From Halogeometricum limi (lineage in GTDB: Archaea; Halobacteriota; Halobacteria; Halobacteriales; Haloferacaceae), in the NCBI RefSeq assembly GCF_900115785.1, contig NZ_FOYS01000005.1:124001-188000 (forward strand): a DNA stretch of 64,000 nucleotides, in the 5' to 3' direction. Position 1 is the first letter of the stretch, and every line of letters begins with the position of its first letter. Below the pieces are notes generated by a model. The model was not told the DNA's origin. It saw only the letters and a list, made by a program, of their open reading frames with translations, and made no database searches. Positions 1-64,000 of the stretch are shown here, one piece after another. Position numbers and translations under genes: made by a program.

Positions 1-96
1 CTCGCCGCGTTCGACCGACAGCGAGAGGTCTCTGAGTATCTGGCTCTGGCCGTACGCCGCGTCGATTCCGTCGACGGAGAGGAGCGGGTCGCTCAT
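1..96 (-). CDS. livF: LivF-type ABC transporter ATPase, N-terminus only
   Basis: Only the first 32 codons are inside the window; the gene continues off the left edge. The readable residues (MSDPLLSVDGIDAAYGQSQI...) match the start of LivF ATPases, with the aromatic A-loop region (AAYGQSQIL) that precedes the Walker A motif; the Walker motifs themselves lie outside. The ATG overlaps the stop of the upstream livG by four bases (ATGA), so the two ATPases of the importer are translationally coupled. Identification rests on the short N-terminus plus the livK-livHM-livG order before it. Confidence 0.8.
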   Translation of the reverse strand, partial: MSDPLLSVDGIDAAYGQSQILRDLSLSVERGE

Positions 97-848
97 AGCT
101 GGGCCCCCCCGAGATAAGCGCGTTGCACTTCTTCGTCCGCCCGCACCTCGTCCGGCGTGCCCTCGGCGATGACTTCGCCTCGTTGGAGCACCGTTATCGT
201 GTCGGAAATACTCATGACTATCTCGATGTCGTGTTCGATGAGCATCAGCGTGAAGCCGCGTTCGTCGGCGAGACGCTGGACGAGTTGGACGGTGCTGATG
301 GTGTCTTCTCTGCCCATCCCCGCCGTCGGTTCGTCGAGCATGAGCAGGTCCGGTTCGGTCGCCATCGTGATTCCGATTTCTAACTTTCGGCGGTCGCCGT
401 AGGCGAACTCGGCCGCGCGCTGGTGGCTTCGGTCCGCCAACCCGACGTCTTCCAGTATCTCGGTCGCGCGGCCGCCCGCGTCCGTGAGACTGTCCGCCGA
501 CCGCCACATACTCGACCGGCGGTCGTCCGCGAACTGCGCGGCGACGCGGACGTTCTCGAAGGCGGTCAGCCCGTCGAACACGTCCGTTATCTGGAACGAG
601 CGCGCCAGTCCACGGCGAGCGACTTCGTGCGGCGACTCGCCGGTGATGTCCTCGCCGTTGAACCGAATCGACCCCGACGTGGGTTCGAGCAGTCCGGTGA
701 TGAGGTTGAACAGCGTGGATTTCCCGGCCCCGTTCGGCCCGATAACGGAGTGAGTCGTCCCCGACTCCACCGTGAGGTTCACGTCGCCGTTCGCGGTGAG
801 ACTCCCGAACCGTTTCGTCAGATTCTCCGTCTCCAGTATCGTGCTCAT
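93..848 (-). CDS. livG: LivG-type ABC transporter ATP-binding protein
   Basis: ATPase of a branched-chain amino acid or amide-type (HAAT family) importer, acting at the inner face of the membrane. The 251-residue length is usual for LivG. Walker A GPNGAGKST is at about residues 37-45, the LivG-style signature YGDRRKLEI (in place of LSGGQ) at about 150-157, Walker B with LLMLDEPTAG at about 168-176, and the H-loop in LIEHDIEIV. It overlaps the fused permease gene upstream and livF downstream, each by an ATGA junction, so it is part of one operon read leftwards. The true substrate is not determined by sequence; amino acids, urea and aromatic acids are all carried by this family. Confidence 0.92.
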   Translation of the reverse strand: MSTILETENLTKRFGSLTANGDVNLTVESGTTHSVIGPNGAGKSTLFNLITGLLEPTSGSIRFNGEDITGESPHEVARRGLARSFQITDVFDGLTAFENVRVAAQFADDRRSSMWRSADSLTDAGGRATEILEDVGLADRSHQRAAEFAYGDRRKLEIGITMATEPDLLMLDEPTAGMGREDTISTVQLVQRLADERGFTLMLIEHDIEIVMSISDTITVLQRGEVIAEGTPDEVRADEEVQRAYLGGAQL

Positions 849-2770
849 CGGTTCTCACCACCGTCGGTCGCGGCGTCTCGCTGCGGGCCGCCGCCGGAGC
901 CCATCCGGAGCCGAACCGCGTCGCGGACGGAACTGTACACCGTGATGAGGCCGCGCGGGGCGACCATCACGGTCAGCACGAGGAGCAGTCCGAGGACGAA
1001 CCGCCACTGGTCCGTGTACGAGGAGAGTATCTCCTGCAGGCCGATGAACAGTCCGGCACCGAACATCGGGCCGAACAGGGTTCCGATGCCGCCGAACATC
1101 ATCGCGATGACCACGTCGCCGGAGACGACCCAGTGAAGCGTTCCCGCGGAGACGAACGTCTGGTACGTCGCCAACAGCGCGCCCGCGAGGCCGCCGATGG
1201 CTCCCGAGAGGGCGAACGCGCGGCGCTTGTAGACGTTCGTGTCGTAGCCGAGGAACGAGACGCGACGCTCGCTCTCGCGGATGGCCGTCACCACGCGCCC
1301 GAACGGCGAGTCGAGCAGTTTCACCGTCACGACGTACGCGGCGACGGTGACGAAGAGCGCGAAGTAGTAGAACGTCGCCGTGTCGCCGAGGCTGACGAGT
1401 CCCGCGCCGAACAGGTCCACCGTCGGCATCCCCGTGAGGCCGTCGCTCCCGCCGGTCACGTCGTTCCACGTCAGCGCGAGTTGATGGAACATCTGCGCGA
1501 ACGCGAGCGTTATCATCGCGAAGTAGACACCGGTCAGCCGGATCGAGAGCGCACCGATTATCCACGCGACGCCCGCCGCGACGACGATGGCGACGGCGGC
1601 GGCGGCGACGAACGAGTTGAACACGTGCATCGTGAACAGCCCCGTCGCGTACGCGCCGATGCCGAAGAAGGCCGCGTGGCCGAACGAGAGCAGACCCATG
1701 TAGCCCATCACCATGTCGAGACTGAGCGCGAGGAGCGCCCAGATGAACATGAGCGACAGCAGACCGACGAAGTACGGCGAGTAGAGCGACCCCATCCCCA
1801 ACGGGACGAGCGCCAAGACGCCGAGCAAGCCGAGCGCGCGCTTGTCGGTTATCGAGACGGGCTCGATTATCTCGCTGAACGTCACCTTCGTTGAGTCGCT
1901 CCTGACCTCGTACTCGCCGAGGAGGCCCTGCGGCCGGACGAGGAGGACGAGAATCATGAGCAGGTAGACCAGAAAACCGGTCAGTTGCGGGACGAACACG
2001 GTGCCGAGCGACTGGACGAGGCCGATGAGGAGGGCGGCGACGACCGAGCCGCGAAAGCTCCCGAGGCCGCCGACGACGACGACGATGAACGCGGTGATGA
2101 TTATCTGGTCGCCCATCGTCGGCGTGACGTTGAGGAACGGTCCGGCGAGGACGCCCGCGACGCCCGCCAGCACCGCGGCCAACCCGAACACGAGCGTGAA
2201 ATAGTTCGAGATGTTGATACCCATGATGCGGACGGTCTGGCGACTCTGCGCGCCGCCGCGGACGATGAGTCCGAAGTTCGTCTTCTCGAAGAGGAGCCAC
2301 ACGCCACCGGCGACGGCGATACCGGCGACGATGAGGAACAGTTTGTACTTCGGGTAGAATATCGGCCCGAGCGCCACCGCGCCGGTGATGGCGTCGGGAC
2401 CGGGGAACTGCTGTGGGCTCTTGCCCCAGATGAACTCCACCGCGTCCGAGAGCATCAGCGTCAGCCCGAACGTGAGGATGATGTGGTAGAGCGGGTCGCG
2501 GTCGTAGATGCGGTGGAGCGTCGTCCGCTCTAAGAAGACACCGACGACGCCGATGCTCAAGGGGGCCAGCAGCAACGCCAGCCAGAAGCTTCCCGTCGCG
2601 TCGATGACGGAGAGACCGACGTACGCACCCAGCATGTACAGTGCGCCGTGCGCGAAGTTGATGATGTCTGTCATCCCGAAGATGACGGAGAGACCGGACG
2701 CGATGAGGAGGTAGAGCACTCCCAGCGCGAGGCCGTTGAGCAGTTGGAGTACGAGGAGGTTGACGTCCAT
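845..2770 (-). CDS. Fused LivH-LivM ABC transporter permease
   Basis: A single 641-residue membrane protein carrying both permeases of a HAAT-family importer. Residues 1 to about 290 are LivH-like (LNGLALGVLYLLIASGLSVIFG, then NFAHGALYMLGAY; ends with VRPQGLLGEYE). A hydrophilic linker of about 25 residues follows, then a LivM-like half (LDMVMGYMGLLSFGHAAFFG, ending near VMVAPRGLITVY). The separate proteins are normally about 290 and 320-400 residues, so both domains are complete. There is no internal stop or frameshift. It starts 9 nt after the binding-protein stop and overlaps livG by ATGA. The fusion would fix 1:1 stoichiometry of the two channel halves. Confidence 0.92.
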   Translation of the reverse strand: MDVNLLVLQLLNGLALGVLYLLIASGLSVIFGMTDIINFAHGALYMLGAYVGLSVIDATGSFWLALLLAPLSIGVVGVFLERTTLHRIYDRDPLYHIILTFGLTLMLSDAVEFIWGKSPQQFPGPDAITGAVALGPIFYPKYKLFLIVAGIAVAGGVWLLFEKTNFGLIVRGGAQSRQTVRIMGINISNYFTLVFGLAAVLAGVAGVLAGPFLNVTPTMGDQIIITAFIVVVVGGLGSFRGSVVAALLIGLVQSLGTVFVPQLTGFLVYLLMILVLLVRPQGLLGEYEVRSDSTKVTFSEIIEPVSITDKRALGLLGVLALVPLGMGSLYSPYFVGLLSLMFIWALLALSLDMVMGYMGLLSFGHAAFFGIGAYATGLFTMHVFNSFVAAAAVAIVVAAGVAWIIGALSIRLTGVYFAMITLAFAQMFHQLALTWNDVTGGSDGLTGMPTVDLFGAGLVSLGDTATFYYFALFVTVAAYVVTVKLLDSPFGRVVTAIRESERRVSFLGYDTNVYKRRAFALSGAIGGLAGALLATYQTFVSAGTLHWVVSGDVVIAMMFGGIGTLFGPMFGAGLFIGLQEILSSYTDQWRFVLGLLLVLTVMVAPRGLITVYSSVRDAVRLRMGSGGGPQRDAATDGGENR

Positions 2771-2779
2771 CTCGACTCC

Positions 2780-4093
2780 TCAGAGCTGACAGGAGACGGA
2801 ACTGCAGGGCACCGTCGCCTCGTCCGCCTCGATAGTCGTCATCACCTCGATGTCCGGCCAGTCGTAGTCGCCGGGAGCGACGATCTCGCCCATGCTGTAG
2901 GGACGTGCGGCCTGGTGGTCGCACTCGCGGTAACTCGTCGTTCCCATCGGTCCGTCTAAACTCACCGCAGTCTGTGCCTCTACGATGTCGTCCGTCGCGA
3001 AACTGCCCGCCTTCTCCGCGGCGCGTTTGTACAGGTACATGTACACCCACGAGACGTGCGAGAAGTTGTCGGGCGCGGAAGCGTACTCGTCGGTGAACGC
3101 CTGCACGAACTCGCTGTTGGCGTCGCTCTCGAAGCCCTCGTAGTACCGAATCGCCGAGTAGGTGTTCTGTGCGGCCTCCCCGGCGGCCTTACGGATGAAC
3201 TGGAAGGAGTTCACCGGGCTGACGAGCGTCTTCTCGGACTTCAGCCCGTAGCTGTTCGACTGCTTCAGGAAGTTGACGGCGTCGCCGCCGTTGAGTCCGG
3301 TGACCACCCACTCGGCGTCCGAGGACATTATCTGACTGATGTACGACGAGAAGTCCGTCGCGCCGAGTTCGCTTGTGGTGCTACCGACGACTTCGACGCT
3401 GCTGTTGTGGTCCTTCGCCGTCTTCTCCCACGCGGAAGCGACGCTGTTGCCCCACAGATAGTCGGCGTTGTGTATCCACACTTTCGTGCCGAAGTTGTCG
3501 ACGGCCCACGGCGCACCCGCCGCGGCGGTCTGACTCGCCCGCGTCTCGTAGCGGAACGTCGTTCGCTGACAGTTCTCCATCGTCAACCCGTCGGCGGCGA
3601 CGTCCGGATAGAACGGGACGTTCTCCTCGGCGGCGTAGCCCGCGACGGCGGACCCGACGGACGAGGAGATACAGCCGAACAGCGCGTCCACCCCGTCCTG
3701 TTGGACGAGCTTTCGAGCCTTCTGCGTGCCGGTCTGCGGGTCGGCCTGCGTGTCCTCGTGGAAGCCCTCTATCTGCGTCCCGTCGATGCCGCCGTTCTCG
3801 TTGATGCGCTTGATGGCGAGTTTCGCGCCCTGCTCTTGATAGGTTGCGAGACCACCGTACGGCCCCGTCGACGGATAGAGCCAGCCGACTTTCACCGTCT
3901 CGCTGCTCGAACTTCCGGTCGTTCCGCCCGACGTCGAGGTTTCTCCGGACGACTCTCCGCTCGTCTCGGTGGTTCCGCCGGAACTCGCGTCGTCACCCGC
4001 GCACCCCGCCAGTCCGACGGCACCCGCCGCCCCAATCGTTCGCAGAAGCGTCCGTCGGTCACTCGCGTACGCCGGACTATCGTTGTCTGCCAT
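2780..4093 (-). CDS. livK: LivK-like substrate-binding lipoprotein of the Liv ABC importer
   Basis: Extracytoplasmic type I periplasmic-binding-fold protein that delivers ligand to the fused permease. The chosen ATG at 4093 gives a 437-residue protein with a twin-arginine signal (SDRRTLLRT near residues 11-19) and lipobox LAGC, followed by a Ser/Thr/Gly linker typical of haloarchaeal lipoproteins. The mature domain begins VKVGWLYPSTGPYGG and contains AIKRINENGGIDG, a hallmark of the LivK/AmiC family. The frame stays open 69 codons upstream, but that part lies across the promoter and lacks a signal sequence. First gene of the operon, with a TATA-like stretch about 27 nt upstream. Confidence 0.92.
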   Translation of the reverse strand: MADNDSPAYASDRRTLLRTIGAAGAVGLAGCAGDDASSGGTTETSGESSGETSTSGGTTGSSSSETVKVGWLYPSTGPYGGLATYQEQGAKLAIKRINENGGIDGTQIEGFHEDTQADPQTGTQKARKLVQQDGVDALFGCISSSVGSAVAGYAAEENVPFYPDVAADGLTMENCQRTTFRYETRASQTAAAGAPWAVDNFGTKVWIHNADYLWGNSVASAWEKTAKDHNSSVEVVGSTTSELGATDFSSYISQIMSSDAEWVVTGLNGGDAVNFLKQSNSYGLKSEKTLVSPVNSFQFIRKAAGEAAQNTYSAIRYYEGFESDANSEFVQAFTDEYASAPDNFSHVSWVYMYLYKRAAEKAGSFATDDIVEAQTAVSLDGPMGTTSYRECDHQAARPYSMGEIVAPGDYDWPDIEVMTTIEADEATVPCSSVSCQL

Positions 4094-4211
4094 GTGTGAC
4101 CACACCATATCGAACACTAAATAATTTGTGCAAACGTTCGTGTAGATACCCGGTACGTCGCCGGCTTCGACCGACGACAGAACTTTATCGGGTGCTGTGG
4201 AATCCGTTCGC
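4094..4211. promoter_or_regulatory. Divergent promoter region between liv operon and GlcD-type oxidase
   Basis: On the minus strand an AT-rich box (AAATTATTTA, about 4118-4127) lies about 27 nt before the livK ATG. On the plus strand CTTTATC (4183-4189) lies about 27 nt before the oxidase ATG at 4212. Both spacings suit leaderless haloarchaeal transcripts. Directly adjoining the livK ATG is an inverted repeat GTGTG-AC-CACAC (4094-4105), placed over the predicted transcription start, so a repressor site is plausible. Boxes are called by eye. Confidence 0.5.
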
Positions 4212-5591
4212 ATGCCACACGACTGCGGCTTCCTCGCGGACCTCTCGCTCTCTCCCGACCAGATTTCGTTCGAGCGAGCGGACCGCGACCGATTCGCCAC
4301 CGACTACGGGACGCACGCCGCGGACGCGAGTCGACCCGACGCCGTCGTCTACCCGGCGTCGACGGCCGACGTCTCCACCGTTCTCGCCGCCGCGAACGAC
4401 CGCGGCGTCCCGGTGACCCCGTACGCCGCCGGGTCGAGTACGGAGGGGAACGCCGTCCCCGTCGAAGGCGGTATCTCGCTCTCGATGGAGCGACTCGACG
4501 AGATTCTCGCCTTCCGCCCCGACGACCTGCAAGTGGACGTCGAACCCGGCGTCGTCGGCGGTGACCTCGAAGCCCACGTCGCGACGGAGGGACTGTGCTT
4601 CCCGGCGTTCCCTCAGTCCGCCGCCTTCTCGACGGTCGGCGGGATGGTCGCCAACGACGCCAGCGGGATTCGCGCCGTGAAGTACGGCGAACTCCGCGAG
4701 TGGGTGTTGGAACTGGAAGTCGTCCGCGCGGACGGAACCGTTCTCGAAGTCGGTAGCAAGGCGAAGAAGAGTTCCGCCGGCTACAACCTCGTCGACCTGT
4801 TCGTCGGGAGCGAGGGGACGCTGGGAGTCGTCACGCGCGTGACGCTGGAACTCGCGGTCGAACCCGCGAGGACGCTCGCGGGACGAGCCATCTTCGACTC
4901 GCTGGACGACGCCACCGCGGCTATCACCGACGCCATCCGCGCGGGTATCGACGCGGCGACGGTGGAACTCGTGGACTCGCTCACCGCCGAGATAGCCAAC
5001 TCCTACACCGACTCGGGACTCCCGTCGGAACCGATGGTGTTCTTCGAACTCCACGGCCGCGGCGTCGACAGGGAGATGGACGCACTCGTCGATGTGCTCC
5101 GGAACCACGACCCCGTCCGGGTCGACACCGCGGTCGAAGAAGCCGAACGAGAGCGACTGTGGCGGGCGCGCCGCGAGATAGGCCAAGCGCTCTTGGAGTA
5201 CGACCCGGACCGCGAGTTGGAAGTCGTCGGCGACGTGACCGTCCCCATCGGCGCGTACGCGGAGATGGTCCGCTTCGTCGGCGAGGTGTCGGCGTCGTTC
5301 GACCTGCCCATCCCGGCGTTCGGCCACGCCGGCGACGGCAACCTCCACTACGCCATCCTCGCGAACCTCGACGACGAGGACGAACGCGAGCGAGTCAGCG
5401 AGGCGTCCGGACGAATCGTCCAGCGAGCGCTCGACGCCGGCGGCACGTGTACCGGCGAACACGGCGTCGGCGTCGGGAAACGCGAGTACCTCCGCCGCGA
5501 GTTCGAACCTGCAGTCATCGAGACGATGCGGTCGCTGAAGGCGACGCTCGACCCCGAAGGCATCCTCAACCCCGGTAAGATGTTCGACTGA
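4212..5591 (+). CDS. FAD-linked oxidase, glycolate/D-lactate dehydrogenase (GlcD) family
   Basis: Predicted flavoprotein oxidising a 2-hydroxy acid such as D-lactate or glycolate to the 2-oxo acid. The FAD-binding PCMH domain occupies roughly residues 35-215 (PYAAGSSTEGNAVP, then STVGGMVANDASG), and the C-terminal FAD-oxidase domain has the diagnostic HAGDGNLHY and GEHGVGVGKREYL. The 459-residue length fits GlcD/Dld proteins that work without a separate iron-sulfur subunit. ATG 4212 was preferred over the GTG 15 nt upstream because the TATA-like box sits 27 nt before it. It is divergent from the Liv operon and upstream of the E1 genes, so 2-oxo acid product could feed the E1 enzyme; that link is inference. 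Confidence 0.85.
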   Translation: MPHDCGFLADLSLSPDQISFERADRDRFATDYGTHAADASRPDAVVYPASTADVSTVLAAANDRGVPVTPYAAGSSTEGNAVPVEGGISLSMERLDEILAFRPDDLQVDVEPGVVGGDLEAHVATEGLCFPAFPQSAAFSTVGGMVANDASGIRAVKYGELREWVLELEVVRADGTVLEVGSKAKKSSAGYNLVDLFVGSEGTLGVVTRVTLELAVEPARTLAGRAIFDSLDDATAAITDAIRAGIDAATVELVDSLTAEIANSYTDSGLPSEPMVFFELHGRGVDREMDALVDVLRNHDPVRVDTAVEEAERERLWRARREIGQALLEYDPDRELEVVGDVTVPIGAYAEMVRFVGEVSASFDLPIPAFGHAGDGNLHYAILANLDDEDERERVSEASGRIVQRALDAGGTCTGEHGVGVGKREYLRREFEPAVIETMRSLKATLDPEGILNPGKMFD

Positions 5592-5667
5592 ACCCGTTCT
5601 AACGCGCGCGAGACGACGCCGTCAGTACCAAGCTTTATGTCTGTGTTGGGTTACCACACAACGAAGC

Positions 5668-6825
5668 ATGACCGACGAGACGAGACCATCACCTCCCAGG
5701 TCGCCCGACGCGGGGGTTCGGGGGATTCGACAGGAGGACGTGTCCATCGACACGTATCGGGTCCTCGGACCCGACGGCTCACCAGACATCGACCGACTCC
5801 CCGACTTCGACGCCGACACGTTCCGAGACGTCTACCGCTGGATGCTCCTCCAGCGGACGTTCGACGACAGAGCGACCAAACTCCAGCGACGCGGGCGACT
5901 CGGCACGTACGCCTCCGGACAGGGACAGGAGGCGGCTATCATCGGCAGCGGATTCGCCCTCGCGGACGACGACTGGATATTCCCGTACGGTCGCGAAGCG
6001 GGCGCGTTGCTGATGCACGGCCTCTCGATGCGCGACTTGCTCCTCTACTGGCGCGGCGTGGAGGACGCCTCGCGGATGGAGGGCGCGAACGTTTTCGGTC
6101 TCGCCATCTCCATCGGGTCGCACATCCCCCTCGTCGCCGGGATGGGGTGGGGGATGAAACTGGACGACGCGGAGCGAGTCGCGTTCGCCAACCTCGGCGA
6201 CGGCGCGACATCCACGGGCGCGTTCCACGAGGGACTCAACTTCGCCGGCGTGATGGAGTCGCCGTGCGTCTTCTTCTGCCAGAACAACCAGTACGCCATC
6301 TCGTTGCCCTTCGAGAAACAGACGGCGGCCGACACCGTCGCGCAGAAGGCCCTCGCCTACGGCGTCGACGGGATTCGCGTCGACGGTAACGACGTGCTCG
6401 CCGTCTACAACGCCGTCACCGAGGCGCGTCGCCGGGCACTCGAGGGACGTCCGGTACTCGTCGAAGCGGTCACCTACCGTCGGGCCGCCCACACGACGAG
6501 CGACGACCCGACGCGCTACCGCGACGACGACGAAGTCGAGGAGTGGGCGCGACGCGACCCACTCGAACGCTACCGGAACTTCCTCGCGGAGGCCGGCTAT
6601 CTCGAGGAGGTGGACGAAGACGCCGTTCGCGCGGAGGTTGACGACCAGTTCTCCGACGCCGTCGACGCGGCGGACGCGTTCGAACGGCGCGGCGTGGAGG
6701 CGATGTTTGAGTACCTCCACGAGGAGACGCCGCCGGAACTGCGCCGACAACGCCGCGAGTACGAGCAGTTCCTCGCAGACCACCCGGAGATGTACGACTA
6801 CATCGAACAGCGACCGAAGGGATGA
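5668..6825 (+). CDS. 2-oxoacid dehydrogenase E1 component, alpha subunit
   Basis: Thiamine-diphosphate-binding subunit of a pyruvate/branched-chain/acetoin dehydrogenase-type E1. The ThDP motif starts GDGATSTGAFHEGLN (about residues 178-192) and ends with QNNQYAIS. The region TYASGQGQEAAIIGSG is typical of E1 alpha. The 385-residue length is normal. TATA-like CTTTATG (about 5632-5638) lies about 30 nt before the ATG, so this gene probably starts its own transcript. Its stop overlaps the beta-subunit start by ATGA. No lipoyl E2 or E3 gene follows, so the partner proteins must be encoded elsewhere or the enzyme works alone. The 2-oxo acid substrate cannot be assigned. Confidence 0.9.
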   Translation: MTDETRPSPPRSPDAGVRGIRQEDVSIDTYRVLGPDGSPDIDRLPDFDADTFRDVYRWMLLQRTFDDRATKLQRRGRLGTYASGQGQEAAIIGSGFALADDDWIFPYGREAGALLMHGLSMRDLLLYWRGVEDASRMEGANVFGLAISIGSHIPLVAGMGWGMKLDDAERVAFANLGDGATSTGAFHEGLNFAGVMESPCVFFCQNNQYAISLPFEKQTAADTVAQKALAYGVDGIRVDGNDVLAVYNAVTEARRRALEGRPVLVEAVTYRRAAHTTSDDPTRYRDDDEVEEWARRDPLERYRNFLAEAGYLEEVDEDAVRAEVDDQFSDAVDAADAFERRGVEAMFEYLHEETPPELRRQRREYEQFLADHPEMYDYIEQRPKG

Positions 6826-7796
6826 CCATGAACGCGACCATCATCGAAGCCATCAACGACGCACTGCACGAGGAGTTAGCGAACGACGACCGGACGCTGG
6901 TGTTCGGTGAGGACGTTGGACAGTCCGGCGGCGTGTTCCGCGCGACGGACGGTCTCCAGGAGGCGTTCGGCGAGGAACGCGTTCGCGACACGCCGCTCTC
7001 GGAGATTGCCATCGTCGGCGCGGCGGTCGGTCTCGCGACGTACGGCTACCGGCCGGTCGCCGAGATTCAGTTCTCGGGCTTTCTGCCCCCCGCGTTCGAC
7101 CAACTGGTCACGAACGCGAGCCGAATCCGCTGGCGCACTCGCGGCGAGTTGACGGCACCGATGACGGTTCGGATGCCGTACGGGGCCGGTGTCCGGGCCT
7201 TAGAACACCACTCCGAGAGCCTCGAAGCGGCGTACAGTCACGTCCCCGGGCTGAAAGTCGTGATTCCCTCGACGCCGCACGACGCGAAGGGGCTTCTCCT
7301 CTCCGCCATCCGCGACCCGGACCCCGTGCTGTTCATGGAACCGAAGCACGTCTACCGGTCGTTCCGCGAGGAGGTGCCCGAGGGGACGTACACGGAACCG
7401 CTCGGAGAGGCCGCGGTGCGTCGCGAGGGCGAGGACGTGACCGTCGTCTCGTGGGGGGCGATGATGCACAAGACGCTGGAGGCGGTGGACGAACTGGACG
7501 GCGTCGACTGCGAGGTTATCGACCTCCGGACCATCTCACCGCTGGACCGACGGACGGTCGTCGAGTCGGTGAAAAAGACCGGTCGCTGCGTCGTCGTCCA
7601 CGAGGCACCGAAGACCGGCGGCTTCGCGAGCGAACTCGTCGCGACCATCAACGACGAGGCACTGCTGTACCTCGAAGCGCCCGTCGAACGCGTCACCGGG
7701 TTCGACGTGCCCGTCCCACTCCTCGCGATGGAGGACTACTACATCCCGCACCCGCCGCGAATCGCCGCGGCCATCGAAGAGACGGTCGACTTCTGA
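6822..7796 (+). CDS. 2-oxoacid dehydrogenase E1 component, beta subunit
   Basis: Partner of the upstream alpha subunit; together they form the alpha2beta2 E1 that decarboxylates a 2-oxo acid. The N-terminal pyrimidine-binding part has FGEDVGQSGGVFRATDGL with the conserved Glu, and RVRDTPLSEIAIVGAAVGLA; the C-terminal transketolase-like domain has VVSWGAMMHKTLEAV and IDLRTISPLD. The 324-residue length is standard. The first ATG overlaps the alpha stop by four bases; a second ATG two codons later is an alternative start. The next gene is an IclR regulator with its own promoter. Confidence 0.92.
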   Translation: MTMNATIIEAINDALHEELANDDRTLVFGEDVGQSGGVFRATDGLQEAFGEERVRDTPLSEIAIVGAAVGLATYGYRPVAEIQFSGFLPPAFDQLVTNASRIRWRTRGELTAPMTVRMPYGAGVRALEHHSESLEAAYSHVPGLKVVIPSTPHDAKGLLLSAIRDPDPVLFMEPKHVYRSFREEVPEGTYTEPLGEAAVRREGEDVTVVSWGAMMHKTLEAVDELDGVDCEVIDLRTISPLDRRTVVESVKKTGRCVVVHEAPKTGGFASELVATINDEALLYLEAPVERVTGFDVPVPLLAMEDYYIPHPPRIAAAIEETVDF

Positions 7797-7975
7797 CACG
7801 GGACTCGGCTGTCGCGTCGAGTCCACGACGGTGTCGAGTCTGCGACCGTGACGGACCAGTCGGTTTCTCGTCTCGTTCGGGTCGAGTCCGCCCATTCGAC
7901 GCGTCCGTCCGACGATGGTAACTCTCCGTTCACCAGGGTCGAAAGAGATAATTGGTGTCACTGGGATGTCCCCCT

Positions 7976-8734
7976 ATGGCAAGCGAACCCAAGACGATCG
8001 GCGCGGTGGAACGCACACTGGCCATCGTCCAAGCACTCGAACGCCTCGGCGGGGCCGGGGCCTCGGAGGTGGCACGAGAACTGTCGCTCTCTAAGAGCAC
8101 CGTCTACACCCATCTCAACACGCTCCACGCGAACGGTTACTTGGTGAAGTCCGACGGTAGCTACAGTCTCAGCTGTCGATTTCTCCGTCTCGGCTCGACC
8201 GTCCAGCAGAGCTTCGACCTGTACGGTCGGGGGAAACCGGTCGTCGACGAACTGGCGACCGAGACCGGGGAGCGAACCAACCTCGTCGTCGAGGAGGCAG
8301 GAAGAGGGACGTGTCTCCACGCCGCGGACGCAACCGGGTCGACGGACATCTACATGTCACCGGGTGAACGGTGGCCGATGCACGCGACGGCGACGGGGAA
8401 AGCCATCTTGGCACATCTCCCCGTCGAACGAGTGGACGACATCGTCGACGAACACGGTCTCCCCTCGCTCACGGAACACACCATCACGACACGCGAGGCA
8501 CTCGACGACGAGTTAGAGACCATCCGACAGACCGGCGTCTCGTTCGACGAACAAGAGGCGGTGGAGGGACTCCGCTGTCTCTCGTCGCCCGTCCTCGTCG
8601 ACGGGAACCCGCTCGGTTCGGTGAGCGTCTCCGGGCCTGCCCGCCAGTTCACCGACTCGGACAGAGAACGCGAACTCGTCGATGCCCTCCGAGAGGCGGT
8701 GAACGTCGTTCAACTGAAGTTCGTCTTCTCGTGA
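7976..8734 (+). CDS. IclR-family transcriptional regulator
   Basis: DNA-binding regulator with an N-terminal winged helix-turn-helix (ASEVARELSLSKSTVYTHLNTL, about residues 26-47) and a C-terminal IclR effector-binding domain (ATATGKAILAHLP, and GLRCLSSPVLVDGNPLGSVSVSGP). The ATG at 7976 gives 252 residues, the family size; it has GATAATTGG about 27 nt upstream, whereas an upstream in-frame GTG at 7952 would fall inside the promoter. It follows the E1 genes in the same direction after 179 nt, so it may control them, the Liv operon or the sugar genes downstream. IclR proteins act as repressors or activators; the sign is not visible here. Confidence 0.9.
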   Translation: MASEPKTIGAVERTLAIVQALERLGGAGASEVARELSLSKSTVYTHLNTLHANGYLVKSDGSYSLSCRFLRLGSTVQQSFDLYGRGKPVVDELATETGERTNLVVEEAGRGTCLHAADATGSTDIYMSPGERWPMHATATGKAILAHLPVERVDDIVDEHGLPSLTEHTITTREALDDELETIRQTGVSFDEQEAVEGLRCLSSPVLVDGNPLGSVSVSGPARQFTDSDRERELVDALREAVNVVQLKFVFS

Positions 8735-8811
8735 CGTCGTTTACTCCTGCCGAACACCTGGTCGATATGGCTCACCTCCGCTCCGGCCGTGATACTGTTA
8801 CACCTCTATAG

Positions 8812-8822
8812 CTGTAATACAG
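8812..8822. promoter_or_regulatory. Perfect 11-bp palindrome CTGTAATACAG
   Basis: CTGTA and TACAG arms around one A, 78 nt past the IclR stop and just after a TATA-like CTCTATA. The same CTGTA/TACAG arms recur at 19901-19917 and 22786-22801, both intergenic, so a shared DNA-binding protein is possible. No gene start suits this site directly, so its target is unclear. Confidence 0.35.
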
Positions 8823-9150
8823 TCTCGAAACACACATCCACTCCAGATTTCACGTACAATTAGATATATTGAGTACGCCCTATCTCACCGCTAGTAGCGC
8901 TCTTTCTCGTCTCGCGTGACTCATCGATGCGGCCGTCGACGTCGCAGAAACGTCTTTTCTCGCCATTACGAACCAGCCCACCGTCGACGTGGGTTCGAGA
9001 GATTCCCTGACTGAACGTTCCTCGAGTATAACTGAATTTTTCACGACGTTCTCTCGTAATCTCGGTTTCTCGTGGCTGTTCCGAGGCTACTTCGCTCCGA
9101 AATATTCCGTTCTTTGCCTAAGCAACTCGATGCTCTCGCGATTCCGGAAC

Positions 9151-9166
9151 TACAATATTTATTGTA
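9151..9166. promoter_or_regulatory. Perfect inverted repeat TACAATA-TT-TATTGTA
   Basis: Seven-base perfect arms with a TT spacer, all A/T-rich, about 80 nt upstream of the DUF218 gene start. It lies upstream of that gene's TATA-like box, where an activator or chromatin protein could bind. AT-rich sequence forms palindromes easily by chance, so confidence is low. Confidence 0.3.
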
Positions 9167-9247
9167 CTTCTTTCAACTCTTTTCTGAGAATTAATTTGTT
9201 TTAAGAATGTACCGAAACTCTATATGTTTGGCCTCTGTGGAAGGTGT

Positions 9248-9814
9248 ATGATCGTCGTCGTGCTCGGCCACCGTCTCGAATCGAACCACATCCACGACCG
9301 ACTCAGGAGGCGCGTCGAGATGGGGATGAAGGCGTTCGACGTGACCGACGCGTCGCACCTCGTCTTCACCGGCGCGCAGACGAATCCGGAAGTGGAACGG
9401 ACCGAGTGCGGTGTGATGGGTGACTACGCCGTTCGGCGTGGCGTCGACCCCGACCGAATCCTCCTCGACCCCTCCGCGTACGACACCATCGGAAACGCCT
9501 ACTTCACCCGGGTCCTCGTCGACGACGTCGGCCTCGACGTGCGCGACGTCGCCGTCGTCACCGACGACTTCCACGCCCGGCGTTCGCAGTACGCGTTCGA
9601 GCAGTGCTTCGGGCGGGGTGTGGCGGTGGACACGACGTACGCAGTCGAGACGGACACCCCCGTCGACTCGCACGGCACGCGAAGCAAGTTGGCGCAGACG
9701 GAGTCGTTCTTCGAGTCCATCACACCCGGCGATATCGAGGCGATTCAGCACCGCCTCCACACCGACCACGACTGTTACGAGTTCCCCGAGGCCGTCGAGA
9801 CCGTCTCCGTCTGA
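9248..9814 (+). CDS. YdcF/SanA-like DUF218 domain protein
   Basis: A 188-residue protein of the DUF218 (YdcF-like) family. It begins MIVVVLGHRLESN, the Rossmann-like first strand, followed by the characteristic HLVFTGAQT, DPDRILLDPSAYDTIGNAYFT and VAVVTDDFHARRSQYAF segments. Family members bind nucleotide-like ligands or act on cell-envelope precursors; molecular function is mostly unknown. There is no signal peptide or transmembrane segment, so it is probably cytoplasmic. The ATG at 9248 is preferred over the frame opening at 9224 because the conserved strand starts there and CTCTATATG lies about 27-30 nt upstream. Confidence 0.8.
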   Translation: MIVVVLGHRLESNHIHDRLRRRVEMGMKAFDVTDASHLVFTGAQTNPEVERTECGVMGDYAVRRGVDPDRILLDPSAYDTIGNAYFTRVLVDDVGLDVRDVAVVTDDFHARRSQYAFEQCFGRGVAVDTTYAVETDTPVDSHGTRSKLAQTESFFESITPGDIEAIQHRLHTDHDCYEFPEAVETVSV

Positions 9815-9907
9815 GTCGCCTCTCGTGTCTCGGTTCTTCTCTCGCCGTCTCTCGACTCGGGTCTGACTCCGTCCGCCAGACGGCCGCGGCGCATCCTCGG
9901 CGGAGCG

Positions 9908-9915
9908 TTTAATAT
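9908..9915 (+). promoter_or_regulatory. TATA-like box for the leader peptide and glucose dehydrogenase
   Basis: TTTAATAT centred 27 nt before the ATG at 9938. At this spacing the transcript would begin at the leader-peptide ATG rather than near the glucose dehydrogenase ATG, which is about 77 nt further on. Confidence 0.5.
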
Positions 9916-9937
9916 CCGGTGTCAGTAATCGTGAGCC

Positions 9938-10018
9938 ATGGTACGCAGTGGCAACACGAGTAGTCGACGGACCGGTGAGACGTCGCGCGACGGTCTGCTC
10001 GGAGGACGTTCGAGATGA
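9938..10018 (+). CDS. Possible 26-residue leader peptide upstream of gdh
   Basis: A small open frame (MVRSGNTSSRRTGETSRDGL, then LGGRSR) that starts 27 nt after a TATA-like TTTAATAT, as a leaderless message would, and ends with TGA overlapping the gdh ATG (ATGA at 10015-10018). GGAGG at 10001-10005 is placed 9 nt before the gdh ATG. The peptide is basic and unlike any family known to me; it is rich in Ser, Thr, Arg and Gly. The layout suggests gdh translation is coupled to, or controlled through, translation of this leader. The alternative is simply a long 5' UTR with a chance open frame. Confidence 0.45.
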   Translation: MVRSGNTSSRRTGETSRDGLLGGRSR

Positions 10019-11085
10019 AGGCCGTCGTCGTCGAACGGGGCGCGTCGCGGCCGACGCTCCTCGACGTGCCCGACCCTGAACCCGACGCCGGCGAGGTACT
10101 GTTGCGGACGCTTCGCGTCGGTATCGACGGCACGGACCACGAAGTGGTACGCGGCAACCACGGCGGCTACCCGCCGGGCGACGACTACCAGATTCTGGGA
10201 CACGAAGCCGTCGCCGTCGTCGAAGACGCGAACGGGACGGACCTCGACGCGGGCCAACTGGTCGTCCCGACGGTTCGTCGTCCGGCCGGCGAGTCGAACC
10301 GGTACTTCGAGCGTAGCGAACCCGACATGGCTCCGGACGGGCAGTACGTCGAACGCGGCATCGTCGGCGCGCACGGCTACATGTCGGAGTTCTTCACCAG
10401 CCACCCCGACTTTCTCGTCCCCGTTCCGGACTCGTTCGCGGAGCACGGCTTTCTCGTCGAACCGGTGTCGAACTCCGAAAAGGCGTTCGAGCACGCTTTC
10501 GCCGCCCGTTCGGCGTTCGAGTGGGACCCCGAGAGCGCACTCGTCCTCGGTAACGGACCGCTCGGACTGCTCACGCTCGCGATGCTGGAGACGGAGTCGT
10601 CGCCGTTCGAGCGCACCTACTGTCTCGGCCGTCGCGACAGACCCGACCCGACCGTTGACGTCATCGAACGACTCGGCGGCACGTACGTCGACTCCCGCGA
10701 GACGGCGGTCGATTCCGTCGCGGACGCGTACGAACCGATGGACTTCGTGTACGAGGCGACGGGCTACGCGAAACACGCTTTCGAGACGGTGGACGCCCTC
10801 GCACCGAACGGCGTCGGCGCGTTGCTCGGCATCCCGAACGACTGGGAGTTCGAAGTCGACGGCGGCCGACTCCACCGCGAACTCGTCTTGGAGAACAAGG
10901 CGCTGTTCGGGAGCGTCAACTCGAACGCGAGACAGTACGAGGCGGCGAAAGACCGACTCGGGGCGTTTCCGGACTGGTTCTTCGACGCCTTCGTCACGGA
11001 TGTGTACGCGCCCGAGAACGTCGAAGGCGCGTTCGAGACCGGTGACGACGTCATCAAGACCGTCGTCGAGTTCGATGCGCCCTGA
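10015..11085 (+). CDS. gdh: Glucose 1-dehydrogenase, haloarchaeal zinc-dependent type
   Basis: Oxidises D-glucose to gluconolactone with NAD(P)+, the first step of the haloarchaeal semi-phosphorylative Entner-Doudoroff route. The 356-residue protein is a medium-chain alcohol dehydrogenase. It has the halophile-specific zinc site in which Asp38 replaces the usual Cys (GIDGTDHE), with His63-Glu64 in LGHEAVAV and Glu149 in LVEPVSN, and a Rossmann motif GNGPLG at about 179-184. The C-terminus carries ENKALFGSVNSN, the sugar-contact region of this family. A GGAGG ribosome-binding site precedes the ATG, which overlaps the stop of a 26-codon leader frame. It lies among sugar-handling genes. Confidence 0.92.
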   Translation: MKAVVVERGASRPTLLDVPDPEPDAGEVLLRTLRVGIDGTDHEVVRGNHGGYPPGDDYQILGHEAVAVVEDANGTDLDAGQLVVPTVRRPAGESNRYFERSEPDMAPDGQYVERGIVGAHGYMSEFFTSHPDFLVPVPDSFAEHGFLVEPVSNSEKAFEHAFAARSAFEWDPESALVLGNGPLGLLTLAMLETESSPFERTYCLGRRDRPDPTVDVIERLGGTYVDSRETAVDSVADAYEPMDFVYEATGYAKHAFETVDALAPNGVGALLGIPNDWEFEVDGGRLHRELVLENKALFGSVNSNARQYEAAKDRLGAFPDWFFDAFVTDVYAPENVEGAFETGDDVIKTVVEFDAP

Positions 11086-11166
11086 GGCCGCGTTCGTCCG
11101 TCCGTCTGTCCCGACGAGCGCCGTGCGAACACCCCACGAGAATCGCCGAGAGGCGAGTGACTATCC

Positions 11167-11179
11167 CGTTCGATGAACG
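11167..11179. promoter_or_regulatory. Inverted repeat CGTTC-GAT-GAACG before the MFS gene
   Basis: Perfect five-base arms with a three-base spacer, ending 12 nt before the MFS transporter ATG. The position overlaps where transcription would be expected to start. No clear TATA box is visible upstream, so the site may be fortuitous. Confidence 0.25.
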
Positions 11180-11191
11180 ACTCACGACGCC

Positions 11192-12337
11192 ATGCGTGAA
11201 CGCCGCTACTTTAGAGCGTTCTACTTCCTCTACTTCGCGTCTTGGAGCGGGTTCGTCGTGTTCAGGAACGCCCACTTCGAGAGCGTCGGTCTGAGCGGCG
11301 TCGAGATGGGTACCGTGGGGTTCTTACTCCGTGTCGCCGGTATTTTCGCGCTTCCGGGGTGGGGCTTGCTGAGCGACCGGTTCGGTGCCCGCCGTCGAAT
11401 CCTGCTCGTGGGCGTCGCCATGTCGGGCGTGTTGGGGTTGCTCTACCCTCGCGTCGCATCGGCGTTTCCCCTCCTCGCGGCGGTGACCGTCGCGTTCGCC
11501 GTGTTTCGAGCGCCGATACGTCCCGTCGCGAACTCGATGGTACTCTCGACGGGACTCTCGTACGGGAGCGTCCGCGCGTACGGGAGTCTCGCGTTCGGCG
11601 TCGCCGCCCTCGGCGTCGGCCTCGTGAGTTCCCGCGTCGGGTCGGCCGTCGTCTTCTACGCCTTCGCCGTCGGCATGGCCGCACTCGCGGTCATCCTCTT
11701 TCGCGTCCCCGTCCGGAGTCGGCCGCCCACGGAGAGCGTCGGCCTCCGTGCGGCGTCGCTCGTGACGAATCGGAACTTCGCCGCCTTGCTCGTCGCCGCG
11801 TTCCTCATGGGCGCGATACTCCCGGCCGGGAGCGCGTACCTCTCGGTGTACGTCAGGAGCATCGGTGGCACCGACGCGATAACCGGCCTCTCCGTCGCCG
11901 CCAAGACGGCGGGCGAGGCTGTCGTCTTTCTCTCCGCCGTCCGCTTCGCGACGACGTATCGTCGACTGCTCGTCGTCGGCGCGGGGTGTCACGCTCTCAC
12001 TTTCGGCTTCTACGCCACGTCGCCGACGCCGACGCTGGTCGTCGCCATGCAGGTACTGCTCGGCGTCGGCTACGCCGCGTTCATGCTCGCGGCGGTCAAC
12101 CTCGCGCACGAGTTGGCTCCGGCGTCGCTCGAATCGACAGCACAGACGTTCCTCACGGGCTTCGGACTCGCCGCCGGGTCGGCGCTCGGCGAACTCGCGT
12201 CCGGCCGTCTCGTCGACCTCGTGGGCGTCCAGTCGATGTACGCGTACGCGACTGTCGTCGGACTCGCCGTCGTCGCGGTGAGCGGCCTCCTCGACGGGTC
12301 GCTCGGAACCGGCGACTCGTTCCCGGCCGACGGGTGA
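11192..12337 (+). CDS. MFS transporter
   Basis: A 381-residue major facilitator with about 11-12 hydrophobic segments. The loop after helix 2 has the MFS signature (GWGLLSDRFGARRRIL), and the N-terminus FYFLYFASWSGFVVFRNAHFESVGLSGVEMG resembles the LacY/nucleoside-H+-symporter-like group (MFS_1_like), in which sugar or nucleoside transport is common. It lies 106 nt after gdh and before a Gfo/Idh/MocA oxidoreductase, all on the plus strand, so a sugar or sugar derivative is the likely cargo. Substrate and direction of transport cannot be read from the sequence. Confidence 0.8.
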   Translation: MRERRYFRAFYFLYFASWSGFVVFRNAHFESVGLSGVEMGTVGFLLRVAGIFALPGWGLLSDRFGARRRILLVGVAMSGVLGLLYPRVASAFPLLAAVTVAFAVFRAPIRPVANSMVLSTGLSYGSVRAYGSLAFGVAALGVGLVSSRVGSAVVFYAFAVGMAALAVILFRVPVRSRPPTESVGLRAASLVTNRNFAALLVAAFLMGAILPAGSAYLSVYVRSIGGTDAITGLSVAAKTAGEAVVFLSAVRFATTYRRLLVVGAGCHALTFGFYATSPTPTLVVAMQVLLGVGYAAFMLAAVNLAHELAPASLESTAQTFLTGFGLAAGSALGELASGRLVDLVGVQSMYAYATVVGLAVVAVSGLLDGSLGTGDSFPADG

Positions 12338-12439
12338 CTCGCCGCCTGAAGAGGCACCGCCCCCGACTTGCCGTTCCGTTCGTCTTGCTGGTTCCCCAAC
12401 GATAGACACCGTCGAGCGTGTATCTGTCGAGTGACACAT

Positions 12440-13582
12440 ATGAACCCACTCTCGATAGCCGTCGTCGGCGCCGGAAACCGCGGTGCGACGCACATCGAGT
12501 CGGTGTATCGGAAGACGGACCGCGCGAACGTCGTCGCCGTCGTCGACGTGGACGAGGAGCGAGCGACCGAACTCGCAGACCGGTACTCGGTGCCGGAGAC
12601 GTACGCCGACTACCGCGACGTCCTCGACGACGACGCCGTCGACGTCGTCGACGTCTGCGTCCACAACAACCTCCACGCCCCCATCGCCGTCGACGCTCTC
12701 GACGCGGGCAAACACGTCTACTGCGAGAAACCGATGGCCGGCAGTTACGCCGACGCCGAGCGGATGTACGAGGCGGCCGAACGCAACGACCGACACCTCG
12801 CCGTTCAGAACGTCTACCTCTACGCGAAGGAGACCCGGGTGGCGAAACGCCTCGTCGACGACGGCCGCCTCGGCACCCTGCAGTACGGCCACGCGGCGTA
12901 CAGACGGGTCCGCGGCCGCCCCTACATCAACGGCTACGGAACCGCCTCGTTCCAGCGGAAGGAGACGGCCGGTGGCGGTCCGGTCTACGACCTCGGGACG
13001 TACCCCATCGGCCAACTGCTCTACCTCTTCGGGCGTCCCGACGTCGAACGGGTGAGCGGGTCGACGTTCGACGGGACGGACGAACTGTTCACCGAAGCGC
13101 ACGTCGGCGACAACCTCGACCGGTACGAGACGCGACTCGCGGAACGAGACGGGATGGAAGACGTCGGCTTCGGGTTCGCCCGACTCGACGGCGGACGGGT
13201 CCTCACCGTCGAGGCGGCGTGGGGGATGTTCGCCGACGCGTCGGAGTCGAGCGAACTCGTCGGCGCGACCGGCGGCGTCCGACTCGACCCGTTCGAGTTC
13301 CGCACGACGATGGCGGACACCGACCTCGCGGCCGACGTCGACGTCGACGAGTTCGCCCGGCGCGAACGCCGCTTCTACGACGGCGAGCGCGAACTCTGGG
13401 ACAACGACCTCTACCAGTGGCTTCGGGGGATTCGAGGCGAGACCGAGACGATTCCCACAGCCGAGATAGCGCTGGAGTCGATGCTCGTCATGGAGGGTAT
13501 CTACCTCTCGGACGAACTCGGTCGGGAGGTCACGGCCGACGAGATTCGAGAGCGCTCGACGTCGACGGCGCTCGACCCCTGA
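12440..13582 (+). CDS. Gfo/Idh/MocA-family oxidoreductase (copy 1)
   Basis: NAD(P)-dependent oxidoreductase of the glucose-fructose/inositol dehydrogenase family, 380 residues. The N-terminal Rossmann domain starts LSIAVVGAGNRGATH; the catalytic-loop EKP is present in YCEKPMAGSYADAE (about residue 97). The C-terminal alpha/beta domain includes GGGPVYDLGTYPIGQLLYL with the conserved Asp region. The ATG at 12440 begins just before the nucleotide-binding strand; the frame is open 72 nt further upstream without family similarity. It is one of six family members within 16 kb and probably acts on a cyclic sugar or polyol. Substrate unknown. Confidence 0.85.
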   Translation: MNPLSIAVVGAGNRGATHIESVYRKTDRANVVAVVDVDEERATELADRYSVPETYADYRDVLDDDAVDVVDVCVHNNLHAPIAVDALDAGKHVYCEKPMAGSYADAERMYEAAERNDRHLAVQNVYLYAKETRVAKRLVDDGRLGTLQYGHAAYRRVRGRPYINGYGTASFQRKETAGGGPVYDLGTYPIGQLLYLFGRPDVERVSGSTFDGTDELFTEAHVGDNLDRYETRLAERDGMEDVGFGFARLDGGRVLTVEAAWGMFADASESSELVGATGGVRLDPFEFRTTMADTDLAADVDVDEFARRERRFYDGERELWDNDLYQWLRGIRGETETIPTAEIALESMLVMEGIYLSDELGREVTADEIRERSTSTALDP

Positions 13583-13633
13583 CGGCGGACGCTTCCGCTC
13601 GGACTGTTCTTACCCCGTTTCGTCACCCCGCGC

Positions 13634-15064
13634 TCACGGGCTCCACGTCGCGTCTTCGTCGAGCGGATACAGCGGCCGCGGCACCCGTTCGTACGGGAGT
13701 TCCGACAGTCGCTGGTCGGTCTCTCCGGGCGTCAGCGCGAACAGTCGTCGGCCGGCGACGTCTTTCCACGCCGGACTCAGGTACCCGCTCTTCAGCAGGA
13801 CGAGCGCGCGTTCTCTCGGGTCGACGCCGAGTCTCCCGAAGAACGACGGGTCGCGGTGGACGTTCGTTCGCCGGTCGCTGACGACCACGTCCGCACCGTC
13901 CAGAGAGACGAGCGTGGTTCGCGCGTCCCCGGTGTCGCAGAACGCGCGCGTTGTCCCGTCGACGTTGAGCGGCGTCCCACCCGGATACGACCGCCCGAGC
14001 GACAGCGAGACGGACGTATCTTCGCCCGCCTCACGACACGCTTCGTAGCTGTCGGCGTCGGCGACGACGGCGACGAGAGGCGTCTCGAGGTCGGCCCTGT
14101 CCAGTACCGCCGCGAGGAGGTTCGTCGTGTCCTCGCTCGCGCCCGCACCCGGAATGTCGCCGGTGTCGGCGACGACGACGGGTCGCGCGTCCGTCGACGC
14201 CGCTTCGTCCAACGCGGCACCGGACTCGAACGCTTCGGTGGTGAACGCGAACGACCGACGCCGTCGCCAGAACCGTTCGGCCAACTCCGTCGCCGTCGAT
14301 TCGACGACCGACTCCGCCGACGCGTCTCCCGTGACGAGTGCGTGACACCCCGCGTGGGGCGAGTCGGCCCACGGGAAGCCGAGGAAGTAGTTCGCGTCTA
14401 GGATGCCGTCTCTCCGGTCTGCTTCGCGGAGCGACGCGACGAGCGTCCGCATCGGTTCGGCTTCGGTCTCCGACCGCTCTCCGGCGAGGAGTATCGGTAT
14501 CGGCCGCCACCCGAGGGTGAGTTCGACGTCTCCGCCGAGTGCGTCGAGGAGGAGCGTCGCCGCTCTCTCGCCGGTCGCCGCGACGTCGGTGTGCGGCGCG
14601 GTGCGGTACCCCGCGACGCCGTCGAGATGCGCGACCATCCGCTCGGTTATCGTCGCGTGCATGTCGAGCGCCGCGGTTATCGGGACGTCGGGGCCGACGG
14701 CGTCTCTCACCGCTTCGAGGAGGACGCCCTCCGGGTCGGGGTTTCCCTTGACGAACATCGACCCGTGGAGGTCGAGACAGACGCCGTCGACGGCTTCTCC
14801 GTCGAGTCGGTCGAGGAGCGTCTCTTCGACCCACTCGTACGCCTCGGGTTCGACGGTCGGTGCGGGGAGCGCGCTGGCTCCGACCGTCGGGAGTATCTCG
14901 ACGCCCGCCGCGTCGAGCGTCTCGACGATGCCGTCGAGCGACCGCCCGACGTCTTCTCGCTCCGAGAGGTCCGCGCCGACGGCCGTGGCGAACGTCTCGA
15001 AATCCGTCGTTCCGTCCGCGAACGTGTTCGTCTCGTGGCTCATCGTCGCCACTGCTACTTTCAT
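13634..15064 (-). CDS. M81-family (MlrC-like) protein
   Basis: A 476-residue protein of the M81/DUF1485 family, named after the microcystinase-region protein MlrC. It begins MKVAVATMSHETNTFADG, the conserved opening with the HETNTF metal-ligand region, and continues with VDGVCLDLHGSMFVKGNPDPEG, ITAALDMHATITERMV and PHTDVAATG, the other conserved His/Asp segments. Such proteins are usually found in catabolic operons, sometimes for cyclic compounds; their chemistry is poorly defined. It is the last gene of the leftward sugar ABC-transporter block, 112 nt after the small membrane protein. The frame is open 180 nt before the chosen ATG but that part is not conserved. Confidence 0.85.
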   Translation of the reverse strand: MKVAVATMSHETNTFADGTTDFETFATAVGADLSEREDVGRSLDGIVETLDAAGVEILPTVGASALPAPTVEPEAYEWVEETLLDRLDGEAVDGVCLDLHGSMFVKGNPDPEGVLLEAVRDAVGPDVPITAALDMHATITERMVAHLDGVAGYRTAPHTDVAATGERAATLLLDALGGDVELTLGWRPIPILLAGERSETEAEPMRTLVASLREADRRDGILDANYFLGFPWADSPHAGCHALVTGDASAESVVESTATELAERFWRRRRSFAFTTEAFESGAALDEAASTDARPVVVADTGDIPGAGASEDTTNLLAAVLDRADLETPLVAVVADADSYEACREAGEDTSVSLSLGRSYPGGTPLNVDGTTRAFCDTGDARTTLVSLDGADVVVSDRRTNVHRDPSFFGRLGVDPRERALVLLKSGYLSPAWKDVAGRRLFALTPGETDQRLSELPYERVPRPLYPLDEDATWSP

Positions 15065-15176
15065 GCCCGTTCGCACGCGGCGAGGAGGTATCAATCGTTC
15101 CCCATCGGACGGTTCTCGTTCGGTTCGCGGGAGACAAAACGGCGCACGACTCGGCCGATAGGAAGCCGTCGCCCGG

Positions 15177-15404
15177 TCAGTGCGGCCACGGCCGCATCGG
15201 CCAGAAGAACGCGAGCAGCGCCATCCCGAGGAGGAGGAGGCCACCTATCTTCATCACCGGCCCGGCGTCCATCTCGTCGCGGACGAACGAGAGATAGAGG
15301 ACGCCGGCGGCGGCGACGAAGAAGACGAGCGCACCGCCCACGACGGGCTCGTTCTTCCCGGCGTAGCCGAGTTTGCCGGCCAACGGGAGCAACCACGGAG
15401 CCAT
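15177..15404 (-). CDS. Small two-helix membrane protein in the sugar ABC operon
   Basis: A 75-residue protein whose ATG directly abuts the stop of the upstream permease gene (TAG-ATG, no gap). It has a short hydrophobic N-terminus (MAPWLLPLAGKLGYAG) and two membrane helices, VVGGALVFFVAAAGVLYLSF and IGGLLLLGMALLAFFW, separated by an acidic loop. I do not recognise a named family. The zero-gap junction strongly suggests co-translation with the importer, so it may be an accessory or stabilising subunit. Its function is unknown. Confidence 0.75.
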   Translation of the reverse strand: MAPWLLPLAGKLGYAGKNEPVVGGALVFFVAAAGVLYLSFVRDEMDAGPVMKIGGLLLLGMALLAFFWPMRPWPH

Positions 15405-16295
15405 CTATCCTTTCCCCCCGGTGAGCGCGATGCCTTCCATGAACGTTCGCTGTGCGAGCAGGTACGCCGCGATGACGGGGAGTGCGGCGATGACGACTGC
15501 GGCGAGCAGTTGCCCCCACTGGGAGCTGTATCGCCCGGTGAGCAGTCCGATTCCCACCTGTAGCGGGTACATCGAGGAGTCGTTGAGGATGACCAACGGC
15601 CAGAGGAACGCCCCCCAGACGAAGATGAACGTGAACACGCCGAGCGACGAGAGCGCCGGTTTCGCCAGCGGCAACATCACGCGCGTGTATATCTGGAACG
15701 TGCTACAGCCGTCCATCCGGGCCGCCTCGATGAGCGAGTCGGGGATGCCGAGGAAGAACTGCCGCATCATGAACGTCCCGAACGGGTTCGCGATGTAGAG
15801 GACCATGATGGCCCAGTACGTGTTCGACCAGTTCAGCGCGTTCATCTCCAAGTAGAGGGGAACGAGCACCACCTGCGGCGGGATGACGAGCGTCCCGATG
15901 ACGAGCGTGTAGACGAGCGACTTCCCCTTGAAGTCGCCCTTCGCGAGCGCGTACCCCGCGAGCGTGTCCAACAGTAGCGTGAAGAACACCACGCCGACTG
16001 CGAGCACGAGACTGTTGAGTATCCATCGGTCCAGCGGGTTCTGCATCCAGACGTTGACGTAGTTCGCGAACGTCGGGTCCGCCGGGATGATCTGTCTGAT
16101 GGTGGTGAATATCTTGTTCTCGGGCTTCAGCGAGGTGAGGAACGCCCAGACGAACGGAATCGTCATCACCGCACTGAAGAACAGTAACACGAGGTGTGCG
16201 ACGGCTTTCGCGACCGTATCGTACCACGACCCCTCGTGTTGCACCTCGGGTCCGCCGTCGCCGAAGTCGAGTTCGTCAGTACTCAACGTCGTCAC
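15405..16295 (-). CDS. Carbohydrate ABC transporter permease, MalG/UgpE type
   Basis: Second membrane subunit of a CUT1-family sugar importer, 296 residues with six predicted helices. The EAA loop that docks the ATPase is EAARMDGCSTFQIYTRVMLP. It is preceded by MMRQFFLGIPDSL, as in MalG/UgpE. A soluble N-terminal stretch of about 28 residues precedes the first helix. Its start overlaps the end of the first permease gene by 20 nt, and its stop touches the ATG of the small membrane protein, so all are in one transcription unit. Confidence 0.9.
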   Translation of the reverse strand: MTTLSTDELDFGDGGPEVQHEGSWYDTVAKAVAHLVLLFFSAVMTIPFVWAFLTSLKPENKIFTTIRQIIPADPTFANYVNVWMQNPLDRWILNSLVLAVGVVFFTLLLDTLAGYALAKGDFKGKSLVYTLVIGTLVIPPQVVLVPLYLEMNALNWSNTYWAIMVLYIANPFGTFMMRQFFLGIPDSLIEAARMDGCSTFQIYTRVMLPLAKPALSSLGVFTFIFVWGAFLWPLVILNDSSMYPLQVGIGLLTGRYSSQWGQLLAAVVIAALPVIAAYLLAQRTFMEGIALTGGKG

Positions 16296-17214
16296 CCCAC
16301 GTTCGCTGCTGGAGGATGCTCAGTCCGAAGACGATGAGGAACAGGACGACGGCGATGGCGCTCGCGTACCCCATCTCGAACTCCTGGAACCCCGTCTGCC
16401 AGAAGTAGTAGACGATGGTGTACGTCGACCGAACGGGTCCGCCCTGCGTCATCACGTACACCTGCGTGTAGACGCGGAACGAGAAGATGAGCGTCACGAT
16501 GAACACGAAGAACGTCGTCGGCTTCAACAGCGGTAGCGTGATGTATCGGAACCGCTGCCAGCGGTTCGCGCCGTCGACGATGGCGGCTTCGTAGTAGTCG
16601 TCCGGGATGCCTTTCAACCCCGCGAGGAAGATAACCATGTTGAACCCGATGTGCTTCCAGATGCTCATGAGCGCGATGGACGCCAGCGCCGTACTCGAAC
16701 TCTGGAGCCACGACAGTTGGGGCAGACCGACCGCGCCCAGTATCGCGTTCAACAGCCCGTACTCGGGGTTGTACAGCCACGACCAGATGAGCGAGACGAT
16801 GACCCACGAGGTCACGACGGGGAGGAAGATGGCTCCCGAGTAGAACTTCGTCCCTCGGAGGTTCATGTTCAACAGTAACGCCAACCCCAACGCGATGGGA
16901 ACGTCGAACACGAGGAGGGCGAGACTGTAGCCGGCGGTGTTGATTATCGCGTTCCAGAACACCGGGTCTTGGAACAGTCGCACGTAGTTGTCGAGGCCGA
17001 CGAACGGGTGCGTCTGCGCCAGTGGAGCCCACTCGTGGAGGCTGATGTAGAACGCACCGATGAACGGGACGAGGAGTATCGCCGCGAACAACACCACCTT
17101 CGGGAGGATGATGGCGTACCACGAGAGGTCGGTGTCGGTCGATTCGACGTGCTCCGTGGAGAGGTAGCCGCTGAAGCGACGTCGAACGCGCTGGAGGCCG
17201 TGTGATTCTGCCAT
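16276..17214 (-). CDS. Carbohydrate ABC transporter permease, MalF/UgpA type
   Basis: First membrane subunit of the CUT1-type sugar importer, 312 residues. About six helices are visible, and the EAA loop YEAAIVDGANRWQRFRYITLP faces the ATPase. FVGLDNYVRLFQDPVFWNAIINT is a conserved periplasmic-side segment of MalF/UgpA proteins. It follows the binding-protein gene after 2 nt and overlaps the second permease by 20 nt. Sugar specificity cannot be read from it. Confidence 0.9.
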   Translation of the reverse strand: MAESHGLQRVRRRFSGYLSTEHVESTDTDLSWYAIILPKVVLFAAILLVPFIGAFYISLHEWAPLAQTHPFVGLDNYVRLFQDPVFWNAIINTAGYSLALLVFDVPIALGLALLLNMNLRGTKFYSGAIFLPVVTSWVIVSLIWSWLYNPEYGLLNAILGAVGLPQLSWLQSSSTALASIALMSIWKHIGFNMVIFLAGLKGIPDDYYEAAIVDGANRWQRFRYITLPLLKPTTFFVFIVTLIFSFRVYTQVYVMTQGGPVRSTYTIVYYFWQTGFQEFEMGYASAIAVVLFLIVFGLSILQQRTWGDDVEY

Positions 17215-17216
17215 CG

Positions 17217-18551
17217 TCAGAGGAGTGCGTTGATCTCCTTCGCCGCCTTGTCGAGCGCCTTCTCCGGTTCTTCACCCTGCCACATCGACTGCGCCTGCGT
17301 GTGGACCGTGTTCCACATCTTCGTCACCTCGGGGTGACTCGGGAACGAGATGGTGTTCTCCATCTCCTGTGCGACCGGCTTCAGTTTCGGGTTGTTCTCG
17401 ATGAACGACTGGAACGCGTCCGTCTCGTAGGCGTCTTTCCGGCCGGGGAACCCGCCCATCGACTTCGTGACGTTCTTCTGCACCTCCATCGAGTTGATGT
17501 AGTTCAGCCACTCCAGCCCGATGTCTTGGTTCGCACCGCCGCGTTTCGGAATCGAGTAGAAGACGCCGGCGCTCCACGTGTGGCTCTTCTCTATCTGCGG
17601 TCCGCCCGGGTACGGCATGTACTGCCAGTCGAGGCCGCTGTCGCGCAGACGCGGGTAGTGCCACGACCCGGCGAAACACATCGCCGACTCCCCGGCGAGC
17701 AGGTCCTCGATGGCCGCCGTTCCGCCGGGGTTGCGCGCGATGATGCTCTCCTCTTCGACGACTTTCGGTTGGAGGAAGTTCGCCGCTTCGAGAGCGGCGT
17801 CGTTATTGATGATGGCCTCCGTCCCGTCCTCGTTGAGGTAGCCGCTGCCGTTCGAGAGCGCGAAGCAGTCGAACCCTTCGCCCGCGGACATCGAGTAGCC
17901 CGTTCCGTGCTCTTTCGCGAGGGTGTCGACCCACGACCCGAACTCCTCCCAACTCGGTCGGTACGTCGGGTCCGGAACCTCCAGTCCAGCCTCCTCGAAC
18001 ATCTTCGTGTTGATGGCGACGAGGCGGCAGTCGGCGTACCACGGCACGGCCCACAGCGTGTCGTCGTAGCTGGCGTTGCTCCGCGCGGCGGAGACGTAGT
18101 CGTCCGGGTCGAAGCCGTGCTCTTCGAGGTTGAGCGCGACGCCTTTGTCCGCGAAGCGCGGCACCCACAGCACCGACAGCGCCAGACTGTCCGGCGCGTT
18201 CCCGGCCGGAATCGCCGTCGTCGCCTTCGCGAGGTAGTTCTCGAAGGGGTAGTACTCCCAGCTGACGTCCGAAATCGCGTCGCTCTGTTGTGCGAGTTCG
18301 CTCGCTTGCTCGTCTCGTATCGGCGAGAGTCCGGGGTCGTTCCACGCCCACAGCGTTGCCGTAGAGGCACTTCCGCCTCCGTCGGAACCGCTGTCGCCGC
18401 CCGAGTCGGTCCCTGTGCCCGACCCGCCGCCGGACTCGCCGCCGTCGGTTCCGCCGTTGGTTCCACCGCTCGAACATCCAGCCAGCCCCGCCGCGCCAGC
18501 AGCGCCCGCCAGCGCGATGAGCTTCCGTCGAGTGACATTTCTGTTGCTCAT
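17217..18551 (-). CDS. Sugar-binding lipoprotein of the carbohydrate ABC importer
   Basis: Extracellular solute-binding protein, family 1, 444 residues. The N-terminus has a twin-arginine signal (TRRKLIALAGAAGAAG) and lipobox LAGC, followed by a long Gly/Ser/Thr/Asp linker typical of exported haloarchaeal lipoproteins. The mature part shows family features such as SWEEFGSWVDTLAK and GESAMCFAGSWHYPRLRDSG, which correspond to the ligand-capturing region of MalE/UgpB-like proteins. It is the first gene of the transporter block after the ATPase, with its own TATA-like box about 30 nt upstream. Confidence 0.9.
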   Translation of the reverse strand: MSNRNVTRRKLIALAGAAGAAGLAGCSSGGTNGGTDGGESGGGSGTGTDSGGDSGSDGGGSASTATLWAWNDPGLSPIRDEQASELAQQSDAISDVSWEYYPFENYLAKATTAIPAGNAPDSLALSVLWVPRFADKGVALNLEEHGFDPDDYVSAARSNASYDDTLWAVPWYADCRLVAINTKMFEEAGLEVPDPTYRPSWEEFGSWVDTLAKEHGTGYSMSAGEGFDCFALSNGSGYLNEDGTEAIINNDAALEAANFLQPKVVEEESIIARNPGGTAAIEDLLAGESAMCFAGSWHYPRLRDSGLDWQYMPYPGGPQIEKSHTWSAGVFYSIPKRGGANQDIGLEWLNYINSMEVQKNVTKSMGGFPGRKDAYETDAFQSFIENNPKLKPVAQEMENTISFPSHPEVTKMWNTVHTQAQSMWQGEEPEKALDKAAKEINALL

Positions 18552-18578
18552 ACTGCCTCGTCGGAGAAAAACGGGCGT

Positions 18579-18608
18579 TCGTCATAAATCTTTGGCAGGT
18601 GGTACCAC
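18579..18608 (-). promoter_or_regulatory. Promoter of the sugar-binding-protein gene with upstream palindrome
   Basis: Read on the minus strand, AGATTTATGAC (about 18580-18590) is a TATA-like box about 30-35 nt before the ATG at 18551. Just upstream is a perfect ten-base palindrome GTGGTACCAC (18599-18608), in the BRE/activator position. The same AGATTTAT core occurs in the promoter of the transporter ATPase gene at 19904-19912. Confidence 0.45.
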
Positions 18609-18732
18609 ACCACGACTCCAGTCTCGTCAGTGATGAGGGTGGGTGGCCGCCGGTTCGGCGGGATGGGACGTCCGCACGCCTCGTCGTCGGGCGCGACGTC
18701 GACAGTCGCAGACGGTTTCGGGCGCAGAGCGG

Positions 18733-19869
18733 TCAGGCGCGGACGTCGACGCTCACGTTCGTCGCGTTCGAGACGCTCCGCGACTTCACCGCTTCGCCCG
18801 TCTTCGCGTCGAACAGGTGCATCTTCTCCTCGGGAATCGCCAGTTCGAGCGTCGTCCCCGTCTCGGCGACTCGCTCTCCGGTGAGCGTCACCGTGTACTG
18901 CTGGTCGCCGATGTCGACGTATACGTACGTCGTTTCGCCCATCGGTTCGGTGACCGTGACGGGTGCGGCGATGGTCTCGGGTCCCCGTTCGCCTCTCACG
19001 TCGAAACTCTCGGGCCGGACGCCGAGCGTCAACGCTCCCTCGTGTCCGGCGAGTTGCTCTCTCGTCTCCTCGGAGAGGTCACACTCGAAACTGTCGTGAA
19101 CGAGGGTTCCGTCGCTGTACTCCACGTCGAAGAAGTTCATCGAGGGCGACCCGATGAACCCCGCGACGAAGCGGTTGTTCGGTTCGTAGTAACACTCCAA
19201 CGGCGTTCCGATCTGTTGGAGTTCGCCGCCGTCGAGGATGACGATACGGTCGCCCATCGTCATCGCCTCCGTCTGGTCGTGGGTGACGTAGATGGTGGTG
19301 ATTCCGAGGTCCTGTTGGAGGTTCTGGAGTTCGGTCCGCATCGTCGTCCGGAGTTTCGCGTCGAGGTTCGACAGCGGTTCGTCCATCAGGAACACCTCCG
19401 GTTCGCGGACGATTGCTCTCCCGAGGGCGACGCGTTGCTGTTGGCCGCCGGAGAGTTCGCCGGGTTTCTTCTCCAACAGGTCGCCGATGCCCATCATCTC
19501 CGCCACCTTCGACACCCGCCGGTCTATCTCGTCGCCGGACATGTCCGTCGACATCTCCAGTCCGAAGCCGATGTTCTTCCGGGCGGTCATGTGCGGGTAG
19601 AGCGCGTAGTTCTGAAACACCATCGCGATGTCTCGCTCCGTCGGCGGTTGGTGCGTGATGTCGTCGCCGTTCAGGAGAATCTCGCCGCTGGTGACCGTCT
19701 CCAACCCGGCGATACAACGCAGCGTCGTCGACTTCCCGCATCCGGACGGGCCGACGAAGATGAGGAACTCGCCGTCGTTGATGTCGATGTCCAGGTCGTC
19801 GACCGCGACGATGGACTGGTCGCCGTCCGCGAACACCTTCCGGAGGTTGCGGATGTCTAGCTTACCCAT
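18733..19869 (-). CDS. Carbohydrate ABC transporter ATPase, UgpC/MsmX type
   Basis: ATP-binding subunit driving the CUT1 sugar importer, 378 residues. Walker A GPSGCGKST is at about residues 40-48, the signature LSGGQQQRVALGRA near 139-152, Walker B with EVFLMDEPLSNLDA follows, and the H-loop is in YVTHDQTEAM. The C-terminal third is the TOBE/MOI domain found in MalK-like ATPases that often carry regulatory roles. It lies upstream of the binding-protein gene with 181 nt between them and its own promoter. These ATPases can serve several importers. Confidence 0.92.
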   Translation of the reverse strand: MGKLDIRNLRKVFADGDQSIVAVDDLDIDINDGEFLIFVGPSGCGKSTTLRCIAGLETVTSGEILLNGDDITHQPPTERDIAMVFQNYALYPHMTARKNIGFGLEMSTDMSGDEIDRRVSKVAEMMGIGDLLEKKPGELSGGQQQRVALGRAIVREPEVFLMDEPLSNLDAKLRTTMRTELQNLQQDLGITTIYVTHDQTEAMTMGDRIVILDGGELQQIGTPLECYYEPNNRFVAGFIGSPSMNFFDVEYSDGTLVHDSFECDLSEETREQLAGHEGALTLGVRPESFDVRGERGPETIAAPVTVTEPMGETTYVYVDIGDQQYTVTLTGERVAETGTTLELAIPEEKMHLFDAKTGEAVKSRSVSNATNVSVDVRA

Positions 19870-19900
19870 GGAAACTCACTACGTGCCGAATTGGGACAGA

Positions 19901-19917
19901 CTGTAATAAATCTACAG
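19901..19917 (-). promoter_or_regulatory. Operator-like dyad CTGTA-N7-TACAG around the TATA box of the ABC ATPase gene
   Basis: Five-base perfect arms enclose GATTTAT (read on the minus strand), which is the only TATA-like sequence upstream of the ATPase ATG at 19869. A protein bound to the dyad would compete with TBP. The spacing of about 39 nt to the ATG implies a short 5' leader of about 10 nt. The arms match those at 8812-8822 and 22786-22801. Confidence 0.45.
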
Positions 19918-19967
19918 GACGACCGGGTCGGCGTCGACCGTCGGCCGCGACGCCCCGCGAAGACGCG

Positions 19968-20993
19968 TCACCGCGAGGAGACGCGGCCGCCGGACTCGGC
20001 GGCTCTGCGTGCGTCGAGCGTCAGTTCGAGCGTCTTCAGCGCGTCGCCGAAGTCGGAGCGCACGCCGTCGTCTGCGTCTCCACTTCCCGCTTCCCGCGCG
20101 TTTTCCGCCGCGGCCGCACGGAGGAACGCCTCGAACTCCCGCCGATACCAGCCCCCGTCGCCCTCGAACGCCACCGTTTCGCCGTCGACGGTTCCGGTCA
20201 GCGTGTGCTCGAAGTAGTCGAGTTCGAGGAAGGCGTCTTCGGCGTTGATTCGCACCCGGAACCGCGATTCCGGGGAGGCGCACGACGACGAGACGTGCGA
20301 GACGGCCCCCGAATCGTGTTCGAGCGTCACCGACGTCGTGTCCTGAAAGTCGACGGCGTCGACGAGTCTGCGGTCCGTCCCGCTTCCTATCGCCGCCGTC
20401 GCGTCACCGAGGAGGTACCGATGGAGGTCGTAGACGTGCGTGGACTGTTCGACGAGTTGCCCGCCCGAGCGCGCCCGTTCGCGCCACCACGGCGTGTCGG
20501 GAAGCGGCACCCAATACGTGCTGTCGACGTGACCCATCGTTCGACCGTCCAGCAGTTCCCGTGCACGCTCGGTTATCTGCGCGTACCGACAGACGTACCC
20601 GACGTGTGTGAGGACCCCGGCGTCTTCGACGACTTGCGCCGTCTCGCGGACGGCGTCGGCGTCCAGACCGAGCGGTTTCTCCACGAAGAGGGCGACGTCG
20701 CGTTCGGCCGCGACTCGTTCGTACTCGCCGTGCGCGAACGGCGGGACGGCGACGACGACGGCGTCCAGCGACTCCGATTCGAGGAGGTCGACGCCGTCGG
20801 TGTAGGCCGCGGCACCGCGCGGTTCGGCCGCCTCCCGCGCCCGCGACTCGTCGACGTCCGCGACGCCGACCAACTCGACGTCGAGTCGCCCTCCGTCTCG
20901 GTCCCGCAGACCGTCTTCGGACGCCTCGTCGAGCGTCGCTAAGTGGACCGAAGCGATGCCTCCCGCACCGATGAATCCGACAGCGAGTGTCAC
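19968..20993 (-). CDS. Gfo/Idh/MocA-family oxidoreductase (copy 2)
   Basis: NAD(P)-dependent sugar-type oxidoreductase, 341 residues from a GTG start at 20993. The start was placed at the Rossmann strand LAVGFIGAGGIASVH; the frame is open much further upstream, but that sequence is antisense to the neighbouring gene and not protein-like. EKP is present in LFVEKPLGLDADAV. The second domain has WWRERARSGGQLVEQSTHVYDLHRYL. It is the first gene of the leftward block that includes the sugar ABC importer. The neighbouring divergent gene is a xylose-isomerase-like TIM barrel, a pairing seen in keto-sugar pathways. Confidence 0.82.
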   Translation of the reverse strand: MTLAVGFIGAGGIASVHLATLDEASEDGLRDRDGGRLDVELVGVADVDESRAREAAEPRGAAAYTDGVDLLESESLDAVVVAVPPFAHGEYERVAAERDVALFVEKPLGLDADAVRETAQVVEDAGVLTHVGYVCRYAQITERARELLDGRTMGHVDSTYWVPLPDTPWWRERARSGGQLVEQSTHVYDLHRYLLGDATAAIGSGTDRRLVDAVDFQDTTSVTLEHDSGAVSHVSSSCASPESRFRVRINAEDAFLELDYFEHTLTGTVDGETVAFEGDGGWYRREFEAFLRAAAAENAREAGSGDADDGVRSDFGDALKTLELTLDARRAAESGGRVSSR

Positions 20994-21098
20994 GTCAGTA
21001 CACACCCGTTCGGAGGCTGTTAAACGTATCTCCCGTCGTTTTCCGCAGGCTGGTCGCCACGCGAAGCTATAACTCGGTGCGGGGGGCAAGCCGTACGT

Positions 21099-21902
21099 AT
21101 GCGGTTCGCACTCAACGAGATGGGGTTCCCCAGAGACGACCTCGTATCGAACGCCGAACTCCTCGCGGAAGCCGGGTACGACGGTATCGAACCGAATCTG
21201 ACGGCGGACGGACCGCTGTGGGACGACGAGACGCTCGGAGCGTTCGCCGACCGACTGGACGAACTCGGACTCGACGTCCCCGCGGTGTCGACGACCCTCC
21301 ACTGGGAGCGCTCGCTGTCCAGCGCGGACGAAGCGACGCGAGCGGCGGGAATCGAGGCCGGAGAGCGGATGATAACCGTCGCGGAGCGACTCGACGCCGG
21401 GGCAGTGCTCGTCGTCCCCGCCGTCGTCGACGAGGAGACGCGGTACGACGAGGCGTACGACCGCGCTCTCGACTCGGTGAAACGGCTCGCGGCCGCCGGC
21501 GCGGACGCCGACGTCACCGTCTGCGTCGAGAACGTCTGGAACGACTTCCTGCTCTCGCCGCTGGAGTTCGCCCGGTTCGTCGACGAGGCGAGAGACTCCG
21601 GCCCCGTCGGGGCGTACTTCGACGTCGGCAACGTGCGTCGATTCGGCCACCCCGAGCAGTGGATTCGAATCCTCGGCGACCGCATCGAACGAGTCCACGT
21701 CAAGGACTACCGGACCGACGTCGACACCATCGACGCGTTCACGTACCCGTTGGAGGGAGACGTCGACTGGGCCGCCGTCGCGGAGGCACTCGCGGCCGTC
21801 GGATACGACGACTGGGTGACCGCGGAGGTGCCCCCCTACCGAACGGCCCCCGAACGGATGCCGCCGCGGGTCGCGTCCGACCTCGACCACCTCTTCTCGT
21901 AG
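21099..21902 (+). CDS. Sugar phosphate isomerase/epimerase-like TIM barrel (copy 1)
   Basis: A 267-residue AP-endonuclease-2/xylose-isomerase-like TIM barrel, a family that includes sugar epimerases, inosose dehydratases and keto-glycoside-cleaving enzymes. Likely metal ligands are visible in order: Glu in VCVENVWND, Asp in YFDVGNV with the following His, His/Asp in VHVKDYRTD and Glu in VTAEVPP. A CTATAAC box lies about 30 nt before the ATG. It is divergent from Gfo/Idh/MocA copy 2, with 105 nt between starts, so the two are probably controlled together. Confidence 0.85.
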   Translation: MRFALNEMGFPRDDLVSNAELLAEAGYDGIEPNLTADGPLWDDETLGAFADRLDELGLDVPAVSTTLHWERSLSSADEATRAAGIEAGERMITVAERLDAGAVLVVPAVVDEETRYDEAYDRALDSVKRLAAAGADADVTVCVENVWNDFLLSPLEFARFVDEARDSGPVGAYFDVGNVRRFGHPEQWIRILGDRIERVHVKDYRTDVDTIDAFTYPLEGDVDWAAVAEALAAVGYDDWVTAEVPPYRTAPERMPPRVASDLDHLFS

Positions 21903-21939
21903 CGCGGACTCCCGACCCGAAGCGGCACAACGCTTATTA

Positions 21940-21951
21940 CTGGCTTGCCAG
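21940..21951. promoter_or_regulatory. Palindrome CTGGC-TT-GCCAG before the PIG-L deacetylase
   Basis: Perfect five-base arms with a TT spacer, lying between the TATA-like CTTATTAC (21932-21939) and the ATG at 21964. This is where a repressor would block the start of a leaderless transcript. GC-rich short palindromes occur by chance, so this is tentative. Confidence 0.35.
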
Positions 21952-21963
21952 ACTGTCGTGTGT

Positions 21964-22662
21964 ATGCATCTCACAGCAGTAGTCGCACATCCCGACGACG
22001 CAGACATCTTCTGCGGCGGCACCCTCGCGAAGCACGCCGACAGGGGAGACGACGTCACGATAGTGTACATGACGCGCGGCGAGTACGGCGGGTTCGACAC
22101 GACGGAAGCCGAAGTCGCGGCGACCCGCGAAGACGAGGCGATGGCGGCCGCGGAGACGCTCGGGGCCGAAGCGACGTTCCTCGACTTTCAGGACGGCCGC
22201 GTCACCTACTCGCTGGAGAACAGACTCACACTCGTCGAGACGCTCCGGGAACTGCGTCCGGACGTGGTACTCACCCACTACAGCGACGACATGCACCCAG
22301 ACCACCGAACCACGTCCCGACTGGTGACGGACGCGTACTACATGTGTTCGCTCCCCCTCCTGGAGACGGACGCGGAACCGTGGGAACCGCAGAACGTCTA
22401 CTACTTCGGGAAACCGACGTCGTCGTTCGAACCGGAGACGTACATCGACGTGACAGAGTTCCACTCGACGAAAGAGGAAGCCATCCTCGAACACGAGTCA
22501 CAGGTCGAGTGGCTCGAAGAACACGGCGGTATCGACGCGGAGTTCGACGGCCTCATCGAGGGTATCCGCGCCGAGTCGCGCGTTCTCGGCCGGACGAGAG
22601 GTGTCGAGTACGCCGAAGGGTTCGTTCCCCTCCACCAGAGCGCCGACGACTACCTCGCCTGA
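21964..22662 (+). CDS. PIG-L/LmbE-family deacetylase
   Basis: Zinc-dependent N-deacetylase family protein, 232 residues. It has the defining AHPDDADIFCGGTL (His-Pro-Asp-Asp metal site, about residues 8-12) and the HPDHRTTSRLV motif near 112 that supplies the third ligand. Family members remove N-acetyl groups from amino sugars such as GlcNAc conjugates. The ATG at 21964 is preferred over a GTG two codons earlier because a CTTATTAC box is about 27 nt upstream. Its place after sugar isomerase and oxidoreductase genes suggests an N-acetylated sugar derivative as substrate; this is inference. Confidence 0.85.
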   Translation: MHLTAVVAHPDDADIFCGGTLAKHADRGDDVTIVYMTRGEYGGFDTTEAEVAATREDEAMAAAETLGAEATFLDFQDGRVTYSLENRLTLVETLRELRPDVVLTHYSDDMHPDHRTTSRLVTDAYYMCSLPLLETDAEPWEPQNVYYFGKPTSSFEPETYIDVTEFHSTKEEAILEHESQVEWLEEHGGIDAEFDGLIEGIRAESRVLGRTRGVEYAEGFVPLHQSADDYLA

Positions 22663-22770
22663 CCCGACCGGACGGTTCTTCTTTCGACGCTCGGACCGAC
22701 GCGACCCACCCGTGAGACCGACGTGTCGCTCTCCTGTGTTACTCGGTTGCTAGTGAACGCTTCCCATTCC

Positions 22771-22820
22771 ATTACAACCGTAAATCTGTAATGCCATACA
22801 GGTGAAACGAGGGGTGGGGG
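22771..22820. other. Candidate origin-recognition-box region upstream of orc1/cdc6
   Basis: Within the 239-nt gap before the orc gene lie, in order: ATTACA-N10-TGTAAT (22771-22792); CTGTA-N6-TACAG (22786-22801); and TACAGGTGAAACGA followed by two G-runs (22797-22820). The last has the GAAAC plus downstream G-string layout of archaeal ORB elements. Only one such box is visible, and no inverted partner was found, so this may be a minimal or degenerate origin, or an autoregulatory site for the orc gene. Confidence 0.45.
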
Positions 22821-22901
22821 TAGAGACACGTTCGGGAACGGGACTGTCGTCGCCGGCGGGACCACGGTGAATTTATCACGGTTGTCGGGTATCGTCACAA
22901 C

Positions 22902-24182
22902 ATGACACGGCGTAACGCCCCGGTCGAGAACGCGAGCGTCCTCGGGGACGCGTTCAGCATGCAGCAGGGTGTGTTCGCCGACAAGAGCCTCCTCGACGTC
23001 GGCCACGTGCCCGCCCCTGACCACATCGTCGCCCGGAACGAAGAGATACGCCGCCTGGCGACGGCACTCAACCCCGCACTCACGGGCGGCGCGCCGAGCA
23101 ACGCCTTCCTGTACGGCAAGACGGGCACGGGAAAGTCGCTCTGCGCGCGGTACGCGACGACGCGTATCGTGGAGGCGGCGGCGGAGAACGGCGTCGACGT
23201 CGGGCGCGTCATCGTCGACTGCTCGCAGGACGACACCGAGACGCGGGCGGTGCGGGCGACGGTTCGAGGGTTGAACGACGCCGAGGAGACGGGCGTCGTC
23301 GTCCCCGAGACGGGACTCGGTCGCTCGCGGTACTACGGTCTGCTCTGGGAGGTTCTCGACGCGCGCTTCGACGTCGCACTCGTCGTCCTCGACGAGATCG
23401 ACTGCTTGGACGACACCGAGTATCTCATGCAGTTGTCGCGGGCCGCCGAGGCGGGCAAACTCGACCGGTGCTCGGTCGGAGTCGTCGGTATCAGTAACAA
23501 GATAAAGTATCGGAACCGACTCGAAGAACGCGTCAAGAGTAGCCTCCAAGAGCGCGAAATCGTGTTCACCCCGTACGACCGCGAAGCGCTCCGCGAGATA
23601 ATTCGGAGTCGCCTGTCGGCGTTCGACGACGACGTCGTCGGCGAAGACGTGGTCTCGAAGTGCGCGTGTCTGGCCGCCGAGGAACACGGCGACGCCCGGA
23701 AGGCCATCAACCTCCTCCGACACGCGGGCGAACTCGCGGCGAGTGACGGGAGCGACCAGTTGACCGCCGACCACGTGCTGGACGCTAAGAACGTCGCCGA
23801 ACGCGACCGGATGCGAGAACTCATCGCCGGAGGCACGGTTCAACAGAAGGCCACTCTCCTCGCCGTCACGTCGCTCGCACTCGTCGAGAAGACGCGGACG
23901 TTCAAGACGCCCGAGGTGTACGCCGCCTACGAAGACATCTGCGCGGAGACCGGGCTAGAGACGCTCTCGAAGCGCCGCGTCCACGACCTGTTGCGGGAGT
24001 GGGAGTTCCTCGAAGTGCTGGAGATAACGCGTACGGGGGGCGGACGCGCCCGCGGAAGCTACCTCCAGCACCGACTGTTAGAGGACCCGTCGCTCGTCCG
24101 GTCGGCGTTCGACCAGAGCGGCCGGTTCGCCGGTGTCGGCTTCGCGTCCGGCGGTACCACGACGACGTGGTCGAACATCTGA
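22902..24182 (+). CDS. orc: Orc1/Cdc6-type replication initiator
   Basis: AAA+ origin-binding initiator, 426 residues. Walker A YGKTGTGKS is at about 71-79, Walker B VVLDEID at 161-167, sensor 1 in VVGISNK at about 194-200, and the arginine-finger helix ERVKSSL at 209-215. The C-terminal winged helix spans roughly 310-395 (TFKTPEVYAAYEDICAETGL, SKRRVHDLLREWEFLEVLE). Haloarchaea carry many orc paralogues, often one per replicon or origin. It is isolated among sugar genes, with a single ORB-like element upstream, so it may mark a secondary origin or the remnant of an integrated replicon. Confidence 0.93.
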   Translation: MTRRNAPVENASVLGDAFSMQQGVFADKSLLDVGHVPAPDHIVARNEEIRRLATALNPALTGGAPSNAFLYGKTGTGKSLCARYATTRIVEAAAENGVDVGRVIVDCSQDDTETRAVRATVRGLNDAEETGVVVPETGLGRSRYYGLLWEVLDARFDVALVVLDEIDCLDDTEYLMQLSRAAEAGKLDRCSVGVVGISNKIKYRNRLEERVKSSLQEREIVFTPYDREALREIIRSRLSAFDDDVVGEDVVSKCACLAAEEHGDARKAINLLRHAGELAASDGSDQLTADHVLDAKNVAERDRMRELIAGGTVQQKATLLAVTSLALVEKTRTFKTPEVYAAYEDICAETGLETLSKRRVHDLLREWEFLEVLEITRTGGGRARGSYLQHRLLEDPSLVRSAFDQSGRFAGVGFASGGTTTTWSNI

Positions 24183-24237
24183 CCCACGTCTCACCCTGCA
24201 GAAGTTTTATTATCGCGAGTTCCGCACGATAGCACTG

Positions 24238-25236
24238 ATGCAACGAGTTGGACTAGTGGGGAGTGGCTTCATGGCCACGACTCATGCTACCAGTTATCAG
24301 GAAATCGCCGACGCGGAGGTGGTCGCCGTCGCCTCGCTCTCAGACGATAGAGAGGCGTTCGCGGCGGAACACACACCGGATGCGGACGTGTACGGCGACG
24401 CAGAAGAGATGATGGACGACGCGGACGTCACGATGGTCGACGTCTGCACGCCGACGCCGACGCACCGGTCGCTCGTCGAGGCGGCGGCGGAACGCGGCCT
24501 CGACGCGTTCTGCGAGAAACCGCTCGCTCGAACCGTGGCGGACGCCGACGCCATCGTCGACGCCGTCGAAGACGCCGGTATCACGTTCATGACCGGGCAC
24601 GTCCTCCGATACTTCCCCGAGTACGTCGAGGCCAAGCGCCGCATCGACGCCGGCGAAATCGGCACGCTGGGGACGCTCCACACCGAACGGCTCTCGGCCC
24701 CGCCGCGGTACGGCACCAACTCCTGGTTCGGAGACAAAGACCAGAGCGGCGGCGTCCTCCTCGACATGGCTATCCACGACTTCGACTACCTCCGCTGGGT
24801 CGTCGGCGAGGTGAACCGGGTGTTCGCTCGGACGGCCGAGTGGGACGACGGCCACCTGAACCAGCACTCCTCGGTGTTGCTGCGCTTCGAGGACGGGACG
24901 ACGGGACACGTCGAAGCGTCGTGGGGCTACCCCGACGGGTCGCCGTTCGTCACCAGTTACGAACTCGCCGGCGACGGCGGCCTCTTGGAGTTCGACGCTC
25001 GCGACGAGAACGCCGTCCGCGTCTCCGGCGGCGCGGAGGGGGCGAACGCTCCGTCGAGTCCGCTCGCGAAGAGTCCGTACACGCAGGAACTCGAACATTT
25101 CGTCGACTGCGTCGAGACGGGTCGCGACCCGGACATCACCCCGGACGACGCCCGCGCGGCGGTCAGAATCGCGCTCGCCGCGATAGCCTCCAGCGAACGC
25201 GGCGAACCCGTCTCGCCCGCGGAGGTGGGGACGTGA
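24238..25236 (+). CDS. Gfo/Idh/MocA-family oxidoreductase (copy 3)
   Basis: Sugar-type NAD(P)-dependent oxidoreductase, 332 residues. The Rossmann domain starts MQRVGLVGSGFMATTH; EKP is in FCEKPLARTVADAD; and the second domain has SGGVLLDMAIHDFDYLRWVVGEV with the catalytic Asp and His pair. The ATG lies 27 nt after a GTTTTATTATC box, so it starts a transcript. It overlaps the next gene by GTGA, so copies 3 and 4 are co-translated and may act as successive steps or as a hetero-oligomer. Confidence 0.87.
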   Translation: MQRVGLVGSGFMATTHATSYQEIADAEVVAVASLSDDREAFAAEHTPDADVYGDAEEMMDDADVTMVDVCTPTPTHRSLVEAAAERGLDAFCEKPLARTVADADAIVDAVEDAGITFMTGHVLRYFPEYVEAKRRIDAGEIGTLGTLHTERLSAPPRYGTNSWFGDKDQSGGVLLDMAIHDFDYLRWVVGEVNRVFARTAEWDDGHLNQHSSVLLRFEDGTTGHVEASWGYPDGSPFVTSYELAGDGGLLEFDARDENAVRVSGGAEGANAPSSPLAKSPYTQELEHFVDCVETGRDPDITPDDARAAVRIALAAIASSERGEPVSPAEVGT

Positions 25237-26225
25237 CCGTCAGAATCGGTCTCTGTTCGACCGCGCACCACCACGCTCACTCCTACGCCGACTCGCTCTC
25301 GGACCTCCCGGACGCCGAGTTGGTCGGCGTCACCGAAGTCGGTGACCGCGTCGCGGACGCGCGGGCGGCGGCGGACGACTACGGCGTCGACTACCGCGAC
25401 CCCGACGACCTGTTCGCCGACGTCGACGGCGTCGTCGTCTGTTCGACGAACGCAGACCACCTCGCGTGGGTCGAACGCGCGGCCGACGCCGGCGTCGATA
25501 TCCTCTGTGAGAAACCGCTGGCACCCACCGTTGCCGAGGCCAGAGCGATAGCCGACACCTGCCGGGAGGCGGGCGTGAACGCGGGCGTCGCGATGCCGCT
25601 TCGGTTCAGTCAACCGGTTCGGAACGCGAAGACGGCGATGGAGGACGGTCTGCTCGGTGACCTCCGCTTTCTCAGCGGGACGAATCGCGGGCAGATGCCA
25701 GGCGGGTGGTTCGTCGACGAGGAGGCGTCCGGCGGCGGCGCAGTGATGGACCATTCGGTGCACATCGTCGACGTCGTTCGATGGCTGACCGGCGAGGACG
25801 TCGACGAGGTGTACGCCGAGACCGGAACGAAGTTCCACGACATCGGCGTCGAAGACGTGAACTTCCTCTCGATGACGCTCACCGACGGCACCGAGTTCGT
25901 CCTCGATGGCTCCTGGAGCAAGCCCGACGAGTGGGACTTCTGGGGCGACGCGACCCTCCGACTCGTCGGCAGCGAGGGCGTCGTCTCCGTCGACTGCTTC
26001 GGGCAGAAACTAAAGCAGACCAGCGACGACGCCGACCCGGCCATCCAGTCGGTCTACTGGGGGTCGAACCCCGACGAGGGTCTCGTCCGCGACTTCGTCG
26101 ACGCCGTGCGCGAGGACCGCCCGCCGATGAAGACCGTCGCCGACGCCGTCAACGACGTCGCCGTCGTCGAAGCGGCGTACGAATCGGCCGAGCGAACCGA
26201 GGCCGTCGCCGTCGAGCATCGGTAG
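25233..26225 (+). CDS. Gfo/Idh/MocA-family oxidoreductase (copy 4)
   Basis: A 330-residue oxidoreductase starting at GTG 25233, which overlaps the previous stop. Family marks are VRIGLCSTAHHHAHSY at the N-terminus (the usual GxGxxG is replaced by CSTAH), LCEKPLAPTVAEAR, and ASGGGAVMDHSVHIVDVVRWL in the second domain. It is clearly related to copy 5 on the opposite strand: both share MPGGWFVD, a GGGAV-DH region, VVRWLTGE or VVRWITGE, VLDGSWS, and YWG in the tail. The lack of a canonical dinucleotide motif is shared by both, pointing to a distinct subfamily. Confidence 0.83.
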   Translation: MTVRIGLCSTAHHHAHSYADSLSDLPDAELVGVTEVGDRVADARAAADDYGVDYRDPDDLFADVDGVVVCSTNADHLAWVERAADAGVDILCEKPLAPTVAEARAIADTCREAGVNAGVAMPLRFSQPVRNAKTAMEDGLLGDLRFLSGTNRGQMPGGWFVDEEASGGGAVMDHSVHIVDVVRWLTGEDVDEVYAETGTKFHDIGVEDVNFLSMTLTDGTEFVLDGSWSKPDEWDFWGDATLRLVGSEGVVSVDCFGQKLKQTSDDADPAIQSVYWGSNPDEGLVRDFVDAVREDRPPMKTVADAVNDVAVVEAAYESAERTEAVAVEHR

Positions 26226-26291
26226 CAGAGCGACCCCGCCCGCGAACCGAACGGTCGCGTTTCGGCCGAACCGAACGACCAGACGAACGCG

Positions 26292-27278
26292 CTAGTACGT
26301 GACGGTCACGGGTTCTCCCCGGTCGACGGACTCGTACGCCGCGGCGATGACGGCGGCGGTTCGCACCCCGTCGTCGAGCGACGTCTCCACGGTTGAGTCG
26401 CCGCGAATCGCGGCGACGAAGTCCCGCAACAGCGCGTTGTTCGGGTCGGCACCCCAGTAGATGGATTCGGTGTGTCGTCCGCGGCCCGTGTCGCGTACCC
26501 GGTCGAACTGGTGCCCGAAACAGTCGCCCGACACCGTCTCCGTCGTCCCGACGAGTTCGACGCTGGCGTCCCCCCAGAACGGGTTCTTCTGCGGAGTGCT
26601 CCACGACCCGTCGAGGACGAACGACGCCCCGTTCGAGAGCGTCATCGAGAGGAGGTTCACGTCTTCGACATCGATGTCGTAGAACCGCGTCGCCGTCTCC
26701 GCGTACACTTCGGTGACCTCCTCGCCGGTTATCCACCTGACCACGTCGACGATGTGGTCGGTGTGGTCCGAGACGGCCCCGCCGCCGGACAGGTCGGGGT
26801 CGACGAACCACCCGCCGGGCATCCGACCGCGGTTGACGCCAGAGACGGCCACCAACTCGCCGACCGTCCCGTCCTCGTACCGTTCTTTGAGGCGTCGCAT
26901 CGGACGACTGTACCGTATCGGCATCGCCATGCCGGCGGCGACGCCGCGGTTCTCCCACCGGTCTCGAATCGCCTTCGCCGTCTGGAGCGACGTTCCGAGC
27001 GGTTTCTCGCAGAGCACGGCGACGCGATGGTCGAGTGCGAGCGTCATCAGTTCCTCGTGTCTGGCGGTCGGAGAGCACACCACGACGCCGTCGGCGGCGC
27101 GCATCAGTTGGCGATGCGACATCGCCTCCGTTCCGACGCTGTTCGCCTGCTTGCGGACGCGCGCGCCCGTCTCGCCCGAGACGCCGACGAGGTTCACCTC
27201 CGGAAGTTTCGACAGGAGCGCTGCGTACACCTCTGCGTTGACGTGAGCGGTCGAACAGACGCCGACGTCGACGGTCAC
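26292..27278 (-). CDS. Gfo/Idh/MocA-family oxidoreductase (copy 5)
   Basis: A 328-residue paralogue of copy 4, in tail-to-tail orientation with it (66 nt between stops). It starts VDVGVCSTAHVNAEVY with the same CSTAH variant of the dinucleotide loop; EKP is in LCEKPLGTSLQTAK, and LSGGGAVSDHTDHIVDVVRWI is the second-domain motif. The GTG start overlaps the stop of copy 6 by GTGA, so copy 6 and copy 5 form a leftward operon. Convergent paralogues like this suggest an inverted duplication followed by divergence. Confidence 0.83.
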   Translation of the reverse strand: MTVDVGVCSTAHVNAEVYAALLSKLPEVNLVGVSGETGARVRKQANSVGTEAMSHRQLMRAADGVVVCSPTARHEELMTLALDHRVAVLCEKPLGTSLQTAKAIRDRWENRGVAAGMAMPIRYSRPMRRLKERYEDGTVGELVAVSGVNRGRMPGGWFVDPDLSGGGAVSDHTDHIVDVVRWITGEEVTEVYAETATRFYDIDVEDVNLLSMTLSNGASFVLDGSWSTPQKNPFWGDASVELVGTTETVSGDCFGHQFDRVRDTGRGRHTESIYWGADPNNALLRDFVAAIRGDSTVETSLDDGVRTAAVIAAAYESVDRGEPVTVTY

Positions 27279-28300
27279 AGCGACTCCTCCGCGAGAGCGA
27301 CCGGTCGCCCCTCGTCGACGGACCGGCGGACGGCGGCGGCGACGCGGGACGGGTGCTCCGGGTGGACTCCCGGAACCGAACTCGGTTCCTCGCCGAGTCG
27401 TTCGACGAACGCTCGCAGGAGTCGGCCGCGACAGTCGTCCTCCGGCGGGTCGACGCGTTTCGCGCCTCCCCCGTTTCTGAGTGCCGTCGACGCGTCGTGT
27501 TCGTCGAAGTCGAGGCGGCCGTGGTCACCGCTGTACTCGACTTCGAGGCGCGGTTCCGGCGTGCACGCACCGCTCCACGTCGCTTCGACCGTCGCACGCC
27601 CGCCGTCTCGAAACGAGAGAACCGCGTGTGCATGGTCGGTTCGCGCATCGGTCTGCGCCCGCGCGAACACCCGACCGACGGTGCCGAACGTCCACTCCAG
27701 CACGTCGGCGTCGTGCGCGAGCACCGAACACAGGGCATCGATGGGCGTCGGGGCGGCGGCGACGCCGGCGTACGAACAGTTCCACCCGACGGGCTCGAAC
27801 GGTGCGGTTCGTTTGATTCGAGCGACGCCGACCGACCCGATGTCACCCGCTTCGACGGCCGATCGAAGGTGGCCGTACAGCCGAGAGTGTCGGTGTGGCG
27901 ACGCCGTCAGTAGCCACCCGTCGCTCGCTGCGGCCCGCGAGACGAGTCGGTCGAGACGCGTCTCGTCGAGGGCGAACGGCGGGTCACAGCGAACCGGAAC
28001 GTCCGCGTCCAACGCGGCGTCGACGGCGTCGCCGTGGGCCGCGCCCGGTCCACAGACGTCGACGCCGTCGATGGCCGCCGATTCGAGTGCCTGCGCGACC
28101 GATTCGTACCGTTCCACGTCGCCGTCGCCGTCTCTGTCGCCGTCGTCTTCGACGCCTCCGCCCTCGGCAGTCGAATCGTCGCCCTCGGCCGTCGGGTCGC
28201 CGCCGACGACTCCGACGAGAACCGCGTCGTCGAAGCGGGCGTACCGTTCGGTGTGGCCTCGCACCGCCGGCCCGCTTCCGACCGCGACGATTCTTCGCAT
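27275..28300 (-). CDS. Gfo/Idh/MocA-like protein lacking the EKP motif (copy 6)
   Basis: A 341-residue member with a weak Rossmann start (RRIVAVGSGPAVRGHTERY). Where the other five copies have EKP, this one reads VRCDPPFALDET, so the catalytic-loop lysine is absent. It also has an acidic low-complexity insertion (GGDPTAEGDDSTAEGGGVED and more Asp/Gly) at about residues 35-60. The C-terminal domain still reads like the family (ARAQTDARTDHAHAVLSFRDGG). It is cotranscribed with copy 5, with a GTTTATC box about 27 nt before the ATG at 28300. It may be a non-catalytic partner or a decaying paralogue. Confidence 0.75.
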   Translation of the reverse strand: MRRIVAVGSGPAVRGHTERYARFDDAVLVGVVGGDPTAEGDDSTAEGGGVEDDGDRDGDGDVERYESVAQALESAAIDGVDVCGPGAAHGDAVDAALDADVPVRCDPPFALDETRLDRLVSRAAASDGWLLTASPHRHSRLYGHLRSAVEAGDIGSVGVARIKRTAPFEPVGWNCSYAGVAAAPTPIDALCSVLAHDADVLEWTFGTVGRVFARAQTDARTDHAHAVLSFRDGGRATVEATWSGACTPEPRLEVEYSGDHGRLDFDEHDASTALRNGGGAKRVDPPEDDCRGRLLRAFVERLGEEPSSVPGVHPEHPSRVAAAVRRSVDEGRPVALAEESL

Positions 28301-28390
28301 GAGCCTGCGTACCACATTGTCTCTGATAAACGTTGTGCCCGCCGACTGCGCGACGTGTGGCGATTTCGTCGCGCGTTCCGGCCGGGTCGT

Positions 28391-29146
28391 TCACACCGCG
28401 CCGACGAGTTCTCGAACCCGCGCCGCACTCTCCGTCAGCGTCGTCGCCGGGTCCGTCGTCAGTCCGTTCTCGTGTATCAGCCACGAGACGTCGGCGTCTG
28501 CGGCCGCGCGAGCGCAGGCGTCGACGTCGACGACGCCCTCGCCTAACTCGACGTGAAGCGACTCGTCGTCGCCGGGGACGGTGTCGGTGAGGTGGACGAG
28601 CGAGATTCGGTCGGCGTACCGGTCGAGATACGTCGTCGGGTCGACGCCGCCGTGGCGCGCGAGTCCGACGTCGAACTCCAGGTCGAGACGGCCGTCGGTG
28701 TCGGCTGCGAACGCGTCGTACGCCGTGTCGAACTCGCCGTCTCGCTCGGCGAACTCGTAGGCGTGGTTGTGGTAGTGCGTCTCGAAGCCGTCGTCTGTCA
28801 GACGGGCGGCGAGCGCGGAGAGCTCGGCGGCCGCCTCGTCGACGCCCGTCTCGGATGCGAACGCCGCGTCGCCGTACGTCGGGACGACGATGCGCTCACA
28901 GCCGAGTTCTCCGTAGGCGTCGACGACGGACTCGTAGTCGTCTCGTAGCGCGTCGAGCGGGACGTGTGCACCGACGGCTTCGAGTCCCGTCTCCGAGAGG
29001 GTGTCCGCGACGGACGCGGCCGAGTTCCCCGCCAGACCGGCGAACTCGACGCCTTCGTACGCGGTGTCTGCGACGCGGCGGAGCGTCTCGGTCAGCGTGC
29101 CGTCGAGTTCGCGGAGCGTGTAGAGCTGAATCGCTGGTCGAACCAT
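28391..29146 (-). CDS. Sugar phosphate isomerase/epimerase-like TIM barrel (copy 2)
   Basis: A 251-residue xylose-isomerase-like TIM barrel. It begins VRPAIQLYTLRELDGTL, and has HYHNHAYEF, LDLEFDVGLARHGGVDP, ISLVHLTDTVPGDD and WLIHENG, the segments that supply the metal-binding Glu, Asp and His residues in this superfamily. This QLYT...HNHAYEF pattern is common in enzymes next to Gfo/Idh/MocA proteins. ATG 29146 was preferred over an upstream GTG at 29170 because the conserved first strand begins there. It lies 90 nt upstream of copies 6 and 5 on the same strand. Confidence 0.85.
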   Translation of the reverse strand: MVRPAIQLYTLRELDGTLTETLRRVADTAYEGVEFAGLAGNSAASVADTLSETGLEAVGAHVPLDALRDDYESVVDAYGELGCERIVVPTYGDAAFASETGVDEAAAELSALAARLTDDGFETHYHNHAYEFAERDGEFDTAYDAFAADTDGRLDLEFDVGLARHGGVDPTTYLDRYADRISLVHLTDTVPGDDESLHVELGEGVVDVDACARAAADADVSWLIHENGLTTDPATTLTESAARVRELVGAV

Positions 29147-29317
29147 CTCGGGACGGACGTCGTGAGCCACTCACATAGCCGTTCCGACGTTTCTCACCGA
29201 GGCACCGTTTTCGCCGCGACGGTCGGTGTCCCCGGACCGTCTCGACGCGACGGTCAGTCTCCTCGATTCCGTCGGAGAAACCACTAAGCACCCCGCCGTC
29301 GTGGTTATCGACGACGG

Positions 29318-29698
29318 ATGAAAGAGATACAGACAGACGCGGCACCAGCGAGTATCGGCCCCTTCTCACAGGGAATCGTCGACGACGGACGAATCTTCGT
29401 CTCCGGGCAGGGTCCCGTCGACCCGGACACGGGCGACGTGGTCAGCGACGACATCGGTGAACAGACCGCTCGAACGCTGGAGAACGTCGCGGCGGTCCTC
29501 GAAGCGGGCGGAAGTTCGCTCGACAGCGTCGTGAAGACGACCGTGTTCGTCACCGACATGTCGGACTACGACGCCGTCAACGAGGTGTACCAGACGTACG
29601 TGAGCGACCCGTACCCCGCGCGCAGTGCGGTCGAAGTCGCGGCCCTCCCAATCGATATCGGCGTCGAGATAGAGGTAATCGCGTCGGTCGAATCCTGA
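29318..29698 (+). CDS. ridA: RidA/YjgF-family enamine/imine deaminase
   Basis: A 126-residue protein of the Rid family, which hydrolyses reactive enamine/imine intermediates made by PLP enzymes to 2-oxo products and ammonia. Recognisable parts are ASIGPFSQGIVDDGRIFVSGQGPVDP, the central TARTLENVAAVLEAGG, VVKTTVFVTDM, and the C-terminal YPARSAVEVAALP with the catalytic Arg. It is convergent with a SelA-like PLP enzyme, 71 nt between stops, which could generate such an enamine. RidA genes are also common housekeeping genes, so the link is tentative. Confidence 0.9.
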   Translation: MKEIQTDAAPASIGPFSQGIVDDGRIFVSGQGPVDPDTGDVVSDDIGEQTARTLENVAAVLEAGGSSLDSVVKTTVFVTDMSDYDAVNEVYQTYVSDPYPARSAVEVAALPIDIGVEIEVIASVES

Positions 29699-29769
29699 GT
29701 TCGGTGGTTCGCGGTGCGGAAAGTCGGTGACCGCGGCGGCACCGTCGTCTATGGCGGTGCCATCGTCGT

Positions 29770-30981
29770 CTACGTCGTCGCCTCCCGAATCCGTTCTGCG
29801 ACGTACGCCGCCTCGTCGTCGGTGAGACACATCGGATTGACCGTGAACCCACCGTCCGAGAGGTCGTCGGACCCGACGAAGATTCGCGGGGTCTCCGTCC
29901 TGAGCGACCCGACGAGTTCGACGGCGTCGACGGCGGCGGCCTCGGGGTCGACGTCGACGTACGTTTCGGGTGCGACCATGAGTTTCCCGCCCGGTTCGCG
30001 CCTCGTCGTCACGCCCGGAATGTCGGCTAACCCCTCTTCGACGATGGCGAGTCGCGCCTCCCACTCGGCGTCCAGTTCGGTCTGGTCCTCTTCGAGGAAC
30101 GCCTCCAACGCGGCGATGAGGCCGACGAGTTCCTCTTTGCCTACTTTCAGCGGTCGCCCGATTCCCTGTCGGGGGACGCCGTCGAGAGCGTCTTTGTCGA
30201 ACAGTTCCGTCGGCGGTTCCCAGACGGACTCGGCGACGTGCATGTCGAGGTGTTGGAGGGCGGCAGAGCGGACGTACTCTCGTTTTCCCGCGAGGATGCC
30301 GGTGGTCTGCGGCCCGCGGATGGCCTTGCCACCGCTGAAGACGACCATGTCCGCGCCCGCCTCGACGAACGCGGAGAGGTTCTCTCGGGGCGGCACTTCC
30401 GCGGCGGCGTCGACGATGACCGGGACGTCGTGTTCGTGTGCGACGTCGACGACGTCCTCCAGCGGCGGCGTACTGAACACCTTCTGCATGTAGCCGACGG
30501 CGACGGTGTCGTCCGTGATGGCGTCGGCCAGTTCCCACGGTTCCGTGCTGTTCGACCCCGTCCCGAGGTAGTTGTCGTTGTTGCCGACGTCGACGATTTC
30601 CGCTCCCGCCGCCCGGAACGCGTGGTCGTAGCCGTTGCGGTGCGTCCGCGGCATCACTATCTCGTTCGGGACTCCGTCCGTGTCCGGAAGCCGCGCCATC
30701 GTCCCCAGGTCGTCGCCGGCGATGGCGGCCGCCGCGGCGAGCGTCATGCAGGCCGCCGCCCCGCTACCGACGTAGCCCGCCTCCGCTCCGGTCACCTCAG
30801 AGATGAGTTCGCCCGCTCGAACTTGGAGGTCCGACAGTCGGGCGAACGCCTCCGCGGCGCGACTCATCGCCTCGACCGCTTCGGGTCGGATGAGGCTCCC
30901 GCCGATTCGCGTCTTCGTTCCCGCCGCGTTGACGACGCGCGGGACGCCGAGCTCTTCGTAGACGGTCGTTTCGTCTTCCAT
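29770..30981 (-). CDS. SelA-like PLP-dependent enzyme
   Basis: A 403-residue fold-type I PLP protein of the family annotated as selenocysteine-synthase-like (SelA-like). It has YEELGVPRVVNAAGTKTRIGG at the N-terminus, the conserved AGYVGSGAAACMTLAAAA, VPVIVDAAAEVPP with the PLP-pyridine Asp, and the Schiff-base lysine in DMVVFSGGKAIRGPQTTG. It lacks the N-terminal domain of true SelA and no tRNA-Sec is nearby. Characterised non-SelA members are ammonia-lyases such as D-glucosaminate-6-phosphate ammonia-lyase. In this sugar region a deaminating or dehydrating sugar enzyme is likely; the substrate is inferred. Confidence 0.82.
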   Translation of the reverse strand: MEDETTVYEELGVPRVVNAAGTKTRIGGSLIRPEAVEAMSRAAEAFARLSDLQVRAGELISEVTGAEAGYVGSGAAACMTLAAAAAIAGDDLGTMARLPDTDGVPNEIVMPRTHRNGYDHAFRAAGAEIVDVGNNDNYLGTGSNSTEPWELADAITDDTVAVGYMQKVFSTPPLEDVVDVAHEHDVPVIVDAAAEVPPRENLSAFVEAGADMVVFSGGKAIRGPQTTGILAGKREYVRSAALQHLDMHVAESVWEPPTELFDKDALDGVPRQGIGRPLKVGKEELVGLIAALEAFLEEDQTELDAEWEARLAIVEEGLADIPGVTTRREPGGKLMVAPETYVDVDPEAAAVDAVELVGSLRTETPRIFVGSDDLSDGGFTVNPMCLTDDEAAYVAERIREATT

Positions 30982-31074
30982 GTTCTGTCTGCTATCGTCT
31001 GCGTGCCCGCCGGTTATGAAACATCGGGACGTTCACTCGACTGAGAGTCGTCGGTACGTCCGTCGGGTCGAGGG

Positions 31075-32169
31075 TCAGCGCCCGCCGTTCGTCTCGGTGC
31101 CGCGGACGTCGCCGTCGGGCGTTACGTCGCCGACGGCCGAGAGACCGCCGTACGTCGCCGCCACGAACGTCGCGTCGACCGTCTCGCCGGGTTCGAGCGT
31201 CTTCACCGTCTCCGTCTCGCGTTGGCCGGGCGTGTCGCCGGGGTACGCCGTGGTCGGTTCGAGACCGACGTTGTACGTCCTGTTCCAGAACGGTGACTCC
31301 GCGTACCCGCCGAACGGCTGCCAGTACCACAGCGACTCGAACGGGTCCGTCGGGAACCGGAGCGCGAACCCCAAGTCGAGGTCCGGGTTGGTCAGCGCGT
31401 ACCAGCCGTCTTCGAGGTCCAACGCGTACGCGAGGTCGTGAATCTCGGCGTCTCGGTCGGGGATGTCGGTTGCCAAATCGACCTCTCCGCCGTCGTCGCC
31501 GGGGGCGGCGGGCCAGTCGAACTCGGCACCGCTCCGGAGACGGCGGTTCGGGTAGGCGTCCCCGTACTCCTCGACCACACCACGCTCGGCGGGGACGTCC
31601 AACCGTGCGCCCGGCGCGAGCAACGGTTCGCCGAGTGCGACGTGCTGCTGCCAGACGTAGTCGAGTTCGACGCCGCCGAGGTTCGTGACTGACTCCTCGA
31701 TTCGGAGGCGCGACTCGCCGGCGCGGAGCGTGAGTTCGCGCTCCACCTCGAACGGATATCTGACGAGTTCGACGGTCAGTCGAACGGTCACGGCGTCGTC
31801 GTCGGCGCGGACGACCGAGGCGTCCCACGGGAGGAGCGCGCTCTCGCCGTGGAGTCCGTACGCGCTCCCGGCGATGTCGTGACCGCCGCCGGCGTTCGGG
31901 AGGTTCGTCTGCCACCCGCCGGGGTAGTGGTCGTTCCACGTCGAGTTCGCCTCCGCCGGGAGGTACCGGTCTTCGGGCGGGTGCCAGTTGTGCGGGGTGT
32001 GCCACAGGACGTCGACGTCGGTACGCTTGTCGCGGAGCGAGACGATGTCTCCGCCTTTCTCCGGGAGGAGCACGACCCGGAGGTGGGTGTTCTCCAAGAG
32101 GACGGCGTCGAGTCCGCGGTACGCGAAGTCCGTCGAGACGCGGACGCTACTGTTCCAGTCTGGGCGCAT
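31075..32169 (-). CDS. Aldose 1-epimerase-like (DUF4432-type) protein
   Basis: A 364-residue galactose-mutarotase-like beta-sandwich protein. It contains LRVVLLPEKGGDIVSLRDKRTDVDVLWHTP near the N-terminus and PGGWQTNLPNAGGGHDIAGSAYGLHGE, with the His-rich catalytic-like region seen in aldose epimerases. The size and sequence are closest to the DUF4432 group, in which activity is mostly unproven. A TTATCG box is about 27 nt before the ATG. It is 93 nt upstream of the SelA-like gene on the same strand, so they may be cotranscribed. Confidence 0.75.
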   Translation of the reverse strand: MRPDWNSSVRVSTDFAYRGLDAVLLENTHLRVVLLPEKGGDIVSLRDKRTDVDVLWHTPHNWHPPEDRYLPAEANSTWNDHYPGGWQTNLPNAGGGHDIAGSAYGLHGESALLPWDASVVRADDDAVTVRLTVELVRYPFEVERELTLRAGESRLRIEESVTNLGGVELDYVWQQHVALGEPLLAPGARLDVPAERGVVEEYGDAYPNRRLRSGAEFDWPAAPGDDGGEVDLATDIPDRDAEIHDLAYALDLEDGWYALTNPDLDLGFALRFPTDPFESLWYWQPFGGYAESPFWNRTYNVGLEPTTAYPGDTPGQRETETVKTLEPGETVDATFVAATYGGLSAVGDVTPDGDVRGTETNGGR

Positions 32170-32573
32170 ACGTCCGTTCTACACGACAGGCGATAACAAC
32201 CTTGGGGTCTTCGGCTCCCGATAGTCGGTGAGCGTCCGCGGTCTCTTCGTGTCGAGGTTTCGGTCGATTCCCGCACTCCAAAATCTAAGTATTTAACATT
32301 ATGTTATGCGTGTAAATCGCCCCAAGTGCATCATGAACTATCATGTCTCGGTTTTGTGTGTCGATATAGATGATTGATTGGAAATGAAGTCGGTTTATCG
32401 AAAATACCACATTAAGAATAGAGGAAAATAGTGTGTCAAAAATCTAATAATAACCCTTCGACGGAAGTAATAATACAATTTGGTGCCACTTCGTGGCCGA
32501 ATCTGTCCCATTGTGGTGCGCGGTGTTCCCCTCTCGGAGAAGCACTTTTGTATGTGTCTGTCTCACACGGAAC
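32170..32573. other. AT-rich intergenic region
   Basis: 404 bases without a supported gene between two divergent starts. Composition drops to AT-rich from about 32280 to 32480. It contains a 13-bp palindrome TAACAT-T-ATGTTA (32294-32306) and several A/T runs. TATA-like CTTTTGTAT (32546-32554) precedes the next gene by about 27 nt. No transposon ends, tRNA or repeat array was seen. Confidence 0.6.
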
Positions 32574-32936
32574 ATGGGCCGTAGTTCGCAGTTCGAACGG
32601 CAGCTACAACTCTGGAGCGTACGCGGCGTCAACGTTCCGACCGCTCTCGTGACGGTGGCGATGACCGGTCTCTTGGTGTTCGCCGCGACGCGCGATCCGT
32701 CGGTGACGGCGATGGACGGGGTGTTCATCGTCGCGACCATCGCGCTCTACGTCGTGGGGACGGTAGACCGGTTTCGGACCTGTGGCTCGTTTCGGACCGC
32801 CGGTATCGCACTGGTCGGGTCCTGTGGCGGGTACTTGTTGTTGACTGCGGCGCGAGACGCTGACATCGTCGTCGGTGGGTATCTGCTCTTCGCGCTCCTG
32901 ATTCTCGTCTCCCAGAGAGCGGGGCTGATAGAGTGA
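32574..32936 (+). CDS. Small integral membrane protein
   Basis: A 120-residue protein with about four hydrophobic helices (VPTALVTVAMTGLLVFAAT; MDGVFIVATIALYVVGTV; FRTAGIALVGSCGGYLLLTA; GGYLLFALLILVS). I do not recognise a family. The ATG has CTTTTGTAT about 27 nt upstream, consistent with a leaderless transcript. Its stop overlaps the GTG start of the MocA-like nucleotidyltransferase (GTGA), so both are made from one message. A role near the molybdenum system is only suggested by this linkage. Confidence 0.7.
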   Translation: MGRSSQFERQLQLWSVRGVNVPTALVTVAMTGLLVFAATRDPSVTAMDGVFIVATIALYVVGTVDRFRTCGSFRTAGIALVGSCGGYLLLTAARDADIVVGGYLLFALLILVSQRAGLIE

Positions 32937-33598
32937 CCGAGTCGGACGGCAACGGGGCCGCTCCAACCGACGGAGAGACGCACCCGACTGTCGGCGGCGT
33001 CGTCCTCGCGGCGGGCCTCGGCTCTCGGTTCGAGGCAGGTAACAAACTCCTCGAACCGTTCGACGGCAGACCGGTCGTCGACCACGTCGTCCGAACGGCG
33101 CGCGCCTCGACGGTGGACGCCACCGCCGTCGTGGTCGGACACGAGGCCGAGTCGGTGCGTGCGGTCGTCGCGCGTCCCGAGGTTACGGTTCTGCACAACG
33201 ACGCCTACGTTCAGGGACAGAGCCGTTCGGTGCGGCGGGGAATCGCGTTCGCGCAGGACCGAAACTGGGACGCTGTCGTGTTTCTCTTGGGCGACATGCC
33301 ACTCCTCCGTGCGCCGACCGTCGACCGACTCGTCGAAGCGTTTCGTGAGGGGGACGAGCGTATCGTCGCGCCGTGTTATCGGGGGTGTAGGGGAAATCCG
33401 GTGCTGTTCGGCGCTCGCTGGTTCGGGGCGTTGTCGCGTCTCGACGGTGACCGAGGCGGCCGGGACCTCCTCCAGAACGGTCGAGACGTCCGACTTGTCG
33501 ACGTCGACGACGCGGGGATTCTGCGGGACGTCGACACCCGGTCGGACCTTCGCCGATACACCGACGGACGCAGGGACGGCCGGTCGAACGATGGGTAG
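32933..33598 (+). CDS. MocA-like molybdenum cofactor nucleotidyltransferase
   Basis: A 221-residue NTP-transferase similar to MocA (CTP:molybdopterin cytidylyltransferase). The nucleotide-binding signature is VGGVVLAAGLGSRFEAGNKLLEPFDG; VVFLLGDMPLLRAPTVDRLV is the metal/nucleotide segment and IVAPCYRGCRGNPVLFGARW the substrate region, as in MocA. Such proteins convert molybdopterin into the dinucleotide form used by xanthine-dehydrogenase-type enzymes, and one such enzyme is encoded about 18-25 kb to the right. It begins at a GTG overlapping the membrane-protein stop. A GlmU/MobA relative is a less likely alternative. Confidence 0.8.
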   Translation: MTESDGNGAAPTDGETHPTVGGVVLAAGLGSRFEAGNKLLEPFDGRPVVDHVVRTARASTVDATAVVVGHEAESVRAVVARPEVTVLHNDAYVQGQSRSVRRGIAFAQDRNWDAVVFLLGDMPLLRAPTVDRLVEAFREGDERIVAPCYRGCRGNPVLFGARWFGALSRLDGDRGGRDLLQNGRDVRLVDVDDAGILRDVDTRSDLRRYTDGRRDGRSNDG

Positions 33599-33671
33599 AC
33601 TCTCGACACTCGGTACCGAGGCACGAACATATTTGAAGCCCTCTCCCGATACTACCGACGTGACAGCGACG

Positions 33672-34142
33672 ATGACAGCCACCATCAACCACGTGAGCGT
33701 GCTCGCCCGCGACTTAGACGACTCCGTCGCGTTCTACCGCGACTTGTTCGATATGGAACCCGTTCCGACGCCGAACTTCGAGGTACCCGTCCAGTGGATG
33801 CAGTGCGGCGACGCGCAACTGCATCTGTTCGAACGCGAGGTCGACGCGCCCTCGTACCACCACTTCGGCATCACTGTGCCGGACTTCGAGGCCGTGTACC
33901 GGTACGCGGTCGAAACGGACTGTTTCGCGAACTGGGACGACTCGGCCCCGGGGGCGCTCTTCGAACTGCCGGACGGCGTCGTCCAGTTGTACATCAACGA
34001 CCCCGCCGGGAACCTCGTCGAAGTCGACCATCCCGACGTGACCACGCTGGACGACGACCTGCGCGAGCAGATTACCAATCGGTCGGAACTCACCTCGCAG
34101 AGCGGCGAGGCCGCCCGCGCCACGTTGAACCTCCGCGAGTGA
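33672..34142 (+). CDS. VOC-superfamily (glyoxalase/bleomycin-resistance-like) protein
   Basis: A 156-residue vicinal-oxygen-chelate protein. INHVSVLARDLDDSVAFYRDLFDMEPV is the typical first beta-alpha unit, and His in YHHFGITVPDFEAVY plus Glu in GNLVEVDHPD are probable metal ligands, as in dioxygenases and glyoxalases. The ATG at 33672 matches family starts, but a TATA-like ATATTTG (33629-33635) lies 27-30 nt before an in-frame GTG at 33660, which is a good alternative start. It lies at the left edge of the catabolic island, convergent with the flavin monooxygenase; a ring-cleavage or intermediate-processing role is possible. Confidence 0.8.
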   Translation: MTATINHVSVLARDLDDSVAFYRDLFDMEPVPTPNFEVPVQWMQCGDAQLHLFEREVDAPSYHHFGITVPDFEAVYRYAVETDCFANWDDSAPGALFELPDGVVQLYINDPAGNLVEVDHPDVTTLDDDLREQITNRSELTSQSGEAARATLNLRE

Positions 34143-34176
34143 CCGGTCCGGGCGGCGCGCGCCCGTCGTCGGAGAC

Positions 34177-35451
34177 TCAGCGTCGCCCGGTGTATATCTC
34201 TCCGCGACGCTTCGCTTTCTCGACCATCTCGTGCCCCAGTTCGAGCTGTGACTCCTCCCACCCGGAGAGCGCGCTCTCCAGAGAGTCGTAGTCCGAGAGT
34301 GCCTCGCCGAGGGCGAGTGCGTCTGCGGCGGCGTGAGCGGTTCCGGCGGCCATGTGCGGCCGGATGAAGAACGCGGCGTCGCCGAGGAGACAGACGCGGT
34401 CGAACACGAGTTGCGGAACCGAGAGGTCGTAGATGTTCTGGACGAACGGTCGTTCGGTGGCGGCGACGAGTCGGGCGAACTGCGGCGGGAGGCGCGCCTC
34501 GGCGACGGCGACCTGGTGCGCTCTGACGGACTCGCGCATCGACCCGGGCGGGAGCGAGAACCGACGACGCTCTCCGGACCGGTCGGTCAACACCTCGTTC
34601 AACTCGTCCGGTTCGACGTTGTAGTACCACACCCAGTTGATGCGCCGCCGTCCGGGTTCGACCTCGCCGTTCGGTCCGGGAACGGGATAGGTGAGTATCT
34701 GGAAGTCCTCGGCGTGGTAGAACGAGTAGATGTCTCCGAACTGCTCGGAGAGGTCGGCCTGTGCGGCCGTGAGTTCCGACTCGTCGACGACGCCCCGCCA
34801 CGCGACGTAGCCGGCGTACTCCGGCGCCGTGTCGGGGAGGTACTGGTCTCTCGTCGTCGACCGATAGCCTTCGGCGACGACGAGGAGGTCACCGGCGGCG
34901 GTATCGCCGTCCTCGAAAGTCAGGTCCACGCCCGAGGAGTCCTGCGTCACGTCGACGACGCGTTTTCCCATGTGGTAGCGCCAGTCGGGGAGGGCGTCGC
35001 GCAGACTCCGATACACCGTGTCCCACGAGGTGGTGAGTATCTCGCTGTCGAGTTCGTAGACCACCGCCCCGTCGCTGTCGAGATACTGACTCCGGTCGGT
35101 CGTGATGGACACCTGTTCTTGCGGGGAGACTCCCTCGCGTTCGAGGTACGCCAGCATCTCCGGATGGGCGATGATACCCGCCCCTCTGTCTTTCATCTTC
35201 CCCCGAGCGGTTCGTTCGAAGACGTGCACGTCGTGGCCCGCCTGATAGAGCGCTAACGCGGTGAACAGTCCTCCCATCGACCCCCCGGAGACGAGGATAT
35301 CGAGTCGGTCGTCGGCACCGACACGTTCGTCGTCGCCCCCGTGCAGTGGTGGGAGTCGATAGGAGTCTCGCATGACGTCCGCACCGTAGTAGACGTGGTC
35401 GTCGTAATCCACCTTCGGTTCACCGGGGTAGTCGTACACTCGCGTCGCCAT
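34177..35451 (-). CDS. FAD-dependent monooxygenase, 2,6-dihydroxypyridine-hydroxylase-like
   Basis: A 424-residue group A flavoprotein monooxygenase. The ADP-binding fold is DILVSGGSMGGLFTALALYQAG, beginning near residue 50, and the second FAD motif is CLLGDAAFFIRPHMAAGTAHAAADA; the RPH...G...AA pattern is characteristic of the 2,6-dihydroxypyridine 3-hydroxylase (DHPH) group rather than of generic UbiH enzymes. An N-terminal extension of about 45 residues precedes the FAD domain. Such enzymes hydroxylate activated aromatic or N-heteroaromatic rings with NADH and O2. A GTATAAAT box is about 27 nt upstream. It follows the cyclic amidohydrolase gene on the same strand after 61 nt. Confidence 0.82.
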   Translation of the reverse strand: MATRVYDYPGEPKVDYDDHVYYGADVMRDSYRLPPLHGGDDERVGADDRLDILVSGGSMGGLFTALALYQAGHDVHVFERTARGKMKDRGAGIIAHPEMLAYLEREGVSPQEQVSITTDRSQYLDSDGAVVYELDSEILTTSWDTVYRSLRDALPDWRYHMGKRVVDVTQDSSGVDLTFEDGDTAAGDLLVVAEGYRSTTRDQYLPDTAPEYAGYVAWRGVVDESELTAAQADLSEQFGDIYSFYHAEDFQILTYPVPGPNGEVEPGRRRINWVWYYNVEPDELNEVLTDRSGERRRFSLPPGSMRESVRAHQVAVAEARLPPQFARLVAATERPFVQNIYDLSVPQLVFDRVCLLGDAAFFIRPHMAAGTAHAAADALALGEALSDYDSLESALSGWEESQLELGHEMVEKAKRRGEIYTGRR

Positions 35452-35512
35452 ACCGCAGAGTGCCGCGCCGGTAGTATAAATGCCTACGGTCGCCCGCCCC
35501 GGTGGGCGGTAC

Positions 35513-36859
35513 TCACCGCGCGACGAACTCGCCGTATCCGGGTTCGCCGACGACGCGCCTCTCCTCGTAGACCGGTGACCCGCGGACGTACGTCGACTCG
35601 ACGCGCCCGGTGATTTCGAGGCCGTCGAACGGCGTCCACCCGCACTTCGCGACGATGTCTTCGTCCCGGATGGTCCAGGTTCGGTCGAGGTCGACGAGCG
35701 TGAAGTCGGCGTCGCTTCCGACGCGAATCGCCCCCTTCCGAGGGTAGAGGTCCGTAATCTTCGCCGGTCCCGTCGCGAACACGTCCACCACGCGTTCGAG
35801 CGAGACGCGGCCCTCACTCACCCCGTTCAACAGGAGGGGAAGAACCGTCTCGACGCCCGGGATACCGAACGGGGCCTCGAACACGTCGTCCTCGCCCGCG
35901 GCCTTCTGCTCTCGGGTCGACGGCGCGTGGTCCGCGTTCACCATGTCAATGTGGCCGTCCGCGAGGAGCGTCCACATCTCCTCGCGGTCGGACTCCTCGC
36001 GCGCGGGCGGGGTGAACATCGTATACGGCGCGTCCGACTCGACGTCCTCTCGAGTCAGGTAGAAGTAGTGCGGACAGGTTTCGGCGTAGACGCGGACGCC
36101 GTCTTCCTTCGCTCGCGTCGTCTGGCGGACGACTTCCGGATGGCTCAGATGTGCGAACCAGAGTGGCGTCCCCGTCTCCTTCGCGACGCGGAGCGTCGTC
36201 GAGACGGCGACCTGTTCGGCCAGTTTCGACCGCCACTCGGGAATCACGCTCCCGTCGGTTCGACCCTCCGCCTCGATTCGCTCTCGGTTCGCGTTCACGA
36301 TGAGTTCGTCCTCGGGGTGCACCATGCTGATTCCGCCGACGCGAGTGATTTCGCTGTACAGTCGGTGCATGTCGGCGCTCTGGAGGGCCGGGACGCCGTG
36401 GACCTCGCAGGTGAAACTCTTGTACGCGAGCGTTCCGACCTCCTCCAGTTCGGCTATGTCGTCGACGTTGTCGGGATGCCCGCCCGCGAGGAGACCGAAA
36501 TCCACGCGCGCCCGGTCCGTGAGGTAGTCGCGCTTCTGTTCGAGGACGTCCGCACTCAGCACCGTCGGGTCCGTCCGGTGGTGTTCGCCCACCGTCGTGA
36601 TACCGCCCGCGGCGGCCGCACCCGTCCCGGTCGGGAAGTCCTCTCGGTCGGTGTCTCCGGGGTCCATCATGTGCACGTGCGGGTCCACACCGCCGGGGAG
36701 CACGTGTAACCCCGTCGCGTCGACCACTTCGTCGGCTTCCACCGGTGCGTCTGCGTCGAGGATACCCGCGAACCGCCCGTCGGAGACGGCTACCGTCGCC
36801 TCGAAGGAGTCGGTCGCAGTCACGACTGTGCCGCCACGAACCACCAGGTCGTACGTCAT
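35513..36859 (-). CDS. Cyclic amidohydrolase (dihydropyrimidinase/allantoinase/dihydroorotase family)
   Basis: A 448-residue metal-dependent amidohydrolase that opens cyclic amides. Metal ligands are visible: HVH in GGVDPHVHMMDPG (about 59-61), the carbamylatable Lys in LAYKSFTCEVHG (about 149), His in ISMVHPEDE, His in WFAHLSHPE, and Asp in VNADHAPST. The length and motif spacing fit dihydropyrimidinase and allantoinase. Neither a purine nor a pyrimidine salvage neighbour identifies the ring. Next to a DHPH-like monooxygenase and a Mo hydroxylase, hydrolysis of an oxidised heterocycle is plausible. Confidence 0.87.
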   Translation of the reverse strand: MTYDLVVRGGTVVTATDSFEATVAVSDGRFAGILDADAPVEADEVVDATGLHVLPGGVDPHVHMMDPGDTDREDFPTGTGAAAAGGITTVGEHHRTDPTVLSADVLEQKRDYLTDRARVDFGLLAGGHPDNVDDIAELEEVGTLAYKSFTCEVHGVPALQSADMHRLYSEITRVGGISMVHPEDELIVNANRERIEAEGRTDGSVIPEWRSKLAEQVAVSTTLRVAKETGTPLWFAHLSHPEVVRQTTRAKEDGVRVYAETCPHYFYLTREDVESDAPYTMFTPPAREESDREEMWTLLADGHIDMVNADHAPSTREQKAAGEDDVFEAPFGIPGVETVLPLLLNGVSEGRVSLERVVDVFATGPAKITDLYPRKGAIRVGSDADFTLVDLDRTWTIRDEDIVAKCGWTPFDGLEITGRVESTYVRGSPVYEERRVVGEPGYGEFVAR

Positions 36860-36955
36860 ACGTTCGCACGACGACGCGGGTGTACTTTACTCATGCGCTC
36901 TCTCGGGTCGCAGATTCCGGGTAACACTTAACGCCGCGTTGGGAGTAGCGGGGGT

Positions 36956-37924
36956 ATGACAGTCGTCGTCGTTTCGACCGGAGGTACCATCGCATCGACA
37001 GAGAGTGAGGGCGGAGACGCCGAACCCGAGTTGACCGGAGATGCACTCGTCGCCGCCGTACCGGGCCTCAACTCGGTCGCCGACGTTCGAACGCACGACT
37101 TCTCGAACGTTCCGAGTCCGTACTTCACTGTCGAACAGATGCACGAACTCGCCGAGGTGGTGCGGTCGTACGACGAGGACGACGAGGTGAGCGGCGTCGT
37201 CGTCACGCAGGGGACGGACATCTTAGAGGAGTCCGCGTACTTCGTCGACTGCTGTTACGGCGGCGACACGCCGGTCGTGTTCACGGGCGCGATGCGGAAC
37301 CCCTCGCTCGCGGGCGCGGACGGCCCGGCGAACCTCCTCGCGAGCGTTCGCGCCGCGAGTGACGAACGGTTTCGAGAGACTTCACAGAACACCGCCGTCG
37401 TGTTCGACGACCGACTCCACGCGCCCGCCGACGTGACGAAGATGCACTCCTCGAACGTCGATACGTTCCGGTCGCCGGAGTTCGGTCCGTTGGCGACGAT
37501 AGACGAGGACCGCGTCGTCTGGCGACACCACCCGGCGGAACCGACGCCGACGTTCGACGTGGACCCGGACCGACTGACGAACGACGTCGTCGCGGCGTTC
37601 GCCACGGCGGACATGACTGACGCCGTGATTCGCGCCGCCGCCGACAGCGCCGCCTTCTGCCTCGCGGCGACGGGTGCCGGGCACGTTCCGCCGGGAATCA
37701 TCCCCGCGCTCGAATCGCTCCGCGACGGGGACGTCCCCATCGTGGCGACGACGCGGTGCCCGGAGGGACGACTCGCTCGCGAGACGTACGGCTTCAGAGG
37801 GAGCGAAGCGACGCTCCGGGAACTCGGCTGCTACTACTCCGACCAGAACCTCCAGAAGACGCGCGTACGGACCATCGTCGCGCACGCCGCCGACGCGTTC
37901 GACGAGGCGTTCGAGCGCCCGTGA
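36956..37924 (+). CDS. Asparaginase-family amidohydrolase
   Basis: A 322-residue type I/II L-asparaginase-like enzyme. The nucleophile Thr is in VVVSTGGTIASTE (about residue 11), the second catalytic pair in VVVTQGTDILEES (Thr-Asp, about 84-85), and the active-site Lys in ADVTKMHSSNVDTF. The C-terminal domain (GAGHVPPGIIPALES) is intact. CACTTAA lies about 27 nt before the ATG. True asparaginases and enzymes acting on other terminal amides share these motifs; in this island, removal of an amide nitrogen from a ring-opening product is possible. Confidence 0.88.
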   Translation: MTVVVVSTGGTIASTESEGGDAEPELTGDALVAAVPGLNSVADVRTHDFSNVPSPYFTVEQMHELAEVVRSYDEDDEVSGVVVTQGTDILEESAYFVDCCYGGDTPVVFTGAMRNPSLAGADGPANLLASVRAASDERFRETSQNTAVVFDDRLHAPADVTKMHSSNVDTFRSPEFGPLATIDEDRVVWRHHPAEPTPTFDVDPDRLTNDVVAAFATADMTDAVIRAAADSAAFCLAATGAGHVPPGIIPALESLRDGDVPIVATTRCPEGRLARETYGFRGSEATLRELGCYYSDQNLQKTRVRTIVAHAADAFDEAFERP

Positions 37925-37960
37925 GTCGACTCAGTCGACTTCCTCACGCTCGACACCGCG

Positions 37961-38734
37961 TCAGTACCAGACCGTTCCGCCGTCGACGTTGACGTCCTGT
38001 GCGGTCACGTGGCGTGCGGCGTCGCTCGCGAGGTAGGCGACCATCTCCGCGACGTCGCTCGCGTCGACCAACCGGCCGAGAGCCGTGTCGTCGGTGAACA
38101 CCTCGGCCTTCGCCGTCTCGTAGTCGACGCCCAGTTGGTCGGCCTGTCGCTCGATGATGTCGTCGATGCGCGGTCCGCGCGTCGCCCCCGGACAGACGGC
38201 GTTGACCGTCACCCCGTCGTCACCGAGTTCGAAGGCGAGTGTTCGCGTGAGGCCGATGACGGCCATCTTCGAGGCGGTGTACGGGGTTCGGCTCTCTAGC
38301 GGACGCTTTCCGCTGATAGACGAGACGTTGACCATCCGCCCTCGGTCGCTCTCGCGGAGGTGCGGTGCGGTGTGCTTTGCGACGAGGTACATTCCCGTGA
38401 CGTTCACCGCCATCGTCCGGTCCCACTCCTCGCGTTCGACTTCCTCGATGGGTTTCGTCGGGCCCGCGATACCGGCGTTGTTCACGACGCAGTCGACGCC
38501 GCCGAAGCGGTCGACGGTCGCTCCGACGGCGTCTTCGACGGAGCCTTCGTCGGTCACGTCACAGCGGACGGTCAGCACCCGCTCAGGGTCGTCAATCTGC
38601 GCTGCCGTCTCCTCGATGCCGTCGCTCCGTGCGGCGAGCGCGACGTTCGCTCCCTCGCGCGCGAGCGTCACCGCTATCTCTCTCCCGATTCCCTGACTCG
38701 CTCCGGTGACGAACGCCGTGGTTCCGTCTAACAT
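37961..38734 (-). CDS. Short-chain dehydrogenase/reductase (SDR copy 1)
   Basis: Classical SDR of 257 residues. Cofactor motif TGASQGIGREIA (about 10-21), NNAGIAG, catalytic Ser in NVSSISGK and YTASK (Tyr-x3-Lys) are all present, and the C-terminus ends DVNVDGGTVWY. The Ala/Arg region after strand 2 (LAARSDG) suggests NADP preference. It is convergent with the asparaginase gene. The alcohol or ketone substrate is unknown. Confidence 0.9.
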   Translation of the reverse strand: MLDGTTAFVTGASQGIGREIAVTLAREGANVALAARSDGIEETAAQIDDPERVLTVRCDVTDEGSVEDAVGATVDRFGGVDCVVNNAGIAGPTKPIEEVEREEWDRTMAVNVTGMYLVAKHTAPHLRESDRGRMVNVSSISGKRPLESRTPYTASKMAVIGLTRTLAFELGDDGVTVNAVCPGATRGPRIDDIIERQADQLGVDYETAKAEVFTDDTALGRLVDASDVAEMVAYLASDAARHVTAQDVNVDGGTVWY

Positions 38735-38852
38735 ACTTTCGCTTCTCTGACCGGGTGGATAACGTTTGCGTCGCGAGACCAGCGCGGTCCAGCGACGATA
38801 TGCCCGCCGTCGCTGATGATGCCTCTACTGTTTCCCCTTCGTTCTCAGTCGC

Positions 38853-40193
38853 TCACGCCGGTCCGTGTCCCGGCGCGTCCTCGAGGAAGGGATAGTCTCG
38901 GTGGTCGAAGTGGTCCGTGAAGTAGTCGGGATGTTCACAGAGCGTCGTGATGACTGGCCCTTCGTCCGTCACCATGACGTTCTCTTCGAGTCGGACAGTC
39001 TGGTCGAGTCCCTCGTGTCCGGCGAACGTCTCGATGGCGAAGTACATCCCCTCCTCTATCTCCGCGGGGTAGTCGAGCGAGTACGCCCGCGACATCCACA
39101 TCCCCTCGTACAGCGAGATTCCAATAGAGTGGGCGGCCTGTTGGATGCTGACGGACCCGTACTCGTCGTCGTCGTACTCGCGGAACTCCTCGGCGACGTC
39201 CTTCGTCGTGTTGCCTGGTCGGAGTTTGTCGATGGCGCGGTAGAGTTGGTCGTAACACTGTTCGTACAACTCTATCTCCTTCTCCGTCGGGTCGGCGTCC
39301 ACCTTCCACGTCCGGACGTAGTCGATGAAGTAGCCGCCGGGGCCGACGGCGTTGATGTCACAGATGACAAGGTCGCCCTGCCGGAGAATCTTATCCGTCG
39401 CCCACCGGCCGTACGGGTTCGTCCGCCCGCCGCTGGCGACGATGATGTCGTAGACGCTGTCGAACCCGTTTCGGTACAGGTACTCGTTCACCTTCGCCGT
39501 TATCTCTTTCTCCGGAATTCCGGGCTTCGTCCACTCGTTCATCGCTCGCCACATCGCGCCGTCGCCGTACGCCGCGGACATCTTCAGCAGTTCGAGTTCG
39601 TCCGGCGTCTTCCGCACCCGGGCGCTACTCATCGCGGGCCACGCGTTCTCCAGCGTCAGTCCCGCCGCGCTCAACGCGTCGAACGCCGTCTGGTCGTACG
39701 CGTCGACACCGACGGGTTCGTCCGCGACGCCGTTCTCGTCGAGCACCTCTTTGACGCTCTTTGCCATCTTCTCGGCCATCATCCCCTCGGCGCCCTCCGC
39801 CCACCGCCACGTCATCGCCGGACGGACGTCGTCTATCCACGGGAGGTCCATCTCCGAGCGGATGAGGTCTGACCCCACCGTCTCGAACAGCACTGGGTCG
39901 CCGCCCTTCGGCAGGACGGCGTAGCGGATGAAGATGTTGTACTTCCAGTTGCCCTGGTAGGCACCCGTCACGTACCGGATGTTCTCTCCCGCGAAGAGCA
40001 ACATCGAACCCAGTCCCGCCTCCTCCATGTGCTTTCGCGCCTTCGCGAGTCGGTCACCCCGGAGTCGGTCGTAGTTTACCTGTCCCCAGTAGTCCGTCCC
40101 GGACTTGCTGAAGAGGCGGCGGGGATTGTACTCGTGCGGTTCCGAGATGAACTCGTGGTTCCGAAGCGGCGTCTGCTCGTCTCTTTCTGTCAT
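38853..40193 (-). CDS. M24-family (creatinase/Xaa-Pro peptidase/DddP-like) hydrolase or lyase
   Basis: A 446-residue pita-bread-fold protein. The N-terminal creatinase domain has GSMLLFAGENIRYVTGAYQ; the M24 domain has ASGGRTNPYGRW, then metal ligands Asp in VICDINAVG, Asp in YFIDYVRTW, His in AAHSIGISLYEG, Glu in FAIETFAGHEG and Glu in RLEENVMVT. The ASGxRTNP segment recalls the DMSP lyase DddP, and the size exceeds that of plain Xaa-Pro peptidases. Other M24 relatives are creatinase and ectoine hydrolase. The reaction is therefore open: C-N or C-S bond cleavage of a small molecule. An AGTATTTAGC box is about 27-30 nt upstream. Confidence 0.8.
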   Translation of the reverse strand: MTERDEQTPLRNHEFISEPHEYNPRRLFSKSGTDYWGQVNYDRLRGDRLAKARKHMEEAGLGSMLLFAGENIRYVTGAYQGNWKYNIFIRYAVLPKGGDPVLFETVGSDLIRSEMDLPWIDDVRPAMTWRWAEGAEGMMAEKMAKSVKEVLDENGVADEPVGVDAYDQTAFDALSAAGLTLENAWPAMSSARVRKTPDELELLKMSAAYGDGAMWRAMNEWTKPGIPEKEITAKVNEYLYRNGFDSVYDIIVASGGRTNPYGRWATDKILRQGDLVICDINAVGPGGYFIDYVRTWKVDADPTEKEIELYEQCYDQLYRAIDKLRPGNTTKDVAEEFREYDDDEYGSVSIQQAAHSIGISLYEGMWMSRAYSLDYPAEIEEGMYFAIETFAGHEGLDQTVRLEENVMVTDEGPVITTLCEHPDYFTDHFDHRDYPFLEDAPGHGPA

Positions 40194-40302
40194 CGTCTTC
40201 CGTTACTTATCTCTGCGTGTCAGTATTTAGCATTTACCCACACCGCTCCGGGTCGTGAGATAGTCGCGGCCGGGTCCCGCGACCGGTCTCCGGTCCGGAC
40301 TG

Positions 40303-41082
40303 TTACTTGTACAGTCCGGCGGTGAATTCGACGCCCCCGTCGACGAGGAGGTCCGTCCCCGTGACGTACGCGGCTCCTTCAGACGCCAAGTACAGACAGG
40401 CTTCGGACACGTCGTCGACCTCTCCGACCCGGCCGACCGGGAGTCGGTCGAAGTCGAACAGGTCGTCGCCGTGTTCTTCCATCACCCGTTCGGTCCGGTC
40501 GATTCTGACGAGTCCCGGCGAGACGGAGTTGACGGTGACGCCGTCGTCGGCGAGTTCCGCGGCGAACCCCTTCGTGAGCGCACGAACCGCACCCTTCGTC
40601 CCGCCGTACACCGTCATCGCGGGGACGCCCAAGTCGGGGATGACGCTCGCGACGTTGATGATCCGCCCGGTGTCGAGCGACGACTCGCGGAACGCCCGTC
40701 CGAACCGCTGGGAGGTGACGAACACGGCGCGGACGTTCACATCGAGCATCGTGTCCACGGCTTCGACGTCCATCTCCAACGGCGGCCCCGCGACGTTCGC
40801 GCCCGCGTTGTTGACGAGGACGCTGACCGTCCCCAACTCCGATTCGACCGTCTCGAACATGTCGTCGATGGCGTCGACGTCCCGTAAGTCGGTCTCGACG
40901 GAAACCGCCCGGACGCCGTGTTCCGACTCGATTTCGTCTGCGACGCGGGTTATCTCCGACTCCGTTCTCGCGGCCACGGCGACGTCCGCCCCCGCGCGGC
41001 CGAACGCCGTCGCCAGCCCCGCGCCGATTCCGCGACCCGCACCGGTGACGAGGACCGTCTCTCCCGACAGGTCTGTCGCCAT
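40303..41082 (-). CDS. Short-chain dehydrogenase/reductase (SDR copy 2)
   Basis: Classical SDR of 259 residues with TGAGRGIGAGLA, NNAGANVAG, Ser in NVASVIPD and intact catalytic YGGTK. The C-terminus VDGGVEFTAGLYK is nearly identical to that of SDR copy 3 at 58426-59205 (VDGGVSFTAGLYR), and the two align along their length, so they are paralogues at opposite ends of the island. It starts 1 nt after the stop of the FAA-fold hydrolase gene and forms an operon with it. Confidence 0.9.
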   Translation of the reverse strand: MATDLSGETVLVTGAGRGIGAGLATAFGRAGADVAVAARTESEITRVADEIESEHGVRAVSVETDLRDVDAIDDMFETVESELGTVSVLVNNAGANVAGPPLEMDVEAVDTMLDVNVRAVFVTSQRFGRAFRESSLDTGRIINVASVIPDLGVPAMTVYGGTKGAVRALTKGFAAELADDGVTVNSVSPGLVRIDRTERVMEEHGDDLFDFDRLPVGRVGEVDDVSEACLYLASEGAAYVTGTDLLVDGGVEFTAGLYK

Positions 41083-41083
41083 C

Positions 41084-41815
41084 TCACTCCCCCCGAACTT
41101 CGTTTCTGAGCGTGCCGATTCCCTCGATGTCGACTTCGACGGTGTCCCCGTCCGTGAGCGGTCCGACGCCCGGCGGCGTCCCCGTGATGATGACGTCGCC
41201 GCGTTCGAGCGTCAGATACCGACTCACCTCGGCGACGAGTTCGGGAACCGAGAAGATGAACTCCGATAGCGACGAGTTCTGCTTCTCTTCGCCGTTCAGG
41301 CGGAGGCGGACGCGCGCGTCGTCGGCCACGTCTTCCGGCGGGACGACCACCGGACCGATGGGTGCGGAGTTGTCGAACGCCTTTCCACGAACCCAGTTCT
41401 GTTCTACCTCTTGGTCGTCGCGGTTCGAGATGTCGTTGACGCACGTGTATCCCCCGACCACGTCCATCGCGTCCGCTTCGGCGACGTTCTTGCACTGTTC
41501 ACCGATGACGACGCCCAACTCCGCTTCGTAGTCCACCCGCTCTTTGCCCCGCGGGAGCGTGATTGTATCTCCGTGCCCCGCGAGCGCGTTCGGCGGTTTC
41601 AGGAACATCATCGGCCGGTCGGGTATCTCCATGTCCACCTCGTGCGCGTGGTCGACGTAGTTGAGGCCGATGCAGACTATCTTCGAGGGTTCTGTCGGTG
41701 GGAGAACGTCCACCGACTCGGGGTCGTAGGTCCGTCCGCCGAAGTGAATTCCCTCGTCGTTCCACTCGCCCGTCTGTATACTCCCCGCTGGATTTCGGAA
41801 TCGTACGCGTCGCAT
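41084..41815 (-). CDS. Fumarylacetoacetate hydrolase (FAH)-fold protein
   Basis: A 243-residue FAH-superfamily enzyme. The catalytic/metal core is visible in VDYEAELGVVIGEQC (Glu-x-Glu), GYTCVNDISNRD (Asp), KAFDNSAPIGPVV (Lys) and DVIITGTPPGVGP. Members hydrolyse acylpyruvates, decarboxylate oxaloacetate-like acids or hydrate 2-oxopent-4-enoates in ring-cleavage pathways. The ATG at 41815 is followed by MRRVRFRNPAG, typical for the family; the longer upstream open frame is not conserved. It is first in an operon with SDR copy 2 and reads away from the binding-protein gene. Confidence 0.88.
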   Translation of the reverse strand: MRRVRFRNPAGSIQTGEWNDEGIHFGGRTYDPESVDVLPPTEPSKIVCIGLNYVDHAHEVDMEIPDRPMMFLKPPNALAGHGDTITLPRGKERVDYEAELGVVIGEQCKNVAEADAMDVVGGYTCVNDISNRDDQEVEQNWVRGKAFDNSAPIGPVVVPPEDVADDARVRLRLNGEEKQNSSLSEFIFSVPELVAEVSRYLTLERGDVIITGTPPGVGPLTDGDTVEVDIEGIGTLRNEVRGE

Positions 41816-42072
41816 ACAGTCGAGTATGTGTGTTACGTGATAACGTTTTCTCCCTCTGAACGTTGGTGTCTCGAACCCGCCTCGGCGCAGAAACCGTTCG
41901 GCTCTGACGGACACCCCGGCACGAGTCGGTGACACCGCTCGGCGTCTCCTCGTCGAGCCTCGTCCCGTTGTGCGCTCGCATGACGCGTTCGGTATCACCG
42001 AAACACCCAATTTCGGGAGCTATAGACCATCTACCGAGAGATTCACCACAACACTTAACCAATCACATGACG

Positions 42073-42084
42073 CTTGCTAGCAAG
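42073..42084. promoter_or_regulatory. Perfect 12-bp palindrome CTTGCTAGCAAG before binding-protein gene 1
   Basis: The palindrome ends 4 nt before the ATG at 42089 and lies downstream of a TATA-like ACTTAACC (42052-42059), exactly over the predicted transcription start. This is the arrangement seen for the dyad before the semialdehyde dehydrogenase at 60270-60294, though the sequence differs. A repressor site is likely. Confidence 0.5.
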
Positions 42085-42088
42085 AACC

Positions 42089-43243
42089 ATGCGTAGCAGA
42101 CGGACGTTTCTCAGACGAGCGGGAATCGCAGGTAGCGTCGCCGTACTCGCGGGGTGCCTCGGCGACACCGAAGGACCGGCGGGCGACCAAACTGCCACGG
42201 ACCGGCCGGACGACGGGGGTAGTTCTCGCACAGGCACGGCATCGAGTGCGGATGTGACGGAACTCACCGCCGCGTACCCACCGATCGGTTACTGGGCGGT
42301 GGTGATAAACGAGATGAAGAATCAGGGAATAATCGACGAGAAGATGGCGGAGATAGACACCGAACTGACGCTTCAGGGAACGTGGGACGACGCGCCGTTG
42401 TTCGCCGCCGGAAAGTCGGTAGTCGGTCACTTCAGCACGCTGGAGGCGGCCCGGATGGCGACGGAGAAGGAGATGGACCTCGTCGTCGTCGGCAAAGTCG
42501 CGACGATGTTTATGGGGATGATGGTCCGCGCAGGTAGTGACCTGGACCCCGAGAACTCCGGCGGCATCCAACAGACGCTGGACCGAGTCGTCGGAGAGAA
42601 CCGAACGGTCGGCATCGGGTCGTGGGCGGGTGGCGACATCCCGGTGCACCAGATAATCGCCGACAACTACGGCTACGACTTCTCCGAAGACGGCGACTTC
42701 AAAGTCGTCTCCGCCGACTACACTGCACTCCCGCGCCTCCTCGCGGACGGGAAGGTGGACATGGTTTCGGCCAGCGTGATGCACGGCGGAGCCCGGTACA
42801 TGATGACGGACCCGCCGGAAGTGAAGGGTCTCTACTGGCCGGTTCCGCAGATGCAGGAGTTGGGATACGGCGTTCCGCCGCTCATCAACCTCATCGTCAG
42901 GCGCGACTTCCTCGACGAGCGCTCTGAGTTCGTCGAAAGCTACCTCTCGGCGTGGAAACAGGGTCTGAGTGAGTACTTCCGCAACGCCGTCGCCATCTCG
43001 ACGAAGAACGAGGAGAACATCTCGCTCCTCGGCGCACAGGAGAAAGCGGCCGCGAAGTACGCAGTCGAGTGGGGCGTCCTCCTGAAAGAGGGTGTCACGG
43101 AGACGACACAGTCGAACGTCTACCCCGAGGCCGGACTGGACGAAGCGTACATCGAGAAAGACAAGCAGTTCATGCGAACGGTGGCCGACGCCGGTTTGGT
43201 CGACGACGACTGGGAGAACCGACTCGATTACGAGATACTCTGA
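42089..43243 (+). CDS. ABC transporter substrate-binding lipoprotein, NMT1/SsuA-like (copy 1)
   Basis: A 384-residue exported binding protein with a twin-arginine signal (SRRTFLRRAGIAG) and lipobox LAGC. The mature part (TAAYPPIGYWAVVINEMKNQG, then MATEKEMDLVVVGKVATMFMG) resembles binding proteins of the nitrate/sulfonate/taurine ABC class, but diverges from typical SsuA. It is clearly related to copy 2 at 47100-48224 (for example WDDAPLFAAGK versus WEDSALFASGG, and IGSWAGGDIP versus IGAWNGGHVP). No permease is adjacent; it probably shares the importer at 48-51 kb. Confidence 0.82.
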   Translation: MRSRRTFLRRAGIAGSVAVLAGCLGDTEGPAGDQTATDRPDDGGSSRTGTASSADVTELTAAYPPIGYWAVVINEMKNQGIIDEKMAEIDTELTLQGTWDDAPLFAAGKSVVGHFSTLEAARMATEKEMDLVVVGKVATMFMGMMVRAGSDLDPENSGGIQQTLDRVVGENRTVGIGSWAGGDIPVHQIIADNYGYDFSEDGDFKVVSADYTALPRLLADGKVDMVSASVMHGGARYMMTDPPEVKGLYWPVPQMQELGYGVPPLINLIVRRDFLDERSEFVESYLSAWKQGLSEYFRNAVAISTKNEENISLLGAQEKAAAKYAVEWGVLLKEGVTETTQSNVYPEAGLDEAYIEKDKQFMRTVADAGLVDDDWENRLDYEIL

Positions 43244-43315
43244 GTCCGCCCGAACCCGTTCGAGACGGGTCGGTCCGACCTATACACTTAACAACCTCGG
43301 GGACGCGGTTGTCCC

Positions 43316-43765
43316 ATGGCACAGACGATAGTTGTCGGTGTCGGCCAGTCCGACGAGCAACGTGTCGATGCGATATCGAGCGCCGTAACGAAACTCGCCC
43401 GAGACCCGGAAGATACCGTCGTCCTCGCGCACGCCTACGACGAGGACGACGCGGACCGTATCGGTGAGATGCTGAACATCGACCCCGCGGAACCGGAACT
43501 ACTGAACACGGCGGTTCCGCACAACACGGCGGTAAAGCGGCTGATGGAACCGCTCGAAGCGGAGGGGATAGCCCTCGAATACTACGGTGCGTTCGGCGAA
43601 TCCCACGACGTCCTCGTCGACGCCGTCGACGAACTGGATGCCGACTTCCTCGTCGTCGGTGGCCGTGAGCGCTCTCCCGCGGGGAAAGTCTTCTTCGGAA
43701 GCACCGCCCAACGGGCTCTCCTGCAGGCGGACTGTCCGGTCGTCTTCGTCAAGGCCGACGAGTGA
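43316..43765 (+). CDS. UspA-family universal stress protein
   Basis: A 149-residue single-domain Usp protein. TIVVGVGQSDEQRVDAISSAVTKLA is the first strand-helix unit and FLVVGGRERSPAGKVFFGSTAQRALLQADCPVVFV holds the ATP-binding G-x2-G-x9-G-(S/T) pattern, so it is probably the nucleotide-binding type. CACTTAAC lies about 27 nt before the ATG. Usp genes are common next to transporter genes in haloarchaea; the precise role is not known. Confidence 0.9.
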   Translation: MAQTIVVGVGQSDEQRVDAISSAVTKLARDPEDTVVLAHAYDEDDADRIGEMLNIDPAEPELLNTAVPHNTAVKRLMEPLEAEGIALEYYGAFGESHDVLVDAVDELDADFLVVGGRERSPAGKVFFGSTAQRALLQADCPVVFVKADE

Positions 43766-43829
43766 CACACCGCCCGATACTCGCTGGGAGCAACGGTTAA
43801 ATAACTCTCTCTACATGGTTCACGTGACT

Positions 43830-44213
43830 ATGCGAGTAGTACACACAGCGATATGGGTCTCCGACCTCGACGAGACGAGCAAGTTCTTCATCGACCACCT
43901 CGGTCTGGACCACGTGAAAGACTTCGTCGGCGGCGACGGCGTGACGAACTTCTACGTCGCCGGCGACGGCGGTGCGTCTATCCAACTGAAGTACGACCCC
44001 GACGGCGACTACGACGTGGAACCCTCCGGCATCGACCACCTCTCGTTGGCCGTCGACGACACCGACGGACTGGTCGAACGACTCCAGTCCGAGACGGACT
44101 GCAGCGTGGTGAAGGGACCGAAGACGGTCAACGACAGCGTGAGCGACAAGCGAATCGCGTTCGTCGAGATTCCCGACGGATACGTGCTCGAACTGGAGCA
44201 GACGCTGGAGTGA
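43830..44213 (+). CDS. VOC-superfamily protein (copy 2)
   Basis: A 127-residue glyoxalase-fold protein: MRVVHTAIWVSDLDETSKFFIDHLGLDHV is the first motif and HLSLAVDDTDGLVERLQ the second. Putative metal ligands are His near the N-terminus (VVHTAIWV), His in IDHLSLAV and Glu in YVLELEQTL. An upstream in-frame ATG at 43815 is possible, but TTAAATAA (43797-43804) is better spaced for ATG 43830. It lies between UspA and the IclR regulator, convergent with the latter. Confidence 0.85.
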   Translation: MRVVHTAIWVSDLDETSKFFIDHLGLDHVKDFVGGDGVTNFYVAGDGGASIQLKYDPDGDYDVEPSGIDHLSLAVDDTDGLVERLQSETDCSVVKGPKTVNDSVSDKRIAFVEIPDGYVLELEQTLE

Positions 44214-44306
44214 ACACAGGCTCGGACGTGGACGAGGGGTAACGACGACTGCAGACGACGCGACGGGGAGGACGGGAGAACCGCTTTCCGGGAGCGAGTA
44301 CCCAAC

Positions 44307-45071
44307 TCACTGCGACAACAGTTCGAGTTCCAGCGCGTTCGCCGCGCCCGCGACGAGGTCCGGCACTTCCTCGCGGAACTTCTCCGCCCGCATTCGATTC
44401 TTCGGCGCGGAGACGACGAGCGACCCGTGGAGACGACCGTCCGCGACGACCGGACTCGCGACGGCGCGGAAGTTCTCCATCGACTCGCAGTCCTGGAACG
44501 CGACACCCCGCTCTCGAATCTCAGCGAGGTGTTCGAACAGTTCCTCGGGGTCGGTTATCGTGTTCTCGGTCTGTGCCGGGAGGCCGTGCTGCTCGATAAT
44601 CTCTCTGACCCGGTGTTCCGGGAGGTGCGCCAGTATCGCCTTCCCCGCCGCGATGTTGTGAAGGTGGACGCGGGTGCCCATCTTTCCGTACGCCTGGACG
44701 GCGAACATGCCTTTCGCCTTGTTGACGTACACTCCCTGCCCGTACTCTTCGACGAGGAGCCACGCGATCTCGTTCGTCTGCTCCGCCAGTTGATTGAGAA
44801 CCGGTTGCGCCAGTTGTGAGACTTGGAGGTTCCGCTTCGTGTTGACACCACATTTCAGGAAGCGGAGACCGAGTCGGTATCGCTTCTCGTCTTTCACGAC
44901 GTACTCGTGTTCGACCATCGTCGTCAGGTGGTCGTACGCCGTACTCTTCGCGAGTCCGAGGTGGTCTGCGAGTTCCGTCAGGCTCGCATCTCCCAGTTCG
45001 TCGAGCGCTTCGACTATCTCGAACACCGTCGCGGTCGTCTTCACCCGCCCGATTGCGCCTTGTGCAGCCAT
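44307..45071 (-). CDS. IclR-family transcriptional regulator (catabolic island)
   Basis: A 254-residue regulator with an N-terminal HTH (ASLTELADHLGLAKSTAYDHLTTM, about residues 28-51) and an IclR ligand domain (IAAGKAILAHLPEHRVREI, and FRAVASPVVADGRLHGSLVVSAP). It is the only recognisable transcription factor in the 32-63 kb island and is therefore the best candidate to bind the palindromes at its promoters. Its own TATA-like box lies inside an inverted repeat (45089-45105), consistent with autorepression. The frame is open 60 nt further upstream without conserved sequence; ATG 45071 fits the promoter. Confidence 0.9.
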   Translation of the reverse strand: MAAQGAIGRVKTTATVFEIVEALDELGDASLTELADHLGLAKSTAYDHLTTMVEHEYVVKDEKRYRLGLRFLKCGVNTKRNLQVSQLAQPVLNQLAEQTNEIAWLLVEEYGQGVYVNKAKGMFAVQAYGKMGTRVHLHNIAAGKAILAHLPEHRVREIIEQHGLPAQTENTITDPEELFEHLAEIRERGVAFQDCESMENFRAVASPVVADGRLHGSLVVSAPKNRMRAEKFREEVPDLVAGAANALELELLSQ

Positions 45072-45459
45072 ACTACGGAGTCGTCTACGAACTATAATAA
45101 AGTTCTCTGATAATTTAGAGTGCTCGCGCAATTAAAATTTGTGCGGTATAACCGACTACCGTCACGAACGCTCGTCTCTGTCTCTCTGTGGTCAGTTTTG
45201 GACTCACGCTACTGTCCGAGACTCACTCAGAATCGTATCGGTCTCCCGCCGAACGCTCCTCGGCGCGAACGAACTCGACGCCTCCCATCGGTGCGCAGAC
45301 GCCCGATTCTCGCTGGAGAGACGGGGTCGAACTCGTGCGGTGGTCCGCCCGATTCGGAGTCCGGTATCGGGACCCCGAGATGCCGACCCAGCGTTCGGCG
45401 TCGCCGGACGAGCAGTTCGGGTCGTAGATTTTTGTACTCGCCCCACCGACACCAGAGCG
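45072..45459. other. Divergent intergenic region between IclR regulator and hydroxyacid dehydrogenase
   Basis: 388 bases holding the promoter of the regulator on the left (AT-rich 45089-45140) and that of the dehydrogenase on the right (GATTTTTGTAC, about 45427-45437, about 27 nt before the ATG). The frame of the dehydrogenase is open leftwards to 45139, but this part has no family similarity and includes promoter sequence. Nothing else was recognised. Confidence 0.6.
45089..45105 (-). promoter_or_regulatory. Inverted repeat GAACT-N7-AGTTC enclosing the TATA box of the IclR gene
   Basis: Five-base perfect arms flank ATAATAA, which read on the minus strand is TTATTAT, 26-27 nt before the ATG at 45071. 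A near-palindrome CTCTGA-TAAT-TTAGAG (45105-45120) directly abuts it. A bound regulator would block TBP, as expected for autorepression by an IclR protein. Confidence 0.45.
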
Positions 45460-46341
45460 ATGTTACCACGTGTCGGTATCGTCGGTGCTGGACGTATGGG
45501 GTCGCGGATGGGGACGAACCTCTTGGACGCTGGCTACGAACTCACCGTCTTCGACCTCGACGAAGAACGGGTCGACGCCCTCGTGCAACGAGGTGCGACG
45601 GGTGCGACGTCGGCGTCGGACGTCGCCGCACAGTCGGACGTCGTCTTGACCAGCCTCCCTCACACCGAAGCGGTCGAAGAGACCTACCTCGGCGACGATG
45701 GACTCGTCTTCGCCGCCCGGGAGGGTTCGGTCCTGATGGAGACGAGTACCGTCGTACCCGAGGCGATAGAAGCTATCGACGAGGCGCTCGCCGACCGGGA
45801 CGTCGAGTTCGTCGACGCACCCGTCATCGGGACACCAGTCGAGGCGGCGGCGGCGACGCTCACTATCGTCGTCGGAAGCACCGCGGCGGCGTTCGACCGA
45901 GTCGACGACCTCCTCGCTACTCTCGGTGACCGCGTCGAACACGTCGGTCGACCGGGGCAGGGCAAGCGGCTCAAACTCGCGAACAACGTGATGACGTACG
46001 GGAACTTCGCCATCGCCGCAGAGATGTTCGCCGTCGTGTCACGACTCGGTATCGACCCCGAACTCTTCTTCGACGTGACCCAAAGCGGAGTCGCACAGGC
46101 GGCCATCGTCGAGACGAAGGCACCGAAACTGTTCGAGAGGGACTTCACCCCCGGATTCACGTTCGAAGGAGTGCTCAAGGACCTTCGGTACTGTCTCGAT
46201 ATGAAGACCGAGACGGGAGTCGCGACGCCTCTCGCGTCTACGGTGGTCGAACAGTACGTCCTCGGGGCGAGAGTCGCCGGGCCGGAGACGGACTACGCCG
46301 CGTTGGTCGACGCTCTCACGGACCTCGACGTTGAGGTCTGA
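45460..46341 (+). CDS. 3-hydroxyisobutyrate dehydrogenase-family oxidoreductase
   Basis: A 293-residue beta-hydroxyacid dehydrogenase. VGIVGAGRMGSRMGTNLLDAGYELTVFD is the NAD(P)-binding signature, FVDAPVIGTPVEAAAATLTIVVG the substrate-binding region (the usual SGG is replaced by IGT), and GQGKRLKLANNVMTYGNFAIAAE contains the catalytic Lys. FTFEGVLKDLRYCLDM is the conserved C-terminal helix. Relatives oxidise 3-hydroxyisobutyrate, reduce tartronate semialdehyde or act on 2-(hydroxymethyl)glutarate in nicotinate breakdown. In this island it could produce the semialdehyde used by the MmsA-like enzyme at 60 kb. Confidence 0.88.
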   Translation: MLPRVGIVGAGRMGSRMGTNLLDAGYELTVFDLDEERVDALVQRGATGATSASDVAAQSDVVLTSLPHTEAVEETYLGDDGLVFAAREGSVLMETSTVVPEAIEAIDEALADRDVEFVDAPVIGTPVEAAAATLTIVVGSTAAAFDRVDDLLATLGDRVEHVGRPGQGKRLKLANNVMTYGNFAIAAEMFAVVSRLGIDPELFFDVTQSGVAQAAIVETKAPKLFERDFTPGFTFEGVLKDLRYCLDMKTETGVATPLASTVVEQYVLGARVAGPETDYAALVDALTDLDVEV

Positions 46342-46502
46342 CCGCCCGCGGCGTAGTCCGTCTCCGCGTACCCGCCGCCCGGCGAACTCTCGTCTCGCCT
46401 CTTCTTCGGCCAGAGCCTTGATTACGCTGGACTAAACCGAGACGTTCGCGTTCGCTATCGCCGAAACGCGTCTCCCTTTTTCTCGGCGCGACGGAGATGT
46501 AC

Positions 46503-46524
46503 ATTACAGTTCTAAATTCGTAAT
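46503..46524. repeat. 22-bp element matching one upstream of orc1/cdc6
   Basis: ATTACA-N4-TAAAT-N2-GTAAT, with the same spacing as at 22771-22792. The outer six bases form an imperfect inverted repeat (ATTACA with CGTAAT here, ATTACA with TGTAAT at the other site). It lies about 0.6 kb upstream of binding-protein gene 2. Confidence 0.45.
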
Positions 46525-46757
46525 GGATGTGGAAATTTATCTGATTTCGAACTGCTGTTTTATCGACGGGACGCCGCGAGCACGTACGGAATCGAGGCCG
46601 TCGTACCCTGCTCCCGGCCGATTTCTCCGATTTCTCGCGAATCGACGCATCGCGTCGCGACGCGTGTCCGGTGTCTCCGTTTCTCGCGGACTGCTCCAAG
46701 CGTACCGTACGACCGTCCTGACCAGCCTCAGATGCGCGAATTCGACGTTTAACGGGG

Positions 46758-46854
46758 ATTTCGAGCAGATATCGGGGACGGTGAAAATCGTGTGGCGTGG
46801 TAGCATTGTTTCGGTATGTGCGAACGAACTGCTTGACGAGCATCTGCTCGAAAT
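46758..46854. repeat. 97-bp unit bounded by perfect 13-bp inverted repeats
   Basis: ATTTCGAGCAGAT at 46758-46770 and its exact reverse complement ATCTGCTCGAAAT at 46842-46854, with 71 nt between. The flanks share a loose direct repeat (CGTTTAACG before, CGTTTTACG after). It could be a hairpin RNA, a very small transposon-derived element or a distant pair of protein-binding sites. No transposase was seen. Confidence 0.4.
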
Positions 46855-47099
46855 AGCCGTTTTACGCTCTCGTACGCCTGTTCAACTCGTCGACCGATAC
46901 GCTCTCTCGACTATACGCCCGAAAACACTGCTCTGAACGTGTGTACGCGCTTTCTCAAATTGTTCGGTGTTACCGGACGATACTTCGCGATTGTGCGTTA
47001 CTGTCTACGCGCGCGGTTCCCGAACCTGTCTTCTGAAGAACTATAAGAGAATCATACAAAACGTTTATTTGTTTATGATGCGGCGGTGTTTGTGACAGT

Positions 47100-48224
47100 A
47101 TGGCACGAAGTAGGCGGACGTTCCTGAAAGCAGCCGGTATCGCAAGCGCAACCACATTCGCGGGATGTCTTGGAGGCTCGAACAGTGGCGGCAGCGGCAA
47201 CGGTGGAGGGGGCGGTAGCGGAAGCGAACAGAGCGAGGTCAACATCACGCTCGCACCCGACGGCTTCCTCGGGATAATCATGGACCACATCCACAAGGAT
47301 ACGGACATCCTCTCGGACGCGATGTCCGAGGTGGGGTACACCGCCAACGTCCAGACGAGTTGGGAGGACTCGGCGCTGTTCGCGTCGGGTGGCCCCGACT
47401 TCTCGACGATGAGTTCGCTGGAAGCGGCACTACTCGCGACCGAACGTGAGATGGACCTCTCGGTTATCGGCCGCATCTCCCCGCAGTACATGGGATGGAT
47501 GGTCGACACCGGTGGTGACTACGACCCCGACGAGACGGGCAGCGTGCAGGCGTCCATCGATGCGATAGTCGAAGACGACGCACTCGTCGGTATCGGTGCG
47601 TGGAACGGTGGCCACGTCCCCTCGGACACCATCGCGTTGCAAGAAGTGTTCGGCTACGAGTTCTCGCAGGAGGGCGGCGACTTCCGCGTCACGACGGCCG
47701 ACTACATCGCGATTCCACAACTCATCAACGATGGTAAGTTAGCTGCAGGGTCCACCTCACCCGAGCACGGCGGCGCGAAGTTCCTCGCCGGCGGCAAGGA
47801 CGAGATTACGGAACTGTTCTGGGGCACGGACGTCGCCAAAGAGAACGGTCTCGGCGTTCCGCAACTGAACTCGCTCATCACGACGCAGGAGTTCGTCGAA
47901 CAGCACGGCGACGCCGCGGCGGCGATGCAGTCCGCACTCAAAGAGGGCGTGGCGTGGCTCTTCGACGACCCCAAGGGTATCATGACCGAAGAAGCGCACA
48001 TCGAACAACTCGGTGTGAACACCGCAGAAGAGGCGGAGTACATCGTTGACTGGGGCATTAACCTCGAATACAACCTTCAGACGCCCATGATGTTCGAAGA
48101 CCCCAGCCTCACGGACAGCTTCATCGAGGCAGACAAAACCGCCATCCAGCAGGCTAACGACATCGGGTTCGTCCCCGACGGCTGGCAGGACAGAATCACC
48201 TACACTCAGGTCGACGAACTCTGA
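47100..48224 (+). CDS. ABC transporter substrate-binding lipoprotein, NMT1/SsuA-like (copy 2)
   Basis: A 374-residue exported binding protein; twin-arginine signal SRRTFLKAAGIAS, lipobox FAGC and a Gly/Ser linker of about 20 residues. The mature part is homologous to copy 1 at 42089-43243 throughout. It is 63 nt from the leader frame of the permease operon, which has a separate TATA-like box, so binding protein and membrane parts may be made at different levels. Ligand class in this family includes sulfonates, pyrimidine precursors, riboflavin and phthalate-like acids; none can be assigned. Confidence 0.87.
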   Translation: MARSRRTFLKAAGIASATTFAGCLGGSNSGGSGNGGGGGSGSEQSEVNITLAPDGFLGIIMDHIHKDTDILSDAMSEVGYTANVQTSWEDSALFASGGPDFSTMSSLEAALLATEREMDLSVIGRISPQYMGWMVDTGGDYDPDETGSVQASIDAIVEDDALVGIGAWNGGHVPSDTIALQEVFGYEFSQEGGDFRVTTADYIAIPQLINDGKLAAGSTSPEHGGAKFLAGGKDEITELFWGTDVAKENGLGVPQLNSLITTQEFVEQHGDAAAAMQSALKEGVAWLFDDPKGIMTEEAHIEQLGVNTAEEAEYIVDWGINLEYNLQTPMMFEDPSLTDSFIEADKTAIQQANDIGFVPDGWQDRITYTQVDEL

Positions 48225-48287
48225 TTGATATCAACAAACGTGCACAATTTATATAAATCAGAAGGGAGACGGCTACTACGAATCAGT

Positions 48288-48329
48288 ATGAAAGACAACG
48301 ACACACACGACAGGAGAGTAGGCCCGTGA
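48288..48329 (+). CDS. Possible 13-residue leader peptide upstream of the permease gene
   Basis: ATG 48288 opens MKDNDTHDRRVGP and stops at TGA 48327-48329, overlapping the permease GTG (GTGA). A strong TATA-like TTATATAA (48249-48256) is about 36 nt upstream, and AGGAG at 48312-48316 is 9 nt before the GTG. The arrangement is the same as at gdh: first frame on the transcript is tiny and overlaps the real gene. Coupled translation is plausible; a chance frame in a 5' UTR is the alternative. Confidence 0.4.
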   Translation: MKDNDTHDRRVGP

Positions 48330-49153
48330 GTACGAAGACTGCAGCCGGTGTGACTGACTTCGTGCCGCGGGTGATGTACACGAACGGGAAGGTTATCTTC
48401 CTCGAATCCACCGTGGCGCTTCTCGTCTTTTGGGCGCTCCTTGCGCACGGGCTGGCCCTCACCGACACCATCTCCTCGCCGACGCTCGTGTTCGCCTCCT
48501 TGGTCGAACTGCTGTTGAGTGGTGACTGGGTGGTGCACATGGCAGACACGATGCGCCGCGTGATTTACGGGTTCGTCCTCACGACCATCATCGGGACGGT
48601 ACTCGGCGTGGTGATGGGGATGTCCGACTTCTGGGAGAACGCGCTCCAAGACTACATCACCATCGGACTCGCACTGCCGTCGTTGTTCGCCGCCATCTTC
48701 GCGGCGATGTGGTTCGGTCTGAGCGACGTGACGCCGATGGTGGCCGCGGCGGCCATCGCGTTCCCGTTCCTCACCCAGAACGTCTACGAGGGCGTGAAGA
48801 ACGTCAACTACGAACTGATGGAGATGTCCAGCGCGTTCGACGTCTCCAGAAATCGCGCCATTCGGCGCGTCATCTTCCAGTCAGTGCTACCAGAGTGGTT
48901 CGCCGGTGCGCGCTACTCGTTCGCCATCTGCTGGAAGATAACGACGCTCGCGGAACTGGTGGCGGCGTCGAGCGGTATCGGCTACATGATCGAGTTCCAG
49001 ATGCACAAACTCTCCATCACGGGGGTACTGACGTGGACGGTGTTGTTCACGATGGTAATCCTCTTCGTGGAGTACGGCATCCTGCAGCAGATAGAGAAAC
49101 GTGTGTTCGCCTGGCGCCAGAGCACGGAAATCGGCATTATGGGAGGCGCGTAA
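48326..49153 (+). CDS. ABC transporter permease, SsuC-like (1)
   Basis: A 275-residue permease of the nitrate/sulfonate/taurine-type importer class. Six or so helices are visible and the ATPase-contact loop is MEMSSAFDVSRNRAIRRVIFQSVLPEW, followed by KITTLAELVAASSGIGYMI, both hallmarks of SsuC/TauC-like proteins. The GTG start has AGGAG 9 nt upstream, and overlaps the stop of a 13-codon frame. It is followed after 2 nt by the ATPase gene. Confidence 0.9.
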   Translation: MSTKTAAGVTDFVPRVMYTNGKVIFLESTVALLVFWALLAHGLALTDTISSPTLVFASLVELLLSGDWVVHMADTMRRVIYGFVLTTIIGTVLGVVMGMSDFWENALQDYITIGLALPSLFAAIFAAMWFGLSDVTPMVAAAAIAFPFLTQNVYEGVKNVNYELMEMSSAFDVSRNRAIRRVIFQSVLPEWFAGARYSFAICWKITTLAELVAASSGIGYMIEFQMHKLSITGVLTWTVLFTMVILFVEYGILQQIEKRVFAWRQSTEIGIMGGA

Positions 49154-49155
49154 AC

Positions 49156-49944
49156 ATGAGTACGAAACAATCAGAATCCGTCAGCGCAGAGAGCATCGAT
49201 TCACAGAGTGCGGCCTCGATTCACCTCGAGAACCTCGGGAAAACGTTCGACACGAAAGAGGGAACGGAGGAGGTGTTCTCGGGTATCGACCTCGATATCG
49301 AACCTGGCACGTTCGTCTGTCTCCTCGGGAAGTCCGGTAGCGGGAAGTCGACGATGCTGAACATCGTCAGCAACGTGCTCGAACCCACCGAAGGGAGAGT
49401 CGTGTTCCGGAACCGGGACGGGAGCGAAGACGTCAACCTCGGCCACGTGTTCCAGTCGCCGCGACTCCTCCCGTGGAACACCTGCGTCCAGAACATCGAG
49501 TACGTCCACGAGAACAACCCCGACTACGAAGACAGCCACGCGAAGCGATACCTCGACTTGGTCGGTCTGAAGAACCACTACAACAAGTACCCGACACAGC
49601 TTTCCGGCGGCCAACAACAGCGCGTCGGAATCGCACGGGCACTCAGCATCGACCCGGGGGTCCTCCTCATGGACGAACCGTTCAGCAACCTCGACGAGAT
49701 TACGGCCGAGGGACTTCGTGAGGAACTCGTCCGCGTCTGGCAGAAGCTGGACAAAACGGTGTTCTTCGTCACGCACGACATGACGGAGGCGATTCAGCTC
49801 TCCGACCGCATCTTGATGCTCGGTAAGGGCCGCATCTACGGTGACTTGGAGAACCCGTTGGACCGTCCCAGAGAACTCGACTCGAACGAGTTCTTGGAGT
49901 TCCGTCAAAAAGCAATCCGGCTGTTCCACAGCATCGAGGACTGA
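49156..49944 (+). CDS. ABC transporter ATPase, SsuB/TauB-like
   Basis: A 262-residue ATPase. Walker A LGKSGSGKST is at about 57-66, the Q-loop in GHVFQSPRLLPW, the signature LSGGQQQRVGIARAL, Walker B VLLMDEPFSNLDE and the H-loop FFVTHDMTEAI are all present. PRLLPW is the mark of the SsuB/TauB/NrtD group. It lies between two permease genes (2-nt gaps on both sides), an arrangement suggesting a heterodimeric membrane part. Confidence 0.92.
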   Translation: MSTKQSESVSAESIDSQSAASIHLENLGKTFDTKEGTEEVFSGIDLDIEPGTFVCLLGKSGSGKSTMLNIVSNVLEPTEGRVVFRNRDGSEDVNLGHVFQSPRLLPWNTCVQNIEYVHENNPDYEDSHAKRYLDLVGLKNHYNKYPTQLSGGQQQRVGIARALSIDPGVLLMDEPFSNLDEITAEGLREELVRVWQKLDKTVFFVTHDMTEAIQLSDRILMLGKGRIYGDLENPLDRPRELDSNEFLEFRQKAIRLFHSIED

Positions 49945-49946
49945 CG

Positions 49947-50753
49947 ATGGCCACTTCCGATAAAACAGCGATTCGCGGTATTCGACTTCCGTCGAGTCTG
50001 ACCGCTCGTATCTTCGGCATTCTCGTCGGTCTGGCTGCGTGGATGCTGCTGGCGGCGGTGTTCCCGAACAACCTGATGCCGTTCCCACTGGAGACGCTCG
50101 GACTGGCGTGGGGACTGGTCGAGAGCGGCGTCGCCTGGCGCCACCTCGGCGCGACGCTCTGGCGGACGCTCTGGGGCTTCGTCGGGTCGATGATACTCGG
50201 GACGGCCATCGGTGTCCTGATGGGCGTCAACAACTACAGTCGGCGCTTCTTCACGCCGTACGTCGTCATCGGCCTCTCGATACCGGCCATCGCGTGGGCG
50301 GCCGTGACGACGCTCATCTTCGGGTTCACGCTGATGGGCCCCGTGGGTGCGACGGTGCTGACAACGTTCCCCTACATCGCCATCAACGTCTGGAAGGGCG
50401 TCGAGAGCATCGAGAACGACCTGGTGGACATGTCGAAGGCGTTCGACATCACCCGTCCCCGGATGCTCGCCCGTCTCATCATCCCGAGCGCCGCCCCGTT
50501 CCTGTTTAGCGGGTTCCGATTCGGACTGGCAATCTCGTGGAAGATCGTCACCATCGCCGAAATCTTCGCCGCGTCGAGCGGTGTCGGCTACAAGCTGATG
50601 CAGACGTACCAACTCTACCAGTTCGAGACGGCGTGGGCGTGGGCCATCCTGTTCATCATCGTCATCCTCATCGTCGAGTACGGATTCGTGAAGCCGCTCG
50701 AACGGCGCGTCTTCGAGTACCGCCGTGACGCAGACTTCGCCCTACTCGGCTGA
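49947..50753 (+). CDS. ABC transporter permease, SsuC-like (2)
   Basis: A 268-residue permease, related to the first (VDMSKAFDITRPRMLARLIIPSAAPF, then SWKIVTIAEIFAASSGVGYKL). Having two different permeases around one ATPase implies a heterodimer, whereas bacterial SsuC is normally a homodimer. It ends 25 nt before the FAD subunit of the molybdenum hydroxylase on the same strand, so transporter and hydroxylase genes are probably in one transcription unit, supporting the idea that the imported compound is the hydroxylase substrate. Confidence 0.92.
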   Translation: MATSDKTAIRGIRLPSSLTARIFGILVGLAAWMLLAAVFPNNLMPFPLETLGLAWGLVESGVAWRHLGATLWRTLWGFVGSMILGTAIGVLMGVNNYSRRFFTPYVVIGLSIPAIAWAAVTTLIFGFTLMGPVGATVLTTFPYIAINVWKGVESIENDLVDMSKAFDITRPRMLARLIIPSAAPFLFSGFRFGLAISWKIVTIAEIFAASSGVGYKLMQTYQLYQFETAWAWAILFIIVILIVEYGFVKPLERRVFEYRRDADFALLG

Positions 50754-50778
50754 GTGAACTACCCCGCATCTACACATC

Positions 50779-51669
50779 ATGAAACCAGCAGCATTCGACT
50801 ATCACACGCCCGCCGACCTCGACGACGTGTTCGACCTCTTCGAGTCGTATCCGGAGGCGGAACTCGTCGCCGGAAACCAGTCGCTCGGCATCGTCATGGC
50901 GAACCGACTCGCGACGCCGGAGCATCTGATCGACCTCGGTGGCGTCGACGAACTGCGCGGTATCGACGTCGCGGACGACGTTGCCCGCGTCGGCGCGATG
51001 ACGACGCACCGTGACCTCGAACGGTCAGCCGCGTTGAAAGAGACGATTCCGATGCTCCCGGACGCGGCCAGACAGATTGCGGGCCCGAGCGTTCGGTCGC
51101 GCGGCACGCTGGGGGGAAGTCTGGCCGAAGCCGACCCCGCGGGGAACTACCCCGCGGCACTCGTCGCTCTCGACGGGACGCTCCACCTTCGCTCGCGGGA
51201 CGACGCCCGAGACGTCTCCGCCGAAGAGTTCTTCGTGGCGTACATGTTCACGGACCTCCGGGAGGACGAACTCATCGAGTCGGTCACCGTCTCCCGCGAC
51301 CCGTTTCCGACGGACCGAACGGGGATGGCGTTCGAGGAACTCAAGCGCGCCGCGCAGACGTTCCCGACGGTGAGTGCGGCGGCCGTCGTTCGCGTCGACG
51401 ACCCGGACGCGAGCGAGCCGGTTGTCGAGCACGCCCGCGTCGCCCTCGCGAACGCGGCGGACGTGCCGCTTCTCGTCGGCGGCGTGAGCGAGGCGGTCGA
51501 AGGCGAACCGCTCACGGACGAGACGGTTGCCGAGGCGGCCGACGTCGCGGAGGCGGCCGCCGACCCGGCGGGCGAACTCCACGCGGACACGGAGTTCAAG
51601 ACCGAGGTGGCGGCCGAGTACACGCGCATCGCCCTGACGAACGCACACGAACGAGCGATAGAGACCTAA
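50779..51669 (+). CDS. FAD-binding medium subunit of a xanthine-dehydrogenase-type Mo hydroxylase
   Basis: A 296-residue subunit (CoxM/XdhB-like) carrying FAD. FDYHTPADLDDVFDLF starts the domain; AGNQSLGIVMANRL and AGPSVRSRGTLGGSLAEADPAGNYPAAL are the two FAD-contact motifs, slightly altered from the usual AGGxSL and GNLxxAxPAxD. It passes electrons from the 2Fe-2S subunit to the final acceptor. The iron-sulfur and Mo subunits are 3.8 kb downstream, with four genes in between, so the operon is split. Confidence 0.88.
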   Translation: MKPAAFDYHTPADLDDVFDLFESYPEAELVAGNQSLGIVMANRLATPEHLIDLGGVDELRGIDVADDVARVGAMTTHRDLERSAALKETIPMLPDAARQIAGPSVRSRGTLGGSLAEADPAGNYPAALVALDGTLHLRSRDDARDVSAEEFFVAYMFTDLREDELIESVTVSRDPFPTDRTGMAFEELKRAAQTFPTVSAAAVVRVDDPDASEPVVEHARVALANAADVPLLVGGVSEAVEGEPLTDETVAEAADVAEAAADPAGELHADTEFKTEVAAEYTRIALTNAHERAIET

Positions 51670-51691
51670 CAGAGACAAACAGAGAACCACT

Positions 51692-52189
51692 ATGACAATG
51701 GAATTCAGCGGTACGGCGGAACTGGACGCGAACAGAGAGACGGCCTGGGCGTACTTCACCGACCCGGACGTCCTCGCGCGCTGTGCGCCGGGGTGTAAGT
51801 CGATGACGGCGAAGTCGTCCTCGGAACTGGAGGCGACGCTCTCCGTCGGCGTCGGGAGCGTCCGCCCGACGTTCGACGTGGATATCGTCATCACCGAGTC
51901 GCAGTACCCCGCACTCCTGCGGATGGCGGCCGACGGCGACGCGTCGCGGAACGCGTTCGAGACGACGGCCGAGATGCAACTGCGCGAGGCCGAAGACGGC
52001 ACGTCGGTCGCCGAGTGGACGGCGTCCGCGGAAGTGTCGGGGCTGCTCGCTAGTCTCGGTCAGCGCGCACTCGGGAGCGTGACGCAACGACTCGTCGGGT
52101 CGTTCTTCGACGACCTCGAAGACGAGATTCAGTCCGGCGCTCCGGCGGAGTCGCGACTCGAAGCGGCAGAGGCCTCAGAAACGGTCTGA
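51692..52189 (+). CDS. CoxG-like SRPBCC protein
   Basis: A 165-residue protein of the CO-dehydrogenase subunit G family (SRPBCC fold). It has MEFSGTAELDANRETAWAYFTDPDVLARCAPGCKSM, the typical first strand and the conserved C-A-P-G-C, and a C-terminal GLLASLGQRALGSVTQRLVGSFFDDLE helix. CoxG proteins assist membrane anchoring or assembly of Mo hydroxylases. It lies 22 nt after the FAD subunit. A second ATG two codons downstream is an alternative start. Confidence 0.85.
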   Translation: MTMEFSGTAELDANRETAWAYFTDPDVLARCAPGCKSMTAKSSSELEATLSVGVGSVRPTFDVDIVITESQYPALLRMAADGDASRNAFETTAEMQLREAEDGTSVAEWTASAEVSGLLASLGQRALGSVTQRLVGSFFDDLEDEIQSGAPAESRLEAAEASETV

Positions 52190-52226
52190 GACGACGACGT
52201 TCGCCGTCCAGTCTTCTCCTGTTCGA

Positions 52227-53198
52227 TCAGTCGACGTTCGCGAGCAGACGCAGTGCGTTCCCGCTGAGCACCGCCTCCGAGTCGGTGTCCGAGGCGACGT
52301 CCAGCACCGTCGTCGCGAAGCGGCTCAACTCGTCGGCGTCGCGAGCTTCGTACGGCGCGTCCGTCCCGAACAGCACCTGCGAACTGGGGAACTCTTCGAG
52401 CGTCGTTCGGATGGGCGCGTGGTAGCCGTAGAATCCGGACGTGTCGACGAAGACGCGCGATTCGAGCTTCTGCTTGAAGTCGTCGAACGACTCGATGTGT
52501 TCTTGTCCCGGCCATCGTCCGAGGATGTGGTGGAGGTGGACGCGGCCCATCATGCTCGCGATGTTGCCACCGAGGTGGTGGAAGACGAGGTTCAGGTCCG
52601 GGTAGTCGTCGAGGATTCCCATGTGGACGACTTCGAGGATGCTCTGTGAGAGTGCCGCCTCACGGCCGAACACGGCGTTCAGCCGGTACTTGTCGTCGAG
52701 AACGTCCACCTCGGGGTGCAGCGAGACGTCTATCTTCGGGTGGACGAGCAACGGCGCGCCCTCGCGGTCTGCGACTTCGAGAACCGGTCTGACCTCCTCG
52801 TCGGTGAGTTTCGTCCCGTTCGACATCGTCTCCAGCGCGCCGCCGTTGTAGCCGCGGTCCAGACAGCGCTCCAGTTCGTCGGCCGCCTCGCCGCCGCTTG
52901 CACCGACGGGAAGCGCGGCGAGGCCGTACAGGTCGTCGTCGCCCTCGACGATGTCCATCAGGTCGTCGTTCGCGTTCCGCGTTCGCTCGACGTCCGTGGA
53001 CCCCATGAACGGTGGCTGCGAGAGAACCAGTCGGTCGATTCCGGCGTTCTTGTAGCGGTCTATCGTCGCCTCGGGGTCGGTGTGCACCGGACCGATTCGG
53101 TCGTCCAACGGTTCCATGAACTCGGGAACGTCGGTAACGAGGTGTGCGCCGAAGTCGATTATCGGGAACTCACGGTCCGCTCTGGCTGTGTAAGGCAT
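52227..53198 (-). CDS. Amidohydrolase-2 family protein (ACMSD-like)
   Basis: A 323-residue TIM-barrel amidohydrolase of the group that includes aminocarboxymuconate-semialdehyde decarboxylase and 2-pyrone-4,6-dicarboxylate hydrolase. Later metal/catalytic positions are kept: His in PLLVHPKID, His-His in LNLVFHHLGGNIASM, and Asp in VLFGTDAPYEA. At the N-terminus, where DxHxH is expected, it reads IIDFGAHLV, so the first His is replaced by Gly. It is the only minus-strand gene between 47 and 61 kb, facing away from the cyclase gene, with CTTATG about 27 nt upstream of its start. Confidence 0.82.
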   Translation of the reverse strand: MPYTARADREFPIIDFGAHLVTDVPEFMEPLDDRIGPVHTDPEATIDRYKNAGIDRLVLSQPPFMGSTDVERTRNANDDLMDIVEGDDDLYGLAALPVGASGGEAADELERCLDRGYNGGALETMSNGTKLTDEEVRPVLEVADREGAPLLVHPKIDVSLHPEVDVLDDKYRLNAVFGREAALSQSILEVVHMGILDDYPDLNLVFHHLGGNIASMMGRVHLHHILGRWPGQEHIESFDDFKQKLESRVFVDTSGFYGYHAPIRTTLEEFPSSQVLFGTDAPYEARDADELSRFATTVLDVASDTDSEAVLSGNALRLLANVD

Positions 53199-53322
53199 TC
53201 GGTCTCACAATCGGAACTCCATCGCTTATGTGTTGTGGTGATTGTGGACAGTCGACGCGGCCGCCGCAGGGGAACCAACCGAGGTACACAGTTAAGGGAC
53301 CGTCTCTCGTCACACACGACGT

Positions 53323-54024
53323 ATGGTAACACTCGTCGACCTCTCACAGGAGATATACCACGACCAGCCCGTTTACCACACGCACCAGAAGACGGTGATG
53401 TGGACGGACACCGCACACGAGGACACGAAACACATGTTCGAAGAGGAACTCGGCCGAGAACCGCCGTTCTCGTTCGAGACGCGCGGACTCCTCCTCTGCG
53501 ACCACGGCCCGACGCACGTCGACGCGCCCGCACACTACCGCGAAGACGGTGCGACGACGGCGGAACTGCCCTTAGAACAGTTCTACACGCCCGGGAAGGC
53601 AATCGACGTCTCCCATCGCGGGCCAGGCGAGTACATCACCGCCGACGACGTGAGGTCGGCCTGCGACGAGGCGGACGTCACCGTCGAGGAGGGCGACGCC
53701 GTCCTCCTCAGAACCGGCCACTACGACGAGTTCCACCCGAGCAAACAGTACGTCTCGAACTACCCCGGACTCGACGCGGAGGCGACGGAGTGGCTTGTCG
53801 ACCGCGGCGTCGTGAGTTTCGGCGTCGACCAGCCGAGTCCGGACATCCCGAGCGACCTGACGTACCCGTGCCACACCGTCTGTATGGAACACGACTTACC
53901 ACACATGGAGAACCTCCGAAACATCGACGCCGTCGTCGGCGTCGACTTCACGCTCGTCGCCTTCCCCCTCGCGATTCGCGACGGAACCGGGTCACCGATA
54001 CGACCCGTCGCTATCGTCGAATAG
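53323..54024 (+). CDS. Cyclase-family metal-dependent hydrolase (kynurenine formamidase-like)
   Basis: A 233-residue protein with the family-defining DHGPTHVDAPAHY (HxxTHxDxPxH, about residues 64-76), which binds zinc. VEEGDAVLLRTGHYDEF and VVSFGVDQPSPD are the other conserved segments. Relatives hydrolyse N-formylkynurenine, isatin or other ring amides and lactams. It starts a new plus-strand run that continues into the HisD-like and Mo-hydroxylase genes. Confidence 0.87.
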   Translation: MVTLVDLSQEIYHDQPVYHTHQKTVMWTDTAHEDTKHMFEEELGREPPFSFETRGLLLCDHGPTHVDAPAHYREDGATTAELPLEQFYTPGKAIDVSHRGPGEYITADDVRSACDEADVTVEEGDAVLLRTGHYDEFHPSKQYVSNYPGLDAEATEWLVDRGVVSFGVDQPSPDIPSDLTYPCHTVCMEHDLPHMENLRNIDAVVGVDFTLVAFPLAIRDGTGSPIRPVAIVE

Positions 54025-54029
54025 TGTGA

Positions 54030-54062
54030 CTCGTTAGCACGAGGATTTATTACACATATAGC
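54030..54062 (+). promoter_or_regulatory. Promoter of the HisD-like gene with operator-like sequences
   Basis: CTCGT-TAGC-ACGAG (54030-54043) lies just upstream of the TATA-like GATTTATTAC (about 54043-54052), and ACACATATAGC (54052-54062) follows it. The last resembles the right half of the dyad at 60270-60294 (GCACATATCAGC). The ATG is at 54079, so the half-site lies between TATA box and predicted transcription start. Confidence 0.4.
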
Positions 54063-54078
54063 CTAACCTTCTCCCGAC

Positions 54079-55371
54079 ATGGGTAAGCAACGCTATCTCA
54101 AAGAAGCCAGTGCCACGTCACTCGTCATCGAACCGGAAGTCGTCGACACCGTCCAGGACATCGTCTCTTCGGTGAGAGAAGACGGCGACAGCGCAGTCAA
54201 CGAACTCACCGCCAAGTTCGACGGCGTCGAACGCGACGACTTGCGAGTCGACCAAGCAGAGATAGACGCCGCGGGTGAGAAACTCACCGACGAACACAGA
54301 GAGGCCATCGACTACACCATCCAGAACGTGCGTGAGTTCCACTCACGACAGCTGGACAACATAAACGGATTCGAAGCGGAGTTCAAACCGGGTGTCACGC
54401 TGGGTCAGCGTGTCATTCCTATCGAGACCGCGGGCGTCTACATCCCGGGTGGCCGGCATCCACTCGTCGCGACGCCGGCGATGACCATCGTTCCCGCCGC
54501 CGTCGCGGGCGTCGAACGAATCATCGCCTGCGCGCCGCCGCAGGCGGACGGGACGGTCGAACCGGCGCAGTTGTACGCGATGTCCGAGGCGGGCGTCGAC
54601 GAGATATACTGCATCGGCGGTGCACAGGCCGTCGCGGCGATGGCGTACGGAACGGAGAGCGTCCCCGCCGTCGACATCGTCACCGGGCCGGGGAACGTCT
54701 TCACGACCGAAGCGAAGCGGCAGGTGTTCGGCCACGTGGGAATCGACTTCCTCGCCGGACCGAGCGAGGTGCTCGTCGTCGCCGACGAGACTGCCGACGT
54801 GGAAGTCGTCGCCGCGGACCTTCTCGCACAGGCCGAACACGACACGAACGCTCGCGCCGTTCTCATCTCTCTGGACCGCGACCACGCCGAGGCGGTCGTC
54901 GAGGAACTGGAGAGCCAACTCCCGCACTTGCAGACCGAAGAGACGGCTCGGGAGTCGTGGAACGAGAACGGCGAAGTACTCGTCGTCGAAGACAGAGAGG
55001 CGGCCGTCGACGCGGCGAACGACTACGCGATGGAGCATCTCCAACTGATGATGGACGACGCGGACGAGTTGGTAGATGACTTGCGAAACTACGGGTCGCT
55101 GTTCATCGGCCACCACGCACCGGTCGTCTTCGGCGACAAGACGGTCGGCACGAACCACTGCCTTCCGACGCTCCGCATCGCGCGCTACAACAGCGGTATC
55201 TGGGTCGGGACGTATCTCAAGACGCCGACCCACCAACGACTCACGGCCGACGGCGCGGCCGAACTCGCCCCGTGGGCGGCCACCATCTGCGAGATAGAGG
55301 GGACGCACGGGCATCGACTGTCCGCACTCAGGCGCTCGAAGACGACCGAGACGAGTGTCGCCGATGAGTGA
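54079..55371 (+). CDS. Histidinol-dehydrogenase-family NAD-dependent dehydrogenase (HpsN-like)
   Basis: A 430-residue HisD-fold protein: ETAGVYIPGGRHPLVATPAMT, VDIVTGPGNVFTTEAKRQVFG, FLAGPSEVLVVAD, EHDTNARAVL and TNHCLPT are conserved, with the final His in GHRLSALRR. It opens with GKQRYLKEASATS, and has ARYNSGIWVGTYLKTPTHQ where biosynthetic HisD has ARFSSGLS, resembling the HpsN-type sulfopropanediol dehydrogenase branch. Context is catabolic; no his genes are near. It likely oxidises a primary alcohol to an acid in two steps. Its stop overlaps a possible GTG start (GTGA) of the next frame. Confidence 0.82.
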   Translation: MGKQRYLKEASATSLVIEPEVVDTVQDIVSSVREDGDSAVNELTAKFDGVERDDLRVDQAEIDAAGEKLTDEHREAIDYTIQNVREFHSRQLDNINGFEAEFKPGVTLGQRVIPIETAGVYIPGGRHPLVATPAMTIVPAAVAGVERIIACAPPQADGTVEPAQLYAMSEAGVDEIYCIGGAQAVAAMAYGTESVPAVDIVTGPGNVFTTEAKRQVFGHVGIDFLAGPSEVLVVADETADVEVVAADLLAQAEHDTNARAVLISLDRDHAEAVVEELESQLPHLQTEETARESWNENGEVLVVEDREAAVDAANDYAMEHLQLMMDDADELVDDLRNYGSLFIGHHAPVVFGDKTVGTNHCLPTLRIARYNSGIWVGTYLKTPTHQRLTADGAAELAPWAATICEIEGTHGHRLSALRRSKTTETSVADE

Positions 55372-55478
55372 CCGGCAGAGACAGAGACCAGACGACGAAT
55401 CCGACGAATCCGATACCGAACTATACACCGACCGGCCGTGACGGCCACCCACAACCCACTGACGAAACACATCACACG

Positions 55479-55982
55479 ATGACCGAACATACGACATCCG
55501 AGCGACCACAGCGAGACGTACAGTTGACGGTGAACGGCGACGCCGTGACGTCGACCATCGAGCCACGAACCAAACTCTCGGACTACCTCAGAGAGGAGTG
55601 TAACCTCACCGGCGTCAGAGTCGGCTGTGAACACGGCGTCTGCGGCGCGTGCACGGTCTTAGTCGACGGTGAGCCGGTGAAATCCTGTCTCACCTACGCC
55701 GTCCAGGTGACCGACTCGACGGTCGAGACCGTCGAAGGACTCTCCGACGGGAGCGAACTCCACCCCATCCAGGAAGCGTTCCACGAGGAGAACGCGCTTC
55801 AGTGTGGGTTCTGCACCAGCGGGTTCGTCATGTCCACGAAGGCGCTCTTAGCGGAGCACCCCGACCCGGACGACGAGGAGATCGAAGCGGGCCTCTGCGG
55901 GAACATCTGCCGCTGTACCGGCTACAGCCCCATCTACGACGCCGTCTACCGCGCAGCGGACGCGATGGAGGGAGGGGACTGA
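55479..55982 (+). CDS. 2Fe-2S subunit of the xanthine-dehydrogenase-type Mo hydroxylase
   Basis: A 167-residue CoxS/XdhC-small-type iron-sulfur subunit. The plant-type cluster ligands are in CEHGVCGACTVLVDGEPVKSC, and the second cluster in CGFCTSGFVM and CGNICRCTGY. ATG 55479 was chosen because family proteins begin shortly before VQLTVNGD; an in-frame GTG at 55368 overlaps the HisD-like stop and would add 37 non-conserved residues. Its stop overlaps the ATG of the Mo subunit (TGATG). Confidence 0.92.
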   Translation: MTEHTTSERPQRDVQLTVNGDAVTSTIEPRTKLSDYLREECNLTGVRVGCEHGVCGACTVLVDGEPVKSCLTYAVQVTDSTVETVEGLSDGSELHPIQEAFHEENALQCGFCTSGFVMSTKALLAEHPDPDDEEIEAGLCGNICRCTGYSPIYDAVYRAADAMEGGD

Positions 55983-58429
55983 TGTCCGAGAGCGCGCCGA
56001 AGTCGTCCGAGGTTCCCGACGCCGACGACGAGGGAAAACGGTACACCGGGACGTCGATGCGCCGGGTCGAGGACTTCGACATCCTCACCGGCCGCGTCGA
56101 CTACATCCACGATATCGACCTGCCAGGCTGTCTCCACGCGGCACTCGTCCGCGCGCCGCACGCGCACGCGGCTATCGAGGAGGTAGACACGTCGGCGGCC
56201 GAGTCGCATCCGGACTGCGAACTCGTCCTCACGGCGGCGGACATCGAAGAGCACTACCAGCAGACGCCGGGACGACTGGGATTCAAGGAGTGGGCGTTGG
56301 CACACGACCGCGTCAGATTCGCGGGCGAACCCGTCGCGATGGTCGTCGCCGCCGACCGCTACGTCGCCGAGGACGTCGCGGACCTGGTCGACGTGAGTTA
56401 CGACGTGCTCGACCCGGTCACCGACGTGTACGCGGCGTCCGACGACGAGGTGCTTCTCCACGAAGAGACCGGGACGAATCTCGCCGACCGCGACGAGTTC
56501 GTCTTCGGCGACGTCGAGGGCGCGTTCGAGGACGCCGACAACGTCGTCGAAGGCGAGTACTCGTGGGGGCGAATCTCCGGCGTTCCGATGGAGACGGCCG
56601 GTGCCGTCGCCGACTACGACTCCGACACCGACTCGTTCGACGTCCACTGTAATCTGCAACTGTACACGTTCAACGGCGAACTCGTCTACGAGTCGCTCGG
56701 CTACCCCGCCGAGAAGGTCCGCCTCCACGTTCCGGAGAACATCGGTGGGAGTTTCGGGACGAAAATCGCCGCCGGCGCGCGATACTGCGCGCTCGCGGCC
56801 ATGGCGAGCCACCAGTTGGAGCGCCCGGTCAAGTACGTCGAGGACCGTATCGAGTACTTACAGGCCGGCGACTCACACTCCTGCGAACGCGAGTACAGCG
56901 TCCGTCTCGCCGTCGACGACGACGGGACGATACGCGGCTACGACGTCTCGTTCATGGACGACCTGGGCGCGTTCCCCCGCTATCCGCTTCCACAGGCGGT
57001 GAAGCCGCTGTCCGTCCTCTCGACGTCGTACCACATCGACACCGTCCGCTACGAGTACGAACTCTACTTGACGAACAAGGTGCCGCAGACCGCCTACCGC
57101 GGGTTCGGCGTGCAACAGCACACGTTCGCCCTCGAGATGACGCTCGAGAAAGCCGCTCGCGAACTCGGCGTCGACCCCACCGAACTCCGACGGCAGAACC
57201 TCGTCCGACCCGACGAGATGCCGTACGAACTCCCCTCGAAGAACATCTACGACTCCGGCGACTATCCGGCCGCACTCGCTCGAATCGAGGAACTCGTCGA
57301 CGAACGAGAGCGTTGTGAAGGAGGGCTGTTGGACCCCGACGTGGTCGAAGCGAAGCGCGAAGAAGGGAAGTACCGCGGCACGCGCCCCGCGGTGACGCTC
57401 GAACCGTCCGCGGGAGTCATCGACTACGCGAGTCGCTTCGAGATGAGCGACGACGAAATCGAGGCGAACACGCGCGAGGACGTGGCGAGTTTCCCCGAAC
57501 ACCTCGCCGCGGACCTTCGCCCGGACGGTACGGTCACCGTCCACTTGGCGACCAGTTCCGCCGGACAGGGCCACCAGACGGTCGTGATTCAACTGATGGC
57601 CGACGGACTGGGTATCTCGCCGGCCGACATCGACGTGGACTACCTGAACAGCGCCGAGGCCCCGAAAGACTTCGGCGCGGCGGCGTCCCGGATGGGAATC
57701 ATGCTCTCCGGGGCGAGCGTCGGACTCGCCGACGAACTGGCCACCGTTTTCGAGGGGGCCGCGGCCACCCATTGGGGCTGTGACCCGGCGGACGTGACGT
57801 ACGCCGACGGAGCCGTCACGCGAGATGGCGGCGGCGACTCGCTGTCGCTCGCCGACCTCGCGGAATTCGTCGACGACGACGGACACACGGCGACGTACGG
57901 CTACGAGAACCCCGCGTTCGACCTTCCGGAGTTCGACGATGCACTGGTCGATAAGCTCCCTACGTACCCCGGAACGGCGTACTGCGCCGACGCGCCCATC
58001 GTCGAGGTGGACGTCAACACCGGTCACGTGGACATCCTCCGGTACTACTCGCTGCACGACTGCGGGACCGTACTGAACCCGGACATCGTCCAAGGCCAAG
58101 TCGAGGGGGCTATCGCTCACGGCATCGGGGGCGCACTGCTCGAAGAGTTCGCCTACGACGACTCGGGACAACCGCTCGCGGTCACGATGTTCGACTACCT
58201 CCTTCCGTCCATCACGAACGTCCCCGAGATGGTGGTCGAACACCGCGAGACGCCGTCGCCGTTCACTGTGACGGGTGCGAAAGGGGCGGGCGAGGGCGGT
58301 ACCATCTCGGCGTCTGCGGTCATTCCCACGTCGATAAACGCCGCGTTGGAACCGCTGGGAGTGACCGTCGACACCGTCCCCGTGACGCCGGACCGACTCC
58401 GAGCGAAGCTTCGGGACGAGGTCGAATGA
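55982..58429 (+). CDS. Molybdopterin-binding large subunit of the Mo hydroxylase
   Basis: An 815-residue subunit with the catalytic Mo centre. GGSFGTKIAAGARY (about 255-268) is the Mo-cofactor motif, QTAYRGFGVQQHTFALE (about 369) the active-site loop, and TGAKGAGEGGTISASAV (about 764) contains the catalytic Glu. The AYRGFG loop is of the xanthine dehydrogenase/aldehyde oxidase type, not the AYRCSFR loop of form I CO dehydrogenase, so a hydroxylated organic substrate is expected. The N-terminal alpha/beta domain (YTGTSMRRVEDFDILTGRVDYIHDI) is complete. ATGA overlap with SDR copy 3 follows. Confidence 0.92.
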   Translation: MSESAPKSSEVPDADDEGKRYTGTSMRRVEDFDILTGRVDYIHDIDLPGCLHAALVRAPHAHAAIEEVDTSAAESHPDCELVLTAADIEEHYQQTPGRLGFKEWALAHDRVRFAGEPVAMVVAADRYVAEDVADLVDVSYDVLDPVTDVYAASDDEVLLHEETGTNLADRDEFVFGDVEGAFEDADNVVEGEYSWGRISGVPMETAGAVADYDSDTDSFDVHCNLQLYTFNGELVYESLGYPAEKVRLHVPENIGGSFGTKIAAGARYCALAAMASHQLERPVKYVEDRIEYLQAGDSHSCEREYSVRLAVDDDGTIRGYDVSFMDDLGAFPRYPLPQAVKPLSVLSTSYHIDTVRYEYELYLTNKVPQTAYRGFGVQQHTFALEMTLEKAARELGVDPTELRRQNLVRPDEMPYELPSKNIYDSGDYPAALARIEELVDERERCEGGLLDPDVVEAKREEGKYRGTRPAVTLEPSAGVIDYASRFEMSDDEIEANTREDVASFPEHLAADLRPDGTVTVHLATSSAGQGHQTVVIQLMADGLGISPADIDVDYLNSAEAPKDFGAAASRMGIMLSGASVGLADELATVFEGAAATHWGCDPADVTYADGAVTRDGGGDSLSLADLAEFVDDDGHTATYGYENPAFDLPEFDDALVDKLPTYPGTAYCADAPIVEVDVNTGHVDILRYYSLHDCGTVLNPDIVQGQVEGAIAHGIGGALLEEFAYDDSGQPLAVTMFDYLLPSITNVPEMVVEHRETPSPFTVTGAKGAGEGGTISASAVIPTSINAALEPLGVTVDTVPVTPDRLRAKLRDEVE

Positions 58430-59205
58430 TTCCTCTCGACCTCTCTGGTGAGACGGCCCTCGTGACGGGCGGCGGACGCGGAATCGGTGCCGTCGTCGCG
58501 GACACGTTCGCCGAGGCGGGCGCGGACGTCGCCGTCGCCGCGCGGACCGAGAGCGAACTGGCCAAGACGGTCGAACGAATCGAGTCACACGGGAGACGCG
58601 GCGTGGCACTCCCAACGGACCTCCGCGACGCGGACGCTATCGAAGAGTTGGTCGCGGACGCGACAGACCGACTGGGGACGCCGTCGATACTCGTGAACAA
58701 CGCGGCCGCGAACCTCGCCGGACCGCTCTCGGAGATGAGCGTCGACGAGGTGGACACCATGTTGGAGACGAACCTCCGCGCGACGTTCCTCCTCTCGCAG
58801 GCGTGGGCGGATGCGTATCGGGAGTCCTCGCGGACCTCGGGCCGCATCATCAACGTATCTAGCCTCACTGGCCGTCTCGGCGTCCCACGGATGACGCTCT
58901 ACTCGGGGACGAACGCCGGTATCGAGTCCGTCTCGCGCGGGTTCGCCGCGGAGTTGGCTCGCGACGGCGTCACCGTCAACTGGGTCGTGCCGGGACTCGT
59001 CGGTATCGACCGCATCAGGAACCTCGTCGACGAACAGGGCGACGACATCTACGACCTCGACCGCATCCCCCTCGGCGACTTGGGGGAGGCGGTCGACATC
59101 GCGCACGCCTGTCTATTCTTCGCCTCCGAGATGGCATCGTACGTGACGGGCGCGGAACTCGTCGTCGACGGCGGCGTCTCGTTCACCGCGGGTCTGTACC
59201 GCTGA
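58426..59205 (+). CDS. SDR-family protein with altered catalytic motif (SDR copy 3)
   Basis: A 259-residue SDR paralogous to copy 2 at 40303-41082. The cofactor motif TGGGRGIGAVVA and Ser in NVSSLTGRLG are present, but the Tyr-x3-Lys motif reads YSGTN, so Asn (codon AAC) replaces the catalytic Lys. The NNAG motif is NNAAANLAG. The ending VDGGVSFTAGLYR matches copy 2. It may be inactive, act as a partner subunit or use altered chemistry. It overlaps the Mo subunit by ATGA, so it is firmly within the hydroxylase operon. Confidence 0.87.
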   Translation: MIPLDLSGETALVTGGGRGIGAVVADTFAEAGADVAVAARTESELAKTVERIESHGRRGVALPTDLRDADAIEELVADATDRLGTPSILVNNAAANLAGPLSEMSVDEVDTMLETNLRATFLLSQAWADAYRESSRTSGRIINVSSLTGRLGVPRMTLYSGTNAGIESVSRGFAAELARDGVTVNWVVPGLVGIDRIRNLVDEQGDDIYDLDRIPLGDLGEAVDIAHACLFFASEMASYVTGAELVVDGGVSFTAGLYR

Positions 59206-59250
59206 CGCCGCCGGGGTGACGTTTAACAACCCTCCCGTCGAACGGCAACC

Positions 59251-60216
59251 ATGACACGTAGAGTCGTGTTCACAGACCACACGTTCGATAACCTGTCGAT
59301 AGAACGCGAAATCCTCGACCCGATAGACGTCGAACTCGTCGACGGCGAGGCGAGCGACGAACCGTTGACGGAACTGCTCCGCGACGCCGACGGCGTCTTA
59401 GTGATGTACGAACAGATAGACGCGGACGTCATCGACGAACTCTCCTGTCGCGTCATCTCTCGAACCGGCATCGGCGTGGACAACGTCGACATCGACGCGG
59501 CAACCGAGCGCGGCATCTACGTGACGAACGTTCCCGACTACTGCATCGCGGAGGTGTCGGACCACACGTTGGCGCTCCTGCTCGGCCTCCAGCGAAAGGT
59601 GGTCACCTACCACGAACAGGTCGAGAACGGTGAGTGGGACGTGATGGCCGGCAGACCAATGCACCGACTCGACGGGCGAACGTTCGCCCTCGTCGGCTTC
59701 GGGGCCATCGCGCGCGCCGTCGCGGAGAAGGTACAGGCGTTCGGGATGGACGTCCGCGCGCACGACCCGTATCTGTCCGACGAGGAGATTCGGGAGGCCG
59801 GGGTCGAACCCGCGCCCGACCTTCAGACGCTGTTCACCGACGCCGACGCCGCCTCGGTTCACGTTCCGCTGACCGAGGAGACGCGCGGACTCGTCGGCGA
59901 GAGGGAACTCGCTGCGATGAACTCGTCCGGGTACGTTCTCAACACCGCCCGCGGCGGCATCGTCGACGAAGCGGCGCTGGTCGACGCCCTCGACGCCGGC
60001 GAAATCGCGGGCGCGGGACTCGACGTATTGGTGGACGAACCGCCCGCCGACGACCACCCGCTCCGACGGGACCCGCGGGTAATTCTCACGCCGCACGCGG
60101 CGTGGAACTCGGTCGAAAGCGTCGTCGAACTCCGCGAGAAGGCGGCGACGAACGTTCGAGACGCGCTCGAAGGCGAGGTTCCCACCTACCTCGTCAATCG
60201 AGAACTCGCCGAGTAA
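59251..60216 (+). CDS. D-isomer-specific 2-hydroxyacid dehydrogenase
   Basis: A 321-residue NAD(P)-dependent 2-hydroxyacid dehydrogenase (PGDH/glyoxylate reductase type). The cofactor fold is ALVGFGAIARAVAEKVQAFGMDVRAHDP, the catalytic Arg is in VLNTARGGIVDE, Glu in DVLVDEPPADDHPL and His in ILTPHAAWNS. GTTTAAC lies about 27 nt before the ATG. It could reduce a 2-oxo acid or oxidise a 2-hydroxy acid made during degradation. It sits between SDR copy 3 and the semialdehyde dehydrogenase. Confidence 0.9.
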   Translation: MTRRVVFTDHTFDNLSIEREILDPIDVELVDGEASDEPLTELLRDADGVLVMYEQIDADVIDELSCRVISRTGIGVDNVDIDAATERGIYVTNVPDYCIAEVSDHTLALLLGLQRKVVTYHEQVENGEWDVMAGRPMHRLDGRTFALVGFGAIARAVAEKVQAFGMDVRAHDPYLSDEEIREAGVEPAPDLQTLFTDADAASVHVPLTEETRGLVGERELAAMNSSGYVLNTARGGIVDEAALVDALDAGEIAGAGLDVLVDEPPADDHPLRRDPRVILTPHAAWNSVESVVELREKAATNVRDALEGEVPTYLVNRELAE

Positions 60217-60269
60217 ATTCAATTCACCTGACAAGCGAGTTACCACAGACGGAACAGCTATAATGCGGT

Positions 60270-60294
60270 GTGCTGATATTGCACATATCAGCAC
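60270..60294. promoter_or_regulatory. Perfect 25-bp dyad operator upstream of the semialdehyde dehydrogenase
   Basis: Left arm GTGCTGATAT (60270-60279), spacer TGCAC, right arm ATATCAGCAC (60285-60294): all ten pairs match. It starts a few bases after the TATA-like CTATAATG (60258-60265) and ends 2 nt before the ATG at 60297, covering the predicted transcription start. This is a textbook repressor position for a leaderless gene; the island's IclR protein is the nearest candidate binder. Confidence 0.65.
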
Positions 60295-60296
60295 GT

Positions 60297-61769
60297 ATGA
60301 AGCAGACAGCAGTCTCCACGGACGGTCCAGTCCGTAACTACGTCGGCGGCGAGTGGACAGACATCGAGAGCGACGACGGACAACCGGTGTACAACCCCGC
60401 GACGGGAGAGCAACTCTCTCACGTCGCCTTTTCGACCCCGGAAGCCGTCGACGACGCCGTTTCGACGGCCCAGCGAGCGTTCGAGAGTTGGGGGTCGCTC
60501 CCGGTCGAAGAACGCATTCAACCCCTGTTCCGACTGAAGGCGTTGCTCGAAGAGCATCAAGACGAACTCACCCGTCTCCTCGTCACCGAACACGGGAAGA
60601 CGTACAAGGAGGCCAGCGGCGAGATTCGGCGCGGCATCGAGAACGTGGAGGTCGCGTGCGGCATCCCGTCGATGATGCAAGCAGGCCATCTCCCGAACGC
60701 CGCACCGGGTATCGACGAGACGGCGGTCAGGAAGCCGCTCGGGGTGTTCACGGCGATTACACCGTTCAACTTCCCCGCGATGATTCCGCTGTGGTTCCTC
60801 CCGTACGCCGTCGCGACGGGCAACACGTTCATCCTCAAGCCGAGCGAGAAAGTGCCGCTCACGGCCCAGTACATCGTCGAACTCGCCGACGAGGCGGGCT
60901 TCCCAGACGGTGTGGTGAACCTGGTCAACGGGGGGAAAGAGACGGTCGGGGCACTCCTCGAACACGAGGGAATCGCCGGCGTCTCGTTCGTCGGGAGCAC
61001 GCCGGTCGCACGCATCATCTACGAGACGGCCGCGAAGAACGGCAAGCGGGTTCAGGCGCAGGGCGGTGCGAAGAACTACGTCGCCGTCTCCGACTCCGCC
61101 GACCTGGAGTTCGCCGCCGAAAAGGTGTTCTCCGCGGCGTGCGCCTGCGCGGGCGAACGATGTCTGGCGCTCGACGTCGTCGTCGTCCACGAGGACGTGT
61201 ACGACGAGTTCGCCGATCTGATCGTCGAACAGGCCGAACGTGCGGTCCTCGGTGACGGCCTCGAAGACGATACCGACATCGGCGCGCTGATCACCGCAGA
61301 ACACGAGCAGAACGTCCGAGAGTTCGTCGAAACGGGCATCGAAGAGGGTGCGACGCTCCTGCGAGACGGCCGCGAGGACACGGTTGACGGCCGCGAGGAC
61401 GGCAACTTCCTCGGTCCGACGGTGTTCGGTGACGTCACCTCAGAGATGGTCGTCGCCCAAGAGGAGATATTCGGTCCGGTCGTCGGTCTCGCGCGAGCGT
61501 CGGACTTCGACGAGGCGATAGAGACGGTGAACGCGACGCGGTTCGGGAACGCCGCCAGCGTGTTCACCGAACGAGGGGGCGAGGCCCGCCAGTTCCGGAT
61601 GGAAGTCGACGCCGGGAACGTCGGCGTCAACGTCGGCACCGTCGCACCGATGGCGTTCTTCCACTTCGGTGGCCGGAAGGACTCGTTCTTCGGCGACCTG
61701 CACGCGCAGGGTGAAGACGCGATTCACTTCTACACCGACAAGACCATCTACGTCGAACGGTGGCCCTGA
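60297..61769 (+). CDS. mmsA: CoA-acylating methylmalonate-semialdehyde dehydrogenase
   Basis: A 490-residue ALDH of the MmsA/IolA branch, which converts malonate or methylmalonate semialdehyde plus CoA to acetyl- or propionyl-CoA. VRNYVGGEWTDIESDDGQPVYNPATGEQ is the MmsA-like N-terminus; PFNFPAMIPLWFLPYAVATGNTFILKPSE is the cofactor region, and the catalytic Cys is in CAGERCLALDVVVV. RKDSFFGDLHAQGEDAIHFYTDKT is typical of MmsA. ATG 60297 fits the promoter; an upstream in-frame start at 60270 would begin inside the operator. It probably performs the last step feeding central metabolism. Confidence 0.9.
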   Translation: MKQTAVSTDGPVRNYVGGEWTDIESDDGQPVYNPATGEQLSHVAFSTPEAVDDAVSTAQRAFESWGSLPVEERIQPLFRLKALLEEHQDELTRLLVTEHGKTYKEASGEIRRGIENVEVACGIPSMMQAGHLPNAAPGIDETAVRKPLGVFTAITPFNFPAMIPLWFLPYAVATGNTFILKPSEKVPLTAQYIVELADEAGFPDGVVNLVNGGKETVGALLEHEGIAGVSFVGSTPVARIIYETAAKNGKRVQAQGGAKNYVAVSDSADLEFAAEKVFSAACACAGERCLALDVVVVHEDVYDEFADLIVEQAERAVLGDGLEDDTDIGALITAEHEQNVREFVETGIEEGATLLRDGREDTVDGREDGNFLGPTVFGDVTSEMVVAQEEIFGPVVGLARASDFDEAIETVNATRFGNAASVFTERGGEARQFRMEVDAGNVGVNVGTVAPMAFFHFGGRKDSFFGDLHAQGEDAIHFYTDKTIYVERWP

Positions 61770-62290
61770 CCCGTTCGCCGGAACACACCGCAACTCACGC
61801 CCTCGTGTCTGTTTTCCGCTTTTATTCGGCCGTCGTCGAGCGACGCCTTCCGCCCGGTTCAGCGAAGAGACCCGTAGCCACGAAGGGACGCGCGTACGTT
61901 GCCACTATGACAGATATTAACTACCATTCTTTCGTAGAGACTCTCGGGAAGTAGTCCACCAGCCAGTTCGAGAGTACGGAAACGACAGCGGGGTTCTTCG
62001 AACCGTGCCACACAGCCAGACGGACCCCGTTCCGTGCACGCCTTCGGACTATCGACACGTCGGTCGAACGACCGCTCCGACCGGTGCTATCACCCGAGTG
62101 CCGTTCGGTTCGCGCTGACCGGTGTGGTCTTCGGGTCCGTGCCGACCCGCCGGTGGTCCGACTCCTCTCGAACGTCCAGACTCGTGCCTCGCACGCGAAC
62201 TGCGGGGACACGACTGATCCCTTCTACTTCCCGCTTCGGTCCGAACGGAGAACCACTGAAACGGCTCGAGAAGGACAACTGCGGTTCGGG
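61770..62290. other. Intergenic region, no gene recognised
   Basis: 521 bases between two convergent genes. T-rich stretches (GTTTTCC, then CTTTTATTC, about 61808-61826) just after the mmsA stop could act as an archaeal terminator. Open frames such as 61921-62211 (-) lack a family match and look like composition artefacts. No tRNA, repeat or insertion-sequence end was seen. Confidence 0.5.
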
Positions 62291-63412
62291 TCAGAGTTCG
62301 ACTCGGTCGTGGATCGGTTCGGCGCGTTCCGCGAGGTGGCCGGGTTCTCTTCCGTTCCGAACCGCGAGCACTTCCGAGACGATACTCAGCGCTATCTGGT
62401 ACGGAGAGCCACCGCCGAGGTTCAGTCCGACGGGCGTGTACAGACGCTCTCTCTCGGACGGCTCTAAGCGAACACCTTCGTCTTCGAGTGCGTCGAGCAT
62501 CTGCTCGTACCGCTTCTTCGGCCCCATCACGCCGACGTACGGGACGGGAGTTCCGACGAGCGTCTCGACGGTCAGTCGGTCGTCGACGAAGTTGTGTGAG
62601 GCGACGACCACGTACGTCTCGCGGTCGAAGTCCACCGCCTCTCGGACCGCTCCCGGTGACGTCGTGTGGACTGTCACGCTCTCGGGGAGCCGGTCGGTTA
62701 TCGACGATGCGCCCCGGTATGCGACGACGCTGACGCGAAATCCCGCTTTCGCTCCGAGTTCGACGACGGGGTCTACGTCGTGTCCCGACCCGACGACGAC
62801 GAGGTTCGGCGGAGCGCTAACGCCGTCGACGAACACCGTCGCTTCCCCGAGTTCGAACGTCTCCGACTGGCCGTGTCTCGTCGACTCGACGACGGCGTCG
62901 CGAAGCGGACGGAGCGTCTCGGACGGGTAGGAATCGTCTGTTTCGAACTCCTCGCGTTCCGGGTGGTAGTACGCTCTGGCCCCGACCGCCGACTCGTCCG
63001 CCGCGTCGAGGACGGTGACGACGCCGACGTCGTCGCCGGACTCGTACGCGTCCACCAACGGTCTGTGCGACTCGTCGACGAACTCGAAGAGCAAGTCGAC
63101 GACGCCGTTGCATCCGATACCTAACCCCCACACGTCGTCGCCGTCGGCCGAGAGGTCGTAGCGCTCGACTCGCGGTTTCCCGGACGTTCGGACCTCGCTC
63201 GCGACTCGCTCGAACTCCGACTCCAGACAACCCGCGGTCACGTGCCCGACGCTCTCGTCGCCGGTGAAGAGCATCTTGGCCCCCGGGCGACGGTACGCGC
63301 TCCCTTCGACGCGAACGACCGTCACGAGGACGCTCTCGGACGCTCCATCTATCGCCTCTCGGACGCCGTCCAGCACCTCCGTCTCGGGGACGGCCCAGTC
63401 TTTCGATGTCAT
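62291..63412 (-). CDS. xdhC: XdhC/CoxI-family maturation protein
   Basis: A 373-residue protein that in bacteria binds Mo cofactor and helps insert the sulfido ligand into xanthine-dehydrogenase-type enzymes. The N-terminal XdhC_CoxI domain includes SVLVTVVRVEGSAYRRPGAKMLF, GHVTAGCLESEFERVASEV and WGLGIGCNGVVDLLFEFV; the C-terminal Rossmann domain has NLVVVGSGHDVDPVVELGAKAG, then YVGVMGPKKRYEQML and GLNLGGGSPYQIALSIVSEV. ATG 63412 has a CATAAGTATAG box upstream. It closes the island and should serve the Mo hydroxylase encoded at 50.8-58.4 kb. Confidence 0.9.
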   Translation of the reverse strand: MTSKDWAVPETEVLDGVREAIDGASESVLVTVVRVEGSAYRRPGAKMLFTGDESVGHVTAGCLESEFERVASEVRTSGKPRVERYDLSADGDDVWGLGIGCNGVVDLLFEFVDESHRPLVDAYESGDDVGVVTVLDAADESAVGARAYYHPEREEFETDDSYPSETLRPLRDAVVESTRHGQSETFELGEATVFVDGVSAPPNLVVVGSGHDVDPVVELGAKAGFRVSVVAYRGASSITDRLPESVTVHTTSPGAVREAVDFDRETYVVVASHNFVDDRLTVETLVGTPVPYVGVMGPKKRYEQMLDALEDEGVRLEPSERERLYTPVGLNLGGGSPYQIALSIVSEVLAVRNGREPGHLAERAEPIHDRVEL

Positions 63413-63587
63413 GGCTGCGACTCTATCACGTCTCACACGCGCCAGCTATACTTATGTTTCGATGGTGTAGATTCGACGTCCCATACGACGTTGTCCCGGT
63501 CACGGACCCGAGCCGACGGACGCGGGGGAACGCGTTCTCACACGGATTCACACCGGTTTCGGTCGGTACCTACGGAACCTTCTCGGC

Positions 63588-64000
63588 TCACGCGTTCCGG
63601 TCTGTGCGGCGGGTCGTCGCACCGTCGTCGACCGTCTCGACCTGCGGGCGAGGAGTCGTCTCCGGATGCGCCCGGTACCGGATGGGGAACGAGCGGACAC
63701 CGTAGATGAACGCGCTCCGAACGGGGTCTAACTCCGTCGACGCGCGTTCGACGTCGGTCACTCTCGCGAAGAGTTGCTCCAGTGCGATACGCGCCTCTAA
63801 CCGGGCCAACGGCGCACCCAGACAGTAGTGCGTCCCGCGGCCGAACCCGAGATGTGAGTTCGGCGTCCGGTCGATACGAAACTCGTCGGGTGCGTCGAAC
63901 ACTGCGGGGTCGCGGTTCGCAGACCCGAGCCACGGCACGACGGCGTCACCCGTATGCACGTCCGCCCCAGCGAGTTCGACGTCGCGCGTCGCGACGCGGA
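63588..64000 (-). CDS. Cytochrome P450, C-terminal part
   Basis: The C-terminal about 137 residues of a P450 whose start lies beyond the right edge. The heme-binding loop is HLGFGRGTHYCLGAPLARLEARIAL with the axial Cys, and GSANRDPAVFDAPDEFRIDR is the meander region before it. The tail FIYGVRSFPIRY is typical of bacterial-type soluble P450s (CYP105/107-like). Whether it belongs to the catabolic island is unclear; it is separated from xdhC by 175 nt and read in the same direction. Confidence 0.88.
   Translation of the reverse strand, partial: RVATRDVELAGADVHTGDAVVPWLGSANRDPAVFDAPDEFRIDRTPNSHLGFGRGTHYCLGAPLARLEARIALEQLFARVTDVERASTELDPVRSAFIYGVRSFPIRYRAHPETTPRPQVETVDDGATTRRTDRNA

Follow-up and report, generated by a model that had tools for sequence, protein, structure and literature searches.

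A lone perfect dyad between the TATA-like box and the start codon of a haloarchaeal mmsA gene is an operator candidate

The dyad described here lies directly upstream of mmsA in a haloarchaeal window (the whole stretch of DNA that was analysed, 64,000 nt), which is part of a 387-kb contig with an Orc1/Cdc6-type gene. The mmsA start codon at 60297 is supported by the N-terminal extents of relatives. The preceding dehydrogenase gene shares the strand of mmsA and is separated from it by 80 nt, and no regulator gene adjoins mmsA. The features relevant to the promoter and its possible regulation are the following.

44307..45071, minus strand: IclR-family regulator gene (Pfam IclR_C, HTH_IclR), in the same catabolic cluster as mmsA
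59251..60216, plus strand: D-2-hydroxyacid / phosphoglycerate-type dehydrogenase gene (Pfam 2-Hacid_dh, 2-Hacid_dh_C)
~60258..60264, plus strand: TATA-like box CTATAAT, read in the sequence
60270..60279, plus strand: dyad left arm GTGCTGATAT, read in the sequence
60280..60284, no strand: dyad 5-nt spacer TGCAC, read in the sequence
60285..60294, plus strand: dyad right arm ATATCAGCAC, read in the sequence
60297..61769, plus strand: mmsA, CoA-acylating methylmalonate-semialdehyde dehydrogenase (TIGR01722, 535 bits against a cut-off of 448.5; Pfam Aldedh)

The sequence from 60270 to 60294 is a perfect 10+5+10 dyad, GTGCTGATAT-TGCAC-ATATCAGCAC, in which the AT-rich arms pair at 10 of 10 positions and the right arm ends 2 nt before the mmsA ATG. 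Its sequence, coordinates, full symmetry around TGCAC and 2-nt gap to the ATG are exactly those described in an initial sequence-only reading of this DNA. The dyad occupies the interval 10-34 nt downstream of the TATA centre, between the TATA-like box and the ATG, and a purine-rich GACGGAACAG just 5′ of CTATAAT is a possible BRE. As would be expected of an operator, the element is a two-fold symmetric sequence that overlaps the core promoter, with the start site placed from the position of the TATA-like box. Elsewhere in the window, a perfect 10+13+10 inverted repeat (CGGTTCGAGG/CCTCGAACCG) is found at 33026-33058, in the gap that precedes a glyoxalase-domain gene.

The TATA centre lies ~35 nt from the mmsA ATG; among relatives whose TATA box is clear, the distances group at 24-28 and 30-32 nt (about 27 or 31). 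Transcription of mmsA is expected to start near 60288, ~26 nt after the TATA centre and within the right arm, so that a dyad-bound protein would sit over the start site; the leader would then be ~9 nt. Comparison of the TATA-ATG distance with that of relatives predicts an mmsA leader of ~8-10 nt. Leaderless transcripts in Haloferax volcanii are defined as having leaders of 0-5 nt (PMC4983044), and the mmsA transcript is probably not strictly leaderless. The proposal in the sequence-only reading that a repressor would block a leaderless transcript is consequently doubtful in this part, since the predicted leader is short and falls just outside the definition.

Several counts bear on whether the dyad is a functionless chance palindrome that caught attention because patterns of this kind were looked for throughout the window. 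Of 20,000 dinucleotide shuffles of this intergenic stretch, 32 (0.16%) contained a dyad that was perfect over at least 10 pairs, with no more than 20 nt between its arms. Across the window, nine perfect 10-bp inverted repeats with spacers of at most 20 nt were seen against a shuffle mean of 6.65, an observation consistent with chance; most of the others listed are rich in GC, and several of them fall within coding frames. Such repeats are not rare window-wide; a count restricted to promoters is the fairer test. Among 239 predicted promoters, from 386.5 kb of the contig sampled in stretches and with spacers limited to 8 nt, arms of at least 10 were seen at one promoter, that of mmsA, against 0.125 expected, a value estimated from few shuffle events. 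The mmsA dyad is the longest perfect short-spacer dyad in this sample. In the same promoters, dyads with arms of at least 7 (7-10 seen) numbered 19, compared with ~6.5 expected, and this over-representation indicates that a dyad in these promoters is generally meaningful. Perfect arms of at least 10 were found at 2 of 558 promoters from the window and related haloarchaeal loci, the second being a GC-rich repeat in locus L044. In sum, the dyad is unusual but not overwhelmingly so: its corrected significance is modest, and the number expected by chance across the replicon is not negligible. The earlier description of it as the strongest operator-like signal in the window is fair for short-spacer dyads at promoters.

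The dyad is also a singleton. No second site with up to 3 mismatches was found in the whole genome, and the inner 8+5+8 core has one poor match elsewhere in it. Matches were present in 13 of 391 other genomes of the order, all at 3 mismatches, compared with 9 genomes for a reversed control pattern, and the dyad is therefore not enriched across the order. No mmsA relative adjoins any of these 3-mismatch places, five of which are in coding-like frames. No recognisable copy was detected in the upstream regions of 93 ALDH relatives and paralogues, where the best candidate had mismatches at 8 of 20 positions; the nearest relatives are only 58-72% identical, so this comparison does not reach very recent conservation. 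The mmsA promoter in the matching cluster of Natrinema ejinorense has no dyad either. The sequence-only reading had expected an operator to be conserved upstream of orthologous mmsA genes, and the lack of copies at mmsA relatives, at Natrinema mmsA and in the rest of the genome runs in part against its claim. A genome-wide regulon was rejected, as the dyad is single and the 14 looser TGATAT-N5-ATATCA places that were read have no extended-arm dyad. A phage contig does contain the identical arm pattern within an unrelated gene; a mobile or phage origin was rejected, this one exact viral match lying in an unrelated coding frame and being taken as chance. Searches of open-licence papers returned no description of the dyad motif, the matches looking incidental (primers, for example). 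Among the papers listed, none concerned a regulator of haloarchaeal mmsA. As a separate observation, in Halorubrum sp. 48-1-W the sequence TTTACTGATTAAATATATCAGTAAA (9+7+9; L034, ~7667-7693) immediately precedes the ATG of an amidohydrolase gene; it has the layout of the mmsA dyad, and its CTGAT/ATCAG half-sites are separated by 7 nt rather than 9.

The solitary occurrence, the lack of conservation in the relatives compared and the viral match are all what a chance palindrome would give. Such an account is harder to reconcile with AT-rich arms placed exactly between TATA and ATG, where chance yields few dyads, and with the rank of the dyad among the sampled promoters. On balance, a chance origin appears less likely than a repressor site. 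Singleton status lowers the case for an operator without excluding it, because single-target operators exist.

The dyad could instead act in RNA, with read-through from the upstream dehydrogenase gene yielding a transcript in which a hairpin ending 2 nt before the AUG limits mmsA translation. The orientation and proximity of the upstream gene would allow this, and the 10-bp hairpin is present in both the predicted minimum-free-energy structure and the centroid. However, the 114-nt region folds no better than its shuffles (z = -0.41), a result that is also in keeping with a chance palindrome, and transcription directed by the nearby upstream TATA-like box would begin within the dyad. In Haloferax volcanii, moreover, leaderless transcripts make up 72% of the protein-coding ones, and leaders with structure are called untypical (PMC4983044). 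The RNA hairpin was rejected for its lack of excess stability, and we consider this mode of action very improbable.

The identity of a possible DNA-binding partner was considered in the context of the surrounding genes. The interval 44307-61769 is a catabolic cluster containing an ABC importer, molybdopterin hydroxylase subunits, a HisD-like protein, a cyclase, the PGDH-like dehydrogenase, mmsA and the IclR-family regulator, and its content is largely matched in Natrinema ejinorense. Orthologues of mmsA, IclR (58% identical to the window protein), and the HisD-like, PGDH-like, CoxL-like and Fe-S proteins are grouped there (L071, L134, L135), together with those of the amidohydrolase, CoxG, FAD subunit, ABC transporter and solute-binding protein. 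This matching gene content indicates that the IclR gene belongs to the catabolic cluster of mmsA, a linkage the sequence-only reading had guessed correctly. Its further step, naming this IclR as the protein to be assayed on the dyad, finds no support in the sequences. No dyad-like site is present in the promoters of the window cluster's IclR, solute-binding protein, HisD and cyclase genes. Several IclR orthologue promoters share a different palindrome, GTTCGG-N5-CCGAAC, with two perfect copies in Natrinema (L071 IclR promoter, -76 and -262). L010 has a perfect copy and another with 1 mismatch, L048 has copies at 1 and 2 mismatches, and L007 has one at 2 mismatches; the palindrome is missing from the orthologue loci L019 and L030. 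In the window, 1-mismatch copies lie upstream of the solute-binding protein gene (46962-46978) and where the FAA-hydrolase gene begins (41987-42003). GTTCGG-N5-CCGAAC is a candidate site of this IclR from sequence comparison, but the motif is common in this genome, with 85 places within 1 mismatch, and the copies at the IclR promoter of the window itself all have 3 mismatches, so that for this genome it is a lead only. Separately, the Natrinema solute-binding protein promoter (L071, 4400-4440) contains the palindrome AGTGCTTCCAAGCACT between TATA and ATG, with GTGC/GCAC ends as in the mmsA dyad and a different spacing.

Membership in the same cluster is thus what favors the dyad as operator of the IclR protein encoded at 44307-45071. 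The cluster promoters and Natrinema mmsA without the dyad, and the other palindrome at orthologue promoters, argue against it, as does the fact that the haloarchaeal IclR proteins that PMC11519228 lists are activators. IclR was rejected as the preferred binder on the grounds of the promoter comparisons; nothing points specifically to it as the regulator, and we judge that assignment improbable.

The reading we prefer, with a probability of roughly 0.55, is that the dyad is a putative lineage-specific operator, confined to one promoter, of a dimeric helix-turn-helix repressor. Such a repressor would bind ~10-34 nt downstream of the TATA centre, cover the expected mmsA start and block either the loading or the escape of RNA polymerase, and an inducer would release it to permit mmsA transcription. 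The repressor site proposed in the sequence-only reading is partly borne out: the rarity of the dyad among promoters argues mildly for it, its lack of recurrence and its absence from the available relatives count against it, and the link to IclR has no sequence support. More tentatively, the dyad might be the private, single-target operator of a haloarchaeal mmsA repressor of undescribed specificity (GTGCTGATAT-N5-ATATCAGCAC), acquired in this lineage as the TATA-ATG distance grew by some nucleotides. The element is real, well placed and alone, and we regard it as an ordinary operator candidate. If it is an operator, it would offer a clean 25-bp probe for isolating the haloarchaeal repressor that binds it, and halophile genetics would gain a tightly controlled promoter.

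Two groups of known regulators provide relevant comparisons. The haloarchaeal IclR proteins XacR, GacR, RhcR and MscR regulate catabolic clusters, and an IclR gene shares a catabolic cluster with mmsA here. Those proteins activate (PMC11519228); as further differences from these systems, the dyad is missing at the other promoters of the cluster and the IclR orthologue promoters share another palindrome. In archaeal TrmB systems, binding downstream of TATA inhibits (PMC10817205). The sequence of the mmsA dyad is unrelated to the operators of TrmB homologues, and it is a single genomic site with no regulon. Its architecture is nevertheless like theirs (PMC10817205): a palindrome that lies between TATA and the start codon, over the expected transcription start, in a metabolic promoter.
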